A DNA stretch of 56,465 bases from Chrysophaeum taylorii (lineage: Eukaryota; Sar; Pelagophyceae; Pelagomonadales; Pelagomonadaceae): assembly GCA_029834535.1 (NCBI GenBank), contig JAQMWT010000559.1, positions 1-56,465 on the forward strand. The letters run 5' to 3'. Each line of letters starts with the position of its first letter. Positions within the stretch are counted from its first letter, which is position 1. Positions 1 through 56,465 of the stretch are shown here, piece after piece. The notes beneath the pieces are model-generated. The model had not been told where the DNA came from. It searched no databases and was given only the letters and a program-made list of their open reading frames with translations. Position numbers and translations under genes: made by a program.

Positions 1-66
1 GGCGGCACGTGACATCGGTTAGATGCAGAGAGCAGAGCGCGTGTCCAAGCTGTGGATATTGGGGGG

Positions 67-1522
67 TTATCTCGCGGGTGCTACGGAAAGTGTCGACTGG
101 GTACGAATCGCAATGGCGGCTGTTGGGCTCAGAGTTCTGCAAGATGGAACCTGCATTGTGAACGGAGAGGAGCGAACCGGGTGCGTCATAGGAGCGTAAT
201 ACGCGAGTGCAGTATGAGCTGTGTCCGAAGCAGAATTCTGACAGTAATGTCGACAGATGCGAGGCATGATCAGAACTGGGCGAGGATGTCGCGTGAAGTG
301 GTGTTGTAACCGAACCATAGGGGTGCAGAGCTTCAACGTCAAGCATAGTGCTGGGAGGAACGTTAAAAGAGGTGAGCAAAGGACTCTGCGTGCGGCTATC
401 ATTTAGTGGTGGGCATTTGTTGCGCGAGACTGGTGATAACTGTGACATGTGGCGTTGGCGTGACAGAACTTCATTTGCATATGGCAGCATGCAGGCGAAA
501 GTCGAGCGAGCTGAAACTTGAGAGGTGTGACCTGCACGAGACTGACGGAAGAGCGTGGGAGGCTCTGAATTGCATTGATGACGGAACTTTGTGTCATCAC
601 AAATCGTCGGGGATTGGGTCGTCGGGTGTCGCGTCGAAGCGGGGAGGAACTACGAGTGCTCATCATGTCTTGGCGTGTGACAGAGGTCCTTAGGAAGAGG
701 GACTTCGGTACGTGTCTTGAAGTGAGTTCCGATGTAGCCAGAGTAGCCATAGGAGACATGACGGATGCGAATCGAAACAGACCTTGTCGGCGGTGGAAAG
801 CGAATGCGCCCTCGTAATTCGAACTGGGTGAAATCTTCGAATTGCCGGTGAGGCTGAGAGACCGTGGTTGCGGAACGAGCGCAGAGCCGGGCGGCGGTCG
901 GAGGGGGCGCGCCAGCGGTGGCTGAGACGACAGTGTTCTGCTTAGCCTGAACCAGAAAGTGTTCGGGCATCGTACTGTGCGGCAAGCGAGCGTGCATCTC
1001 AGTTGACTGTGAGTGTACCATGGGGATGGCGCAATGTTGGTAGTCTAAACCGAGAGGGGCGGTGAGCGTGCCGTCGCGAGTGCATAGGAGCCTGTGCGGT
1101 GTCTGGGCTGTAATCGGAATATGACGTATGGCGTCATACAAGGCGATGGGAGCTGAATCAGACGTGATGGGACTGGCTAGTAGTGCCGGGAGCAGCATGT
1201 CGGGGGTAACGCTCAGAGATGAGGGTGGAACGCAGTCCACTTCTATCTTGGTTGCCGTGTGTAACGGTACTATGAGCGTAAACATCTGACATGAAGGAAA
1301 TGATTGTGTCTCGAACGAGAATGCGGGAAAAGTCGCATGGGGAGGTTGCATATTGTCTCTGCTGCAGTCAAAAGCTCTGGAGGGAACCAATGGAGAAACC
1401 AGGAGCACATGGGTAGCGTCTGGTGGCCAAAGCTTCTGTGGGATTGGCCGAGGTGACTCCAAAGTTGGATTCCTTTTTTGGGTATGACTCGAGAGTTGCG
1501 ATGAGTTCATGCTCGAGATCAT
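67..1522 (-). pseudogene. Distal internal frames of the LARD element, no recognised domain
   Basis: Three consecutive minus-strand open frames (650-1522, 403-759, 67-402) in shifting phase. They match plus-strand frames at 48804-50344 of the second copy. The products are rich in Ser, Thr, Pro and His, and I recognise no domain, signal peptide or membrane segment. The two copies differ by many amino-acid changes and by phase shifts, so these frames look open by base composition (the sense strand is G-poor and has few stops) rather than by selection. They may be non-coding internal sequence of the retroelement. Confidence 0.35.
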
Positions 1523-3272
1523 AGTCGTCCACTAGATGACGTGAGGTGATCGCGAATGAGCGATGCGTCGACCTGGTGTAAGGGGAGACCGAGGTGGTGC
1601 AGTGACCTGCCTGGCTGAGGTAGCCGTGCTGGTAAGATTCCAGCGGGTGCGCATAACTCTGCAGAGTGCTGACATAGGCTTGTGCTTGATCTGCAGTCGT
1701 GCAGGGAGGCGAGATCGTCTGTGCTAATGCGGATTGCAGCGACAGGGACGGGTCAGGTGCCTGGGAGGCTGGAAGGCGGCCTTTGTCTTCCAGAGGCGAA
1801 GGGAGCAAGCAAAGCTGTAGCTTCATCTCATCGTGATCAGATAGGCGCAATGAGCTTGTGCGCGTGATCGTGGTGCGTTTACCTGTATCTTCATGATGTA
1901 CCTGTGTGTCCTGCGGTGGTGCTTCTGCGAGCGGGACATATATAAAGGACGGATCCATCGGCTGGGGTGCATCAGCTATGAATGATATAGGAGCCAGTAG
2001 CAGTGCAAGGTCGGGTAACAGAACGTGTGCGTGGTCGAGCAATTGAGCGTTGGACCTGGGCATCGTCTGCATAGTCTGGAACCGTGCTGTGCAGTTGGTT
2101 TGCATTGTCTCGTCTGCTACATCAATGGGCTGATTCGTGTAGTTAGCTTTTGTGATCTTGTTTTTCGTCTTGTCATCCAATAGAGACTGCGAGATAGTAC
2201 TCGTTCCTACGTGCGAGACTAAAAGTAGCTGTTGAGCAGCGGTGGAGAGCGGAGTGCTTACTTGTCTGGCAGTTTCTGTGGCTGTGAAGTTCCAGAGACA
2301 TGATTGCGCAGCGTCGGACGTCTTGGCATTGGGGATTGCCATAAAGTGACTCGTAAGTTCAAAGTCGGACGTCGGAGAATGCATCGAAAGACCTGTGAGG
2401 TCACCAATCGAAATACGCCCTCGTAAGGCGTGCGCGACGTTGTGCGGCCGCGATCGACTTATGTTGGTGATCGGAAGGTCGTGAGACACGTGGCGGCGCG
2501 GAGCGTCGGTGGGAATGGCGAGTGTCTTCGTGATAAAGGCGGTGACGCGGAGAGCATCGAAAAGCATGTCATGCCCCAAGAGCAAAAGCGCGCGATGCGG
2601 GTGGTCCGGAGTCAGTGCCAAAAGGGGTGTGGTTCGCGGCTGACCTGTCTGCAAGATAGTGCAGATGGGCGCGTGAGTTGAGATCCCGTGGCGGAGAGCA
2701 TCCGGCCTGGAGTGCTTGGGGTCCAGTGCGGGAATTCGAAAAGGGGGATCGCCGAAGGAGAGTGCAGTAGAACCAAGGGCGATGGAAGGGTCAGTTATGC
2801 TGGGTGCATCCTCAATGGCGGAGATGCGGGGACCAGAGCAGTGAGTGCCGTAGTGACCAGGGTTGCCCATAGGCGTGTAGTGCATTCGAAGGTGCGGGCA
2901 TGTCACGTGCGTCCTCGAATGAGGAGTGACGTGCCGAGCGATATGACGCTTTTGAGGGAGGCAACGTACGTGACTTGGGTGCATGTTTGTGGTGGGGCCG
3001 GGAGCTGGTGTGGAACGTGTGTCGTACATTCCAGTGATGCGAAAATGCTGCCAGAAGCGGTTCAAGTGGAGCGAGTCTGTGCATAGTGCGCGGAGAATGT
3101 TTCCTGAGAGCGCAACGTCGATTTTCCGGGGGCAGCGCAAGCGTGTGGCGTCCAGAAGAGAGCCATGCAAAGGGACATACAGGACCGAAGTGGTCGCAAT
3201 GGAATCGTGCATAGTTTGTGGCTGATCGGGTCGTTCGGAACTCTCGAAATCGTTGTCTATTGCTGCAGCCAT
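1368..3272 (-). CDS. Unrecognised 634-residue open frame of the LARD element
   Basis: A long minus-strand frame starting MAAAIDNDFESSERPDQ. Its counterpart in the second copy runs from about 47037 to 48717 but is broken there by a frameshift near 47860. The sequence is rich in His, Ser, Thr and Pro, and I see no catalytic motif, coiled coil or membrane segment. The neighbouring frames continue in other phases on both sides. The pair shows about as many replacement as silent differences by eye, so coding status is uncertain. It could be an extra protein of the element or untranslated packaging sequence. Confidence 0.35.
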   Translation of the reverse strand: MAAAIDNDFESSERPDQPQTMHDSIATTSVLYVPLHGSLLDATRLRCPRKIDVALSGNILRALCTDSLHLNRFWQHFRITGMYDTRSTPAPGPTTNMHPSHVRCLPQKRHIARHVTPHSRTHVTCPHLRMHYTPMGNPGHYGTHCSGPRISAIEDAPSITDPSIALGSTALSFGDPPFRIPALDPKHSRPDALRHGISTHAPICTILQTGQPRTTPLLALTPDHPHRALLLLGHDMLFDALRVTAFITKTLAIPTDAPRRHVSHDLPITNISRSRPHNVAHALRGRISIGDLTGLSMHSPTSDFELTSHFMAIPNAKTSDAAQSCLWNFTATETARQVSTPLSTAAQQLLLVSHVGTSTISQSLLDDKTKNKITKANYTNQPIDVADETMQTNCTARFQTMQTMPRSNAQLLDHAHVLLPDLALLLAPISFIADAPQPMDPSFIYVPLAEAPPQDTQVHHEDTGKRTTITRTSSLRLSDHDEMKLQLCLLPSPLEDKGRLPASQAPDPSLSLQSALAQTISPPCTTADQAQAYVSTLQSYAHPLESYQHGYLSQAGHCTTSVSPYTRSTHRSFAITSRHLVDDYDLEHELIATLESYPKKESNFGVTSANPTEALATRRYPCAPGFSIGSLQSF

Positions 3273-3323
3273 GGGGAAAGCTTTCCAGCAGCTTGGTCAC
3301 GGTGAGACATAAGGATCGGCAGC

Positions 3324-4024
3324 CTAAAGGATTGCGTCCTCTAACTGAAAGTTGTAGAGCGGGTGATCATGTGCTGCGACTGGTGCTCGTGCGAAGACAT
3401 CCATCGAATCGTGACATGGTGATCGCAGATGGGTCCATGCAACCTGCTGAGCAGTGTCATCCAGTGCATCCGGCCGAGAAGATGGATGGTGGGTGCAGCA
3501 GCAAGCGCCGGTGAGCGGCAGTGCGCGCCTGTCTTCGGGGAGCGAAGGCAGCGAGGTGGAACCAGCTTCGAAGTGATCGGGAGCTGCTGATCGAGAGATA
3601 TCGATCAAGGCGGGAGTGCCTTGTGAGTCTGAGCGGACACCTGCAGGTGCGGTGCGTGCCTGCGAGTATGTTGACCGTGGGACCGTTGACAGCGTGTCTT
3701 GTCCTTGTGGATACGGCATTGCGGGGGCATTGGTGGTGCTTGGATCAGGCGGCTGATCTGGAATGGTCGAGGAGACCATCTTCGAGACTAGTGAAGTGGG
3801 TCTTGCTTCTTCGCTGTATGCATCATACCAGAGGGCTGAATCCGAGGGGATGTTGTAAGTAGCCTGCGGCTCTTGTGCCTGGGGCATAGAGTACGGCGGA
3901 GCCTTAGGTTCTTAGGTGTGGTTGCAATAGTCGATGTAGGCGTAATACTCGGGAACATCTCGAGGTGTCTTGTTCTTTGACTGGTCGAAAGTGGGAACGA
4001 GGTGGCTTGGTGTTCCTTCGACAA
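3324..4024 (-). pseudogene. Unrecognised LARD internal frames downstream of the gag-like gene
   Basis: Two overlapping minus-strand frames (3788-4024 and 3324-3887) that match the plus-strand region 46310-46990 of the second copy, where they form the start of one long frame (46400-47875). The product is Pro/Ser/Thr-rich and of low complexity. No domain is recognised. The frames sit between the gag-like protein and the 634-residue frame and probably belong to the same ancestral reading frame, now split by indels. Confidence 0.35.
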
Positions 4025-5342
4025 GAATGCTTCCTGGGCCGTTGAGCCCGAAGAGAGAAGAAGCCCTTATGCATGTATTGGCAGCATGATGGTGAGCATG
4101 ACCTTCAGGCAAAGAGCTGTCTTTTGATAATTCGGAACTTGTCGACTCTTGATGTTGGTGGTCTTGTTTCTTGGTGGGACTTTGCATGTGGTGATCGTCG
4201 CTGGTGGTAGGGGTACGGTCGCCGGTATTGGATGTGCGCCCTCGCAACTCGGACGCGGGGATGTGGTCGAGTTGGGATGAACCAGGTGGCTGAGAAGGCG
4301 AGCGGGTGCAAAGGGGTTCAGGGGGTGCCAGAGAGGCGAAGAGTGATCTGGCAGAGGAGGAGGGGCCAGACATGGCGGGGGGTTGAGAACTGAGAGACGG
4401 AGTGGGTGGTGAACCAGGAGAACCAGGTCCGGGGCATCCGTGGAGGTGGTGATGATACTCGGGGAGAGTCGGGGGAGAGGCATTGGAGGTTGGTTCGGAA
4501 GGGGATGAAGGTTGGTTGCGGATGGGGAAAGGAGGTAAAAGATGCGATGCAGCATCGTTTGTGGGGTGGGTGGCATCTAGTGAGGTGAGAATGGTGTGGA
4601 GGACGGCGTTGGTTTCAAAGTGGGAGTTGCGGATATCAGCGTGGGCAGTTTCGAGTGCCTTGAGCTGTGTGTGGGTGAGATGGAGTTCCGCGTGGGTGGA
4701 GATGAGTTCGTCGGCTTGGATGGCGAGCTGGGCAGTGGCGAAAGCCAGGGCGGCCTCGGTGATGTTGAGTTTGGCGGGTGTGGATGACAAAGCGTCATTC
4801 TCAGGAAGGGGATGGGTAGTTCGGCGAGGGGGTTGACGAGGATATTGGGGAATTTGAATAGATGGTGACGTGGGAGTCGCTGGTAGTGGGGAGTTAGGCT
4901 CCAGTGAAGGAGGTGGAGGCTCCGGTGGGGTTGGTGGAGTGAAGAGATTATTGTTGAGTGGTGGTCGAGTGTTCAACATTGCTGGGATATTCGAACGAAC
5001 AAGGTAGAGTGTCCTCGTGAATGTGGGGTATGCCAGGTTGTGGAGTGACCTTGGCGATGCCTGGGTCCGGAGGGAAGGCAGTAGGGTCTGAGACTCTGCC
5101 GTGGGGTGTTTGACATCCGGTGGAGTAGTCGGCATGAGGGGGGGTGACCATCGAGATGATCGGGTCTTGGGTCGCGACTTCGTGCGAAGTTTGCTTTTGC
5201 TTGAGGGGAGGGGTCGTAAGAACAGCTGGTTTTGGAGCTTGTTCAAATTGCTCGTCTTGATCGAGTTGCACGTCTTGATCGAGTTGCTCGTCTTGATCGA
5301 GCTGCTCGTCTTGAGCTTCGATTTTTGCGGCGAGCGCAGCAT
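3912..5342 (-). CDS. gag-like coiled-coil and Pro-rich protein (main part)
   Basis: A 476-residue minus-strand frame. The middle holds a long alanine-rich heptad region (around residues 190-260, with motifs such as ALAFATAQLA and LKALETAHADIRNSH) typical of a coiled coil; the rest is Pro/Ser/Thr-rich. The same protein occurs on the plus strand at 37073-37916 and continues at 45075-45246 and 45616-46066, where two elements interrupt it. Position just inside the LTR and PBS suggests a structural (gag-like) role. No CCHC knuckle is visible. The N-terminus is in another phase (4948-5511), so one frameshift separates them. Confidence 0.55.
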   Translation of the reverse strand: MLRSPQKSKLKTSSSIKTSNSIKTCNSIKTSNLNKLQNQLFLRPLPSSKSKLRTKSRPKTRSSRWSPPLMPTTPPDVKHPTAESQTLLPSLRTQASPRSLHNLAYPTFTRTLYLVRSNIPAMLNTRPPLNNNLFTPPTPPEPPPPSLEPNSPLPATPTSPSIQIPQYPRQPPRRTTHPLPENDALSSTPAKLNITEAALAFATAQLAIQADELISTHAELHLTHTQLKALETAHADIRNSHFETNAVLHTILTSLDATHPTNDAASHLLPPFPIRNQPSSPSEPTSNASPPTLPEYHHHLHGCPGPGSPGSPPTPSLSSQPPAMSGPSSSARSLFASLAPPEPLCTRSPSQPPGSSQLDHIPASELRGRTSNTGDRTPTTSDDHHMQSPTKKQDHQHQESTSSELSKDSSLPEGHAHHHAANTCIRASSLFGLNGPGSILVEGTPSHLVPTFDQSKNKTPRDVPEYYAYIDYCNHT

Positions 5343-5511
5343 AGTCGGCAGCGTGTTTGGCTCTGAGAACAGCGTGATCAGCGTCGAGTTGATCTAAGAA
5401 ATTAGCTTTGAGCTGTTGCAAATTAGCTTGGAGCTGGTGCCAGAGAGCTTGTTGTGTAGCGAATTGCGTCGCTACTTCCAGACTCAGGACTTGTGGGTCG
5501 TGAGTCGCCAT
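4948..5511 (-). CDS. gag-like protein, N-terminal part
   Basis: A minus-strand frame beginning MATHDPQVLSLEVATQFATQ at an ATG about 210 bases inside the PBS. Residues 10-85 are rich in Gln, Leu, Ala and Asp and should form a coiled coil; a short acidic repeat (DEQLDQ units) lies near residue 70. The same start occurs at 36738 (+) and 54369 (+), so the ATG is shared by three copies, which supports this start. The frame runs out of phase with the longer coiled-coil frame at 3912-5342. Confidence 0.6.
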   Translation of the reverse strand: MATHDPQVLSLEVATQFATQQALWHQLQANLQQLKANFLDQLDADHAVLRAKHAADYAALAAKIEAQDEQLDQDEQLDQDVQLDQDEQFEQAPKPAVLTTPPLKQKQTSHEVATQDPIISMVTPPHADYSTGCQTPHGRVSDPTAFPPDPGIAKVTPQPGIPHIHEDTLPCSFEYPSNVEHSTTTQQ

Positions 5512-5719
5512 TGTTTTTGGGGTTGTGTTTTGCGCGTTGTTGGTTGCCTTTCACACTTTTTCACACTTGTTCACCAGTAGCAAGCGATGAGACTCGACTA
5601 CGGTCTTAAAACTTTCAGGAACTTCAGGAGATTGCTCTTGCCTGGAAATCCCGAGTCTTTGTCCGAGACGTCGATCGAGATCGATGTCTTTCGGTGGACG
5701 TTTCTCTACCGGTACCGGA

Positions 5720-5732
5720 CTGGGTCCAAACC
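5720..5732 (-). other. Degenerate primer-binding site of the LARD element
   Basis: On the minus strand GGTTTGGACCCAG directly follows the LTR end. It is a decayed form of GGTTATGGGCCCAG seen at 8963, 32199 and 54161. The second LARD copy has the same altered site at 36528-36540. Confidence 0.6.
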
Positions 5733-5921
5733 TAGAGAACAGTAGAAATCACTGTGCCCCTGGTAGAGAATGATGGCAGTGGCAGTGCCACTCTTATTGC
5801 CCTGTCTCTAACGACACAAAGAGCAGCACGGTGTTCGACACAGCGATTTTGGGTGTTTAGTGTGAGTGCGAGATAAAAGGGGGGGGGGGGTCCTAACCCT
5901 ACATGGATTTTTCTATCTCTA
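5733..5921 (-). repeat. LTR of the left LARD element (5' LTR, about 189 bp)
   Basis: On the minus strand it begins TAGAGATAGAA and ends CTCTA, like the LTRs at 36342-36527, 52009-52198 and 53980-54160. It contains a G-run (5879-5890 on the plus strand) and ends exactly at the PBS-like site. The short inverted ends TAGAG/CTCTA replace the usual TG/CA. Confidence 0.8.
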
Positions 5922-6022
5922 GTGAATAACACGGGGTTTTCTTAAATCAGAAGGTGCTAAAATTAAGGGAACTAACCCTAGAATAGGGGGGTACTAACTC
6001 TAATTCAAATTTTCTATCTCTA
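5922..6022 (-). repeat. Half of an older variant LTR
   Basis: About 100 bp closely related to the second half of 54802-54997 (shared stretch around GTGAATAACAC...TTTTCTTAAAT and the ending TATCTCTA). The LARD LTR abuts it directly, so the LARD appears to have inserted into an existing related LTR. Confidence 0.6.
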
Positions 6023-6590
6023 CGCTGGGAGGGGGCTTATCGGGGTTACGCAGCACGTGCGGGGGAGGGCGGAGTCGTCGACCCAGGAGAGGATACCCTC
6101 GGGGTTGCCGACTCGACAGAGAGCCACGTAGAGCTGGACGTGGCAGAAGACGGGCTTGGGCAAGAGGACGCCGACCTTGCGGGGCGTCTGCCCCTGGCTC
6201 TTGTTGATCGTTTGGCGTCGGCGGGGCTTAAGGGATACTGGTTGGAAGAGCCTCGGTGACACGACACGATCGATGATGTGTCGAGTGCCGTTGCAGTGGC
6301 CGTGCGACGGGTCGAGGTTGCGAAGACTTTAAGCTCGCGATCAAAGTCAGCATGCCGTTGGTTGTCAGGGAGCTGAAAACTCGACTGTAAAGAGTCGGCC
6401 GAAAAGAACTCCGACGCCTCGTCTCCGGGAAAGGCCGCGGTCATGCGCGCGTTGTCAGCATCGACAACATCGTTTCGACGGGGCGTGAGAATGGCGCGCT
6501 GAAAGAGCCACCGCGGGTCGTGGAAATAGTGTGCGAGGTCGCCGTAGACGGCTTGGAGGATCAATGTTTGGCTCGCGCGCCTACCTGAGC
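6020..6590 (-). pseudogene. PIF1/Helitron-type helicase, C-terminal fragment
   Basis: Minus-strand peptides in two phases. The first has ILQAVYGDLAHYF, then AILTPRRNDVVDADNAR and an FPGDE segment. The second has NKSQGQTPRKVGVLLPKPVF followed by QLYVALCRV. These are the conserved C-terminal motifs of PIF1-like helicases in Helitrons (motif V/VI region: TINKSQGQT and LYVALSRV). Walker A and B and the replication initiator are missing, and the frame is shifted between the two halves. A replicative function for this copy is excluded. Confidence 0.75.
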
Positions 6591-6654
6591 CTTACCCTGA
6601 TTCGGGGGACAGACGAACAGACAGACAAACAAACATCTCCTTTCAAGAAGATAG
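6023..6654 (-). mobile_element. Helitron-like fragment 1
   Basis: Carries the C-terminal helicase part shared with the fragments at 6655-8271, 16320-17773 and 55661-56465. Its left (3') end is cut by the LTR remnant ending at 6022. Its right end has the (GACA/AACA)n tract typical of the family, then TCAAGAAGATAG before the next copy. No Rep/HUH nuclease is present, so it is non-autonomous. Confidence 0.6.
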
Positions 6655-6664
6655 GACAAGTGCA

Positions 6665-7080
6665 GGCCAGTAAGCTCACCTAGTCCCAATCTCTATCCCC
6701 AGTAAGTTCACCTGGTCAGTAAGTTCACCTAGTCCCAATCTCTAACCCCAGCCAATCTAAGCTGCTTTGATGAGCGCACGTTCGCTAACCTTCGAGTTGC
6801 TCCTAAAACCCCCGTAAGTTCGGCGTAAACTCACTCGTGCTCACATCAACTCACCCCACTCTCCTTTGAGCTCGTCGCTCTCACCCCTGCCAATCAAAGC
6901 TGCTTTGATCCGCACACGCCGCTGGCCTTTGAGTTTCCTCTCAAAACCCCAGTAAGTTCACTTGGTCCCAGTAAGTTCACCTGGTCACTGAGTTCACCTA
7001 GCCCCAATCTCCAACCCCAGTAAGTTCACCTGGTTCCAGTAAGTTCACCTGGTCCCAGTAAGCTCACCTACAGTGCGCGT
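6665..7080. repeat. Minisatellite with unit CCAGTAAGTTCACCTGGT
   Basis: Degenerate 17-20 bp units (CAGTAAGTTCACCTGGTCCC and variants) interspersed with AATCTCTAACCCCAG. The same array occurs at 16325-16680 at the equivalent end of another Helitron-like copy, so it is part of the element. The unit is nearly palindromic (CCAG...CTGG). Confidence 0.8.
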
Positions 7081-7084
7081 GTAG

Positions 7085-7672
7085 ACGCCGGGATGGGGCT
7101 TATCGGTATTGCGCAGCACGTGTGGGGTAGGGTGGAGTCGTCGACCCAGAAGAGGATATCCTCGGGGTTGCCGATCGACAGAGAGCCACGTAGAGCTGGA
7201 CGTGTCAGAAGACGGGCTTGGGCAAGAGGACGCCGACCTTGCGGGGCGTCTGGCCCTGCCTCTTGTTGATCGTTTGGCGTAGGCGTGCCTTAAGGGATAC
7301 GAAGTTGGTTGGAGGAGCCTCGTTGGAGGAGCCTCGGTGACATGACACGATCGATCATGTATCTGGTACCGTTGCAATGGCCGTGCGACGCGTCGAGGTT
7401 GCGAAGACCTTAAGCTCGCGCTCAAATTCAGCTTGCTGTTGGTTGTGAGGGAGTTGAAAACTCGACTGTAAAGAGCGAGGCGTCGTCTTCCCACCCAACC
7501 TAGTCGGCCGAAAAGAACTCCGACGCCTCGTCTCCGGAAAGGCCGCGGTCATGCGCGCGCTGTCATCATCGACAACATCGTTTCGACGGGGCGTGAGAAT
7601 GGCGCGCTGAAAGAGCCGCCGCGGTCGTGGAAATAGTCTGCGAGGTCGCCGTAGACGGCTTGGAGGATCAAT
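7085..7672 (-). pseudogene. Helitron-type helicase C-terminal fragment, copy 2
   Basis: Same helicase fragment as at 6020-6590, with the TINK-type motif region, the arginine-rich linker and the AILTPRR-region DNA (around 7585) all recognisable on the minus strand. It is broken by several frameshifts and by an extra segment near 7480-7500 that is also present in fragment 3. No Walker motifs. Confidence 0.65.
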
Positions 7673-7979
7673 GTCTGGCTCGCGTGCCTACCTGAGCCTT
7701 ACCCTGATTCGGGGGACAACCTGGGTGGCAAGGGGCTCCGCCAACTTCACAGAGGCAAAGGCGGCCCAAACTCGCCGCATCTACCGTGAGTGGGGGATCG
7801 CCAACGCATCAGGCCGGGCTCGCTGTGCCCTCACCTCCCTCACCCATGTCGCCGCCTCGGGAAACCCCACCCAGGCCGCCCGATCCCAGCAGGACGTCAC
7901 CCTTCGTCGCACATACGTCCGGCGGCAGCATGCGTACGACCTACGAACGGGGCCCGTCCTCTCTTCGCCTGCCCCATGA
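7671..7979 (+). CDS. Conserved Ala/Arg-rich open frame in Helitron-like copies
   Basis: A 102-residue plus-strand frame with the core FTEAKAAQTRRIYREWGIA. It recurs with few changes in fragment 3 (17259-17612), where it is 15 residues longer at the N-terminal side. I do not recognise the protein. It lies on the strand opposite the helicase, at the helicase's 5' side. It could be a small captured gene or simply a GC-rich open frame. Conservation between two copies reflects common ancestry and is not by itself evidence of coding. Confidence 0.25.
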   Translation: MSGSRAYLSLTLIRGTTWVARGSANFTEAKAAQTRRIYREWGIANASGRARCALTSLTHVAASGNPTQAARSQQDVTLRRTYVRRQHAYDLRTGPVLSSPAP

Positions 7980-8029
7980 CTCGGCGATGACCCCGACTAG
8001 GTCCGCGTACTTATCTCCGCCCGTCAGGC

Positions 8030-8265
8030 ACATCCCTCCTACCCCACACCCCCCCCCCACATCCTTCATGCCCCCCGCCCACACCCCCCTCTTAGCAGTC
8101 GACATTTAAAGACAAACAAACTCCCACAAACCCACCCACATCCTTCATGCCCCCCACACACACACCCCTCTTAGCAGTCGACATTTAAAGACAAACAAAC
8201 TCCTACCCCACAAAACAACCCACATCCTTCGTGCCCCTCTTAGCAGTCGACCTTTAAAGACAAAC
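8030..8265. repeat. Three tandem copies of a 65-75 bp C-rich unit
   Basis: Each unit runs from ACATCCTTCATGCCCC through CTCTTAGCAGTCGACATTTAAAGACAAACAA. Single or double copies occur at 17670-17735 and, inverted, at 55733-55870. This marks the 5' end zone of the Helitron-like family. Confidence 0.8.
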
Positions 8266-8271
8266 AACCCC

Positions 8272-8567
8272 CCAGGTGTGGGTGTGTTAGGTGAGATTTT
8301 AGCGAACAGGTTGTATAGGGTAATGAATGCCGTGAGGCAAATGGGATTAGAAGACCCCTGTAATGGTTGAGTAGAAGATCTCCTAAAACCCAGGTGATGA
8401 TAAGTGCATTCAGAGTGGGACTTGTGAGTAGATTGTTCGAGAGCTTGCTGTGAATGAAGCCTGAGAAACAGAAGATTCAAGGTCTCAAGCTCATAGAGAC
8501 TTAGCCGAACGGAACCTGTGCGCGAATATAAAGGAAAGGTTTTAGGTGAGGAGATTGATGGTGGATC
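8272..8567 (-). pseudogene. Retrotransposon DNMT, C-terminal fragment (split gene, third piece)
   Basis: A minus-strand peptide starting at the duplicated GGATC and reading PPSISSPKTFPLYSRTGSVR, then LYELETLNLLFLRLHSQQ. It matches the C-terminal part of the copia DNMT at 24279-24800. The upstream part of the same gene is at 15351 and above; a copia element (8568-15350) separates the two. Removing that element and one GGATC joins the frames in phase (RVYLD then PPSI). The downstream end is cut by Helitron-like fragment 2. Confidence 0.75.
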
Positions 8568-8962
8568 TCCAGAGAGCGACACTATGATGTGTGCGACACT
8601 GGAACATTTCACACCGATCTCTACAAGAGGGTTTTCTCTCCGTAATACGGCTTTCCCTCCTTCCTTCCTTACCCTTCCGCAATTATATTTTTCACGATTA
8701 TGAAGAGCCCAGTCTGAAGCTCTTTTCCAACATGGAGTAGGGCTCCAGGTGCGTACCGTCAGGTACGGGGTTTTCTGTTTAATTAACGGAGGCTTCGTTC
8801 CTCGTTGTCAGTGTAAACGCTTCTATGGGACCTAATGTCCTTAAGGAGTTAGGGCTTAAATCCCTACTTTGTGTAGTAGCATGTGGCAAGCGGAATGGTC
8901 TGTACACGCCTAAGACTGCACGCAGTCTCTACCATGTACCCGGAGAGGGTCAAATCTCTCTA
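8568..8962 (+). repeat. 5' LTR of the plus-strand copia element
   Basis: Begins TCCAGAGAG and ends CTCTCTA. The partner is 14956-15350, and a third related copy lies inverted at 34626-35044. The ends are not TG/CA but are a short inverted pair (AGAG/CTCT). Confidence 0.88.
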
Positions 8963-8976
8963 GGTTATGGGCCCAG
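8963..8976 (+). other. Primer-binding site matching the initiator tRNA-Met anticodon arm
   Basis: GGTTATGGGCCCAG starts at the first base after the LTR. Its complement CTGGGCCCATAACC is the anticodon stem-loop of eukaryotic initiator tRNA-Met (anticodon CAU) and not the tRNA 3' end. This is the half-tRNA primer type known from Drosophila copia. Confidence 0.85.
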
Positions 8977-9525
8977 ATGCGTAGGTGTGTCAGCCCAACT
9001 GTGTTGTACGTATAAATGGAGTGATCAATTTACGCCTGATCACGAGTACAATGCGACAATGTGTTTGGCGGTGGTCTACTGTACATATTTGTTGTACGAC
9101 GGTATGTGCCCACCAGTTAAATTGGTTTGTGACCGAGTTGGGTCGGTCACTGGTCATATGCACTCGCATAGCCTATAAAATTAAAAATTTCCCTACACAA
9201 GCCGCGGAAACTTGTACGAGTTTTTCCTCCTATTCCCCAACAAAAGACTGTCTGCTCGAGAATTAATCCATTCTTCAGTCTCAAGTCATCCTGTTTTTTA
9301 ATAAGATGTTGATTTGTTTGGTCTTGTAAATAAGCCCACGCTTAAAATAGCGTACTGTACATATAACCCGCACTCGAGAAACCCTTCATTCTTATGTGTG
9401 GAATATGTCTATCAATCCTATAACCTATTCTTTAATAGGTCACAGCCAGGTCAAAACAAAAACCAATATCCAGTACGGATATCTACAAACAAGAACAAAT
9501 CCTCGTTGATAAAATTAACGCAGGA
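8977..9525 (+). other. Leader of the plus-strand copia element
   Basis: A/T-rich sequence between PBS and gag. It contains repeated GTAC-bearing words (TGTACATAT, GTACGTATAAAT) and a possible hairpin around GATCAATTTACGCCTGATC, but no convincing gene. Confidence 0.6.
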
Positions 9526-10972
9526 TTGCGTTTCCAAGACAACTCAACCAAGGTGAGCTTGCAAATTGAGGTGCTTCGCAGGCATATGACAAGTCCATAC
9601 GTGGACGCGTTATTCTGCTTCGATTCATATGAAGCTTACACCCGGAATGCTCCGGAGTACAACCCACTTCTTGAAGAAGAAGTTGATATCATCTTCGCTC
9701 AATGGAAAGCTGAACAAGTAAACGATTTAAACTTACCGGATGAAGATGCCCTGCCTGATCAACTTAAAACTTGGCACGTCAACTCATCACATCAACTGTC
9801 AGTTGATGTCCGTAATAATCTCGAACGACTTTACTACAAAGAGTCATACAATCTCGTTCGTCCCGAATTAAATGAGGATGTTAAACGTGCCCTCAATTTA
9901 TTAGATACCCGACTAAAAATCAATTGTGTATGATTCATCTCTAACTAACATATCCTTTACAGGTCTCTCTAATACCGACCGGATCAAACACTGCGAAACT
10001 TATGCTGGTTTCTTGTACACATTTTTTAATCTGGAATCACAAGACAAACCCACACTCGCTATGTGGTCTCAGTTAAAGAAGATATATGCACTTACTGCAC
10101 ATCCTAATAAACTACGTGCAGTAATGCTTTTACCTTACCATTACTATGAGACAGTGTCTTGTACAGATGTCACTGAGCTTGAATCTCAGTTTAATCGAAT
10201 GTCTTTAAATGTTAATTGGTATGCCCATGTATTTGTCGAACAACTCCTTGCTTTCCAATCTCAGGCAAAGCAATTGAATAATGATGAAGCATCAATCCAA
10301 TTTAATGATTCCATAATCACTCTTAAAGCTCACGAGGAGATCTACCGTCTATATGCTAGTCCCTCGGATCACGAGCGCTATTCTCAATCTTTATTGGAAT
10401 GGTGTAAACTATAATAGACACGCTCTAGTAACAACTCGAGTCACGATCCCGAATTGTTAAAGCTAGTTGATCCTAACGACGTTCGTCCACTATTGGACTT
10501 CTTGTTAAAGATATATAATGAGACAAAGTTTTCTTCTAACCGACGCTTGGATAAACCCGCTTCTTGGATCCCTTACATCCCTGGTACTACCGCTACCAAG
10601 CCACCTAAGGTATTATTGATGGACACTATTCATCAATCCCACGATTCTCCAAACAACGCTTACTCGTTGTTTGCTACTGTAGCTGGACAGTCTGGCTTCA
10701 ACGCTCGTAAGCTTCGTAATGCAAAAGATAAAGCATCGACAATTTTACCTCGTGACACGTCGTACTATCGTCCACCCTCAAATTATAACGTCAAAGGTGC
10801 CAGCTTCGATCGTCCTGTCTACTCACCCTCCCCTTACCGTAATGCACGCTCTAATATGTCTCTTATGGACCGGGCTACTTATCAAGTTGATCGTCTTCGC
10901 CACCTGTTTGGTAAACTACAGGAAGCGAATCCCAACCCCTCTACCGACTCTAAATGGTACAGGAGGAAATGA
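9526..10972 (+). pseudogene. gag of the copia-DNMT family (degraded)
   Basis: Three frames (9526-9933, 9926-10414, 10454-10972) of one alpha-helical structural protein, separated by a phase shift near 9930 and by two consecutive stops (TAA TAG) at 10412-10417. The C-terminal part shares FNARKLRNAKDK, SYYR and DRPVY with the minus-strand copy at 26754-27267 (FNARRLRNSKD, SYYR, DRPVY), which establishes homology. No CCHC zinc knuckle is visible. The 3' end overlaps the protease frame by 19 bases in another phase, probably because of one indel, since in the other copy gag and protease are in phase once a small insertion is removed. Confidence 0.65.
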
Positions 10973-12186
10973 AAAGCTTACTGAGTACCCTCTGGACAAC
11001 CGCTTCTCAAGCTTCGACACAGTCCTTAGATCCTGACGAAGCCACCCAAGTTCATCTCTACTTATCTCGAGTTGATACTATGTCCAATACCATAATAAAC
11101 CTCTTAGAAGCCGATAAGGAATCTCATGTTTCAGAAGAAAAGTATCAAGCTGAAACATCTGCTCCTGAAGCGTCCCCCAGTGATGCGGAGCAGAGGGGGA
11201 CTGCTGATACAGAGAAAAAGTTCCACACTTTTCTGTCCATTAAAGATGATGAAATCGATAACATCCCTCAGCCGCTATTGCAGCACATAAATGCTAAAGC
11301 TCAGAATGCTATCGTTCGTCGTCAAGCTCGGGGAACTTCCTCGCACTCTGAGCTCCCCAATAATCTACCCAACGAAGATAATGAAGATGGCACAGATCCC
11401 CCTGTGTTGCTACCAAAATTAAACACTGGTTTTACACTCGTCGTTGTGCCTTCCGAACAAACGCAAAGTTTCATGACACAGTACGTGTTTGGTCAAAGCT
11501 CAACACATGCCTGTTATGCAACAATGCTTAAACTGTACAACGAGTACAATTTGCCGCTAATGACTACGCCAGGATATGCTGACACATGTGCTTCTCAACA
11601 TGTAATTAACTTTAAACGTTATGCTGATCCTATCCACATCGTAAAGCTACCCGAGTCCTTATCACCTGCTATCCAGACTGCTACGGATACGCAGAGTATC
11701 ACACATGCTATGATTATAAGGACTGTCATTCCCGCTCTCCCAAAGCATCCAAATGTGGGATATGTAAAGCTAGACGTTGCGCTTTTTCTACCCAAGCAAA
11801 ACGACCATAACGATCCCGATCTGCACATCATCAGTATGACTCAATGGGGAGAAGATAAACTTGGTATACATCTTTATGGAGTTGAATTTAAAGGACAATT
11901 ATCTATCCAGAGTAAAATTGATGATAATGTCAAGATTACTTTGTTTAGACTCAATAACCTGTTGCCTACTATACCAATTTATTCGCTACAACAAGCAAAA
12001 GCGCGTGAAATGGAACTTCGCTCACTACAGTTCAGACTATGTGCTTTTAATGAACAACGCGAAATGCTTAAACTATATTCCACCCTCATGGAACGCGCAA
12101 TTTACGTCCCATGGCTTAAAACCATCCCGGAGTCAATGCATTCGCAGCTGCCTTACATACGCAAGCAGTTCTCACCTCCCGTATGA
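10954..12186 (+). CDS. Aspartic-protease-like domain of the copia polyprotein
   Basis: A 410-residue frame. Near 11581-11595 it reads YADTCASQHV, placed like the copia protease active site (normally D-S/T-G-A-S-x-H). Both copies here have Cys in place of the Gly (DTCAS here, DSCAS at about 26120-26134). Residues after it (THAMIIRTVIPALPKHPNVGYVKLDVALFL) correspond to the protease fold and match the minus copy (GIGYVKLDYALFL). A long tail of about 130 residues (ELRSLQFRLCAFNE) is shared as well. The frame ends in a TGA at 12184-12186, and the same phase then stays open into the DNMT domain. Confidence 0.65.
   Translation: MVQEEMKSLLSTLWTTASQASTQSLDPDEATQVHLYLSRVDTMSNTIINLLEADKESHVSEEKYQAETSAPEASPSDAEQRGTADTEKKFHTFLSIKDDEIDNIPQPLLQHINAKAQNAIVRRQARGTSSHSELPNNLPNEDNEDGTDPPVLLPKLNTGFTLVVVPSEQTQSFMTQYVFGQSSTHACYATMLKLYNEYNLPLMTTPGYADTCASQHVINFKRYADPIHIVKLPESLSPAIQTATDTQSITHAMIIRTVIPALPKHPNVGYVKLDVALFLPKQNDHNDPDLHIISMTQWGEDKLGIHLYGVEFKGQLSIQSKIDDNVKITLFRLNNLLPTIPIYSLQQAKAREMELRSLQFRLCAFNEQREMLKLYSTLMERAIYVPWLKTIPESMHSQLPYIRKQFSPPV
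12184..12186 (+). promoter_or_regulatory. In-phase UGA between protease and DNMT (candidate readthrough stop)
   Basis: GTA TGA CGC: the stop is followed by C, and the phase is open on both sides. The minus-strand copy has its stop at the same alignment position (25539-25541, ACC TGA CTA). There is no ATG between this stop and the first DNMT motif here, so separate initiation would lose motif I. Confidence 0.5.
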
Positions 12187-12204
12187 CGCAAGGTTACCAC
12201 ACGT

Positions 12205-13043
12205 TTGCTCCACACAGTAACTTCGTCTCCTAGCGCACGAACACCTACTGTAACTCTACTTTGCTCTGGGATCTCCACTCCTGCATTCTTGGCTTGCGCT
12301 TCTAATGACTTGCAAATCAACATCAACATTAAAGTTCTTGTTGAGAGCGACGACAATATCACGCACATGCTACGAAGACGTTTTGGTAATTCCATCGAAG
12401 TTATCCCATCCCTACCTAAGTTTCTGACATATCTCCATCGAGCATCGGACGCTGAACGTGCACGATATTACACCGATATAGTGGAATTGACATCACCATG
12501 CACAAATCGCAACATAATCAATGGGAGATCCATTTCCACCTTCGAGCGTGATATGGATGATTCCTTGTTTCCAAGTGCTCTAAGTGTGCTTGAGCTTTTA
12601 AAGCCGCTTGTTCTTTTCATGGAAATGACACCACCACACTCCGCATCGTATGAAGAGCATATACGAGTTGCCAATCTCATATTCTCAACGATGCATTATA
12701 CGGTGGATATATGTGACCGATTTCCGTGCTATCTGTGTGGAGATTATCAAGCCAGAGAAAGATGGATCCTCGTTGCACGCAAATATAACACTGGCCATCT
12801 TGATCTGCTTTCCTGGCCTAACAAACCAGTCACTTCCTTTCTGGATATTGCAGACCACGCTAACTCCATCAGTCGCAAGTTAATAGTCGACGAACCTTGG
12901 ACGCAAATCTTTCCCGACATACCACTCGTGTCCACACCTAAAACCTACAACATCGTTAGTCGTACAGGATCCGTGCGCTTAACTGTGACTGAGCTTGAAA
13001 CTTTAACTATGCTGTTCCTTCGTCTGCTAACTAAAATAACTTC
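12205..13043 (+). CDS. Cytosine-C5 DNA methyltransferase domain of copia-type element
   Basis: Counting from 12205: motif I LLCSGISTPAFLA (residues 18-30), the acidic residue of motif II in VLVESDD (E48), motif IV TSPCTNRN with the presumed catalytic Cys99 (codon 12499-12501), motif VI FMEMTPPH (E140), and motif VIII DYQARERWILVARK (Q182, R184, R186). Spacings C99-E140 and E140-R184 (41 and 44) are close to M.HhaI. The family transfers methyl groups from SAM to C5 of cytosine. There is no ATG at the start, so it is probably made as part of the polyprotein through the upstream UGA. The frame is free of stops but loses its C-terminus to the LINE derivative at 13027. Activity is unproven. Confidence 0.78.
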
Positions 13044-13389
13044 AGACCTCTCCCGAGCATGGGAGCCAGGCCGGACCGACAGGTGCCAGTCCGGAATCAC
13101 GGGCCTGTAGACGAGGAGCGCCGAAAGGTCGGTCGGCGGAGAGTGACCATCAAGCTTGTCGCCATGCGACGAGGAGACCGCGATGTGACTGACAACCAAC
13201 TCGTCGATAACCTTCCGTCTTCGCCCCCCGGCCATACCCCGTCCCACTGCGAACGTTCCGGCTGCCAACCGGCCCGCCCGGGAGGCGAATAGGTGCCAAC
13301 CTACGCCGGGAGGCCGGATGCCCTCGCAAGGCTCAGGATTCATGAGGCACCGTCCTCCATCGCAACCGCAGTCGGCGATCAGGGTAAGG
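13027..13389 (-). mobile_element. Short LINE derivative A
   Basis: A 363-bp element, 3' tail at left (CTAACTAAAATAACTTCAG), 5' end at right (GATCAGGGTAAGG). It is nearly identical to copies B (17893-18255) and C (23687-24057) and shares its last ~60 bp and first ~25 bp with the full LINE at 28534-32009. It has no coding sequence. No target duplication is visible, unlike copies C, D and E. Confidence 0.8.
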
Positions 13390-13560
13390 GTAGTGTACAA
13401 AATGTTATAACAAAACCGATATGCCGGGTACACCCCTTGTACTCATCATATGCACTGAAGATGAGCTTAAAACGGACAGGATACGACAAATTATTGAGGA
13501 TCATCTCGCGTCTGAGCAACATGCATCGCACTGCTTCGATGTACCGCGCCCTTCTTTCTG
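13390..13560 (+). other. Remnant between LINE derivative A and the coiled-coil ORF
   Basis: Short frames in shifting phase, including a peptide CTEDELKTDRIRQIIEDHL. This is probably the damaged N-terminal part of the coiled-coil protein. No independent gene. Confidence 0.35.
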
Positions 13561-14838
13561 TTGATTTGTGTGATGTGTAACTTGTCGAATCACGGGATAG
13601 CGTTAATTCGCAATAATCAGCACCCCTTCCAACTCTCTTGCTATAATGATCCAGCTGCCCACATAAGAGCTATAATCCTCCGCCTTGGAAAGTCCATTGC
13701 TATTAACAAGCTGCTCAAAGAGGCGCTCATGCAGATTGCAACATCCCTTAACGTTGATGCTTCTAAAATTCTCGTAAACCCTGACGCTCACGCCCCGCTT
13801 TTACTTCAGGTGCCCTTCATTTCGAATGTAAATCTTGAGATCCTTGTAGCAGCTTGGTCTTTGCTACAGTCCGTTGAAGATAAAACCGGTGTAGTTACCA
13901 ATCCTGAGGAGTTACTTAATGTGCTCATCGAACGCTTTGTTAACGATGTTTCTCATCAACTTGACGCAACTTCTTCCGAGACGGTACCGCCGATGCTTAA
14001 CTACTTTCGCCAACTTTCACCTGATCAACAATTAGCATTTAAAAACGTGTTAATCCAAGTTGGCTACCCATCCCACATAATTGATACCTTCTCTGATAAT
14101 ACCTCTTCTGAAGGTGTGTCACCAGTGCCGATCGATAATCCACCCGCTGAGCCCACGCCAGATAAAGCTAACGACGATATGGCTGAATCTTTACACCAAT
14201 TAAAAGAAGAGATTCGGTCTTTATCTTTACGTGTCACTAACACCGAACAGCAATTGATGGCACGAGAACATCAATCGCTTGCACTGACTTCTCTCACACA
14301 GATGCAAGAGACCTACGAAACACTAAATACTCTAGTGACCGAGAACATCAAACATGTTTCTTTGTTAGATAACATATTGTCAAGTCTTCAAATTCATCAG
14401 AACACCATAATCCCGACCTCTGCAGTGTTTATCCATATCATTTCTCGGTCGCTTATCTCGTCTATTGGACAGTTCCCTCCAGATACGTATAATGAGGCAC
14501 AGCGAGTTCTAATCGACGCAGCTGCTCACAGCCTCCACACAGCTATGTCTGATGCACATGATCGTGTTATTCCTGCATTGGATCTACACGCTCTTACACC
14601 AGATGCTGCTATGTCCTTCCTCTCGTCTGTTATGTCACCCTTGGTCACCTTGAGTGATGCAATGACTACGCACAACACCAACACTGCTAACGACCTATCC
14701 TCCGATGATCATAATTCGTCTTCTCCAGAGTTAAAGGAACTGGACGATAATAGCGAGGATGAATTGGACCACACATCTGATGTTGTGGATACCGATACCG
14801 CTTCTTTACGCAACATCACAACACGCTCGACATCATAA
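13561..14838 (+). CDS. C-terminal coiled-coil protein of the copia-DNMT family
   Basis: A 425-residue frame, last before the purine tract and the 3' LTR; the first ATG is at 13573. It is alpha-helical, with a heptad-rich stretch around residues 205-270 (LHQLKEEIRSLSLRV, then TEQQL) and an acidic, Asp/Ser-rich tail. A related coiled-coil frame lies at 18256-18654 (minus strand), downstream of RNase H in the long copy, so it seems to be a shared extra protein at the 3' end. I recognise no known family. Such a position is used by some retroelements for envelope-like or extra structural proteins, but no signal peptide or membrane span is visible. Confidence 0.55.
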   Translation: MICVMCNLSNHGIALIRNNQHPFQLSCYNDPAAHIRAIILRLGKSIAINKLLKEALMQIATSLNVDASKILVNPDAHAPLLLQVPFISNVNLEILVAAWSLLQSVEDKTGVVTNPEELLNVLIERFVNDVSHQLDATSSETVPPMLNYFRQLSPDQQLAFKNVLIQVGYPSHIIDTFSDNTSSEGVSPVPIDNPPAEPTPDKANDDMAESLHQLKEEIRSLSLRVTNTEQQLMAREHQSLALTSLTQMQETYETLNTLVTENIKHVSLLDNILSSLQIHQNTIIPTSAVFIHIISRSLISSIGQFPPDTYNEAQRVLIDAAAHSLHTAMSDAHDRVIPALDLHALTPDAAMSFLSSVMSPLVTLSDAMTTHNTNTANDLSSDDHNSSSPELKELDDNSEDELDHTSDVVDTDTASLRNITTRSTS

Positions 14839-14948
14839 TTAATTTGTCCTGTTTTGTTGTTGTTTGTTCCATTGTTCACTGTTCTCATGTATATTGCACA
14901 AGTTCCGCCTCAAGAACGTCTGAAATGCACAAACCATTTTCACACGTT

Positions 14949-14955
14949 GAGGGGG
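14949..14955 (+). other. Polypurine tract (GAGGGGG)
   Basis: Lies immediately upstream of the 3' LTR, the expected place for plus-strand priming. The related inverted LTR at 34626-35044 keeps the same tract. Confidence 0.75.
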
Positions 14956-15350
14956 TCCAGAGAGCTACACTATTATGTGTGCGACACTGGAACATCACAC
15001 ACCAATCTCTACAAGAGGGTTTTCTCTCCGTAATACGGCTTTCCCTCCTTCCTTCCTTCCCCTTCCGCAATTATATTTTTCATGACTATGAAGAACCCAG
15101 TCTGAAGCTCTTTTCCAACATGGAGTAGGCCTCCAGGTGCGTACCGTCAGGTACGGGGTTTTCTGTTTAATTAACAGAGGCTTCGTTCCTCGTTGTCAGT
15201 GTAAACGCTTCTATGGGACCTAGTGTCCTTAAGGAGTTGGGGCTTAAATCCCTACCTTGTGTAGTAGCATGTGGCAAGCGGAATGGTCTGTACACGCCTA
15301 AGACTGCACGCAGTCTCTACCATGTACCCGGAGAGGGTCAAATCTCTCTA
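14956..15350 (+). repeat. 3' LTR of the plus-strand copia element
   Basis: Begins TCCAGAGAG, ends CTCTCTA, same length as 8568-8962 with roughly 14 substitutions. It is followed by GGATC, the target duplication. Confidence 0.88.
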
Positions 15351-15539
15351 GGATCAAGGTATACGCGAATCCAATCTTTCGCTAAGTCCTCAGGTAACCA
15401 GAGTGCCTTGGAGACGGAATTGATGTCGTCCGCAATGTCCAAGAAACACTTGGGGTGCTGGTTGGGCCAGGAAAGCATATCAATGCAACCTGTGTTATAT
15501 CTGCGAGCAGCACAAATCCATCTTGCTCTAGATTGATAA
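15351..15539 (-). pseudogene. Retrotransposon DNMT fragment (split gene, second piece)
   Basis: The minus-strand sequence encodes RARWICAARRYNTG and then SWPNQHPKCFLDIADD-type residues, matching the end of motif VIII and the following region of the copia DNMT (compare RYNTG and SWPNQHPKRFLD at 24880-24970). It is bounded on the right by LINE derivative E and on the left by the 3' LTR of the plus-strand copia element; the gene resumes at 8567. The phase is continuous across both insertions when they and one target duplicate are taken out. Confidence 0.75.
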
Positions 15540-15938
15540 CTAAACTAACTTCAGACCTCTCCCAAGCATGGGAGCCAGGCCGGACCGGCAGGAGCCGGTA
15601 CGGAATCACAGAGGAAAATCACGCAGTTGGGGCAGAGGCGAGGGACGAGGACGGACTTGTTGATGGTGGACCGTCACTGCGCGCGGTCTTGTGCGAGGTC
15701 GTGCAAAAGCGTCGCAGGCCGCGGACGTGTTGGTCCACGAACAATCGACCTGTCCGTCGCGTTCTGCCCAACCGAGCGAACCCCATCCCAGCGCGGACTT
15801 TCCGGGTGCTAACCGGCCAGCCCGGGAGGCGAGCAGGCACCGTCTCACTCCGGGACGGCCGGGGACGCCGCAGGGAGCAAGCGTGTTAGGCGCCGTCCTC
15901 CATCGCAAACAACGGTTAGCGATCGCAGGGTTAGGGTC
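15540..15938 (-). mobile_element. Internally deleted LINE copy E
   Basis: A 399-bp copy of the 28534-32009 LINE. It keeps the 3' end (about 170 bp, ending within the RT C-terminal codons near the equivalent of 28700) fused directly to the 5' end (from the equivalent of about 31785), so about 3.1 kb is missing. Target duplication AGATTGATA is at 15531-15539 and 15939-15947. Confidence 0.85.
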
Positions 15939-16319
15939 AGATTGATAGTCGCCACAAATATAGGTTGGAAATCGGTCGACCACATCAACTGTATAGTGAA
16001 GTGTGGCGTGGATGAGGTTAGCCACTGAAATGTGATCCCGGTGGACCTGCTTGTGGGGAGGCGTCATCTCCGCTAGCAGAACCAGAGGTTTGAGTAAGCT
16101 GATGACAGCGAGCATACTATCAAATAGAGCATCGTCAAGTAGACTAACCAAATCGGATGTCTTGGTGCTCTTTAGCAGATTCCGATTGGCACAAGGAGGG
16201 GTAAGTTCGATGATGTCACAATATAGCTTCCGTCTTTCTTCTTCGGAAATTGAGTGAAGGTGGTTAATGAAAGAGGGAATGGATTGAAAAATGACAACAT
16301 CAGGGAATCGTTTACGTAA
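15939..16319 (-). pseudogene. Retrotransposon DNMT fragment with the catalytic motif (split gene)
   Basis: Minus-strand frame carrying MLRKRFPDVVIF, then motif IV ELTPPCANRN (catalytic Cys codon 16191-16193), motif VI LLAEMTPPH and the start of motif VIII CGDYQS. This is the least changed motif IV in the window (PPC). The piece is continuous with 17774-17892 (motif I) once the Helitron-like fragment is removed, and with 15351-15539 once LINE copy E is removed. Confidence 0.8.
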
Positions 16320-16324
16320 CACAA

Positions 16325-16680
16325 GTGCAGACCAGTAAGTTCACCTAGTCCCAATCTCTAACCCCAGTAAGTTCACCTGTTCCCGTTGAGTTCACCTAGT
16401 CCCAATCTCTAACCTCAGTAAATTCGGCGTAAACCCACTCGTGCTCACATCCACTCACCCCACTCTCACTTGAACTCGTCGCTCTCACCCCCGCCAATCT
16501 AAGCTGCTTTGATCCGCACACGCCGCTAACCTTTGAGTTTACTCTAAAAACCCCAGTAAGTTCACTTGGTCCCAGTAAGTTCGCCTGGTCACTAAAGTTC
16601 ACCTAGTCCCAATCTCCAACCTCCGTAAGTTCACCTGGTTCCAGTAAGTTCACCTGGCCCCAGTAAGTTCACCTACAGTG
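16325..16680. repeat. Minisatellite of Helitron-like fragment 3
   Basis: Same degenerate CCAGTAAGTTCACCTGG units as at 6665-7080, again at the 3' side of a helicase fragment. Confidence 0.8.
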
Positions 16681-16689
16681 CGCGTGTAG

Positions 16690-17262
16690 ACGCCGGGAGG
16701 GGGCTTATCGGTATTGCGCAGCACGTGTGGGGTAGGGTGGAGTCGTCGACTCAGAAGAGCATATCCTCGGGGTTGCCGATCGACAGAGAGCCATGTAGAG
16801 CTGGACGTGACAGAAGACGGGCTTGGGCAAGAGGACGCCGACCTCGCGGGGCGTCTGACCCTGGCTCTTGTTGATCGTTTGGCGTCTGCGGGCCTTAAGG
16901 GATACAGGTTGGAGGAGCCTCGGTGACACGACACGATCGATCATGTATCTGGTACCGTTGCAGTGGCCGTGCGACGGGTCGAGGTTGCGAAGACTTTAAG
17001 CTCGCGCTCAAAGTCAGCATGCCGTTGGTTGTCAGGGAGTCGAAAACTCGACTGTAAAGAGCGAGGCGTCGTCTTCCGACCCAGCCTAGTCAGCCGAAAA
17101 GAACTCCGACGCCTCGTCTCCGGGAAAGGCCGCGGTCATGCGCGCGTTGTCAGCATCGACAACATCGTTTCGACGGGGCGTGAGAATGGCGCGCTGAAAG
17201 AGCCGCCGCGGGTCGTGGAAATAGTCTGCGAGGTCGCCGTAGACGGCTTCGAGGATCAATGG
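16690..17262 (-). pseudogene. Helitron-type helicase C-terminal fragment, copy 3
   Basis: Minus-strand peptides NKSQGQTPREVGVLLPKPVF and QLYMALCR in one phase and the Ser/Arg-rich shadow in another. Upstream DNA still encodes the GDLADYF and RAILTPRR segments. The Leu-Tyr-Val-Ala-Leu-Ser-Arg box is changed to LYMALCR. Frameshifts exclude a functional helicase. Confidence 0.7.
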
Positions 17263-17612
17263 CTGGCTCGCGGGCCTACCTGATCCTTACCCTGAATCGG
17301 GGGACAAGCAAACAGCGCATCGCTGCGCGAACCAGGGTGGCAAGCGGCTGCGCCAACTTCACAGAGGCAAAGGCGGCCCAAACTCGCCGCATCTACCGTG
17401 AGTGGGGGATCGCCAGCGCATTAGGCCGGGCTCGCTGTGCCCTCACCTCCCTCACCCATGTCGCCGCCTCGGGGAACCCCACCCAGGCCGCCCGATCCCA
17501 GCAGGACGTCACCCTTCGTCGCACATACGTCCGGCGGCAGCATGCGTACGACCTACGGGCGGAGCCCGTCCTCTCTTCGCCTGCCCCACGACTCGGCGAT
17601 GACCCCGACTAG
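17259..17612 (+). CDS. Conserved Ala/Arg-rich open frame, copy 2
   Basis: 117 residues, sharing FTEAKAAQTRRIYREWGIA and RRTYVRRQHAYDLR with 7671-7979. It includes an extra N-terminal segment (KQRIAARTRVASGC). Function unknown; coding status uncertain as for the first copy. Confidence 0.25.
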   Translation: MAGSRAYLILTLNRGTSKQRIAARTRVASGCANFTEAKAAQTRRIYREWGIASALGRARCALTSLTHVAASGNPTQAARSQQDVTLRRTYVRRQHAYDLRAEPVLSSPAPRLGDDPD

Positions 17613-17773
17613 GTCCCGCGTACTTATCTCCGCCCGTCAGGCACATCCCTCCTACCCCACACACCCACCCACATCCTTCATGCTCCCCACACACACACCC
17701 CTCTTAGCAGTCGACATTTAAAGACAAACAAACAAACAGACAAACAGACAAACATCTGTCGATTAGTAGTAAG

Positions 17774-17892
17774 GATGCGCACAAGAGTATCATCAGACTC
17801 GACAGTAACTTTGACATTGATGTTCAAGACGAAGTCATCATTGGCTTGTGACAAAAACGCAGGGGTTGATAGCCCAGAACATAATAACATAA
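17774..17892 (-). pseudogene. Retrotransposon DNMT fragment with motif I (split gene, first piece)
   Basis: The minus strand reads MLLCSGLSTPAFLSQANDD and then VTVESDDTLVRI, the SAM-binding motif I and motif II region. The Helitron-like fragment interrupts it before LRKRF at 16319. The upstream (protease) side is cut by LINE derivative B. Confidence 0.78.
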
Positions 17893-18255
17893 CCCTTACC
17901 CTGATCGCCGACTGCGGTTGCGATGGAGGACGGTGCCTCATGAATCCTGAGCCTTGCGAGGGCATCCGCCCTCCCGGCGTAGGTTGGCACCTATTCGCCT
18001 CCCGGGCGGGCCGGTTGGCAGCCGGAACGTTCGCAGTGGGACGGGGTATGGCCGGGGGGCGAAGACGGAAGGTTATCGACGAGTTGGTTGTCAGTCACAT
18101 CGCGGTCTCCTCGTCGCATAGCGACAAGCTTGATGGTCACTCTCCGCCGACCGACCTTTCGGCGCTCCTCGTCTACAGGCCCGTGATTCCGGACTGGCAC
18201 CTGTCGGTCCGGCCTGGCTCCCATGCTCGGGAGAGGTCTGAAGTTAGTTAGTTAG
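17893..18255 (+). mobile_element. Short LINE derivative B
   Basis: A 363-bp copy in plus orientation ending GTTAGTTAGTTAG. It is nearly identical to A and C. It lies between the coiled-coil frame (18256-18654) and a DNMT motif I (17892), which are not neighbours in the intact gene order, and has no visible target duplication. Confidence 0.8.
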
Positions 18256-18654
18256 CAATTCACACATTTTGAATAAGGTAACCAGCAGAATATTTGTGTT
18301 GGAAGTGGCAGGGAACAAGCGATTCTCCATGTCACTTATGTTTGTGACAGCATTGCGCAAGTCAGACCGTAGATCGGCATTTTCAGTTGTCAAGGCATGA
18401 AGGCGTCGCGTGAGCTGGTCATGCGACATCTGGAGCGTCTCAGCCTGCTGTGTAAGATGAGTCACGCGAGTTGATGTGATTTCAAGATCGGAGGGAGCAG
18501 CAGTAGCTGGTGCCGGGGTAGTAGATGCCATTGGCGGGTATTTCATCCATCTTCCTCTTGTAAGTAGTGACACAGATTTGCAGTGGTTTCCCATCTGTAT
18601 CGAAGCACTGGAGACAGTGAAAGGACATCTGTTGGGTTTCCTTTTTAAGGCCAC
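18256..18654 (-). pseudogene. Coiled-coil region at the 3' end of the long copia element
   Basis: Minus-strand frame with MASTTPAPATAAPSDLEI followed by a heptad stretch (residues about 60-110, containing THLTQQAETLQMSHDQLTRR). It is analogous to 13561-14838 in the other copy. A partly overlapping frame (18482-18742) carries CHRGLKK and CLQC Cys pairs upstream. It is truncated at LINE derivative B. Confidence 0.5.
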
Positions 18655-18804
18655 GATGGCATACCGTAGCGTGAATAGCGGGTGCAGAAGGCAGCGGAAG
18701 GATGACCGGGGTGCGGAGCAAAACGAAACTGGATAGCTCCATAAAAACTTGGCAATCCAGATGATCTATTGACGCACAAACTGTGTTAACAGCTTCCTGC
18801 GATA

Positions 18805-19355
18805 TCAGTGCGCAAAAAAAGAGGAAAGCATGTTGGTAAAGGGCGCTGTATACTTCTCATCAGGAACAGGTAGTCCCTGTTCAAGCTGATTAACGTTAAA
18901 GTTCACGGCGTCGGCAAGAGTAGTTGGTGAGCTCGAGTCCACACGCATCGCAGAGGCGGAAGTATAAAGAAGTCGAGTGATGTCTTCGCGAGTTGGCTTC
19001 CTGCGGCTCGGGGAAGTGTTGACCGAAAACTCCGCGGGACCAAGTGTGCGTGGCAGTTTGCGACGAGCGGGCGTGACTCCTCGTGGAAAGCTTCGCCAGG
19101 GCGGCATCGGCGACGTACGAGTAAAAGGTAGTGGCGAAAAAAGGAGGGCTGGTTTAACGATATTGCGGACACCAGGGTTAGCGATTCGATCTCATATTGT
19201 TCTGAATCAGTAGCATGATGCATACCTAGTAGAGAGCGAAACGTTGCAAAGTCGGCAACAAGAGGCATTGTAAAGCCATAGGCTACATTTAATTTTCCGG
19301 GGACATGATGGACGCGAATCTTTTGCAATGCGACATACTCGCGAATTTTGAACAT
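18805..19355 (-). pseudogene. RNase H C-terminus and following spacer of the long copia element
   Basis: A minus-strand frame (18903-19355) with IREYVALQKIRVHHVPGKLN, the typical end of copia RNase H (the -HVPGxxNxAD- segment, here VAYGFT). A second frame (18805-19107) then reads into DAVNFNVNQLEQGL. Three phases are used within 550 bp, so the region is broken. Confidence 0.65.
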
Positions 19356-19951
19356 CGTGTAGATAGGGCTTTGCTCCGAGAAGAGCCGTCAGGGTTATTG
19401 GACGTGTGGACGGCAGCCGCGTTGTCAGACAAGAGAGGTAGGCTTCTGATGAAGCGCATATCATCGGCAATAGGATTGTTGTCCGCATCAAAATCGGTTG
19501 GGGATCAGCTTGCGTGTTGATGTAGAATGTTTGGTTAACCACAAACGAGAGCTCGAGAAGTAGTTTGCGGAGCCATACTGCTTCATCAGCACAAATGTTT
19601 AGTGCAATGAGCCCAGCTTCGTGGGTAGAACACGATATGATAGGTTGTAACTGCTTTTCCACGCGACGAGGCAGTTGAACAGGTAGAAGACAATGCCTGT
19701 AGTGGACTTCCTATCTTCCTGTTCCAGCGAAGGAGCATTGTCAGCATCCACCATAGCAACCAGGGGTCGAACTTGCCCGTTGCAATATCTTTGTCCTGAT
19801 AGTCGACTATGGTCGATAAGTCAATTCGGTTAGAGGAGATAACGCGCAAGTGATTCTCGATAGCGTCCCCTTTAGGGTGAAACCAGAGACGAAGAGCTCG
19901 TTTGGCTGGTTTACTGAGGTACCGTAGGAGGCGGCCGAGCATCTTGAACAT
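19207..19951 (-). pseudogene. Copia RNase H domain
   Basis: Minus-strand frames with LLRYLSKPAKRALRL (the connection to RT) and STHEAGLIALNICADEAVWLRKLL, which matches the copia RNase H motif (S-T-x-E-A-E-x-x-A-x-x-x-x-x-x-E-x-x-W-L). It is broken by two frameshifts. The domain degrades the RNA of the RNA-DNA hybrid during reverse transcription. A close relative is at 53117-53979. Confidence 0.8.
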
Positions 19952-20960
19952 GCACGTACGTAGGGGAGTGCATGCCTCGGGAACAACGTCCTAGAGCTTG
20001 AGAGAAATCTGGGCGACAGGCGACTTGCATAAAGACCAACTTGCCAAGTAATGTAGCGAAGTGGTTGTGTATATAGATTTCCACATCAGTGGAAGGAGAG
20101 CCTTCCTTGTAAGTGAAAGTTGATGACATAGGATACTTCAGCGGAGTGAGTGTCTTCAGTATAGGGTGCTCGTCGAACAGCGAGTCTAGTTTGGCTTGGA
20201 CGTCTAAAGATATGGATCCATCAGAAGTCCTGCAGACGCGCATTCCCAGAAGAGTATGGACTGGCTCGAACTGTTCCACGGAGAAGCGCTTGTGTAGTGC
20301 TTCTTGGAGCTCAGTGCGCAGGGTATCATCATTCGCAACTATAACGATATCATCCACAGATAAACAGCAGATGAGGAATCGAGCGTGAGTAGTTGTGCGG
20401 ACATACAAACATGTGTCCGCATGGAGTCGTTTATACCCAAGATTCCGAAAGAAGCTGTCGATCTCCTTGTTCCATAGAGAGGGAGATTGCCTGAGTCCGT
20501 AGAGAGACTTAAGCAACTTGGGTAAGCGACGGCCACGGTATTTATCGTCTTGAGGATCGAGTAACTTGATACCATCGGGAAGCTGTACGTAGACGTGCGC
20601 GTCTATGTCGGACTGGACGAACGCGTTAGGCACGTCGCTGTGGTACACGGGTAGGTTATTGTAAGCAGCATAGCTAAGATGACACGTATAGCAGTCATCG
20701 TCGCCATGGGACTGAACGTCCCAAAGAAATCGGCGCCACGTGAAGCTAAGAAACCACGCAAGACTGACCGAGCCTTGTGCTTGATATACTCCCCGGAGGA
20801 GTTGGTCTTGATCTTGAGTACCAGGCGACTGTCAATTGGACGAGTCGAAGCATCAGGTAGAGCTAGCTTGAAGCACCCGAAGCGCACTATATCGTGCAGC
20901 TCCTTTGCAATCGCCTTGATGTAAGCTTGCCGGTCTTCGGGAGTAAGTCCTTGTAGACAC
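19911..20960 (-). pseudogene. Copia reverse transcriptase
   Basis: Typical Ty1/copia RT blocks: KARSVLRGFLASRGADFFGTFSPMA (20720-20790), YHSDVPNAFVQSDIDAHVYV, LKSLYGLRQSPSLWNK, and the catalytic box as CLSVDDIVIV (about 20330-20350), where YVDD has become SVDD. It then continues LLGMRV and KLVFMQVACRPD. One frameshift near 20640 divides it. The N-terminal block is in the frame ending near 20603. Confidence 0.88.
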
Positions 20961-21041
20961 TTGAGCTTGTACTCATCGATAGATACGCCGGCCTCTTGGA
21001 CTTTGTATTCGTCTGGCCTACGGTAGCTGGGGAGCCATAGT

Positions 21042-22154
21042 TTAACGACTTTTCGGTCGAAGCAGTGTAAAGAACTTCAGTATAGGCGTGAGTGGCGCAA
21101 GTGGACGGAGTGGAATTGTCAGGTTCCAACTCAACCACCAGGAGAGGTTCCTCATGCAGTACCTGGGTAATGTACTCGGCAAAGCAGCGGAGATATTCCT
21201 CCAGGTCAGATAGTTCAGCGGATGTAGCGCCAACCTCATATGAGGAATGATCGATAAGCCGGTAGGTGCCAAGTAAGAATAAGCGTACTGCAATGGAGAA
21301 TCACCGAAAGCCGAGGCGTGTTCCATGAACATGGTAGTAAGTGAAGACGGATGGTGGCGGAACGGTGTGTCATCAGTGGTGAAGTGTGTAGCCAATGGAA
21401 TGCTTGATGCACATTTGATTTGCGAGAAAACACCATCAATCAAAGAATATCGAGATAAAAGGTCGGTTCGTAATGGAATAAGGTGTTGTACCAGCATAGC
21501 CAGCTCCCCCTCCGGGCAGAGAGCCGTCCAGTGGATGCCACCCGTGGAGTTGAGGGTGGAGAGGGTGGGTGATTTGAAATCGAGAAAGCGATGCTGACGG
21601 TCCCATCGGAAGTCAGCGAGTTTGCCACCAGCGGCTCTGTAGGCACCAACAGTGGAGGCTTGAAGCCGAGCAGTCACAGAGGCCATAGAGGAGGCCTTGC
21701 GTTGGTTGGGGCGTTTGGGACCCGGGACAAGCTGAAGGTTGTCTTGGGAAAATAGGTCCTTGTAAGAAGGAAGGATTGGCGGTGGTGAAAGAGTATTGTC
21801 GTCAGCAGGAGGTGAAGCTGCTGGGGTAGAAGTAGAAGATTGAGGCGGAGACGGCGACGGAGCGGGAGCGGGGGAAGGAGACGGAGCAGGAGCAGTAGGG
21901 TGCCCCCTCCGAGTATGAATCCCCCTCTGCAACGCATCATCGGGGTCGTCATCTCGATGAGGGGTGATGTCGAAAGATATAGGTGGAGCATCAGGTGGAG
22001 GAGCATGTTCAGGGTCCAGGGTGGAACGCTGAATCATATAGGTGAAGGTCAGCTTGGAGGTAACGCGAAGTTGGCCATTATTATTGCGGGTTGAGGACGA
22101 CATCAGCTTGATGGTCAACATGAGGAGAAACAAGCGGGTTTTGCGAATTGGCAC
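21042..22154 (-). pseudogene. Integrase C-terminal / RT-linker region of the long copia element
   Basis: A 370-residue minus-strand frame, Pro/Ser-rich in its first half (residues 70-130), followed by YKDLFSQDNLQLVPGPKRP and a region with GGIHWTALCPEG. The last part runs out of phase; the correct phase from about 21250 reads toward STEKSLNYG (about 21055) and the RT. This corresponds to the variable segment between the integrase core and RT in copia elements. No catalytic residues are expected. Confidence 0.55.
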
Positions 22155-22228
22155 AGCTCATGTATATATAGCGTCGACGAGACGGTTCATATTTGTGATG
22201 TTCGTGAGGTTCGAGGAGAAGGAAGCGC

Positions 22229-23644
22229 TCACTCCCTAATATTTTTGGGGGGATCATGTTGAGGTGTGGTCATTTGATTATAAAGGAATCGAGGTGGGCT
22301 AATGATGGCGTGGTGAATGCGCTCGAGTGAGGCATTCGGTAAAATATTGTATGATTGGATTGTATGGACCACCGCCCACGGAAAGTGGACTGCAGGTTCC
22401 ACGATCTTGGCACCACGATAATGGGCGTTGAGAAGGTTACGGAGGCGAGTTGAGGAGGCAGAAGCAATAAAACCTATGCTCTTTTCGACCTCGTGATTAA
22501 AATGATGAAGGTAAGGCGGGAACGCAACGAGGCTGATGCCTTTGTCTACCCGGCAGGGGGTAGTAATGTGTCGGCTGAAGTACGGCCGGAACGCGTCGGA
22601 GTATACCGCACGAAAATGTACATTTAGTTGTGTCTTGCAAAAGGCGAACAAGTAGTCCAGGGCTTGCGTGAATTCGGTCGCGTTGGTAGTGCGCGTAAAG
22701 TAAGCCAGTAGGAATTTTGACAGTAGTTCTCTGAATACAATGATGCGAGTGAAGCCGCCCCATTCATAGGGAATGGTGACGTTGCCACCATCGCAAGCCC
22801 AGACCTCACCTGGTCGGTGAGTGTGTTCAAAGTTGGGCTTGGTTTCGTTAGCATGGGCGTGGCGGTGACGTTTGTTGTGGCAAATGCAGTCTATGCACAT
22901 ATCCCTGTAGGGAATGTCGGATGCTGAGAAGCCAGGGCGAGCATGGACGCCTGGGGCTTTGGCGGCAGCGTTATCAGGACAGTGATGTACATTGTGGAAG
23001 CGGCTGGCGCGTTCTTTGGCATTTTGGTATTCGACGGTGCCATGGGCGAGTGATTTGCGAGGGATTGCTTTGACCGGGATGTGTTTCTTCCGACGGACAT
23101 TGAATTTGAGCTCTGTGGATGCGTCTAATGATGGGGCATCAGGATCATCGTTAGTGTCAGCATCATCAGCAGTGGGAGTTATAGCAAGGGCTTCCTCGGG
23201 TGTTGTTCCGGAGGAACGGTAGTTTAGCGACTTTTCGGTCCAGCTGCAGTTGGAAATGTGACTCATGAATGCAGCCGCCTGGAAGATAGTGTCTGAGCTG
23301 TGACTGGAAAGAAGCAGCTCACAGGTGAGGAAGGTATATGCGTAAGTCTTCTTCAAGGTAGCATTGTCATGTTGAAAGGAAGGGTTCAACATAAGTGACT
23401 TCATATCGGCGACCACGCGACAGATGTGGGTGTAAAGGATGTGACAAGTGCCCGCAGGTAGAGCATTGCTGAGTAGGTCGCAGCATAAGTCTTTCTGCAA
23501 TGAAAGTAAGAAGGACGTCTGGAAGCGAGTGTGGTTGTGGGCTTTGATAAGTTCGGCTCGCGTAGGGTAGCGGAGTTTGCCGTTACGAGGGTCCAACAAG
23601 ATGATATCGGCATATCCTCGGATAGCTGGCAATGGAGCCGACAT
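22229..23644 (-). CDS. Copia integrase with N-terminal extension
   Basis: A 471-residue frame without stops, ATG at 23644. Residues 215-258 hold a zinc-binding region (FHNVHHC, then CIDC). The core shows D285 (VWACDGGN), D350 (AVYSDAFRPYF) and a Glu in NHEVEKSIG (E385 or E387), a DDE arrangement. The integrase inserts the cDNA into the genome. Residues 1-135 are an unrecognised helical domain ending in TEKSLNYR, a motif found at three other places in this polyprotein. LINE derivative C lies 31 bases upstream and separates it from the DNMT. This is the best preserved pol part of the element. Confidence 0.85.
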   Translation of the reverse strand: MSAPLPAIRGYADIILLDPRNGKLRYPTRAELIKAHNHTRFQTSFLLSLQKDLCCDLLSNALPAGTCHILYTHICRVVADMKSLMLNPSFQHDNATLKKTYAYTFLTCELLLSSHSSDTIFQAAAFMSHISNCSWTEKSLNYRSSGTTPEEALAITPTADDADTNDDPDAPSLDASTELKFNVRRKKHIPVKAIPRKSLAHGTVEYQNAKERASRFHNVHHCPDNAAAKAPGVHARPGFSASDIPYRDMCIDCICHNKRHRHAHANETKPNFEHTHRPGEVWACDGGNVTIPYEWGGFTRIIVFRELLSKFLLAYFTRTTNATEFTQALDYLFAFCKTQLNVHFRAVYSDAFRPYFSRHITTPCRVDKGISLVAFPPYLHHFNHEVEKSIGFIASASSTRLRNLLNAHYRGAKIVEPAVHFPWAVVHTIQSYNILPNASLERIHHAIISPPRFLYNQMTTPQHDPPKNIRE

Positions 23645-23686
23645 ATAGTGAATTTTGGATCCGAGCTTGCGGTCGCTGCCGCGTAA

Positions 23687-24057
23687 CTAACTAACTAACT
23701 AACTTCAGACCTCTCCCGAGCATGGGAGCCAGGCCGGACCGACAGGAGCCAGTCCGGAATCACGGGCCTGTAGACGAGGAGCGCCGAAAGGTCGGTCGGC
23801 GGAGAGTGACCATCAAGCTTGTCGCAATGCGACGAGGAGACCGCGATGTGACTGACAACCAACTCGCCGATAACCTTCCGTCTTCGCCCCCCGGCCATAC
23901 CCCGTCCCACTGCGAACGTTCCGGCTGCCAACCGGCCCGCCCGGGAGGCGAATAGGTGCCAACCTACGCCGGGAGGGCGGATGCCCTCGCAAGGCTCAGG
24001 ATTCATGAGGCACCGTCCTCCATCGCAACCGCAGTCGGCGATCAGGGTAAGGTATTA
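23687..24057 (-). mobile_element. Short LINE derivative C
   Basis: A 371-bp copy with tail CTAACTAACTAACTAAC at left. An 11-bp target duplication CTGCCGCGTAA is at 23676-23686 and 24058-24068. It inserted between the DNMT and integrase parts of the copia polyprotein. Confidence 0.88.
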
Positions 24058-24068
24058 CTGCCGCGTAA

Positions 24069-25478
24069 GTAGCCAATATACCTGCTATGAGAAAGATGGT
24101 GATCTTCAAATGAAAAATATCTGTCCTTTAAAGTGAATTGGTCGGAGGATTGGTCGTATGAGAAACAGTCCGGCATAACAAGAGAGCACTGTTGGAGCAA
24201 GTTGCGGATAGCAGGGACAGTGTTGTGGGCTGCGTTGACAAGGGGGTAGGCTTGCACTAGCCATTGGCATCCTTGAAACTAGTCGAGATGGGGCTTCTTA
24301 TCGGCGGGATTATCGCTGGCGATTCGGGTGTAAGTAGATCCATATGCGTCAATGGAAGCCTGATATTTGCTTGCTTTGTTCTCAACTAGTAAGTTGCCAT
24401 CAGAGTGGTGTCCACCGGTAAGAGTGTGGATATTGAATGTAGATGAGGAAGTTGTAAGAAATAGCGTAGGAGCGGGCTGGTTAGTTTCGAAAATCGCAAC
24501 ATAGTAAGATACCGGTGTAGCGTTGTTCGGCGAGATTCTGGCGAACAAATTGTATGGGGTGATAAATGCCTTGGGGCGAAGAGGATTTGATGACCCGGGT
24601 AGTGGTTGATTAGAAGACCTCTTGAAGCCAAGGTGATGATAGGAACACTCCGAGTGCGTTTTATGTGTATGTTGTTCGAAAGCTTGCTGTGAATGAAGCC
24701 TGAGGAAGAGTAGGTTGTGGGTCTCAAGCTCATAGAAGTTTAACCGAACGGAGCCAGTACGAGAGTACAAAGGAAACGTCTTGGGGGAGTGAACCAATGG
24801 TGGATCTGGGTAAGTGCGGACCCAGCCTCGAGACAGAGTCTTGGAGAGCCAGAGGGTTTTAGGGACTGAGTTAGCGTCATCTGCTGTGTCCAAGAAGCGC
24901 TTCGGGTGCTGGTTCGGCCAGGACAGGATGTCCATGGGTCCAGTGTTGTACCTGCGAGCAATGCAGATCATCATCGTCCCGAGATTGATAATCGACGCAC
25001 AGATAGGCAGGGAGGCGGTCGACTACATCAACAGTGTAGTCCAGTGTGGCGTGAATGAGGTTAGCTAATGAGATGTGATCCCCGTGAATGTACTTGTGAG
25101 GGGGTGTCATCTCCGCAAGTAGAACTAAGGGTTTGAGTGGTTTGATGACAGATAGCATACTGTAAAAGAGGGAGTCATCGAGCAAACTGGCCAAGTCGGA
25201 TGTTTTGGTGCTCTCGAGAAGGTTTCGGTTGGTACAAGGGGAGTGATTTCTATCACATTACAGTAAAAATTCCGTATTTCATCCTCCGTTATAGACTGGA
25301 GATGGTTGAGGAAGGAGGGTAGAGATTCGAAAATAATAATCTTTGGAAAGTGTTTGCGCAACATGCGTACAAGCGTTTCGTCGGACTCAACAGCAATCTT
25401 AACGTGGATGTTTAAGCCCAAGTCATTGGTGGCCTGTGACAAGAACGCAGGTGTTGAGAATCCAGAGCATAGTAACAT
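24069..25478 (-). pseudogene. Cytosine-C5 DNA methyltransferase of the long copia element (frameshifted)
   Basis: The minus-strand frame from ATG 25478 has motif I MLLCSGFSTPAFLSQA and IAVESDETLVRML. At motif IV one base appears lost (ITPLVPTE where the relatives read ITP-P-C-TNRN), so the catalytic Cys is out of phase from about 25245. The next frame (24877-25194) gives LLAEMTPPH (motif VI) and VDYQSR (start of motif VIII), then shifts again to MMICIARRYNTG (24974). The C-terminal region (LYSRTGSVRL, ELETHNLLFLRL) is shared with both other copies. A further conserved C-terminal extension runs to 24069. Inactive as written. Confidence 0.8.
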
Positions 25479-25538
25479 GATTGTTGGTTTGCGAGAGCCA
25501 TTGTTGGTAGTTGTTAGGAATGCTGGACGAGTGCGTAG

Positions 25539-26584
25539 TCAGGTGAGAGGTGGAGTGTTGTTTCTTACATATTCATTCTGCTTCCGAAGGTTGAGAAGTA
25601 GAGTACGCAGCCACGGTCGAGTTTTGAGCTTGGTGACCAGGTAATTGTAATAGTGGCAAAGGTCACGGTTTTCGTTGTACCTCTTCAGCGGGAAGGATAG
25701 TGAACGTAGCTCAAGGTTCCTATCTCGCGCAAGTGTGTAGGGTAGACACGGTAGTGCCGGGGGGTCGTGGTCGACGTAGTGAATGGGCACATGCACGTCT
25801 TTATCAAGTAGAGTAGTGAGATGCGACATATTTGGCTGTTCACTGTCATTGAGAGTGACAGTTAGCTGAGCCTTGTTCCACTCAGGGGCACTTAGGATAA
25901 AGAAGTGTCGATCCTGCACCGGTTTGAGGAACAGGGCATAGTCAAGCTTGACGTAGCCAATGCCTGGGTGGGCAGGTAAGGGGGATACTATATTTTCGTA
26001 ACCATGATATGCGACACCTGCTGTTGTCCAGTGGCAGTTTGGACAACTGGGGCACATTTAGCGTCTACGGGAACAATGTGGTTCGGTAGAGCAACATCAA
26101 ATGTGGTCATAAGCGAGATGGAAGCACAACTGTCCAAGTATAGAAATTGAAAATGGAGGGGAAGATTGTGGTCTCTCCGGTATTTGGTGAGAAAAGCGTT
26201 TTCGCAGGGTACACAGGTAGAAGGAATGCTGGCTGCGAACAAATTAGTTTGAGTGAGCAGTTTTGAGGTGACCACAACTTGTGAAAGGGTAATAGGAACG
26301 ACGGGCGCGGTAGGTTCCCCGTTGTCCTTGCCGAGACCGTTGTTAAGATCGAAGGGTGAGAGATCTTGTGGGTTGCTCGACAATGTAGTATTGACCGCTG
26401 CTTGATCGGAACTCCTTCGGCACATTGCTGCAGTGACATGTGACGAGAGCTCCGTAAGTCGCTCAGGTGACAATTTTGCTATGGCGTCCGCAGTAAAATT
26501 GACTGATTCCGCGGCAGCAGCAGTGGCGGGTGACGAACTGATACCACTTGCGTTAGATGGAGTAGAGGAGTTGGGTGCAGACAC
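25539..26584 (-). pseudogene. Aspartic-protease-like domain of the long copia element
   Basis: Two overlapping minus-strand frames (25988-26584 and 25539-26057). The active-site region reads FLYLDSCASISL (about 26120-26134), with Cys where retropepsins have Gly, as in the plus-strand copy. The second frame holds GIGYVKLDYALFL and the long tail LELRSLSFPLKRYNENRD. It ends ACC TGA CTA at 25539-25541; beyond that stop the same phase is open into DNMT motif I. Upstream lies SLNYGG (about 26600-26615), in phase with gag when the small LINE insertion D is ignored. Confidence 0.65.
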
Positions 26585-26673
26585 AGTATGTTGGTCCCCC
26601 CCATAGTTTAACGACGTTGCGGTCGAAAGCAGATTTATGTGAACGTTCCGAACGATATCTTCGGCATAGGAAA

Positions 26674-26741
26674 CTAACTAACTAACTAACTTCAGACCTC
26701 TCCCGAGCATGGGAGCCAGGCCGGACCGACAGGTGCCAGTC
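26674..26741 (-). mobile_element. 5'-truncated LINE insertion D (68 bp)
   Basis: Only the last ~50 bp of the LINE family plus its CTAA-repeat tail. It is flanked by the 12-bp target duplication CGGCATAGGAAA (26662-26673 and 26742-26753). This is a typical product of aborted target-primed reverse transcription. It interrupts the gag-protease junction. Confidence 0.88.
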
Positions 26742-26753
26742 CGGCATAGGAAA

Positions 26754-28300
26754 GTTGATCATTTAAGCGGAGCAAGTCTGCATTATCGTCAGGGTTAGAC
26801 GTAGTGGCAATAATATCGGCAGATTGCAAAAACGTTTCAAATAGCTTTGAAATCTTATCTTGCAGCTGAGACGTAGTGGCACTTTGGTCGGTATATTTGG
26901 AGAGTTCGCGGAATTGACCTTCGAGTGCATGCATGGCATGCTTTGTGCGATCTAACAATTTCATATCCGATCGAGAAGGTCTGTCGAAGGTGCGTGCATA
27001 CACAGGTCGATCGTTAGATTGACCAGGACTGCGAGCTCTGGTGACATAGGAGTCACCGGACCGGTAGTAGCTAAGATCATTGGGAGAGAAGGGCTGGCTA
27101 GCGTCTTTTGAGTTACGTAGGCGTCGTGCGTTAAACGCGGGTTTCGACTGTTGTCCATTGGCTGAATTGGTAAGTGACGCAAATACATGTGCTGTGTGTG
27201 CCAGGTCAGTGTCTGTAGAGTCCAGCAGTTGGGTTAGCAGTATGTTGGGTTTTTGATGAGTGGACAAACCTTCTACGTAAGGGATTCAAGAGACTGGCGG
27301 TTCAAGACTTTATTTGTCAATTGTAGTATTGGACACTGAGTTGTAGAGGTCCAGTGCGTACTCAAGAATGGCTGAAGAGCCAGAAGGATGGCATAGCCTG
27401 TTAGCTTCAGGATATGCTCTGGTAGAAGAGCGTGTCTCGTAGATGAGGCACCAGTCGACCCATCCTCGATCGTAGCGATTGTTGCTGGTGTTATCAGATG
27501 ATAGTTCATTTTAGCTACTCCAGAGAAAGCTGGGCAAGGGCAGCTTCAGTAAAGTTTACCGACTCGGTAGTATGGCATAAGGAGAGCCGGCCATTGGAAT
27601 CAGTAGGGAGAATAGCGCTGGTTCCAGACTCAGTAACACGTTCTGGCCCATAGTTTATCGACATTTCGGTCGGAGGCAGATGTGGGAGAGAGTTCCGCAT
27701 GAGGTCAAGTTCAGAGTCGAGTTGAAACAGGAGATGCTTGAAAGAATGCACACATCTAATGAACAACATGTACACACAAATTATACACAGCAGCGTTTAA
27801 TTGTTGATTCAAATACGAGACATCATTCGGAGACACTGCTTCGTAAAAACAGGTTAAATATTTCTTGGTAATGGCTGGCTAGGCTGACAGCAAGTTCGCA
27901 AGAATGGGTGAGGTTAAGGTTGCATTCACCATCCTCAAGGCGATCGTTAATTTCGGGCGAAAAAGCCCTGACCTCGTTGGCGTAGCAAACAGTAGCCAAC
28001 TGTGCTACTTGATGGTCCGATATGAGTGGGAACGCCTCAGATATGAGGCACCTGGTATTCAACGGCAAATCTTCAACATAACCAAGGTGAGCACCGCCAC
28101 TCTGGTGTTGGAATGGTTGTTCTCGCTGAGAAAATCAACGGGAACCTTAGGTAAGGGAATGTCAGCACCCAGACTGCTTTGGGTGCGACCTTTACGGCTT
28201 GTTCTGCAAGAGAATGGTGACGGAACCTGTGGGTTGTCAGAGAGCAGAATTGACACCTTCTATAATATTCAAGGGGGCTCTGTCTAGCGGTGTCTATGTA
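26754..28300 (-). pseudogene. gag of the long copia element (degraded)
   Basis: Minus-strand frames at 27823-28068, 27515-27775, 27273-27509 and 26692-27267, in alternating phase. The last shares FNARRLRNSKD, SYYR, DRPVY and LLDRTKHAM with the plus-strand gag. The second contains PPTEMSINYGPERV (about 27655), the first of four near-identical SLNYG-type motifs, and then ESVNFTEAALAQLS, which is repeated as ESVNFTADAIAKLS after the second motif (about 26500). No zinc knuckle is visible. Confidence 0.65.
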
Positions 28301-28533
28301 CACTCATCAGGTAAACTATGGAAGCGCCTGTATGGCAACTGTGCAAACGGTGGTTCCTGTCAGTGTGAAAGGGTGTGCACTGAACAGGGAGTTGTGTAAG
28401 GTGGTGCTCGGAGAGCGGTAGGTTTGTACTATCGTGGAGTGTCCTAGTGGACATACCCAAAATATTCCAAGCGCGCATGCAATCAATACAAGACTAGTAC
28501 AGACAACACACACACCGACACTGTCACGATAAT
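28301..28533 (-). other. Leader part of the long copia element, before gag
   Basis: Sequence between gag and the LINE insertion site; short frames only. TCACGATAAT at 28524-28533 is the left target duplicate of the LINE. Confidence 0.5.
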
Positions 28534-28619
28534 AACTAACTAACTAACTTCGGACCTCTCCCGGGCATGGGAGCCAGGCTGGGCCGGTAGTAGCCGGTCC
28601 AGGATCACAGAGCAAAAAA

Positions 28620-30668
28620 TCACACAGTTGGGGTAGAAGCTTGGGATGAAAGTGCATGGATGGCGGACCGCCACTGCGCGCGGTCTTGTGCGAGGTCGTG
28701 CCACGAGTTGAAGGGGATGTCGCATTTCCGGAGTGCCTTGGCGAGCGACCTCCCGTACGTCATCTGCGGAGCCCCCGGTGGGCGCTTGGAGCGGACCCAA
28801 GACGAGAGCATCTTGCGAGGGAGTCGGGAGAAGGGCATGCGGGCGACGTGACCGGCCCAGCGGAGCTGGCGGCGCGTGACGTAGACGTCGATGGACTCGA
28901 GGCCGAGGCGCCGCCGCAGGATCTCCGTTGAGATGTGGTGGGACCAGGTGTGTTTCCGGGTCACACGACACATGACGCGGGCGCACTGCGCGTGGAAACA
29001 CCGCAGCCGGCGGAACAGGACCTCGGTGAGGCACCACGATTCCGCACCGTGAAGGAGGATGGCCAGGACGAGCGAGACATAGACGAGGCGCTTGGCGCGA
29101 GCAGAGACGGACTTCGAGGCGAAGATGCAGTCCCGCAAGGCACCGAAGGCCTGAGACGCCTTCTTGATCCGCGCGTCGACGTCTGAGTCGTCGCGGCAGT
29201 CGCGCGAGAGGACCGAGCCGAGGTACTTAAACTGGTCGACGACCGGTATGAAGCGGCCGCGCCCGAGCTCGATGTCCGAGAGGTTCGTGTCGTCGAACGA
29301 CTTTGGGTCGCCGTACAGGTGTGCCGGGCGAGCGACGAACAGCATCTCCGTTTTGGACGCCGCTTTCGTGTGTCGGTTGCCGCAATGCACCTCCATGCCC
29401 CAGGCGTCGCAGTGTTCGATGAAGCGCGGTGTCTCGCTGGCGGCGATGTGGCGGTCCCAGAAGAGAAAGGCAACGTCGTCGGCGTACGCCGATTCATCGA
29501 AGGGAAACTCGTCGCCGCGAGCGGACCAACTCCGGTTCGTCATATGAAAGTCTTTCCGCGTACGGTAGACACATGGGGTGCGGCCATGGCGTCGTCGAAA
29601 CGACGTCGTCAGTGCCGCCATGAACAGCACGAACAGGACGGGGCCCAGGACGTCGCCCTGCTTGACGCCGATGATCGAGTCAACCGAGGCGACGACACCG
29701 CTGACCGAGAAGTGGACCTGGATTCGGTGGAGGCCCTTGATGACTGCGACGAGCTTCGGCGGGACGCCGAACTTCAGGAGCACCTCCCAGAGAAGCTCTC
29801 GCGGGACGCGGTCGAACGCCTTAACGAAATCGATGAACAGTACCCACGAGTCCTGACCGTACTCACGCCGCTTCTTCAGCGCTAGCTTGAGCGAGAAGGT
29901 GGCGTCGGACGTACCGCGCTCGGGTCGAAAGCCACATTGAGACTCGTGATCGAGGGCCTCGCAGATGACGTTGAGTCGCGCACGGACGATGTTCGAAACG
30001 ATCTTCTGCGCGACCTCGAGCATCATGATCCCGCGGTAGTTGCCCGGCAGGGAGAGGTCCCCCTTATTGGCGAGAATCCCGAGGAGGCCTACGTCCCACT
30101 CGGCCGGCTGGACTTCGGACTCCCAGAACTCGAGGACTACACGCTCCAACAGCGGGAGCGTGCGAGCGTCGGTAGCGAGCGCCTTCCAGACCTCCGCGCG
30201 CAGGCCCGATTCGCCGGGCGCGGTGCAGTTCAGCTGACCAACGGCCCGTTTTATCGCCTCCTGCGTCGGTGGTTCCCCGAGTTCCGGACGGATCGGCAAC
30301 TGGTCAACGTCGTTGATCACGGTGGGGTCGTAGCGAGCTTGTCGACTGTAGAGCTGCTTGAAGTGCGCCTTGAACACGTCGGCGTTCTCCTGTGGCGACG
30401 AGCACCTGCTACCGTCGGCCTTCGTCATCTGCACCTGCCTAGCCAATGTGGTCCTGGTGAGACCGCGTCGGAGCCGTTCGACCGTATTCCAGTATTTCGA
30501 GGTGCCGCCGAGCGACTCGCTCCCCGCGTTGAGTCCGGCACACAGACGAGTAATCCATCGCTCTTTCGCCCGTGCTACGGCCTTCGCGAGCCGCGACTTG
30601 ATCGCCCGAAGGTCGTCGAGGATCGTGGACGCCGAGCGAAGACGGCGCCGGGCACCGAGCGAGAGCAC
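28620..30668 (-). CDS. LINE reverse transcriptase
   Basis: A 682-residue frame; the phase is open further upstream (to about 30730). RT blocks in order: APGESGLRAEVWKAL-type start, LPGNYRGIMMLEVAQKI, GFRPERGTSDATFSLK, VLFIDFVKAFDRVPRELLW, VKQGDVLGPVLFVLF, and the catalytic SAYADDVAFLFWD. A thumb region follows with FKYLGSVLSRDC and a C-terminal LRWAGHVARM segment seen in many APE-type LINEs. No RNase H or CCHC knuckle is evident. It performs target-primed reverse transcription. There are no internal stops, so only the junction to the endonuclease is broken. Confidence 0.92.
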   Translation of the reverse strand: MLSLGARRRLRSASTILDDLRAIKSRLAKAVARAKERWITRLCAGLNAGSESLGGTSKYWNTVERLRRGLTRTTLARQVQMTKADGSRCSSPQENADVFKAHFKQLYSRQARYDPTVINDVDQLPIRPELGEPPTQEAIKRAVGQLNCTAPGESGLRAEVWKALATDARTLPLLERVVLEFWESEVQPAEWDVGLLGILANKGDLSLPGNYRGIMMLEVAQKIVSNIVRARLNVICEALDHESQCGFRPERGTSDATFSLKLALKKRREYGQDSWVLFIDFVKAFDRVPRELLWEVLLKFGVPPKLVAVIKGLHRIQVHFSVSGVVASVDSIIGVKQGDVLGPVLFVLFMAALTTSFRRRHGRTPCVYRTRKDFHMTNRSWSARGDEFPFDESAYADDVAFLFWDRHIAASETPRFIEHCDAWGMEVHCGNRHTKAASKTEMLFVARPAHLYGDPKSFDDTNLSDIELGRGRFIPVVDQFKYLGSVLSRDCRDDSDVDARIKKASQAFGALRDCIFASKSVSARAKRLVYVSLVLAILLHGAESWCLTEVLFRRLRCFHAQCARVMCRVTRKHTWSHHISTEILRRRLGLESIDVYVTRRQLRWAGHVARMPFSRLPRKMLSSWVRSKRPPGAPQMTYGRSLAKALRKCDIPFNSWHDLAQDRAQWRSAIHALSSQASTPTV

Positions 30669-30697
30669 AAACGCGTGGAGGGAGTTGCGTCGCTCGA

Positions 30698-31918
30698 TCA
30701 GAGGCTGGAGTTCTTCCGCCGCGTCCTCAAACCATCCGGGTCGGAGGCGTCGGGTCTTCGGCCGTAAGGCGTCAGAGGCCGAGCCGCCGCCCGCGCAAGG
30801 CGGGAGTACGGCGAGGACGGCGAGCCCTGGTCGGCGTCGGCCTGGTCGGCGTCGGGTATCTCGTCCGTGGCGTCGGTCGGTGCGTCGTCGGTCACGTTGT
30901 CATGTGACCCACGGCCCAAGCCGAAGATGTCGAGCACTCTCGAGCACCACCGGCGCCGGAATCCGAAGCGCGTGCTTTCTGAGCGCAGGGGAGCGTAGTC
31001 AAGGCGCGCCAAAGAGGGCCGTGTGCCAGGAGGCCGTGCGAGGCGGACTTTGACGCGCAGGATGCACTTGAGAGCGCGGTGGTCCGAGTCCACGAGGCTG
31101 CTGGTCAAACCCACATCAGCGAACCGGTGCACGTCGCGCCGCCGTGAGGTCATGTGATCGAGCTGGTACGTTTTCCAGGAGCGCGGGTGCAGCCACGACG
31201 CGTAGGCGCGCTTGCGGAAGAACGTGCCGACCGACGCCAGACGCCGTGTTGCGAGGAACGTGTGGAGACGGCGGCCAGCGTTGTTGACGTAAGGCGCCCC
31301 GTAGGGCCCACAGGGGCCGTCGACGACGTACTTGGAGCGCACGCCGAGAGCCGCGTTCCCGTCCATCCCCAGGACGAGGATGTCGTCCGGCCGTCGCGCT
31401 TGAAGCGCAAGGTCAATGTCGTCGAAGAACGCGTCCCATTTCTCGTCAGGCGCGGTTCCGGCTGGAGCGTGAGCGCTCATGACAAAGAGGCCGAGGTCTC
31501 GATCGTCATCGTCCTGGACATCGAGTCGCAGCGCAATAACTCGCGCAGATGCGCGGATAACGGTGCTGCCGCTCGCGTGCCACGCCTGTTGCGCCGCAGG
31601 GGACAGCACCACGGCCACACCCTGGCTGCCGCGGGAAGACTGCTCAGAGGCTGCCAAACCGGAACAAACAGCGACGTAGCCGTGTCGCTCGAGCGACTCG
31701 TTGCCGCTGAGCCACGTCTCCTGCAACGTGGCCGCGAAGATGTCCCGCCGCCGTAAAGATGCGAACAACTCTTCCTTCTTCTCGTCGCGTCGCAGACCGC
31801 GAACGTTTTGGTCCACGAATAATCGACCCGTCCGTCGCTTTCTACCCAACCGAGCGAACCCCATCCCAGCGCAGACTTTCCGGGTGCTAACCGGCCAGCC
31901 CGGGAGGCGGGCAGGCAC
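30698..31918 (-). CDS. LINE apurinic/apyrimidinic-type endonuclease
   Basis: A 406-residue minus-strand frame. From about residue 35 it reads QNVRGLRRDEKKEEL, then LQETWLSG (catalytic Glu), VMSAHAP, VLGMDGNAALG, QLDHMTSRR and SDHRALKC (the S-D-H catalytic end motif). This is the exonuclease-endonuclease-phosphatase fold that nicks the target DNA. The true start probably lies near residue 30; the earlier residues come from the GC-rich 5' end. The frame stops at 30698, while the RT phase is already open (EELQPLIERRN region), so a single frameshift near 30730 has split one ancestral polyprotein. Confidence 0.9.
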   Translation of the reverse strand: MPARLPGWPVSTRKVCAGMGFARLGRKRRTGRLFVDQNVRGLRRDEKKEELFASLRRRDIFAATLQETWLSGNESLERHGYVAVCSGLAASEQSSRGSQGVAVVLSPAAQQAWHASGSTVIRASARVIALRLDVQDDDDRDLGLFVMSAHAPAGTAPDEKWDAFFDDIDLALQARRPDDILVLGMDGNAALGVRSKYVVDGPCGPYGAPYVNNAGRRLHTFLATRRLASVGTFFRKRAYASWLHPRSWKTYQLDHMTSRRRDVHRFADVGLTSSLVDSDHRALKCILRVKVRLARPPGTRPSLARLDYAPLRSESTRFGFRRRWCSRVLDIFGLGRGSHDNVTDDAPTDATDEIPDADQADADQGSPSSPYSRLARAAARPLTPYGRRPDASDPDGLRTRRKNSSL

Positions 31919-32019
31919 CGTCTCACTCCGGGACGGCCGGGGCCGCCGCAGGGAGCAAGCGTATTAGGCGCCGTCCTCCATCGCAACCATAAGGTTAACG
32001 ATCGCAAGGTCACGATAAT

Positions 32020-32198
32020 ACGACACTATAAACAAGCACACAGGGGTACGCCGTCTTTATCGTGTGCGGTGTAGCTATGTACAACCCATGTTAAAGCGTA
32101 TACAAACAATTGTGTTGCATGGCGAGGCTAGACCGGCGCGGTAACGGTCCAAAACCCAATAAGTACGTGCATGCAACACATGATCCCTCAGGACCCCG
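32020..32198 (-). other. Leader of the long copia element between PBS and the LINE
   Basis: No open frame of note. It contains CATGCAACACA and GTTGCATG words. It is continuous with 28533 before the LINE insertion. Confidence 0.5.
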
Positions 32199-32212
32199 CT
32201 GGGCCCATAACC
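32199..32212 (-). other. Primer-binding site of the long copia element (half-tRNA type)
   Basis: On the minus strand GGTTATGGGCCCAG, identical to 8963-8976 and 54161-54174 although the LTRs differ. It lies next to the LTR that ends at about 32213. Confidence 0.82.
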
Positions 32213-32474
32213 TTCAGAGAATTCCGCTAGGCAGTGGTTAGATCACTGAGAGACCATCCCGCCTCACCGCGTGAGTCTGGCAATGATAAGTAGGTTTCAG
32301 GCAAGGGGCAGCAAAAAAAGCAATCCCCGACACCACGTAGGTAGGTAAGTGCGTGCCCCCGCTAGGGCCGGATTCAAGTTTTTATATTACAAAAAAAAAA
32401 TTCGATTTCGTGGCGATTTCGGTCGTTAGGAGGCGATTAGTGCCACTGACGGCGCGCCTACGCTTGGTCGCGCG

Positions 32475-32882
32475 ATGGCGCAGCTCCCAGAGTACGAAGA
32501 GGACCGCTCGCGTGTCGATGTGACCATGGTCTCCGTGCCGAACGCTTGGCGCCAGGGCGCAACCCGTGCTGCGGAAATTCTACTTGCAGCCGACGCTGGG
32601 GAGTCGCCATTTTACGACGCAGTCGATGTCGACTTCGATCAAATGGCTGCGGCCGGCGTGGACATGTTCAGGCCGCTCGGTGAGTTTGTGGGATTGAGTG
32701 GAGTTGACGCGGGGACCGCTGACGATGAAGAAGACCAAGAGTGTCGGGACGCTGGTAACTTCGTGGACTTGGTGCACGATCCCGTACGCGACATCGAGGC
32801 ATCGTTAGAAGAAAGTTGCAGCATCGACCGCAAGCAGCGGACCGTCGTGGACGCTAGCAACCAGGCAGTTAGTATGTCTTAA
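32475..32882 (+). CDS. Acidic 135-residue protein within the hAT element
   Basis: Plus-strand frame from ATG 32475 (MAQLPEYEEDRSRVDV). It is acidic and rich in Asp, Ala and Val, and I recognise no domain. It lies between the left inverted repeat and the convergent zinc-finger-like frames. It may be a remnant of the transposase C-terminal side, a passenger gene fragment, or an accidental frame. The preceding 70 bases (GGCGATTTCGGTCG region) are G/C/T-rich, with a poly-A run at 32391-32400. Confidence 0.4.
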   Translation: MAQLPEYEEDRSRVDVTMVSVPNAWRQGATRAAEILLAADAGESPFYDAVDVDFDQMAAAGVDMFRPLGEFVGLSGVDAGTADDEEDQECRDAGNFVDLVHDPVRDIEASLEESCSIDRKQRTVVDASNQAVSMS

Positions 32883-32924
32883 TGACGGGAAGCTGACCCG
32901 GCCAGGGGAGGCCGGCGCACAGAG

Positions 32925-33808
32925 TCAGCGGGGCCAAGAGCTCCCTTGGACTTCCGCGAACGGGGTCTCGGTCCCGCCGTTGTTGTCGAGTCTTCTGGTA
33001 GTATCGAAGCAGAGCCGGACGCGGCGGTTAACAGCAAGAGCGACACGATCTCGGGGAGGGCGGTTTGCAGTCGAACCCGCCTCACCGGACGACAATGTGT
33101 CGTCGTCGCCGCAGTGATCGACGACGACGACGTCGTCGTCGTCGTCGTCGCTGCAGAGGTCGACGACGACGTTGTCGTCGTTCATTTTTTTATCACTCAT
33201 GAAGTCCTCGTCCTCGTCCTCGTCGAATTCGTGGGACTCAGCCAGGGCCGGGGCTTCGCCCGACAAGGAAGCGATTGGTTGCCGCTCTTGCATGAGAACG
33301 TCGTCGTCTTCGTTGTCTTCGTCGTCGTCGTCCCCGATATCCTTCATCTCCTCATCATCACGAGCGCCACCAAATGGAACCGTGGCCGATTCGTTCACTG
33401 CGGTCGATTCGTTCACCTTGGGGCGTCTTGGTTGCGGCTGGAAGAAACTTGTGATCGAGCGCGCCGCAGTCGTCTTCTTCGCCGGCGAGTGCTTTGACTT
33501 AATATGTTGTATTCTTCGCCGGCGAGTGCTTTGACTTAATATGTTTGTTGCAGTGGAACAGAGACGCCGTCGTGCTCGCGCCGTCCGCGGCGTTCGACTC
33601 GCCGAAATCACTGGACGTGCACCCGGACTCGCAGCATCGGACCCCACGGCTCGTCACTTCGAAAGTTACGGTTAGCGCCATGCGCGCAAGCCTTTTCCCA
33701 GTCCGACTTCGTCGCCTTCACACAAAACTTTGAACCCGCGGCCACCGGCGGCCACGTCGCCTGCTTCTTTCCTTTATCATGACCGTAACAAGGCAGCTCC
33801 GCGCTCAT
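32925..33808 (-). pseudogene. BED/C2H2-like zinc-finger protein fragment of the hAT element
   Basis: Three minus-strand phases in sequence: 33608-33808 (MSAELPCYGHDK, SKFCVKATKSDWEKAC), 33499-33681 (RCCESGCTSS, then FHCNKHIKSKHSPAK) and 32925-33647 (HIKSKHSPAKKTTAARS, then SITSFFQPQ, then long Asp/Glu runs). Paired Cys followed by HIKSKH looks like a BED-type finger at the N-terminus of hAT transposases. SITSFF resembles a PCNA-binding (PIP-box-like) motif, without the leading Gln. A 37-bp tandem duplication at 33474-33545 repeats the HIKSKHSPAK codons and shifts phase. The acidic tract is encoded by (GAC/GTC)n. Confidence 0.45.
33474..33545. repeat. 37-bp tandem duplication
   Basis: TTCGCCGGCGAGTGCTTTGA with flanking bases occurs at 33476 and again 37 bases later. 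The length is not a multiple of three, so it shifts the reading frame of the zinc-finger-like gene. Confidence 0.9.
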
Positions 33809-34230
33809 CTGACACCCTTGGCCAGCGCTGGGGGCAGCCTTCGAGAGCTCCTAGGCAGAGACCTAGGGTTAGCGTCGGCCTATATTTTAAATCGGTATGT
33901 ATGTGTGTAGAGAGGTAGGTAGGTAGCTGCCGGAGGGCGGATTTTGGAAAATCGACGTGGTATTAGGGGCTGCTTTTTTTGCTGCCCCTTGGTTTCAGGG
34001 GGCTACATTGTAGGGCCCCCCTAGCCTCGGCACACGACAGACGACACATAGCAACACATCAGTGTAACATGTAAGTACTACGTACCTGCGGGACGCGCTA
34101 GACCATGATGATGAGCTTGAGCACAAATCAGAGGACTATTTGATTGTGTAAAAAGGAAGAAGAAGGGTAAGGAAGAGATCGCGTTCTCGACGGACGGAAT
34201 AAGGGTAGGAGTTAGCAGATTTCCCTGCAT

Positions 34231-34528
34231 TATTCCGCGAGGCAGTGGTATAAAGTCACCGAAGAACCATCCGTCTCACCGTGTGAGTCTGGTAGGTTAA
34301 GTTCAGGGAGCAGGTTAGTTCCGCTGACCGCAGCACACGACAGACGACACGTATAACTACACCTAGTTTAACATGTAATTATACGTACCTACGGGACGCG
34401 CTATGCCGTGATGATGAGCGTGAGCAGAAATCAGAGGACTATTTGATTTGGTGAAAAGGGGAGAAGCAGGGTAAGGAAGAGATCGCGTTCTCAACGGACG
34501 AAATAAGAGCAGGAGTCAGCCGATTTCT
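34231..34528 (-). repeat. Second, tandem LTR copy of the long copia element
   Basis: Direct repeat of 32213-34226 (hAT excluded) with almost no sequence between the two. It may be the outer LTR left by recombination between a solo LTR and a full element, or a tandem LTR formed at integration. Confidence 0.7.
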
Positions 34529-34625
34529 AAGCAATTACAAGCCGGCTTCTCGCTTCCGTGACCGCAGGCTCCGACCTGAATTCCAGACAGTCGAAGTCCG
34601 CGGCGCCACACTTAAAAATAATATC
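34529..34625. other. Short unassigned stretch
   Basis: No gene or repeat recognised between the tandem LTR and the next LTR remnant. Confidence 0.4.
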
Positions 34626-35110
34626 TGGAGATATTTGACCCTCTCCGGGTATACGGTAGAGATAAAGACCGCGTGCGGTCTTAGGTGCGACTATACCATT
34701 CCGCTTGTCACATGTTACTGCACAAGGCAGGAATTAGCTCCAAACTTCCCCAGGGACATTAAGTCCCGTAGAAGCTTTCACACTGACAACGAGGGACAGA
34801 GTTCCTGCTAATTAAGCAAAATACTCTGGACCTTACTGCACGCAAATGGTGGATTTCTCCTGTTAGGAAGAAAGCACGAGATGATTCTCATATCTAGCTA
34901 GACTTGGAAGCGGGAGGGGAAGGAAGGGCAGGGACGTGGGAAAGCCGTATTAGTTCGGAGAGAGAACCCCCATGAAAGACGGTGTATAAGAAAAGGTGCG
35001 AAAAGCTCCAAAGCGCCGTACATGTTATGAGTCAACTCTCTGGACCCCCTCGACGTGTGGAAGATGCTTTATGCATCCCAGACGTTCGTGAGAGTGCGGA
35101 GATCGTGCAC
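34626..35110 (-). repeat. LTR remnant of the plus-element type, with its purine tract
   Basis: Inverted relative of 8568-8962 and 14956-15350 (shared: CTCGTTGTCAGTGT, ACCCGGAGAGGGTCAAAT, GGTCTTAG/CTAAGACC region). Here it starts TCCAGAG at 35044 and keeps the GAGGGGG tract (35045-35051) and about 50 bp of internal sequence. This marks a 3' end of an older, diverged copy whose body is gone. Confidence 0.75.
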
Positions 35111-35755
35111 TAGACGTGAAACGCTGAACCATTATGGACAAAACAAAACAGACAGACAAACAGACAAAGGAGACAAGTGTCGTCACCAGCAGCCAATCGA
35201 AGCGTATATGACACACACACTATTAAGAACGTAGTTCACATGCACGAGCGGCACGAGCGACTGTCAAGAAAGACATGAGGTTGCGGCTTCATGTGAATTA
35301 TATGAGTCATCCGCAGCTGTCAAAGATGTTGTTTTATGACGCTCTTGCATTTTACTTTAGGATGCGGAAAGCGAGGGACGTCATTGACTAGTCAGTGAAT
35401 TAGCAAACGCAAGAGTTACGCAAGCTTGATCGACATGATGATTGAGGCTGGATATGTGAACGGCTTGGTGTGTTCAGATAACAGATGCTGGCCAAAAACT
35501 TGCTGCAGCTGCCTTACAATGAAGCACAATGAGCGATAGTGCAAGCATCATGGAATAGATCCTGCAATCGTTAAATTCTATGTCTCCTGAATTAAAATGT
35601 AGCACGATACTCTTCAAAATAGGAGAACAGTGCCACCAGGATGTCATACGAAAGCATGAACTACTTCAAGGAAGTGTGATCGACCAATGACAGTCAGATG
35701 GTCAAGTCAATAGTGAGGTTCCACAGGGCTAAAACCCCGAAAAAAAAACGAACGG
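35111..35755. other. No recognised gene; AT-rich sequence
   Basis: Contains AACAGACAGACAAACAGACAAAGG (35141-35170), similar to the simple tract at Helitron-like 5' ends, and a poly-A run at 35738-35747. Otherwise nothing recognised. Confidence 0.5.
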
Positions 35756-36212
35756 TCATTCAACGACTCCAAAACGGCCATGTAACGGCTCTACAATTTG
35801 ATCGAAAAGGTCAGCACAGTCTGGCACAGAGAATTTGCTTTCAATGTCGACGTTCTCGATAACTGCAACAAAAGCGGGGTTGGCTACGGCGGGCGTCGTG
35901 ATACGGTTTGAGATGTCCGTCGCGTCTAAGGTGTCGTTCAGCGGCAACCACCTGGCGGACCCGAAGATCAAGGAGACATTCGTCCGCAACTGGGTGGCCT
36001 TCGACCCGTTCAACGCGAGGAAGGAGAGGACGAGATGTGAGGGAACTTGTGCGCGGAGTTCACCAAGGCCACAAACACCACCTGCGCCGTTCAGCCCCCG
36101 TCATGCGTCGTCTCACAGGGACCCTCGGCAGCGGCCTTGCCACCGTAGGACGCCGCACGGCGCGCATCACCCTGTGAAGGTTGCGGCGGATTGTGCGCGC
36201 CATTTTTGTTGA
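35756..36212. other. Possible host gene fragment, strand uncertain
   Basis: Both strands have an open frame. Plus 35835-36212 includes SVASKVSFSGNHLADPKIKE and FVRNWVAFDPFNARKE. Minus 35756-36013 includes ANPAFVAVIENVDIESKF and ends in FGVVE with a stop. The sequence matches no mobile element in this window and has a balanced protein-like composition. I cannot assign a family. It may be an exon fragment or unrelated sequence beside the LARD insertion. Confidence 0.25.
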
Positions 36213-36341
36213 AGTACTTGCGTAATAGCACACGTGTCACGCTTTTCCAGCGTTTTCGGAAAAGCAACGGACTACAAACGGCTCTATTTTATTTTTTTCG
36301 GCTCTATCCTGCGGAACCTCACTAATGATAGCTAGTTAGGC

Positions 36342-36527
36342 TAGAGATAGGAAATTTGATTTTGGGTTAGTACTCCCCCCCCTCACTCACACTAACACCC
36401 CATAACCAATATAATCACTGTGTCGAACACCGTACCGCTCTTTGTGACGCTAGGGACAGGGCGTCAGAGTGGCACTACCACTGCCATCATTCTCTACCAC
36501 GGGCACAGTGAATTTTTACTGTCTCTA
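36342..36527 (+). repeat. 5' LTR of the complete LARD element
   Basis: TAGAGATAGG to CTGTCTCTA, followed by the PBS-like GGTTTGGACCCAG (36528-36540). Confidence 0.85.
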
Positions 36528-36737
36528 GGTTTGGACCCAGACGGGTACTGGTAGAGAAACGTCCCTCCGAAAGACATCGATCTCGATCGACGTCTCGGAC
36601 AAAGACCCAGGATTTCCAGGAAAGAGCAATCTCCTGAAGTTCCTGAAGTTTCGAAGACCGTGGTCAAGTCTAATCGCTTGCTACTGGTGAAAAGCGTGAA
36701 AGAAACCAACAACAGCGCAAAATGCAACCCCAAAACG

Positions 36738-37916
36738 ATGGCGACTCACGACCCACAAGTCAAGAGTCTGGAATTAGCGACGCAATTCGCTACACAACAT
36801 GCTCTCTGGCAACAGCTCAAAGCTGATTGGCAACAGCTCAAAGCTGATTTCCATGATCAGATCGCCACTGATTTCGCTAATCTCAGAGCCAAACACGCTG
36901 CCGAAAATGCTGCGCTCGCCGCAAGAATCGAAGCTCTAAACGAACATCTCGACCAATACGAGCAACTCGACCAGGACGAGCAACTTGAACAGGCTTCCCG
37001 CCTGCTGTTCCTAAGAAAACCCCCCTCGCGCAAGCTTCTCACGAAGTCGCGACCCAAGACCCGATCATCTCGATGGTCACCCCCCCTCCTGCTGTTCAAC
37101 ACGTTCTCGAACATGGACAACACCCACCTTCTGCCGTCAACCCCACCGGATGTCAAACACCCCACGGCAAAGTCTCGGCCCCCGCTGCCTTCCCTCCGGA
37201 CCCTGGCATAGCCAAGGTTACTCCACAACCTGGCACACCCCACATTCACGAGGACACTCCACCTTGTTCGAATATCGCACCAGCGATGTTGAACACTCCA
37301 CCACCACCACCACTAAACATTACTCCCTTCACTCCACCAACTCCACCGGAGCCTCCACTTCGTTCGCTGGAGACTAACTCCCCACCGTCGGACCCTCCTG
37401 TCCGATATCCATCATCTTCCGCAAGCCACTCTCCTCCCGACTTTCATCTCCACCCACAAGACCATGCCACCTACGGCCACGACGGCACCGGCATTTTCAT
37501 CCCTACCCAAGCTCCTTCCGCGGCTCAAGCTACTGCCGCCACAACATCGGACCCTCCTGCCCGATCTTCGTCGCCTTTCGAAAGTCGCTGTCCCCCCGAT
37601 TTTCACCTCCACCTGCGTAATTACGCACTCCACGGCTACGACCCTTCTCCCGTCTCCACCCAAGCAACACTCCACCTTCTTTCTCCAAGTTCCAATGCAC
37701 CTCCGTCTGCGCTCCAACGCGAGTTGGCCACCACTCAGGCTGCACTCCACTCCCAAACCGCCGAATTGGCCGCAACCAAGGCCACGCTCACTCTCGATGA
37801 CGACGCTTTGTCCTCCACGGCCGCCAAACTCACCATAACCGACGCTGCCTTAGCCTTCGCCACTGCCAAGCTCGCCACCCAAACCGACGAACTGGTCTCT
37901 ACCCACGCGGAACTCC
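36738..37916 (+). CDS. gag-like coiled-coil protein, first segment
   Basis: Begins at ATG 36738 (MATHDPQVKSLELATQFATQ), the start shared by three copies. The first ~90 residues are a Gln/Ala/Leu-rich coiled coil. A phase shift near 37050 passes to the frame 37073-37916, which has a long Pro-rich region and a second coiled coil (AALHSQTAELAATKATL, AALAFATAKLATQTDELVS). The gypsy element interrupts it after the codons for HAEL. The protein resumes at 45075 (HLKDTQLKALETAHADIRNS). Presumed structural protein; no zinc knuckle. Confidence 0.6.
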
Positions 37917-38254
37917 TGCAGTGGTTTTCTCAGATACCCGCCCCTCCTGGCCGGACCGGGGGCCTCAACAACCCTTTCTCCCTACGGGCCTACCCGAACC
38001 ACGGGTGAAACCACCACACGCCCGATCTCAGCGTAATACCTCACGCCATCACGAAATCGAACAATCAAAAGAGGGTAATATCAAGAAGACAGCAAGAAAG
38101 CAATACAAATGCCCGGTACATTGGGTCCAGTGGAAGCGCAGGTGAGGGTGTCAAGATGACACCTCCCCATAAATGCAAGGTCAATACCAGGGCAACAATC
38201 AGGGTAAGTCAGGTGGCAGGCAGGTAAGTGGGGGAAATGGGCATTACTGCCACA
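37917..38254 (-). repeat. 3' LTR of the gypsy element
   Basis: Ends TG/CA (TGCAGTGG...TGCCACA on the plus strand). A purine-rich tract AAGTAGGGGGCTCC (minus strand, 38255-38268) lies directly inside it. Confidence 0.9.
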
Positions 38255-38291
38255 GGAGCCCCCTACTTGAGAAATGAAGTCGTCCTCGACT

Positions 38292-38678
38292 TCAAGGGCG
38301 ACGAAGGTCACGCTCACGAATGGTACGATAAGCTCGTTCAGCTACATCAGCAGGAACTTTGTTGCTGTGGAGATCGAAGTTAGTGACGAGGACATCGATT
38401 TCATCCGGGCGAAAATCAGTCACACAGGGTTCATAGCCCTCCATGTTTGGTCGTTGGCGTGTGAAGCTACCTCCGTCCGGATCTTTGTATTCTGGTCTTA
38501 AGCGCCGCTCAGCTAGAGGCTTAGTAGGATCAAAGACGCGAGGATCATCGCGTGGTCCCAAATCGGTATAATAGTGAAGCGCAACAGTATCATTGTCGTG
38601 GTCATATTCTTCGTAGACTTCGGCAACATAGATACGCTTCTTCCACGCGTTGGATCGTCCTTTCACCCTGGAAATCAC
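38292..38678 (-). CDS. Gypsy C-terminal open frame, function unknown
   Basis: A 128-residue frame overlapping the end of integrase by four bases in another phase, with no ATG at its start. It reads KRIYVAEVYEEYDHDND, then TDLGPRDDPRVFDPTKPL and a charged C-terminus. It may be the C-terminal extension of integrase after a frameshift, or a separately reached domain; the YVAEVYEEY start faintly recalls chromodomain-like beta strands, but I cannot support that. No catalytic motifs. Confidence 0.4.
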   Translation of the reverse strand: MISRVKGRSNAWKKRIYVAEVYEEYDHDNDTVALHYYTDLGPRDDPRVFDPTKPLAERRLRPEYKDPDGGSFTRQRPNMEGYEPCVTDFRPDEIDVLVTNFDLHSNKVPADVAERAYRTIRERDLRRP

Positions 38679-40228
38679 GAACTAACCACGTTTGAACCGG
38701 TCGCGGTCCGAGAGGGTAAATGTAGAGGGGCTGAAGAAGTGTCGATGGTTGGCACTTTCAAAGGCACAATCTGTTGGACAGATACTACAACCGATTCAGC
38801 ATCATCGTCGTTAACGTCTTGAATTTCATAAACGACGGGAGAGATCTTTCTAGTAACCATGTAAGGTCCGCGCCAAATGGGCCGTAGCTTGTGGCGTGTT
38901 TTAGGCACAAAACGCAGAACATAATCACCTGGGGAAAACTGGATGTCAACTTGGTGGGCATCATAGTTGAGCTTTTGACTCTCCTGTGCTTTCTGATGAG
39001 CTCGTGTAACGAGTCGACTATAAAATTCAAACTTGTTCTTAAAGTCCACCAAAATCTGATGACGTGATTGCGGTAGATCACGCTGTTCACTCAAAAGATT
39101 GTAATCGGGTGGTAACAGGGGTTGCTTGCCAGTACGCATCATGAAAGGTGAAATCTTCGTTCCCGGAATGTACATCCTATTGTACATGAATGACACATAT
39201 GGGAGGAAATTCGACCAATCTGGCTGACGCTGTTCATCGATCGCAGCTCGCAAGAAGGCTTTGATGAATCGATTGACACGCTCAGTATGATTACTCTGAG
39301 GATGATACGGAAGGGTAGTACGATAACGTACGTTGAATTGACGAACAAACGTGCGAAATAACCTGTTCGCGAACTCATTTCCATTATCCGTGACTATGCA
39401 TCGTGGGAGACATCCCTCAAGTAAAATCTTGTCCACAAACGCGTTCAAGATCGAATAATCGTGCTTCGTGTTGATCAGAGCTAATTTCAAGAAATGTGAT
39501 GCTGCATCGTACATGGCGAGTATGTACGTGTACAGGTCAGCGCCTCGTAGAGGTCCAATCAAATCCATACCTAGGACATAGCAGTCTCCGACGCGATTCG
39601 GTTGACAGAGCAAGCCATGGCGCTTAGGCATGGTGGATCGAATCTTCTGACAAATAATGCAGGCATTGACGAACTCATTAACGGATGATGAGACGTTTGG
39701 CCACCAATACCGTTCTAGGATTTGATTCGCTGTGGAATCTCGTCCTACATGGCCTCCGAACAAGCCTCGGTGATGCATGGCGATCACACGCTTCTGCATA
39801 GACTGAGGGACCACAATAAGACGTTGAGAATCTGAATCATCAACCTTATACAACACGTCATCAATCTCATATGGTACGGATGACTGCTCGTCTTGATCTT
39901 TCTGTTCAGAGTCGAGTTTCCGTCTGATGCGCTTGCATGTTTCATCCTCAGCTTGTTCTTTCGCTATATCATCGAGAGTGATCTCATCCTCCGCTTGATC
40001 CGCAAAAGGGAGACGTTCGACGGAGTCAACTGGCTCAGACTCGTACGAGAATTGAGGCGGTTGTACGTTCTGTCGCGTACTAACTGCTACCATAGCTGCG
40101 GTGGGTCCGCTGTCCGTCAGCATAGGCATCGTCACCGAAGAGAAGGTGAAGCAAGCTGTGCCAGGGACATCGGTGGGGATTTCTTGGAAAATCAAAAAAA
40201 ACTTCATTGATCGGTTCCCCGTCTTCAT
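38675..40228 (-). CDS. Gypsy integrase
   Basis: An open frame of 517 residues. The zinc finger HHRGLFGGHVGRDST...CIICQKIR (H2C2) is followed by the DDE core: GMDLIGPLRG, CIVTDNGNEFANRLF and PYHPQSNHTERVNRFIK (Glu in HTERV). Next comes a GPY/F-type module, LRPIWRGPYMVTRKISPVVYEI. These are diagnostic of Ty3/gypsy. The first ~60 residues overlap the RNase H frame in another phase and are probably not translated as shown. No internal stops, so the integrase itself looks intact. Confidence 0.93.
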   Translation of the reverse strand: MKTGNRSMKFFLIFQEIPTDVPGTACFTFSSVTMPMLTDSGPTAAMVAVSTRQNVQPPQFSYESEPVDSVERLPFADQAEDEITLDDIAKEQAEDETCKRIRRKLDSEQKDQDEQSSVPYEIDDVLYKVDDSDSQRLIVVPQSMQKRVIAMHHRGLFGGHVGRDSTANQILERYWWPNVSSSVNEFVNACIICQKIRSTMPKRHGLLCQPNRVGDCYVLGMDLIGPLRGADLYTYILAMYDAASHFLKLALINTKHDYSILNAFVDKILLEGCLPRCIVTDNGNEFANRLFRTFVRQFNVRYRTTLPYHPQSNHTERVNRFIKAFLRAAIDEQRQPDWSNFLPYVSFMYNRMYIPGTKISPFMMRTGKQPLLPPDYNLLSEQRDLPQSRHQILVDFKNKFEFYSRLVTRAHQKAQESQKLNYDAHQVDIQFSPGDYVLRFVPKTRHKLRPIWRGPYMVTRKISPVVYEIQDVNDDDAESVVVSVQQIVPLKVPTIDTSSAPLHLPSRTATGSNVVSS

Positions 40229-41102
40229 CTTTCTCGATCAATTTGTCGATAGGGTTGCGCGACAGACAATCCGGAATACGCATGCCAGGGGAGCTTCCAG
40301 GCTTGTATCCGAGCTCCCGGTCGAACGCAGCAAGCCGCATAGCCCATCGTGCTAACTGTCCAGACGTATGATTCGAATCCCGCAGAAACGTTAAGTTACG
40401 ATGATCCGTCTCTAACTTTGTCTGATGACCTTCGATATAAAATCGGAAATTTTCGAGAGCAGAGAGTACTGCGAGGAGTTCCAAGCGCCGAGGATCATAC
40501 TTCCTCATCGACTTAGGCACGGTTCGACTCCAGTACTCGATAACTCTCTCTTCGATTCTTTCTCTTCCATCGTCGTCAACGACTGGTACTTTTTGAAATA
40601 GGTAAGCACCCAACCCATGCGCGGAAGCATCAGTTCGAATGTAAAAAGGCAACGAGTAATCAGGATGGTAGACGCCCTTCGACGTGACAATAGCCTCGAT
40701 GATGGCATCCCAAGCTTCCTGACATTCTTTCGTCCACTTGAATTTCACGTCCGGCAACGTCAGTTGTCTTAATGGCTCTGCAACTTTCGCAAAATTCCTT
40801 ACATAACGCCGGCAAAAGCTCCCCATTCCAAGGAAAGATCGCACTTGCTTCTTAGGGTCAACATCCGACAAAGTGCCAGGGATTGGCATGTGTCTGATGG
40901 CTTCTAAAGATCTTGGTGATGGAAGAAGTCCGTTCGGGGTAGATAAATGACCCAAAAACTCAATGACTTCTTGCATAAAATGAATCTTCTTGATCTTGGC
41001 ACTGTACCCCTTCAAGGCGAGATGGGGAATAACTTGCACAAGGCACTGCAAGTGATTCTTTGTATCTGCGTGACCGGCGAGAATATCGTCGATATATGCC
41101 AC
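40080..41102 (-). CDS. Gypsy RT C-terminal half and RNase H
   Basis: Starts in phase at the catalytic box AYIDDILAG (Y-x-D-D). The thumb follows with FLGHLSTPNGLLPS and SFLGMGSFCRRYV. Then RNase H: FYIRTDASAHGLGAYL (catalytic Asp), RRLELLAVLSALENFRFYI (catalytic Glu) and LETDHRNLTFL (catalytic Asp). The first half of RT is in the frame ending at 41107; one base change near 41105 separates them. The RNase H residues are all present. Confidence 0.9.
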   Translation of the reverse strand: MAYIDDILAGHADTKNHLQCLVQVIPHLALKGYSAKIKKIHFMQEVIEFLGHLSTPNGLLPSPRSLEAIRHMPIPGTLSDVDPKKQVRSFLGMGSFCRRYVRNFAKVAEPLRQLTLPDVKFKWTKECQEAWDAIIEAIVTSKGVYHPDYSLPFYIRTDASAHGLGAYLFQKVPVVDDDGRERIEERVIEYWSRTVPKSMRKYDPRRLELLAVLSALENFRFYIEGHQTKLETDHRNLTFLRDSNHTSGQLARWAMRLAAFDRELGYKPGSSPGMRIPDCLSRNPIDKLIEKDEDGEPINEVFFDFPRNPHRCPWHSLLHLLFGDDAYADGQRTHRSYGSS

Positions 41103-41106
41103 GAGA

Positions 41107-42230
41107 TCACGATATAGCCATTGCGAAGTCAGTGTTCAACTGCTTGCAAAACAAACTTCCGGCTGGTTTGACTCCCAAAGGTAGACGCATGTAGCTGTAC
41201 GCTCCCAGAGGACTAGTGAAGGTGACCACATCTTGTGCATCCAGCGACAATCGTAAATTGTGATAGCCCCAACGAATATCCAAACTGGAACGACAGAACT
41301 TGTCAATGAGAAACATCAACGCGTCAGCCATGCTCACACTCGGCCAGCTATCATCCTTGAGCAATGCATTGAGGCGCCGTAGGTCGACAGCTGCTCTGTA
41401 AGCATTGGAAGTGCCAGGCTCAGCACCTTTCTTAGGCAACATCAAAATAGGGAAACCCCATGGAGAATTCGCGGGACGAATAACTCCGTCTCGGGTCCAT
41501 GCTTCAATCTGCATCCGCAAACATTCAATCTTTTCTTTCGATAACCGATATGGCGAGAGTTTGACGGGAGTCGGGTTCTCTTCTTTGAACCGGAGCGTCA
41601 CTTCAGGTGAATCAACAGGTCTCATCACATCATCGAAAAATGCCCACGAATACGAGATTAAATGCTTCATCATCAGCTTCTCGTCATCATCGAAGGCAGG
41701 ATGCTCTGTAATACCCAAGTCAGTCATCACCTCTTCGACCTGTGCGACGGTCGGAGGGATGACCTGCATGCTCTCCTGATCCGCTAAATGAGGAGGCATC
41801 ACCGGTGAAGGTTGACCATGTTCGTCGTGAGGCGCGTCCGCCCACGGAACGTCGTACGTATTGAAATACGCTGGTCGCTCTTTCGCGGTGCCTTCTTCTT
41901 CAGCAGTTGCGGAGGGCTGGTTATCAACTTGGTTGTTCTGCATAACAGCAGTGGCGACGGTGCCCCCTGCAAAAGATGAAGCCGTCCCAGGCGATGTAAC
42001 TGAAGGTGGTGGCGGGGTGGTGGTGGCAGCAGCGGATGGTGCAGGACTCGCAGAAGAGTAGAGTTCATCGGGCGCAATCCATGCTACACTTCGAGTGGCA
42101 GGGTCGAGCGTTGGAATGCGCGACTCTACAGCAAAAGGTGAAAACCGTAGAATATGGTGATCAGGTTGGGCTAGCGTAGTCGTCGCAATATTCCGCAACT
42201 TACCCAAATTTCGAAGTGAAGGTTCAAACG
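41107..42230 (-). CDS. Gypsy linker and RT N-terminal half
   Basis: C-terminal part of the 589-residue frame that begins at 42876. After a Pro/Ser/Ala-rich linker it reads VKLSPYRLSKEKIECLR, GFPILMLPKKGAEPG, YRAAVDLRRLNALL, and FTSPLGAYSYMRLPLGVKPAG, the fingers and palm blocks of Ty3/gypsy RT. The linker (residues 215-420) contains no D-S/T-G protease motif. The frame ends at a stop directly before the YIDD box because of a single frameshift. Confidence 0.9.
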
Positions 42231-43085
42231 AATTGTGCACTGCTAGCGCAATCCGCGTCATAGTCGCGGGTGGCACCATACTGCCAAGCATCTTCATAGC
42301 TACTGTCTCGGAAACTGTCGCACCCCATTGCCACGTATCAGGAACGGTCATAATTTCCTGGTGCATCTGCAACGTGAGTGGACGGGTGTTCGAGAAATGA
42401 GGTCCTAAGCGGAGCTTATTGCGCGTCACCGTGAAGGCAGGGCCGATAGCCGGGCGCGTAGATGAGAAACTGTTCACTATAATGAGCGGGTGACCACCTG
42501 TAAATCCCAACGCTGGGCCAAAACGGTCCCGTAAATTCGGTGGTACACGCGATAATAACGGCAGTTCCAAGCGAACATTGCAAGCAAGTAGGCGCGTGCG
42601 CGAGCACAGCAGCTCTGGCGTGATACTATAGAAATCAACAATACGCGGCACATAAAATTGGTGATGCACAAAAGGGATCACTGATGGTTCCTGCTCGAGT
42701 GTCCATCGTCCAATCACATAAGGTGCGTTGCGGAAATGACGCAGGACCCAAGAAGTAATAGTAGCGCCCTTGCGTGCGTCCCTGTAGTGCAAATTGGCAG
42801 TCGATCCATAGATACACGGCGGACTGGCGTGAAAATAAGAGTGCTTCCAAAAATCTGAATGCAAATACGACAACACCAGGTCTTATGTACGACGATGAGA
42901 TTTCCCCAACTCATGCAAAACATAGGGAATCTTCGGAAAATTGAGTTCAGAGGTGGCTCGGGCTTGAGGACAAGCATCCAAAGCCAGGACAATGCGAAAT
43001 GAACTGCCATATAGCTCATTGCATCGCCGGATACCCAACGTTGATCCTCCAGCGCCAGCAAAATAGACGACGACAAAGGTGTCGG
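42231..43085 (-). pseudogene. Cytosine-C5 DNA methyltransferase domain of the gypsy element
   Basis: All main C5-MTase motifs are visible in order on the minus strand: I, VVVYFAGAGGSTLGI (43062); II, VLALDACPQA; then NFPKIPYVL; IV, YFHASPPCIYGSTAN (catalytic Cys codon 42814-42816); VI, WTLEQEP; VIII, CSRTRLLACN; IX, RPLTLQMHQEI with VPDTWQW; X, KMLGSMVPPATM, where the usual Asn of GN is Ser. C-to-E spacing is 40 residues. A single TAA (42883-42885) falls between motifs II and IV in an otherwise open frame, so this copy is inactivated. The family methylates cytosine using SAM. It sits between gag and RT in the slot normally held by protease. Confidence 0.88.
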
Positions 43086-44241
43086 TGATGGGTATCCAAA
43101 CCAAGGAGGCGTGCTTAGATAGCAGCTCCTTAACAGTCGCCTCCATCTCCATTTCTGGTGTTTTTTTCACTTCTTCATCTGGAGGTGGCTCAGGAGGAGG
43201 TCTGTCACTCGAGACATCCTCCTCGACTTCGTCGTCGTCAACAGCAGCCGTAAGAATGGCATGACACACGTCATCAGTGGCTTCTAGCTGCATGTTGACA
43301 CATCCTTCATGCGGTATGATCTCGCCTTCCATCATACGCCGCAATTGCATCCACCACGCGTCCATCTCATCACGGTCCTTGGTAATTTGCCCCGTGAGAT
43401 TCGAGAATGTGATACGTGTCATACCAGCAGCTCCCTTCCTGACACGAAGTATTTCTTCTTCGTCACGAGGACGCGCCGAACCGGGGTCAGTATGATGGTG
43501 CGGGGTAGGCTCCGGTCGACTTCGCGGTGGCGGATCGTCGGTCAGTGCCGATACAGCGTCATTATCATCGTCGGGCGTAACACGCGTAGCATTCGGAGAG
43601 GTTGGCCGTGCCTCTCGAGCATGCGCTTGCATGGATTCCTCCATCATTCGCCGAAGTCGATCGTTGTCGATCCGCGGTCGCTCCACTTCTGAGCGTTGTT
43701 GTTGAGCGTCGCGGCGGGTGTTCTCAAGTTCACGTATGATTTGCTCCATCAGCGACTGGTACATCTCGAATCGTTCGTTGATGGTCTGCAGAACCTCGGG
43801 GTCAACATCCCCGCGAAAATCTGTTGCTCTCATATTCACGGATGGTGGCCTAGGAGGTGCACTCTCCTCTGGTCCACGCATCGCCGTAAACGGTTCGGGT
43901 TCCGCTCGAGATGACTCCGTAGTATTCATCGCACGTTCGTAGGGTTGTGCGTACGGGAACGTCGGCTCCCCTTGTCTTGAAGTTGCGTCTGACGCAACCG
44001 TATCTCCCCCTTCGCCGCCGCGTGGATCCGGAAGGATGACCACGCTCGGGGGGCTGTCGAGGCTATCATATGATCTGGCCTCTCTTCCGATGCCGCTTTC
44101 CTCGGCTTCCTGTCGTTGAAAGGGCGTACTGAACGGTGTTCTTCCAATAGACGCAAACGGAGTCCCTGCACTGAATCGTTGCAGACGCCCCTGTGCGTCC
44201 CGAAACCACTGCGATCGTTCTGTCATTGGCCTCTCTGCCAT
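43086..44241 (-). CDS. Gypsy gag
   Basis: N-terminal 385 residues of the frame from ATG 44241 (MAERPMTERSQWFRDAQGRL). It is rich in Pro, Arg, Glu and Ser. A helical segment near residues 150-215 (LQTINERFEMYQSLMEQI, then RRDAQQQRSEVERPRI) probably forms a coiled coil. A later part (MTRITFSNLTGQITKDRDE, MDAWWMQLRRMMEGE) resembles a capsid-like helical region. No CCHC knuckle is visible. It continues in phase into the DNMT domain, so gag and DNMT are one polyprotein. Confidence 0.65.
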
Positions 44242-44697
44242 GATCGCGATTTGCCCGGATAATATGTTTGTTCTGGATGTTCACAACTCACTTGTTGTAT
44301 TCTTTTCGTCAGACGACAATTGCCGGCAGCCGTCTGACTACTGCGCGCTGTACCGGTGCGCTGGTCTTACGGAAGCATTTGCCTTGCGCGTGAAGACTAT
44401 GGACGGCCTTCCCGGTGTAGTCGCTCGCCGTCAGGGAGGTGGTCTGCCTCGCACGAGCCAGTTAGGTCTCACGATACTGCCTTACAGTATGACGATCGAT
44501 ATGCAAAAGTATACAAAATGAGTCGATATGCAAAAGTATGCAAAATGAGTCGCAGTGACTCGGCTCCCCGTTCGATCCGAATCACGTAAAATGAACCCCG
44601 CGGAGGTACCCGTGATCCTCTGGATCTTCACCCACAAATGCGTCGGCTTCGCACTCACTCGACCGTTACGAACCGACTCGCCGCCGAGAAACAGGAG

Positions 44698-44726
44698 ATC
44701 GATAGTCCGGGAGTTGGACTATCGAT
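44698..44726. other. Perfect 11-bp hairpin beside the gypsy PBS
   Basis: ATCGATAGTCC, loop GGGAGTT, GGACTATCGAT. It lies 2 bases from the PBS; in RNA it would form a stable stem close to the primer site, where retroelements often have dimerisation or packaging structures. Confidence 0.7.
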
Positions 44727-44728
44727 TC

Positions 44729-44743
44729 CCGTTTCTGAGACCA
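44729..44743 (-). other. Primer-binding site of the gypsy element
   Basis: On the minus strand TGGTCTCAGAAACGG, one base inside the 5' LTR. It starts TGG (complement of tRNA 3' CCA), so this element uses a conventional tRNA 3' end, unlike the copia-type elements. I cannot name the tRNA. Confidence 0.65.
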
Positions 44744-44744
44744 C

Positions 44745-45074
44745 TGTAGTGGTTTTCTCAGATACCCGCCCCTCCTGGCCGGACCGGGGGCCTCAACAAC
44801 CCTTTCTCCCTACCCGAACCGCGGGTGAAACCACCACACGCCCGATCTCAGCGTAATACCTCACGCCATCACGAAATCGGACAATCAAAAGAGGGTAATA
44901 TCAAGAAGACAGCAAGAAAGCAATACAAATGCCCGGTACATTGGGTCCAGTGGAAGCGCAGGTGAGGGTGTCAAGATGACACCTCCCCATAAATGCAAGG
45001 TCAATACCAGGGCAACAATCAGGGTAAGTCAGGTGGCAGGCAGGTAAGTGGGGGAAATGGGCATTACTGCCACA
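44745..45074 (-). repeat. 5' LTR of the gypsy element
   Basis: 330 bp, partner of 37917-38254; lacks an 8-bp segment near its start on the plus strand. Confidence 0.9.
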
Positions 45075-45246
45075 CTCCATCTCAAGGACACCCAGCTCAA
45101 GGCGCTCGAAACTGCCCACGCTGACATCCGCAACTCCCACTCCGAAACCAACGCCGCCCTCCACACCATTCTTGCCTCCTTGGATGCCACCCACCCCGTC
45201 CAAGATGCTGCATCGCATATTTCACCTCCTTTCCCTATTCATCACT
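45075..45246 (+). pseudogene. LARD gag-like protein, second segment
   Basis: Encodes HLKDTQLKALETAHADIRNS and continues to DAASHISPPFPIHH, then is cut by the foldback element. It joins 37916 upstream and 45616 downstream once the insertions and their duplicated bases are ignored. Confidence 0.7.
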
Positions 45247-45615
45247 AGAGGTAGAAGATTTCATTTTCGCCATGACCCCCCCCCCCACCACCACACCACC
45301 CCCCCCCCCTTTCCCTCTCTCGCTAAAACACATTACGTACACGCTCAAGAAACCCGCCACCTGACACTGTCAAGTGCTGTCCCTGCGTCGAAGGAGACAG
45401 GGAGACAGGACGCACAGAGGACAGCACTTGACAGTGTCAGGTGACGGGCTTCTTGTGCGTGTACGTAATGTGTTTTAGCGAGAGAGGGAAAGGGGGGGGG
45501 GGGTGTGGTGTGGTGTGGTGTGGTGTGATGTGGTGTGGTGTGGTGTGGTGTGGTGTGGTGTGGTGTGGTGTGGTGGTGGGGGGGGTCATGGCGCAAATGA
45601 AATTTTCTACCTCTA
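45247..45615. mobile_element. Foldback (long inverted repeat) element, 369 bp
   Basis: Nearly the whole element is a palindrome. The left arm starts TAGAGGTAGAAGATTTCATT and the right arm ends in its complement; the arms also share CTCTCTCGCTAAAACACATTA and CACCTGACACTGTCAAGTGC. The centre is at about 45398. Target duplication ATCAC is at 45242-45246 and 45616-45620. The right arm is expanded by a (TGTGG)n tract. The ends resemble the LARD LTR start (TAGAGATAGAAAATTT). Confidence 0.88.
45501..45580 (+). repeat. (TGTGG)n pentanucleotide repeat
   Basis: About 15 units, preceded by a G-run and found only in the right arm of the foldback. It yields spurious His/Thr- or Val/Cys/Gly-rich frames on both strands. 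Confidence 0.95.
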
Positions 45616-46380
45616 ATCACCTACCTTCATCCCCTTCCGAACCAACCTCCGATGCCTCTCTCCCGATTTTACCCGAGTACCATAACCACCTCCACGGATG
45701 CCCTGGACCCGGTTCTCCTGGTTCACCGGCCGCTCCGCCCATCTGTTCTCAACCCCCCGCCATCTCTGGTCCCTCCTCCTCTGCCAAATCACTCTTCGCC
45801 TCTCTGGCACCCCCTGAACCCCTTTGCACCCGCTCGCCTCCTCGGGCACCTGGATCATACCAACTCGACCACATCCCCGCGTTCGAGTTGCGTGGGCGTA
45901 CATCCAACTCATGCGACCGTACCCCAACCACCGGCGACGTTCTCCACGTGCAAAGTCACACCAAGAAAAAAACCACCAACATCAAGATTCGACAACTTCG
46001 GAATCAGCAACAAGCTGCTCTATCTACGATGGTGACGAACACCATCAAGCTGCCACGGCATGCATAAGGGCTTCCTCTCTCTTTGGGCACAACGGTCCAG
46101 ACAGCAGCCCTGCCGACGTGCAAAGCGAAACCAAGAATCACAACAACGTATAGCAAGAGTCGACATATTCCGAATTATCAACAGACAGCTCTCTCCCTGA
46201 TGGTCATGATCACCATCATGCTGCCAAGACATGCACAAGGGCTTCTTCTCTCTTCGGGCACAACGGCCCAGGAAGCAGCCTTGCCGACGGAACGCCAAGC
46301 CACCTCGTTCCCACGTTCGACAAGTCAAAGAACAATACACTTCGAGAAGTTCCCGAGTATTACGCCTACATCGACTATGA
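45616..46380 (+). pseudogene. LARD gag-like protein, third segment
   Basis: PSSPSEPTSDASLPILPEYH and a Pro/Ser-rich continuation, matching 4000-4560 of the left copy. It then enters an approximately 170-bp tandem duplication (45948-46117 and 46118-46290) that the left copy lacks, followed by frames in other phases. Confidence 0.55.
45948..46290 (+). repeat. 170-bp tandem duplication inside the LARD element
   Basis: GTGCAAAGTCACACCAAG at 45948 and GTGCAAAGCGAAACCAAG at 46118 start two copies that each run through GGGCACAACGG-CCAG to CTTGCCGAC or CCTGCCGAC. The left LARD copy has a single unit. Confidence 0.85.
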
Positions 46381-46399
46381 CAACCACACTCAAGGACCC

Positions 46400-48717
46400 A
46401 TGGCCCCACCGTATTCAATGCCCCAGGCAACAGAGCCGCAGGCCACTGACAACATCCTCTCGGACTCAGCCCCCCGGTCTGGCGCATACAGTGAAGAAGC
46501 AAGACCAACTTCACTAGCCTCGAAGATGGTCTCCCCGACCATTCCATATCAGCCGCCTGATCCAAGCGCCATCACCAATGCCCCCGCAATGCCGTATCCA
46601 CAAGGACAAGACACGCTGTCAACGGTCCCACGATCACCATGCTCGCAGGAGCTCACCACACCTGCAGGTGTCAGCTCAGATTCGCCAGGCACTCCCGCCT
46701 TGTTCGATATCTCTCGATCAGCCTCTCCCGATCACTTCGAAGCTGGTTCCACCTCGCTGCCTTCTCTCCCCGAAGACAGGCGCGCACTGCCGCTCACCGG
46801 CGCTCGCTGCTGCACCCACCATCCACCTTCTCGGCCGGATGCACTGGATGACACTGCTCAGCAGGTTGCATGGACCCATCTGCGACCACCGTGTAACGAT
46901 TTGATGGATGTCTTCGCACGAGCACCAGTCGCAACACCTGATCACACGCTCCCTCACTTTCGGTCAGAGGGCGCAATCCTTTCGGCTGCCGATCCTTATG
47001 TCTCGCCGCGACCAAGCCTCTGGAAAGCTTTCCCCATGGCTGCAGTAACGGACACAGATTTCGAGAGTTCTGAACGACCCGATCAGCCGCAAACTATGCA
47101 CCCTTCTATTGCGACCATTTCGGTCCTTTATGTCCCCTTGCATAGCTCTCTTCTGGACGCCACACGCTTGCGCTGCCTCCGGAAAATCGATGTTGCGCTC
47201 TCAGGAGACATTCTCCGCGCGCACTGCACAGACTCGCTCCACCTGAACCGCTTCTGTCAGCATTTTCGCATAACAGGAATGTACGACGAATGTTCGCCAG
47301 CTGCCGGCTCCACCGCAAACATGCACCCTGGTCACGCACGTCTCCTCCCTCAAAAGCTTCTTGTCGCTCGGCACGTCACTCCTCATTCGAGGACGCATGT
47401 CACATGCCCGCACCTTCGCATGCACTACACGCCTATGGGCAACCCTGGTCACTACGGCACTCGCTGCTCTGGTCCCCGCATCTCCGCCATTGAGGATGCA
47501 CCCAGCATGATTGACCCTCCCATCGCCCTTGGCCCTACTGCACTCACGTACCATGACCCAAGCGAACTTGCACTCTCCTTCGGCGATCCCCCTTTTCGAC
47601 CTCCCGCACTGGACCCCATGCATTCCAGGCCGGATACTCTCCACCACGGGATCTCAGCTCACGCACCCATCTGCACTACCTCGCAGACAGGCCAGCCGCG
47701 CACAACACCCCCTTTGGCACTGACCTCGGACCACTCACATCACGCGATTTTGCTCTTGGAGCATAACACGCTTCTCGATGCTCTCCACGCCACCGCCTTT
47801 AACACCAAGACACTCGTCATTTCCAACGACGCTCCGCGCCGCCACATGTCTACGACCTTCCGATCACCAACATAAGTCGATCGCGCCCGCACAGAGTCGC
47901 GCACGCCTTACGAGGGCGTATTTCAGTTGATGATCTCACAGGTCTTTCGATGCATTCTCCGACGTCCGACTTTGAACTTGCGAGTCACTTTATGGCAATC
48001 CCCAATGCCAAGACGCCGGACGCTGCGCAACCATGTCTCTGGAACTCCACAGCCACAGAAACTGCCAGACAAGAAAGCACTCAGCTCTCCACAGCTGCTC
48101 AACAGCTACTTCTAGTCTCGCACATAGCAACGAGTACTATCTCGCAGTCTCTCTTGGATGACAAGACGAAAAATAAGACCACAACGGCTAGCTACACCAG
48201 TCAGCCCATTGATGTAGCAGACGAGACAATGCAAACCAACTGCACAGCACGGTTCCAGACTATGCAGACAATGCCCAGGTCCAACGCTCAATTGCTCGAC
48301 CACGCACACGTTCTGTCACCCGACCTTGCACTGCTACTGGCTCCTGTCTCATTCATAGCTGATGCACCCCGTCCGATGGATCAGTCCTTCAGCTATGTCC
48401 CGCTCGCAGAAGCACCACTGCAGGACGCACAGGTACATCATGAAGATACAGGTAAGTGCACCACGATTACGCGCACTAGCTCATTGCGCCTATCTGATCA
48501 CGATGAGATGAAGCTACAGCTTTGCTTGCTCCCTTCGCCTCTGGAAGACAAAGGCCGCCTTCCAGCCTCCCAGGCACCTGACCCGCCCCTGTCGCTGCAA
48601 TCCGCACCAGCACAGACGATCTCGCCTCCCTGCACGACTGCAGATCAGGCACAAGCCAATGTCAGCACTCGCCAGAGTTATGCGCACCCGCTGGAATCTT
48701 ACCAGCACGGCTACTGA
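46400..48717 (+). pseudogene. Unrecognised long LARD frames (right copy, first part)
   Basis: Frames 46400-47875 and 47950-48717. They correspond to the left copy 1640-3887, where the second part is fused in one frame. Rich in His, Pro, Ser and Thr; no domain, membrane segment or repeat recognised. Shared words include FESSERPDQPQTMH and HPHLRMHYTPMGNPGHYGT-type sequence. A frameshift near 47860 is specific to this copy. Confidence 0.35.
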
Positions 48718-48803
48718 CCTCACCAGGCAGGTCACTGCATCACCTCGGTCTCCCTGACACCAGGTCGACGCATCGCTCATTCGCGACCACCTCATCTCAT
48801 CTA

Positions 48804-51090
48804 TTGGACGACTATGATCTCGAGCACGAACTCATCGCGGCGCCTGGGTCGTACCCAAGAAGAAATCCTACTTTGGAGCCACCTCAGCCAATCCAACAGG
48901 AACATTGGCCACCAGACGCCACCCATGTGCTTGTGGCTTCTCCATTGGTTTCCTTCATAACTCTTGACTGCAGCAGAGACCAGATGCCACCATCCCATGC
49001 GACTATACCCGCATTCTCGTTTGGGACACGAGCACTTCCTTCATGTCAGTTGTTTACGCCCGTGGTACTGCCACACACGGCAACCAAGATAGAAGTGGAC
49101 TGCGTTTCACCCTCATCTCCGAGCGCTACCCCCGACATGCTGCTCCCGGCAATACTAGCCAGTCCCATCACGTCCGATTCAGCTCCCATCGCCTTGTATG
49201 ACGTCATACGTCATATTCCGATTACAGCCCAGACATCGCACAGGCCCCTATGCACTCGCGACGGCACGTTCACCGCCCCTCTCGGCTTAGACTATCAACA
49301 TTGCGCCATCCTCATGGTACACTCACGGTCAACTGAGATACTCGCTCGCTTGTTGCACAGTACGATGCCCGAACACCTTTTGGTTCAGGATAAACATACA
49401 CCGTTGTCTCAGTCACCGCTGACGCGCCCCCTCCGACCGCCGCCCGGCTCTGCGCTCGTTCCGCAACCACGGTCTCTCCGCCTCGCCGGCAATTCGAAGA
49501 TTTCACCCAGTTCAAATTACGAGGGCGCATTCGTTTTCCGCCGCCGACCATATCTGTTTCGATTCGTATCAGTCACGTCACCTACGGCTACTCTGGCTAC
49601 ATCGGAACTCACTTCAAGGCACGTGTACCGAAGTCCCTCTTCCTAAGGACCTCTGTCACACGGCAAGACCTGATGAGCACTCGTCGTTCCTCCCCGCTTC
49701 GACGCGACTCCCGACGATCCAATTCCCGACGATGTGTGATGCCACTAAGCTCCGTCATCAATGCAATTCCGAGCCTCCCACGCTCTTCCGTCAGTCTCTT
49801 GCAGGTCACACCTCTCAAGTTCCAGCTCGCTCGATTTCATCCTGCATGCTGCCATATGCAAATGAAGTTCTGTCATGCCAACGCCACATGTCGCAGTTAT
49901 CGCCAGTCTCGCGCAACAAATGCCCGCCACTAAATGATAGCCGCACGCAGAGTCCTTTGCTCGCCTCTTTTAACGTCCCTCCCAGCACTATGCTTGACGT
50001 TGAAGCTCTGCACCTCTATGGTTCGGTTACAGCACAATTTCACGCGACATCCTCGCCCAGTTCTGTTCACGTTTCGCATCTGTCGACATTACTGTCAGAA
50101 TTCTGCTTCGGACACAGCTCAGACTGCACTCGCATATTACGCTCTTATGACGCACCCGGTTCGCTCCTCTCCGTTCACACTGCAGGTTCCATCTTGCAGA
50201 ACTCTGAGCCCAACAGCCGCCATTGCGATTCGCACCCAGTCGACATTTTCCGTAGCACCCGCGAGGATAACCCCCAATCTCCACAGGTTGGACACGCGCT
50301 CTGCTCTCAGCATTCTACCGAATGTCACTGCCGCACACCGCTAGCCCCACCCAGTTGTGTTGCGAATCAAGGGAAGTCCATTGCCATGCCAATCTCTTCT
50401 TTCGTCCCCGCACACTCGCTGCCAGCCACAGTCTCGCATGACTCCTTATCGGACAGTCCTCGCATTATGGCCATTGCCTCACATCATGTTCATTCTGCGG
50501 ACATCTCCCGTCCACAGATTAATCCTCTCTTGAAACATACGCTCCCTACACGTTGTATACTGTACAGCTCTCGCATATCGACAACACCCTTCTGTCGAAT
50601 GTCTCACCTTTCAGTCACTGCACGATTCACCAGGGATGCACCGCGCTCCCTCGCGCTTGTACATCAAGGGAAGTTTGATTCTGGTGAAAACGACACCGGA
50701 CACGAAATGAATACTGGATCAGTCGATTGTCACGACACAGGATTACTTTGCCGAATAGAACACGAAAGATGCGACTCCGACCATACCTTCGAAGTCAGCT
50801 CTCCCCCAGGCAAGGACAATATCTTCGAACAGTCCATCGCCTTCAGGCATTTACTCCTGTTGCCCGACTCTTCTGCACAGGGCACCGACTCTTCTGCACA
50901 GGACACACGCCTGCATCCACCATCATACGCGATACACTCGCAAACCTCAGTCTCAGTCCAATCATCTTTCGATGATAGCAAATGGCAACCTCCACCAGAC
51001 CACAACTCCAGGTCTACAGCAAATTTTATAGTTTTCATATTTATGGCCACCCCCAGACGACTTTATCCGGATATCAACATCACACGATGA
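48804..51090 (+). pseudogene. Unrecognised long LARD frames (right copy, second part)
   Basis: Frames 48804-49646 and 49732-51090, homologous to 67-1522 on the minus strand for the first part; the rest extends beyond what the left copy shows. Low-complexity Ser/Thr/His-rich composition. It includes two tandem 21-bp units (GACTCTTCTGCACAGGGCACC-type, 50869-50910). Coding status doubtful. Confidence 0.3.
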
Positions 51091-52008
51091 TTATCCGCAT
51101 GTTATTTTAGACGCTCATAGTTTAGCTTCGGCTGTCCCACGCTACACTCAGGACGACAGCTTCGACACGTATGTGACTGACAATTCTGGTTCTTACATTT
51201 CCAGGAACAGCTCCACCTTACTCGCTATCGCTACGACGATTACCTTACCATGTCGAAACCGATTTGGTTAAATGGCCATATCTCTTAATGGGATAACGCT
51301 GCCGCTCAGTCACATCGTCGCACCCTTACTAGCCCAACTTTAGTCACAACAGAATCTCATTCCTATGGTCACTTTCACTATTCGCCTTTCGATCAATCAT
51401 TGGTCTGTTGTGCACTTCACGACTGCCTGACCCATGATCCCTACTGTTGTTATCAGTTAGACCACGCGTTCTACTACCAGGATCCCTCAGCCACTTGGGA
51501 TTTATCCACCCGCACGCACCGTCGTCCTATGTCACGGAACACCCACGACTTAATGCATGCGACTCTCGACTTCGACGATGACACTAGTACACTCGCTTAT
51601 TCTTCACGATGTCGTCATTACATCCTTCTTTCACCAGTCACTGAACAAGATAATGATCTGATCTCTAGTACTGAATTCGCCATACTTCGCCATTAGTCCA
51701 CCTAGCATCTTCTCCCACGTTCCCTCTTCCTTACGATCGATGCTTTTTCCCTTTTGATTACGCGCCTCTTCTTGCATTATCCTTGTCATTATGTTTCCCC
51801 TCTCGACCTATTCCACGTTATACTTTGCGCTCTTTCTCCATTCTCACTCACACTCACCTGCTACTCCGCTCTACTCTATCTCTCTCGTGTACTTCGCACA
51901 CTCCTCATTCGTCACCCTCCTCGCAACTCAACGTCTAGTTGTCTTTGGCAGACATTTGTTTTGTTTGTTCCAGATTTCGCTCATCACCGAGTTCAATCTG
52001 CGAGGGCG
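51091..52008 (+). other. 3' internal end of the LARD element
   Basis: Short frames only, T/C-rich. It ends with a short purine-rich GCGAGGGCG directly before the 3' LTR. No gene recognised. Confidence 0.5.
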
Positions 52009-52198
52009 TAGAGATAGAAAATTTGATTTAGGGTTAGTACCCCCCCCCCTCCCCACTCACACTCACACCCAATAACCAATAAAATCACTGTGTCGAACAC
52101 CGTGCCGCTCTTTGTGTCGTTAGAGGACAGGGCAACAGGGTGGCACTACCACTGCCATCATTCTCTACCAGGGGCACAGTGATTTTTACTGTTCTCTA
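52009..52198 (+). repeat. 3' LTR of the complete LARD element
   Basis: TAGAGATAGAAAATTTGATT to CTGTTCTCTA, followed by the target duplicate TAGGC. Confidence 0.85.
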
Positions 52199-52203
52199 TA
52201 GGC

Positions 52204-53116
52204 TGCCATACTAAAGTTGTCTCATAATCGTAATCGAGAAATGCTCAAGTAGCGATGTCAGTGCAAAGGAGTTCTTCAAGATTGCGTGCAATGATCAACT
52301 AAGACAAGTACGCCACTTATTGACATACGAGGTATATGGACTGTGAATGGACGAAGCACACATTTTAGACTGAATTTCAAATCCCGTAATCGCAAAAATT
52401 AAAGTTGCGATAATGCCAGTGATACATTGATCCATGATGAGCAGACATGAAATAGTACAGGTAGCACATCTAAATGTTTAAGGTTCAAAGAATAAGTGAA
52501 CTGAAGGACGTTTATAAGTTTGATCTCGAAGAAGAATGACATCGAAGAAGAATGACATCGAATTAGACTGGAAGTTAGAAAGCGATCACATGTCAGGGAA
52601 ACTAGATAGGCAAGACGTAATTATAGTCCAGGCAAATCAAGTAAGATGTAAGTGGTTAAATATGACCACTTCATCCTGACATGGGTTTGGGGGAGATGTC
52701 ATAAGAATCAACACCTGATGTGGTTGGACGATAACAGAAGCCATAACTAATCATGCTCGAATGCTTTCACGCGCCGATGTTACACGTCGAAGAAGGCATA
52801 GAATGTAATTTGATTTGGTCCTCAATAACAAGTGACCGTAGCCAGTGTGATCAGATGACCAACGGACTGGTTTTGTCGTTCGTAGTTCCTGCTGACTGTC
52901 CATGCAGGGGAAGAAGCAACACATCGAATAAGTGAAGAAGTGCCAAGGGCGAATTATGGGTGACTGACTTAAAAAGGAAACTGTGGCTAGTAAGACCATA
53001 GGAGTGTCGGATGTGAGCAGTGCATACGTTCCTCGACTAGTCCATATGACCAAATAAGCGAGACGTGACTCAAGGAGTGAGTGACAAAATATGGATATCA
53101 TATTTAATGATGACAC
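52204..53116. other. AT-rich sequence without recognised gene
   Basis: Continuous with 36336 before the LARD inserted. A minus-strand frame at 52751-53116 follows the RNase H remnant but has no recognisable motif and may be its 3' flank. It contains a 17-bp tandem duplication GAAGAAGAATGACATCG around 52528-52562. Confidence 0.5.
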
Positions 53117-53979
53117 TCAGGTATGCTCATAAGCAAGGAACATAGGTGCGAGGGCTAGTTTAGTGTCGCATGCGGACATAAAGATGGGAGTAAGGATTAA
53201 TCGTTTATTTTTGACGATGGGTTGTTGTAGACAAAGCAAAGCGCGAAACGCCGAGAATAAGGGAGCACCAAAGGGCTTAGTGAATCCGTCGGCAACATTA
53301 TGGGTGCCAGAAATATGGTGCAACTTGATGCGGTTTAACTGAACATAGTCGCGAATGCGGAACCTGCGCGTGCTGATTGCTATAGCTTTAGTGGCACTTT
53401 CAGGATTATTTGACAATGAATAGCAGAAGCAGGGTCCCCTAGGATAGGACTATTGCGGATGAACGAGATATCCGATGGTAAAGGCTTGTCGTGGGCATCA
53501 TAATCTAGCAGCAGATCTTTCCCTGCGGGTTGGCGAATATAGTATCGGGGATTTATTGCGAGTGCCATTTCCGTCAGCAGTTTACGTAGCCAAACCACAT
53601 CATCAGCACAAGTATTAAGAGCAATGAGCTCACTCTCATGAGTGGAAGTGGCAGTAGTGGGCTGAAGTTTAGATATCCTTGTAATAAGAGAACCAAATAG
53701 GAAAATAGCATAGCCAGTCGCACTTTTGCGATCATGCTCATAAGAGGGCGCGTTGTCAGCATCTACAAATGCAACCAGTGAATCTAAATCACCAGAATCC
53801 ACCTGCTCTGCAGTGTAGTCTAACATGGTTGCCATATCTGAGCTATTGCCAATGATAGAACGTAAATGATCCATTAGCGCGGAAGACTTCGAATAATACC
53901 ATAGGCGGAGGTTGCGATTTTCGGGTTTACGAAGATAGCGAAAAATACCGGCTAGTATTTGGACGTGCAAGAAGGAAGG
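53117..53979 (-). pseudogene. Copia RNase H remnant, DNMT-family type
   Basis: Minus-strand frames 53380-54024 and 53117-53416: FRYLRKPENRNLRLWYY, LVAFVDADNAPSYEHDRKSATGYAIFLFG (catalytic Asp region), STHESELIALNTCADDVVWLRKLL, then DYVQLNRIKLHHISGTHNVADGFTKPFG. It aligns well with the RNase H at 19207-19951 and is better preserved. The RT that should precede it is replaced by the LTR composite beginning at 53980. Confidence 0.85.
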
Positions 53980-54160
53980 TAGAGATAGAAAATTCCATTT
54001 AGGGTTAGTACGCCCCCCACACACTCACACACCCAAATCGCCAATAATCGCTGTGTCCAACACCGTGCCGCTCTTTGTGTCGTTAGAAGACCGGGCGTAG
54101 AGTGACACTACCGCTGCCGTCATTCTCTACCAGGGGCACAGTGATTTTTTACTGTCTCTA
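53980..54160 (+). repeat. LARD-type LTR with intact PBS
   Basis: 181 bp, TAGAGATAGAAAATTCC to CTGTCTCTA, followed directly by GGTTATGGGCCCAG. Confidence 0.85.
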
Positions 54161-54368
54161 GGTTATGGGCCCAGGCCGGTACTGGTAGAGAAACGTCCCT
54201 CCGAAAGACATCGAACTCGATCGACGTCTCGGACAACGACACAGGATTTCCAGGTAAGAGCAATCTCCTTAAGTTCATGAAGTTTCCAATACCGTAGTCA
54301 AGTCTCATCGCTTGCTACTGGTGAAAAGTGTGAAGCAACCAACAACGCGCAAAAGCAACCCCAACAAC

Positions 54369-54515
54369 ATGGCGACTCGCGACCCCAAAGTCCCGAGTCT
54401 GGAATTAGCGACGAAAATCGCTACACCACAAGAACACGCTCTCTGGCTCTTGCAACAGCTCAACGATATCAAAGCTGATTTCTATTCCGAACGTGATGAG
54501 ATGGCGGGGGGTTGA
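54369..54515 (+). pseudogene. gag-like N-terminal fragment
   Basis: ATG at 54369, MATRDPKVPSLELATKIATP, then a coiled-coil start (HALWLLQQLNDIKADF). It stops where the inverted gag piece begins (MAGG then stop). Confidence 0.6.
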
Positions 54516-54801
54516 GAACAGATAGGCGGAGCGGGGGTGAACCAGGAGAACCGGGTCCGGGGCATCCGTGGAGGTGGTATGGTACTCAGGTAGAATCAGG
54601 AGAGAGGCATCGGAGGTTTGTTCGGAAGGGATGAAGGTAGGTGATGAATGGGAAAGGAGGTGAAAGAAGCGATGCAGCATCTTGGGTGGGGTGGGTGGCA
54701 TCCAAGGAGGCAAAGTGGGGTGGAGGAGGGCGTTGGTTTCAGAGTGGGAGTTGCGGATGTCAGCGTGCGCAGTTTCTAGTGCCTTGAACTGGGCCTCCTT
54801 G

Positions 54802-54997
54802 TAGAGAACAGTAATTTTAACTGTGTTACCCTTCAGCAGAGTGAGAGCAGTGGTAGTCCGCCCTCGTATCTGTCTCTAACAACGAGGACAGCACGGTGTG
54901 AATAACACCGCGTTTTCTTAAATTAAAAGGTGCTAAAAGTAAGAGAGCTAACCCTATGATAGGGGGGTACTGACCCAGAATCAAATGTTAATCTATA
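54802..54997 (-). repeat. Variant LTR, inverted
   Basis: On the plus strand TAGAGAACAG to AATCTATA. It shares GTGAATAACAC and TTTTCTTAAATTA with 5922-6022. Confidence 0.65.
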
Positions 54998-55660
54998 CTC
55001 GGTGAGCGGAATCTGGATCAAACTGAGCAGGAAGCGACTTTCCATCGACAAGAATGTAAAGAGTGTTATGGACGGAGTTGTATTGTACGGTGAAGAGTAG
55101 CAGAAAGAGTAACTTGATGAGATTGTGGTGAAGAAGATGTAGAGTGAACACCGTCGGCGTCCTTTAACTTGTGGAATAAAGTGCGGGGAAGGAGCTTGGA
55201 AAATGATCGGCGATCTGGTAGTGAGTGGGACACCAGAGGGGACGAATGACCGAGTTGGCCTGGTAGTCACGAATGCGAAATTCTCGTAAATTGATATGAC
55301 GAGAGGGAGCACTGACTTCAGGGTGATTAGCGACATGGAAGGCGCTAGCGTTGTCAATACGCAGGGGAATAGCGTGAGCTTGATCACGCGAAAACAGACA
55401 AGGGTGAGAGGAGAAGATCTTATGGAACCATTGGCATTCATCAGCGGCTGCGCTAGCGGCGATGAGTTCGGCTTCCATGGTGCTTTGGCAGTAAGAGTTT
55501 GGCGTTCGCTAGACCAGAATACGAGACTGCCAAATACGAAAATACATGCACCAGAATGAGATCTTAAGCGAGGATCAGAACGGTCAGCGAAACTGGCATC
55601 AGCGAAACCAATAATGGGCGAACGAAGATGATGCAGTTCTGGATAGGTGCTGAGCAGATC
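54998..55660 (-). pseudogene. Copia RNase H of a second copia lineage
   Basis: Minus-strand frames with IIGFADASFADRSDPRLRSH, GACIFVFGSLVFWSSERQ, then EAELIAASAAADECQWFHKI and RIDNASAFHVANHPEVSAPS, the complete copia RNase H pattern (catalytic Asp, Glu and Asp all visible). It differs clearly from the DNMT-family RNase H at 53117 and 19207. One frameshift lies near 55470. Helitron-like fragment 4 truncates it upstream. Confidence 0.85.
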
Positions 55661-55679
55661 CTTACTAATAATCGGCAAA

Positions 55680-55682
<3 letters not shown>

Positions 55683-55714
<32 letters not shown>

Positions 55715-55732
55715 TTGTTTGTTTGTTTGTCC
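55683..55732 (+). repeat. (TGTC)n(TGTT)n microsatellite
   Basis: Six TGTC-type units and five TGTT-type units at the 5' end of Helitron-like fragment 4; shorter versions occur at the other copies. Confidence 0.95.
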
Positions 55733-55929
55733 TTAAATGTCGACTGCTAAGAGGGGGGTGTGTGTGGGGGGCATGAAGGATGTGGGTGTTTAAATGTCGA
55801 CTGCTAAGAGGGGGGTGTGTGTGGGGAGCATGAAGGATGTGGGTGGGTTTGTGGGGATGTGGGTGGGTTTGTGGTTTGTTTGTTTGTCCCAACCGATTCA
55901 GGGTAAGGATCAGGTAGGCGCGCGAGCCA

Positions 55930-56465
55930 AACATTGATCCTCAAAGCCGTATACGGCGACCTCGCGGACTATTTCCACGACCCGCGTCGGCTCTTTCAGC
56001 GCGCCATTCTCACCCCCCGTCGAAACGATGTTGTCGATGCTGACAACGCGCGCTTGACCGCGGCCTTTCCCGGAGACAAGCCGTCGGTTCTTTTCGGCCG
56101 ACTAGGTTGGGTCGGAAGACGATGCCCCGCTCTTACAGTCGAGTTTCAACTCCCTGACAACCAACGGCATGCTGACTTCGCGAGCTTAAAGTCTTCGCAA
56201 CCTCGACCCGTCGCACGGCCACTGCAAAGGCACCCGATACGTCATCGATTATGTTGTGTCGTGTCACCGAGGCTCCTTCAACCAGTATCCCTTAAGCCCC
56301 GCCGACGCCAAACGATCAACAAGAGCCAGGGGCAGACGCCCCGCAAGGTCGGTGTCCTCTTGCCCAAGGCCCGTCTTCTGCCCACTCCAGCTCTACGTGG
56401 CTCTCTGTCGAGTCGGCAACCGCGAGGATATCCTCTTCTGTGTCGACGACTCACCCCAACCCGTG
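55930..56465 (+). pseudogene. Helitron-type helicase C-terminal fragment, copy 4
   Basis: The plus strand encodes LKAVYGDLADYFHDPRRLFQ, RAILTPRRNDVVDADNAR, FPGDK, and later TINKSQGQTPRKVGVLLPK. This is the same C-terminal helicase piece as in the other three copies. One frameshift near 56190 and another in the LPKPVF segment; no Walker motifs in view. Confidence 0.72.

What the first reader, a model, noticed from the sequence alone, without database searches (positions are those of the whole stretch)
12187..13043. A copia-type retrotransposon family carries a second, different DNMT between protease and integrase
Motifs I, IV, VI and VIII occur with M.HhaI-like spacing (C99, E140, R184/R186). 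Three copies exist in this window (12205-13043; 24069-25478; the split gene between 17892 and 8272). Two copies clearly place DNMT after protease, and one shows integrase and RT downstream. The DNMT is distinct in sequence from the gypsy one (TPPCTNRN against ASPPCIYG), so two superfamilies in one genome probably acquired DNMTs independently.
Basis: partly seen in the sequence, partly recalled or inferred. Interest (0 to 1): 0.95.

Follow-up and report, generated by a model that had tools for sequence, protein, structure and literature searches.

The report
Copia retrotransposons carrying a DNA methyltransferase
Many copia-type jumping elements in this algal genome carry a gene that looks like a DNA-methylating enzyme, placed right after a conserved stop signal, which suggests that they may chemically mark their own DNA before inserting it.

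Summary
The finding holds and goes further. The window has three copies of a Ty1/copia element with a C5-cytosine-methyltransferase-like domain (DNMT) between protease and integrase. The host genome (70.8 Mb, photosynthetic, unnamed) has 136 matches to copy A's DNMT and 151 to copy B's, both lower bounds. Catalytic PC and E are invariant in 21 aligned sequences. DNMT dN/dS is 0.065 and 0.160 in two subfamilies, below the adjoining region. New here: (i) an in-frame UGA directly precedes the DNMT, kept in 100 of 100 and 98 of 100 listed sites while neighbouring bases vary, so DNMT-INT-RT needs stop bypass; (ii) a second copia lineage carries a DNMT over Pfam's cut-off in one 1952-aa ORF, distantly related to the first, so copia probably acquired it once, apart from the gypsy DNMT; (iii) a transcriptome-derived relative is in a public protein collection. 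Activity, substrate and readthrough are untested, and motif I is altered. Retrotransposon DNMTs are known (Symbiodinium LINE/DIRS, Klebsormidium gypsy; PMC5890265), so this is a new variant of a known kind.

The parts
8568..8962 (+). 5' LTR of element A
   Evidence: 96.5% identical to 14956-15352 over 397 aligned bases; ends placed by the flanking 5-bp duplication GGATC (8563-8567 and 15351-15355)
8963..8976 (+). putative primer-binding site GGTTATGGGCCCAG, complementary to an initiator-tRNA-Met anticodon arm
   Evidence: sequence directly after the 5' LTR; tRNA recalled; 9 sites with the arm sequence in the genome but no tRNA called in the two fetched
9439..10972 (+). presumed gag region of element A, broken into several frames
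   Evidence: ORFs 9439-9933, 9917-10414, 10418-10972; assigned by position only
10954..12186 (+). protease-bearing ORF ending at the UGA (motif DTCAS about 11581-11595)
   Evidence: no Pfam match
12184..12186 (+). conserved in-frame UGA (UGA CGC AAG)
   Evidence: 100 of 100 listed sites (145 in all) have UGA
12187..13024 (+). DNMT domain of element A (motif I-like G28, II E53, IV PC105, VI E146, VIII R190/R192, IX-like)
13025..13391 (+). 367-bp insert, also at 17892-18257 and 23691-24052
   Evidence: 98-99% identical repeats, ends
13516..14838 (+). C-terminal part of a third ORF that elsewhere lies 6.7-8.0 kb after the DNMT start
   Evidence: (100 matches; frame of 684 aa in 11 of them) against coordinates; no Pfam match
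14956..15350 (+). 3' LTR of element A (preceded by TTGAGGGGG)
25988..26677 (-). element B: ORF with protease motif LDSCAS
25539..25541 (-). element B: conserved in-frame UGA followed by CUA
24687..25538 (-). element B: DNMT domain, two frames
22229..23686 (-). element B: integrase ORF
   Evidence: rve E 0.0012, 19.5 bits, below the cut-off of 32.6
19911..20831 (-). element B: reverse transcriptase
   Evidence: RVT_2 E 4.8e-28
15353..17893 (-). copy 3: N-terminal and middle parts of the DNMT, interrupted by other sequence
   Evidence: tblastn segments 17893-17771, 16322-15939, 15538-15353
8272..8567 (-). copy 3: C-terminal part of the DNMT beyond inserted element A
   Evidence: tblastn 8567-8448 and repeat 8285-8568
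41107..44280 (-). gypsy element with its own DNMT (motif IV ASPPCIYG), for comparison; this copy has a nonsense codon inside the DNMT
   Evidence: PF00145 E 7e-4; copies with an open DNMT frame

Best explanation
These are Ty1/copia LTR retrotransposons whose Pol has gained a C5-cytosine-methyltransferase-type domain at its N-terminus. The order is LTR - gag-protease - UGA - DNMT-integrase-reverse transcriptase - third ORF - LTR. Most ribosomes stop at the UGA and make Gag-protease; a minority pass it and make Gag-protease-DNMT-integrase-RT, so DNMT is dosed together with Pol and packed into particles. There it most likely methylates cytosines of the newly made cDNA (or cDNA-RNA hybrid) before integration, so that the new copy arrives already marked. 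Shown: architecture (pieced together from several copies), copy number, conserved catalytic positions, purifying selection, conservation of the UGA. Inferred from the layout: stop bypass by readthrough. Inferred only: enzyme activity, cDNA as substrate, benefit.
For: DNMT identity: L052 of a sister subfamily matches PF00145 over motifs II-VIII at E 1.6e-4, 21.7 bits against a cut-off of 22; public relative P0002 passes the cut-off (23 bits); lineage-2 copy L071 has 32.1 bits. Fold: 50 of 50 listed Foldseek rows (of 82 at E 0.001 or less) are C5 methyltransferases or a close kin enzyme, best E 2.4e-6 (model). Copia: RVT_2 E 7.7e-42 downstream of rve and DNMT in a single natural 1691-aa ORF (L067); 5-bp target duplication. 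Selection: DNMT dN/dS 0.065 against 0.150 downstream in subfamily A (8 copies, 28 pairs), 0.160 against 0.217 in subfamily C (7 copies, 21 pairs); 0.019 and 0.078 in the block of motifs III-VI. UGA: 100 of 100 and 98 of 100 listed sites; among loci cut out, in frame in 32 of 33 of subfamily A, and seen in 23 of 29 others. Commonest next codon in subfamily C is CUA (56 of 98, count), the known strong readthrough context (PMC4973966, passages seen). Relatives: P0001 from MMETSP, P0002 and P0003 from ENA.
Against: Motif I lacks the second glycine of the usual FxGxG (LCSGLSTPAF), motif VI reads EMT instead of ENV, and no standard motif X was seen: SAM binding and catalysis are not assured. The structure models are poor (mean pLDDT 39.7 and 53.5); with the second, Foldseek ranks oxidoreductases among the methyltransferases and nothing passes E 0.001. 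No methyltransferase in the PDB is found by sequence profile, and NCBIfam finds none in the two lineage-1 members tried. In subfamily C 42 of 98 UGAs are followed by A or U instead of C, and no stable RNA structure was seen after the UGA (7 of 7 z-scores between -1.39 and 0.43). In Candida Tca2 a gag-UGA-pol junction did not drive readthrough in S. cerevisiae (PMC2194720, abstract seen). CpG depletion is at most mild.
Confidence: 0.6

Rival explanations
1. The domain keeps the methyltransferase fold but is no longer an enzyme: it serves as a nucleic-acid-binding or particle-assembly part of Pol.
For: Motif I and VI departures, no standard motif X; in lineage 2 one of the two motif VIII arginines is missing.
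Against: P, C and E are invariant in 21 of 21 sequences of two copia lineages and three public relatives; dN/dS is 0.019 and 0.078 over the block holding motifs III-VI.
Confidence: 0.25
2. The DNMT acts on RNA (the element's own genomic RNA or a primer tRNA), like Dnmt2.
For: The best single Foldseek row is an insect DNMT2 (4h0n, E 2.4e-6); the tested Symbiodinium LINE enzyme did not methylate DNA in yeast (PMC5890265, Discussion read).
Against: The top 16 Foldseek rows, DNMT1, DNMT2, DIM2 and bacterial enzymes among them, lie within a factor of five in E-value, so no subfamily is indicated; SymbioDIRS DNMTs act on CG DNA (PMC5890265 abstract and Discussion).
Confidence: 0.2
3. Pol is not made by readthrough: a spliced or internal-promoter RNA, or re-initiation at the UGA, makes DNMT-INT-RT separately.
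For: 24 of 98 listed subfamily C sites read UGA AUG, so re-initiation is possible there; Tca2 has a promoter at the junction.
Against: No AUG follows the UGA directly in the other 74 listed subfamily C sites nor in the 100 listed subfamily A sites, and the first later Met in subfamily A lies inside motif I and is missing in the window copy. A stop codon kept as UGA with varying neighbours fits recoding.
Confidence: 0.2
4. UGA is read as selenocysteine.
For: UGA, not UAA or UAG, stands at this place in all listed sites that have a stop. That some algae have many selenoproteins is recalled.
Against: No Rfam family at gathering threshold in the window or in L067, L039, L041 (that SECIS families are in Rfam is recalled; the 3' ends of the last three elements are not covered); the site is a domain boundary with no cysteine counterpart seen.
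Confidence: 0.04
5. A passive passenger: a captured gene that decays along with old copies.
For: A number of copies have stops inside the DNMT.
Against: dN/dS 0.065-0.160 with 27 of 27 and 21 of 21 estimable pairs below 1.
Confidence: 0.03

Closest known systems
KnitGypsy-Dnmt3 of Klebsormidium nitens (PMC5890265)
   Same: LTR retrotransposon with a C5 methyltransferase domain in Pol, several copies, purifying selection
   Different: Gypsy, not copia; DNMT assigned to Dnmt3 there; here the family is not assigned, and a UGA precedes the DNMT
SymbioDIRS-Dnmt3 and SymbioLINE-Dnmt of Symbiodinium (PMC5890265)
   Same: Methyltransferase carried by retrotransposons; DIRS enzyme shown to methylate CG
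   Different: DIRS and LINE elements; the paper says that Symbiodinium copia elements lack any DNMT domain
DNMT3 in 'LTR Copia and DIRS' elements (one sentence in PMC12344493, section read)
   Same: Names LTR Copia elements with a DNMT
   Different: Cites the 2018 paper, which describes gypsy; no structure, UGA or host as here is given in that section
Tca2 of Candida albicans (PMC2194720, abstract)
   Same: Retrotransposon with a UGA between gag and pol that must be bypassed
   Different: No DNMT is mentioned; the junction alone did not give readthrough in S. cerevisiae
Gypsy element of the same window (41107-44280)
   Same: Also a DNMT-bearing LTR element, 156 matches in the genome
   Different: Canonical FAGAGG motif I and a motif X; not found by copia DNMT profiles

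Membership tests
Ty1/copia superfamily | Integrase upstream of reverse transcriptase in pol | tested here: met
   rve 784-866 (weak, E 0.0076), then SH3_retrovirus and RVT_2 1431-1651 in one 1691-aa ORF
Ty1/copia superfamily | Copia-type reverse transcriptase (RVT_2) | tested here: met
   E 7.7e-42, 4.8e-28 in the window
Ty1/copia superfamily | LTRs with 5-bp target duplication | tested here: met
   one element, window 8563-15355
Ty1/copia superfamily | tRNA-complementary primer-binding site after the 5' LTR | tested here: inconclusive
   14 bases complementary to an initiator-tRNA anticodon arm; tRNA gene not shown
C5-cytosine methyltransferase (PF00145) | Match over the curated Pfam cut-off | tested here: inconclusive
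   window copy 11.4 bits, best of 13 lineage-1 members 21.7 against 22; relative P0002 23.0 and lineage 2 32.1 pass
C5-cytosine methyltransferase (PF00145) | Catalytic PC (IV) and E (VI) in order | tested here: met
   21 of 21 sequences
C5-cytosine methyltransferase (PF00145) | SAM-binding motif I FxGxG | tested here: not met
   only the first G is kept (G28); so I call it methyltransferase-like, while order, spacing and fold stand
C5-cytosine methyltransferase (PF00145) | Predicted fold | tested here: met
   50 of 50 listed rows, low-confidence model; weaker
C5-cytosine methyltransferase (PF00145) | Methyl transfer to cytosine | not testable with these tools
   no assay
DNMT3 family | Placement in the DNMT3 clade | not tested
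   no tree with named DNMTs was built
Programmed stop readthrough | Conserved stop codon between two in-frame coding regions | tested here: met
Programmed stop readthrough | Stimulating 3' RNA structure | tested here: inconclusive
   none seen in 7 sequences of 90 bases; UGA CUA alone can act (PMC4973966)
Programmed stop readthrough | Measured readthrough | not testable with these tools
   no expression data

The most novel reading that the evidence does not exclude
A self-methylating copia superfamily: at least two copia lineages and, separately, a gypsy lineage of one algal genome each carry a methyltransferase in Pol. In the largest copia lineage seen here the enzyme is the first domain behind a leaky UGA, so its dose is tied to Pol and it marks cDNA inside the particle. 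Its altered motif I and missing standard motif X would make it a new, shortened branch of C5 methyltransferases, with relatives beyond this genome.
Probability: 0.4. Interest if true: 0.82.

Novelty: new variant of a known kind. Interest (0 to 1): 0.64.

Why it matters
Methylation is normally what hosts use to silence such elements. If elements of several superfamilies in one genome keep a methyltransferase under strong selection, marking their own DNA must pay. The UGA offers a direct handle: enzyme dose would be set by stop bypass, which can be measured with a reporter. The many copies in one genome, with DNMT-bearing copia and gypsy side by side, make a natural test of what retrotransposon DNMTs do.

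Tried and rejected
Single-sequence search of public proteins with residues 1-300 of a 1173-aa pol ORF found nothing; a two-lineage profile then found three. A profile of lineage 2 alone found nothing. PDB search by sequence profile found only two ribosomal chains at E 0.22-0.25. HH-suite comparison of the thin alignments gave low probability everywhere (4.3% for copia 1 against copia 2, E 0.0095, though in register from motif II to VIII); HMMER profiles with decoys were clearer. Against that: the lineage-2 profile finds P0001-P0003 but the host's lineage-1 copies only at E 0.16 and 0.54 at best, and it also gives E 8e-5 to an unrelated window ORF (1371-3296, -) through two weak stretches, so E-values of about 1e-5 in this test are not proof by themselves. 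First dN/dS run on 28 intact copies gave DNMT 0.076 (A) and 0.172 (C) and downstream 0.337 and 0.254; downstream values were inflated by copies whose frames end early, so only the 15 copies with 724 or more codons were kept. Dropped before the first run: L014 and L021 (same places as L039 and L041), L037, L054 and L064 (frame starts elsewhere), and all copies with a stop or shift in the first 400 codons. Host identity: the small-subunit rRNA search did not complete; a chlorophyll a/b-binding protein beside the Dnmt2-like gene (resembling fucoxanthin-chlorophyll proteins by recall) is the only clue. The first tRNA pattern found nothing. Rejected as less likely: two separate copia captures, since the lineage-1 profile finds 6 of 6 lineage-2 DNMTs but neither the gypsy nor the two host DNMTs. 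Paper searches that listed no study of copia DNMT elements: (6 and 89 list PMC12344493 with its one sentence). PMC9998398 was seen in passages and says nothing on it there.

Full report
Observation. Copy B (25538-24687, -) is in two frames. Copy 3 (-) is cut up: its DNMT runs 17893-17771, 16322-15939, 15538-15353 and resumes at 8567-8448. The last gap is element A itself: 8568-8964 and 14956-15352 are 96.5% identical direct repeats, flanked by the 5-bp duplication GGATC, so A is an LTR element inserted into copy 3's DNMT gene. Element A carries presumed gag remains, a protease ORF, an open DNMT frame, then a 367-bp repeat (13025-13391, also at 17892-18257 and 23691-24052) and the end of a third ORF; it lacks integrase and RT.

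Copia identity. In copy B, an integrase ORF (rve E 0.0012, below the Pfam cut-off) precedes an RVT_2 reverse transcriptase (E 4.8e-28). In L067 one natural 1691-aa ORF holds DNMT (1-285), rve (E 0.0076), SH3_retrovirus (E 5.6e-4) and RVT_2 (E 7.7e-42) in copia order. A protease-like motif ([DE][ST][CG]A[ST]; DTCAS, DSCAS, DSCAT, one ETCAS) lies 196-201 codons before the UGA in 26 of 46 loci examined; several of the other 20 hold too little upstream sequence or are shifted in frame, and a few loci are the same place twice. Behind the 5' LTR of A, GGTTATGGGCCCAG is complementary to an initiator-tRNA-Met anticodon arm (tRNA sequence recalled), a hint of half-tRNA priming as in Drosophila copia (recalled). 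Nine sites with the arm sequence exist in the genome, but ARAGORN called no tRNA in the two fetched.

Numbers. Copy A's DNMT has 136 matches in the genome. Copy B's C-terminal part has 151, listed down to 52% identity, many in frames of 700-1691 aa. The gypsy DNMT has 156. These are lower bounds, may overlap, include partial matches, and a few contig pairs look like duplicates. PF00145 itself found 57 places; the eight cut out are two host genes and six copies of a further lineage; two more of that lineage were fetched and the rest were not looked at.

Selection. Pairwise Nei-Gojobori dN/dS on 15 copies with at least 724 open codons (of 28 used in the first run) gave, in subfamily A (8 copies), DNMT 0.065 against 0.150 for the adjoining linker-integrase stretch; in subfamily C (7 copies) 0.160 against 0.217. 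All pairs with an estimate were below 1 (27 of 27; 21 of 21). The 90-column block with motifs III-VI was 0.019 and 0.078 (20 of 21 pairs below 1 in C). The wider first run gave 0.076 and 0.172 for the DNMT. Choosing intact frames may bias these values a little downwards. RT was not compared, for want of sequence.

The UGA. In the window, TGA at 12184-12186 ends the protease frame and the DNMT frame starts at the next codon in the same frame. A pattern with any codon allowed at that place matches 145 sites for subfamily A: all 100 listed are TGA. For subfamily C, 114 sites: 98 of 100 listed are TGA, the others TGG and CGA. The next codon in those 98 is CTA 56, ATG 24, ATA 12, TTA 3, ATC 2, ATT 1 (count). 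Among the loci cut out, TGA stands in frame before the DNMT in 32 of 33 of subfamily A (two places counted twice; in the remaining one it is there but out of frame), and was seen in 23 of 29 other loci, the six without it including some with other sequence inserted there. Copy B reads TGA CTA CGC. In an alignment of 12 copies, chosen for a readable start, the T, G and A are invariant while the bases around vary. A stop codon kept inside a selected polyprotein must be used. UGA CUA is a known strong readthrough context (PMC4973966, passages). No structure more stable than shuffled sequence was found in 90 bases after it (7 of 7, z -1.39 to 0.43), and Rfam gave no match. Tca2 of Candida also has gag-UGA-pol, yet its junction did not give readthrough in S. 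cerevisiae (PMC2194720, abstract), so bypass here is inferred.

A second copia lineage. L071 holds one natural ORF of 1952 aa with a protease-like motif (LIDGGAS), DNMT (PF00145 32.1 bits, E 1.1e-7; motif IV TLPCQHLS, VI ENVPP), rve (E 0.0061) and RVT_2 (E 1.6e-38). Its presumed gag is a separate ORF overlapping pol by 40 bases in another frame, consistent with a -1 frameshift, so this lineage seems to solve the Gag:Pol ratio otherwise. A HMMER profile of lineage-1 DNMTs (with P0001-P0003) finds 6 of 6 lineage-2 DNMTs (E 2.7e-7 to 4.8e-5; best of 2300 shuffled decoys 0.058; repeat with longer stretches and 4400 decoys, E 2.1e-7 to 3.6e-5, best decoy 1.1), but not the gypsy DNMT, the Dnmt2-like gene or the other host DNMT at E 10 or better. 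The lineage-2 profile finds P0003, P0002 and P0001 (E 2.9e-12 to 7.1e-6), the host's lineage-1 copies only weakly (best E 0.16), and one unrelated window ORF at E 8e-5, which shows the limits of the test. The RTs of the two lineages are 35% identical over 312 residues. The simplest reading is one capture in a copia ancestor and another in gypsy. A resolved tree was not made.

Third ORF. The stretch 13516-14838 has 100 matches; the frame around it is 684 aa long in 11 of them and often 670-680. Comparing, it lies 6.7-8.0 kb after the DNMT start on the same strand in C509, C668, C37 and C311; in C603 and C362 the distance differs. So full elements seem to end with a third ORF of unknown function (no Pfam match).

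Host and spread. The Dnmt2-like gene L001 sits beside a chlorophyll a/b-binding protein (E 1.2e-13), so the host is photosynthetic, probably an alga with a secondary plastid (recall); it was not named. P0001 is from MMETSP (a collection of protist transcriptomes, by recall; 4 members, 43% identity over 98% of the query), P0002 and P0003 from ENA contigs; their species were not shown, so a transcribed relative exists but its host is unknown.

Methylation footprint. CpG observed/expected is 0.86-1.05 in copia-DNMT pieces, 1.13 in the gypsy, 1.30 in a LINE-like element and 1.26-1.46 in two host loci. The composition differs and only two host loci were used, so this is weak.

Known and new. de Mendoza et al. 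2018 (PMC5890265; parts 1-2 of 7, charophyte section and Discussion read) describe DNMTs in Symbiodinium LINE and DIRS elements and Klebsormidium gypsy elements, with purifying selection, CG methylation by the DIRS enzyme, and state that Symbiodinium copia elements lack DNMT. PMC12344493 (passages and one section) mentions LTR Copia with DNMT3 in one sentence citing that paper. Within the searches no other report of copia DNMT elements, and none of a UGA before a DNMT, was found; the library holds open-licence papers only. So: new variant of a known kind, notable for the UGA gate, the second copia lineage and three DNMT-bearing LTR lineages in one genome.

Noticed in passing
L071 1-7454; L072; L003-L008: A second copia lineage with a related DNMT in a single 1952-aa PR-DNMT-INT-RT ORF and presumed gag in an overlapping frame
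   Followed up: yes
window 13025-13391, 17892-18257, 23691-24052: A 365-bp repeat, 98-99% identical, with a CTAA-repeat end, sits three times in or beside DNMT elements; parts of it match the end of the LINE-like element at 28540-31963
   Followed up: partly
window 13516-14838: Third ORF of the copia element (684 aa in some copies), 100 matches in the genome, no known domain
   Followed up: partly
window 2-4189 and 46116-50334: A 4.2-kb inverted pair, 90% identical, with long open frames of unknown nature
   Followed up: no
window 28540-31963: LINE-like element with RT-like and endonuclease-like ORFs on the minus strand (judged by eye)
   Followed up: no
L002 1006-3537: A long open frame (2086 aa reported) with a full PF00145 domain (E 7.9e-18), probably a host DNMT
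   Followed up: partly
G000 C10/C297, C25/C521, C6/C268: Pairs of contigs give near-identical matches at near-identical positions, as if haplotypes or duplicated contigs were kept in the assembly, so copy counts may be somewhat inflated
   Followed up: no
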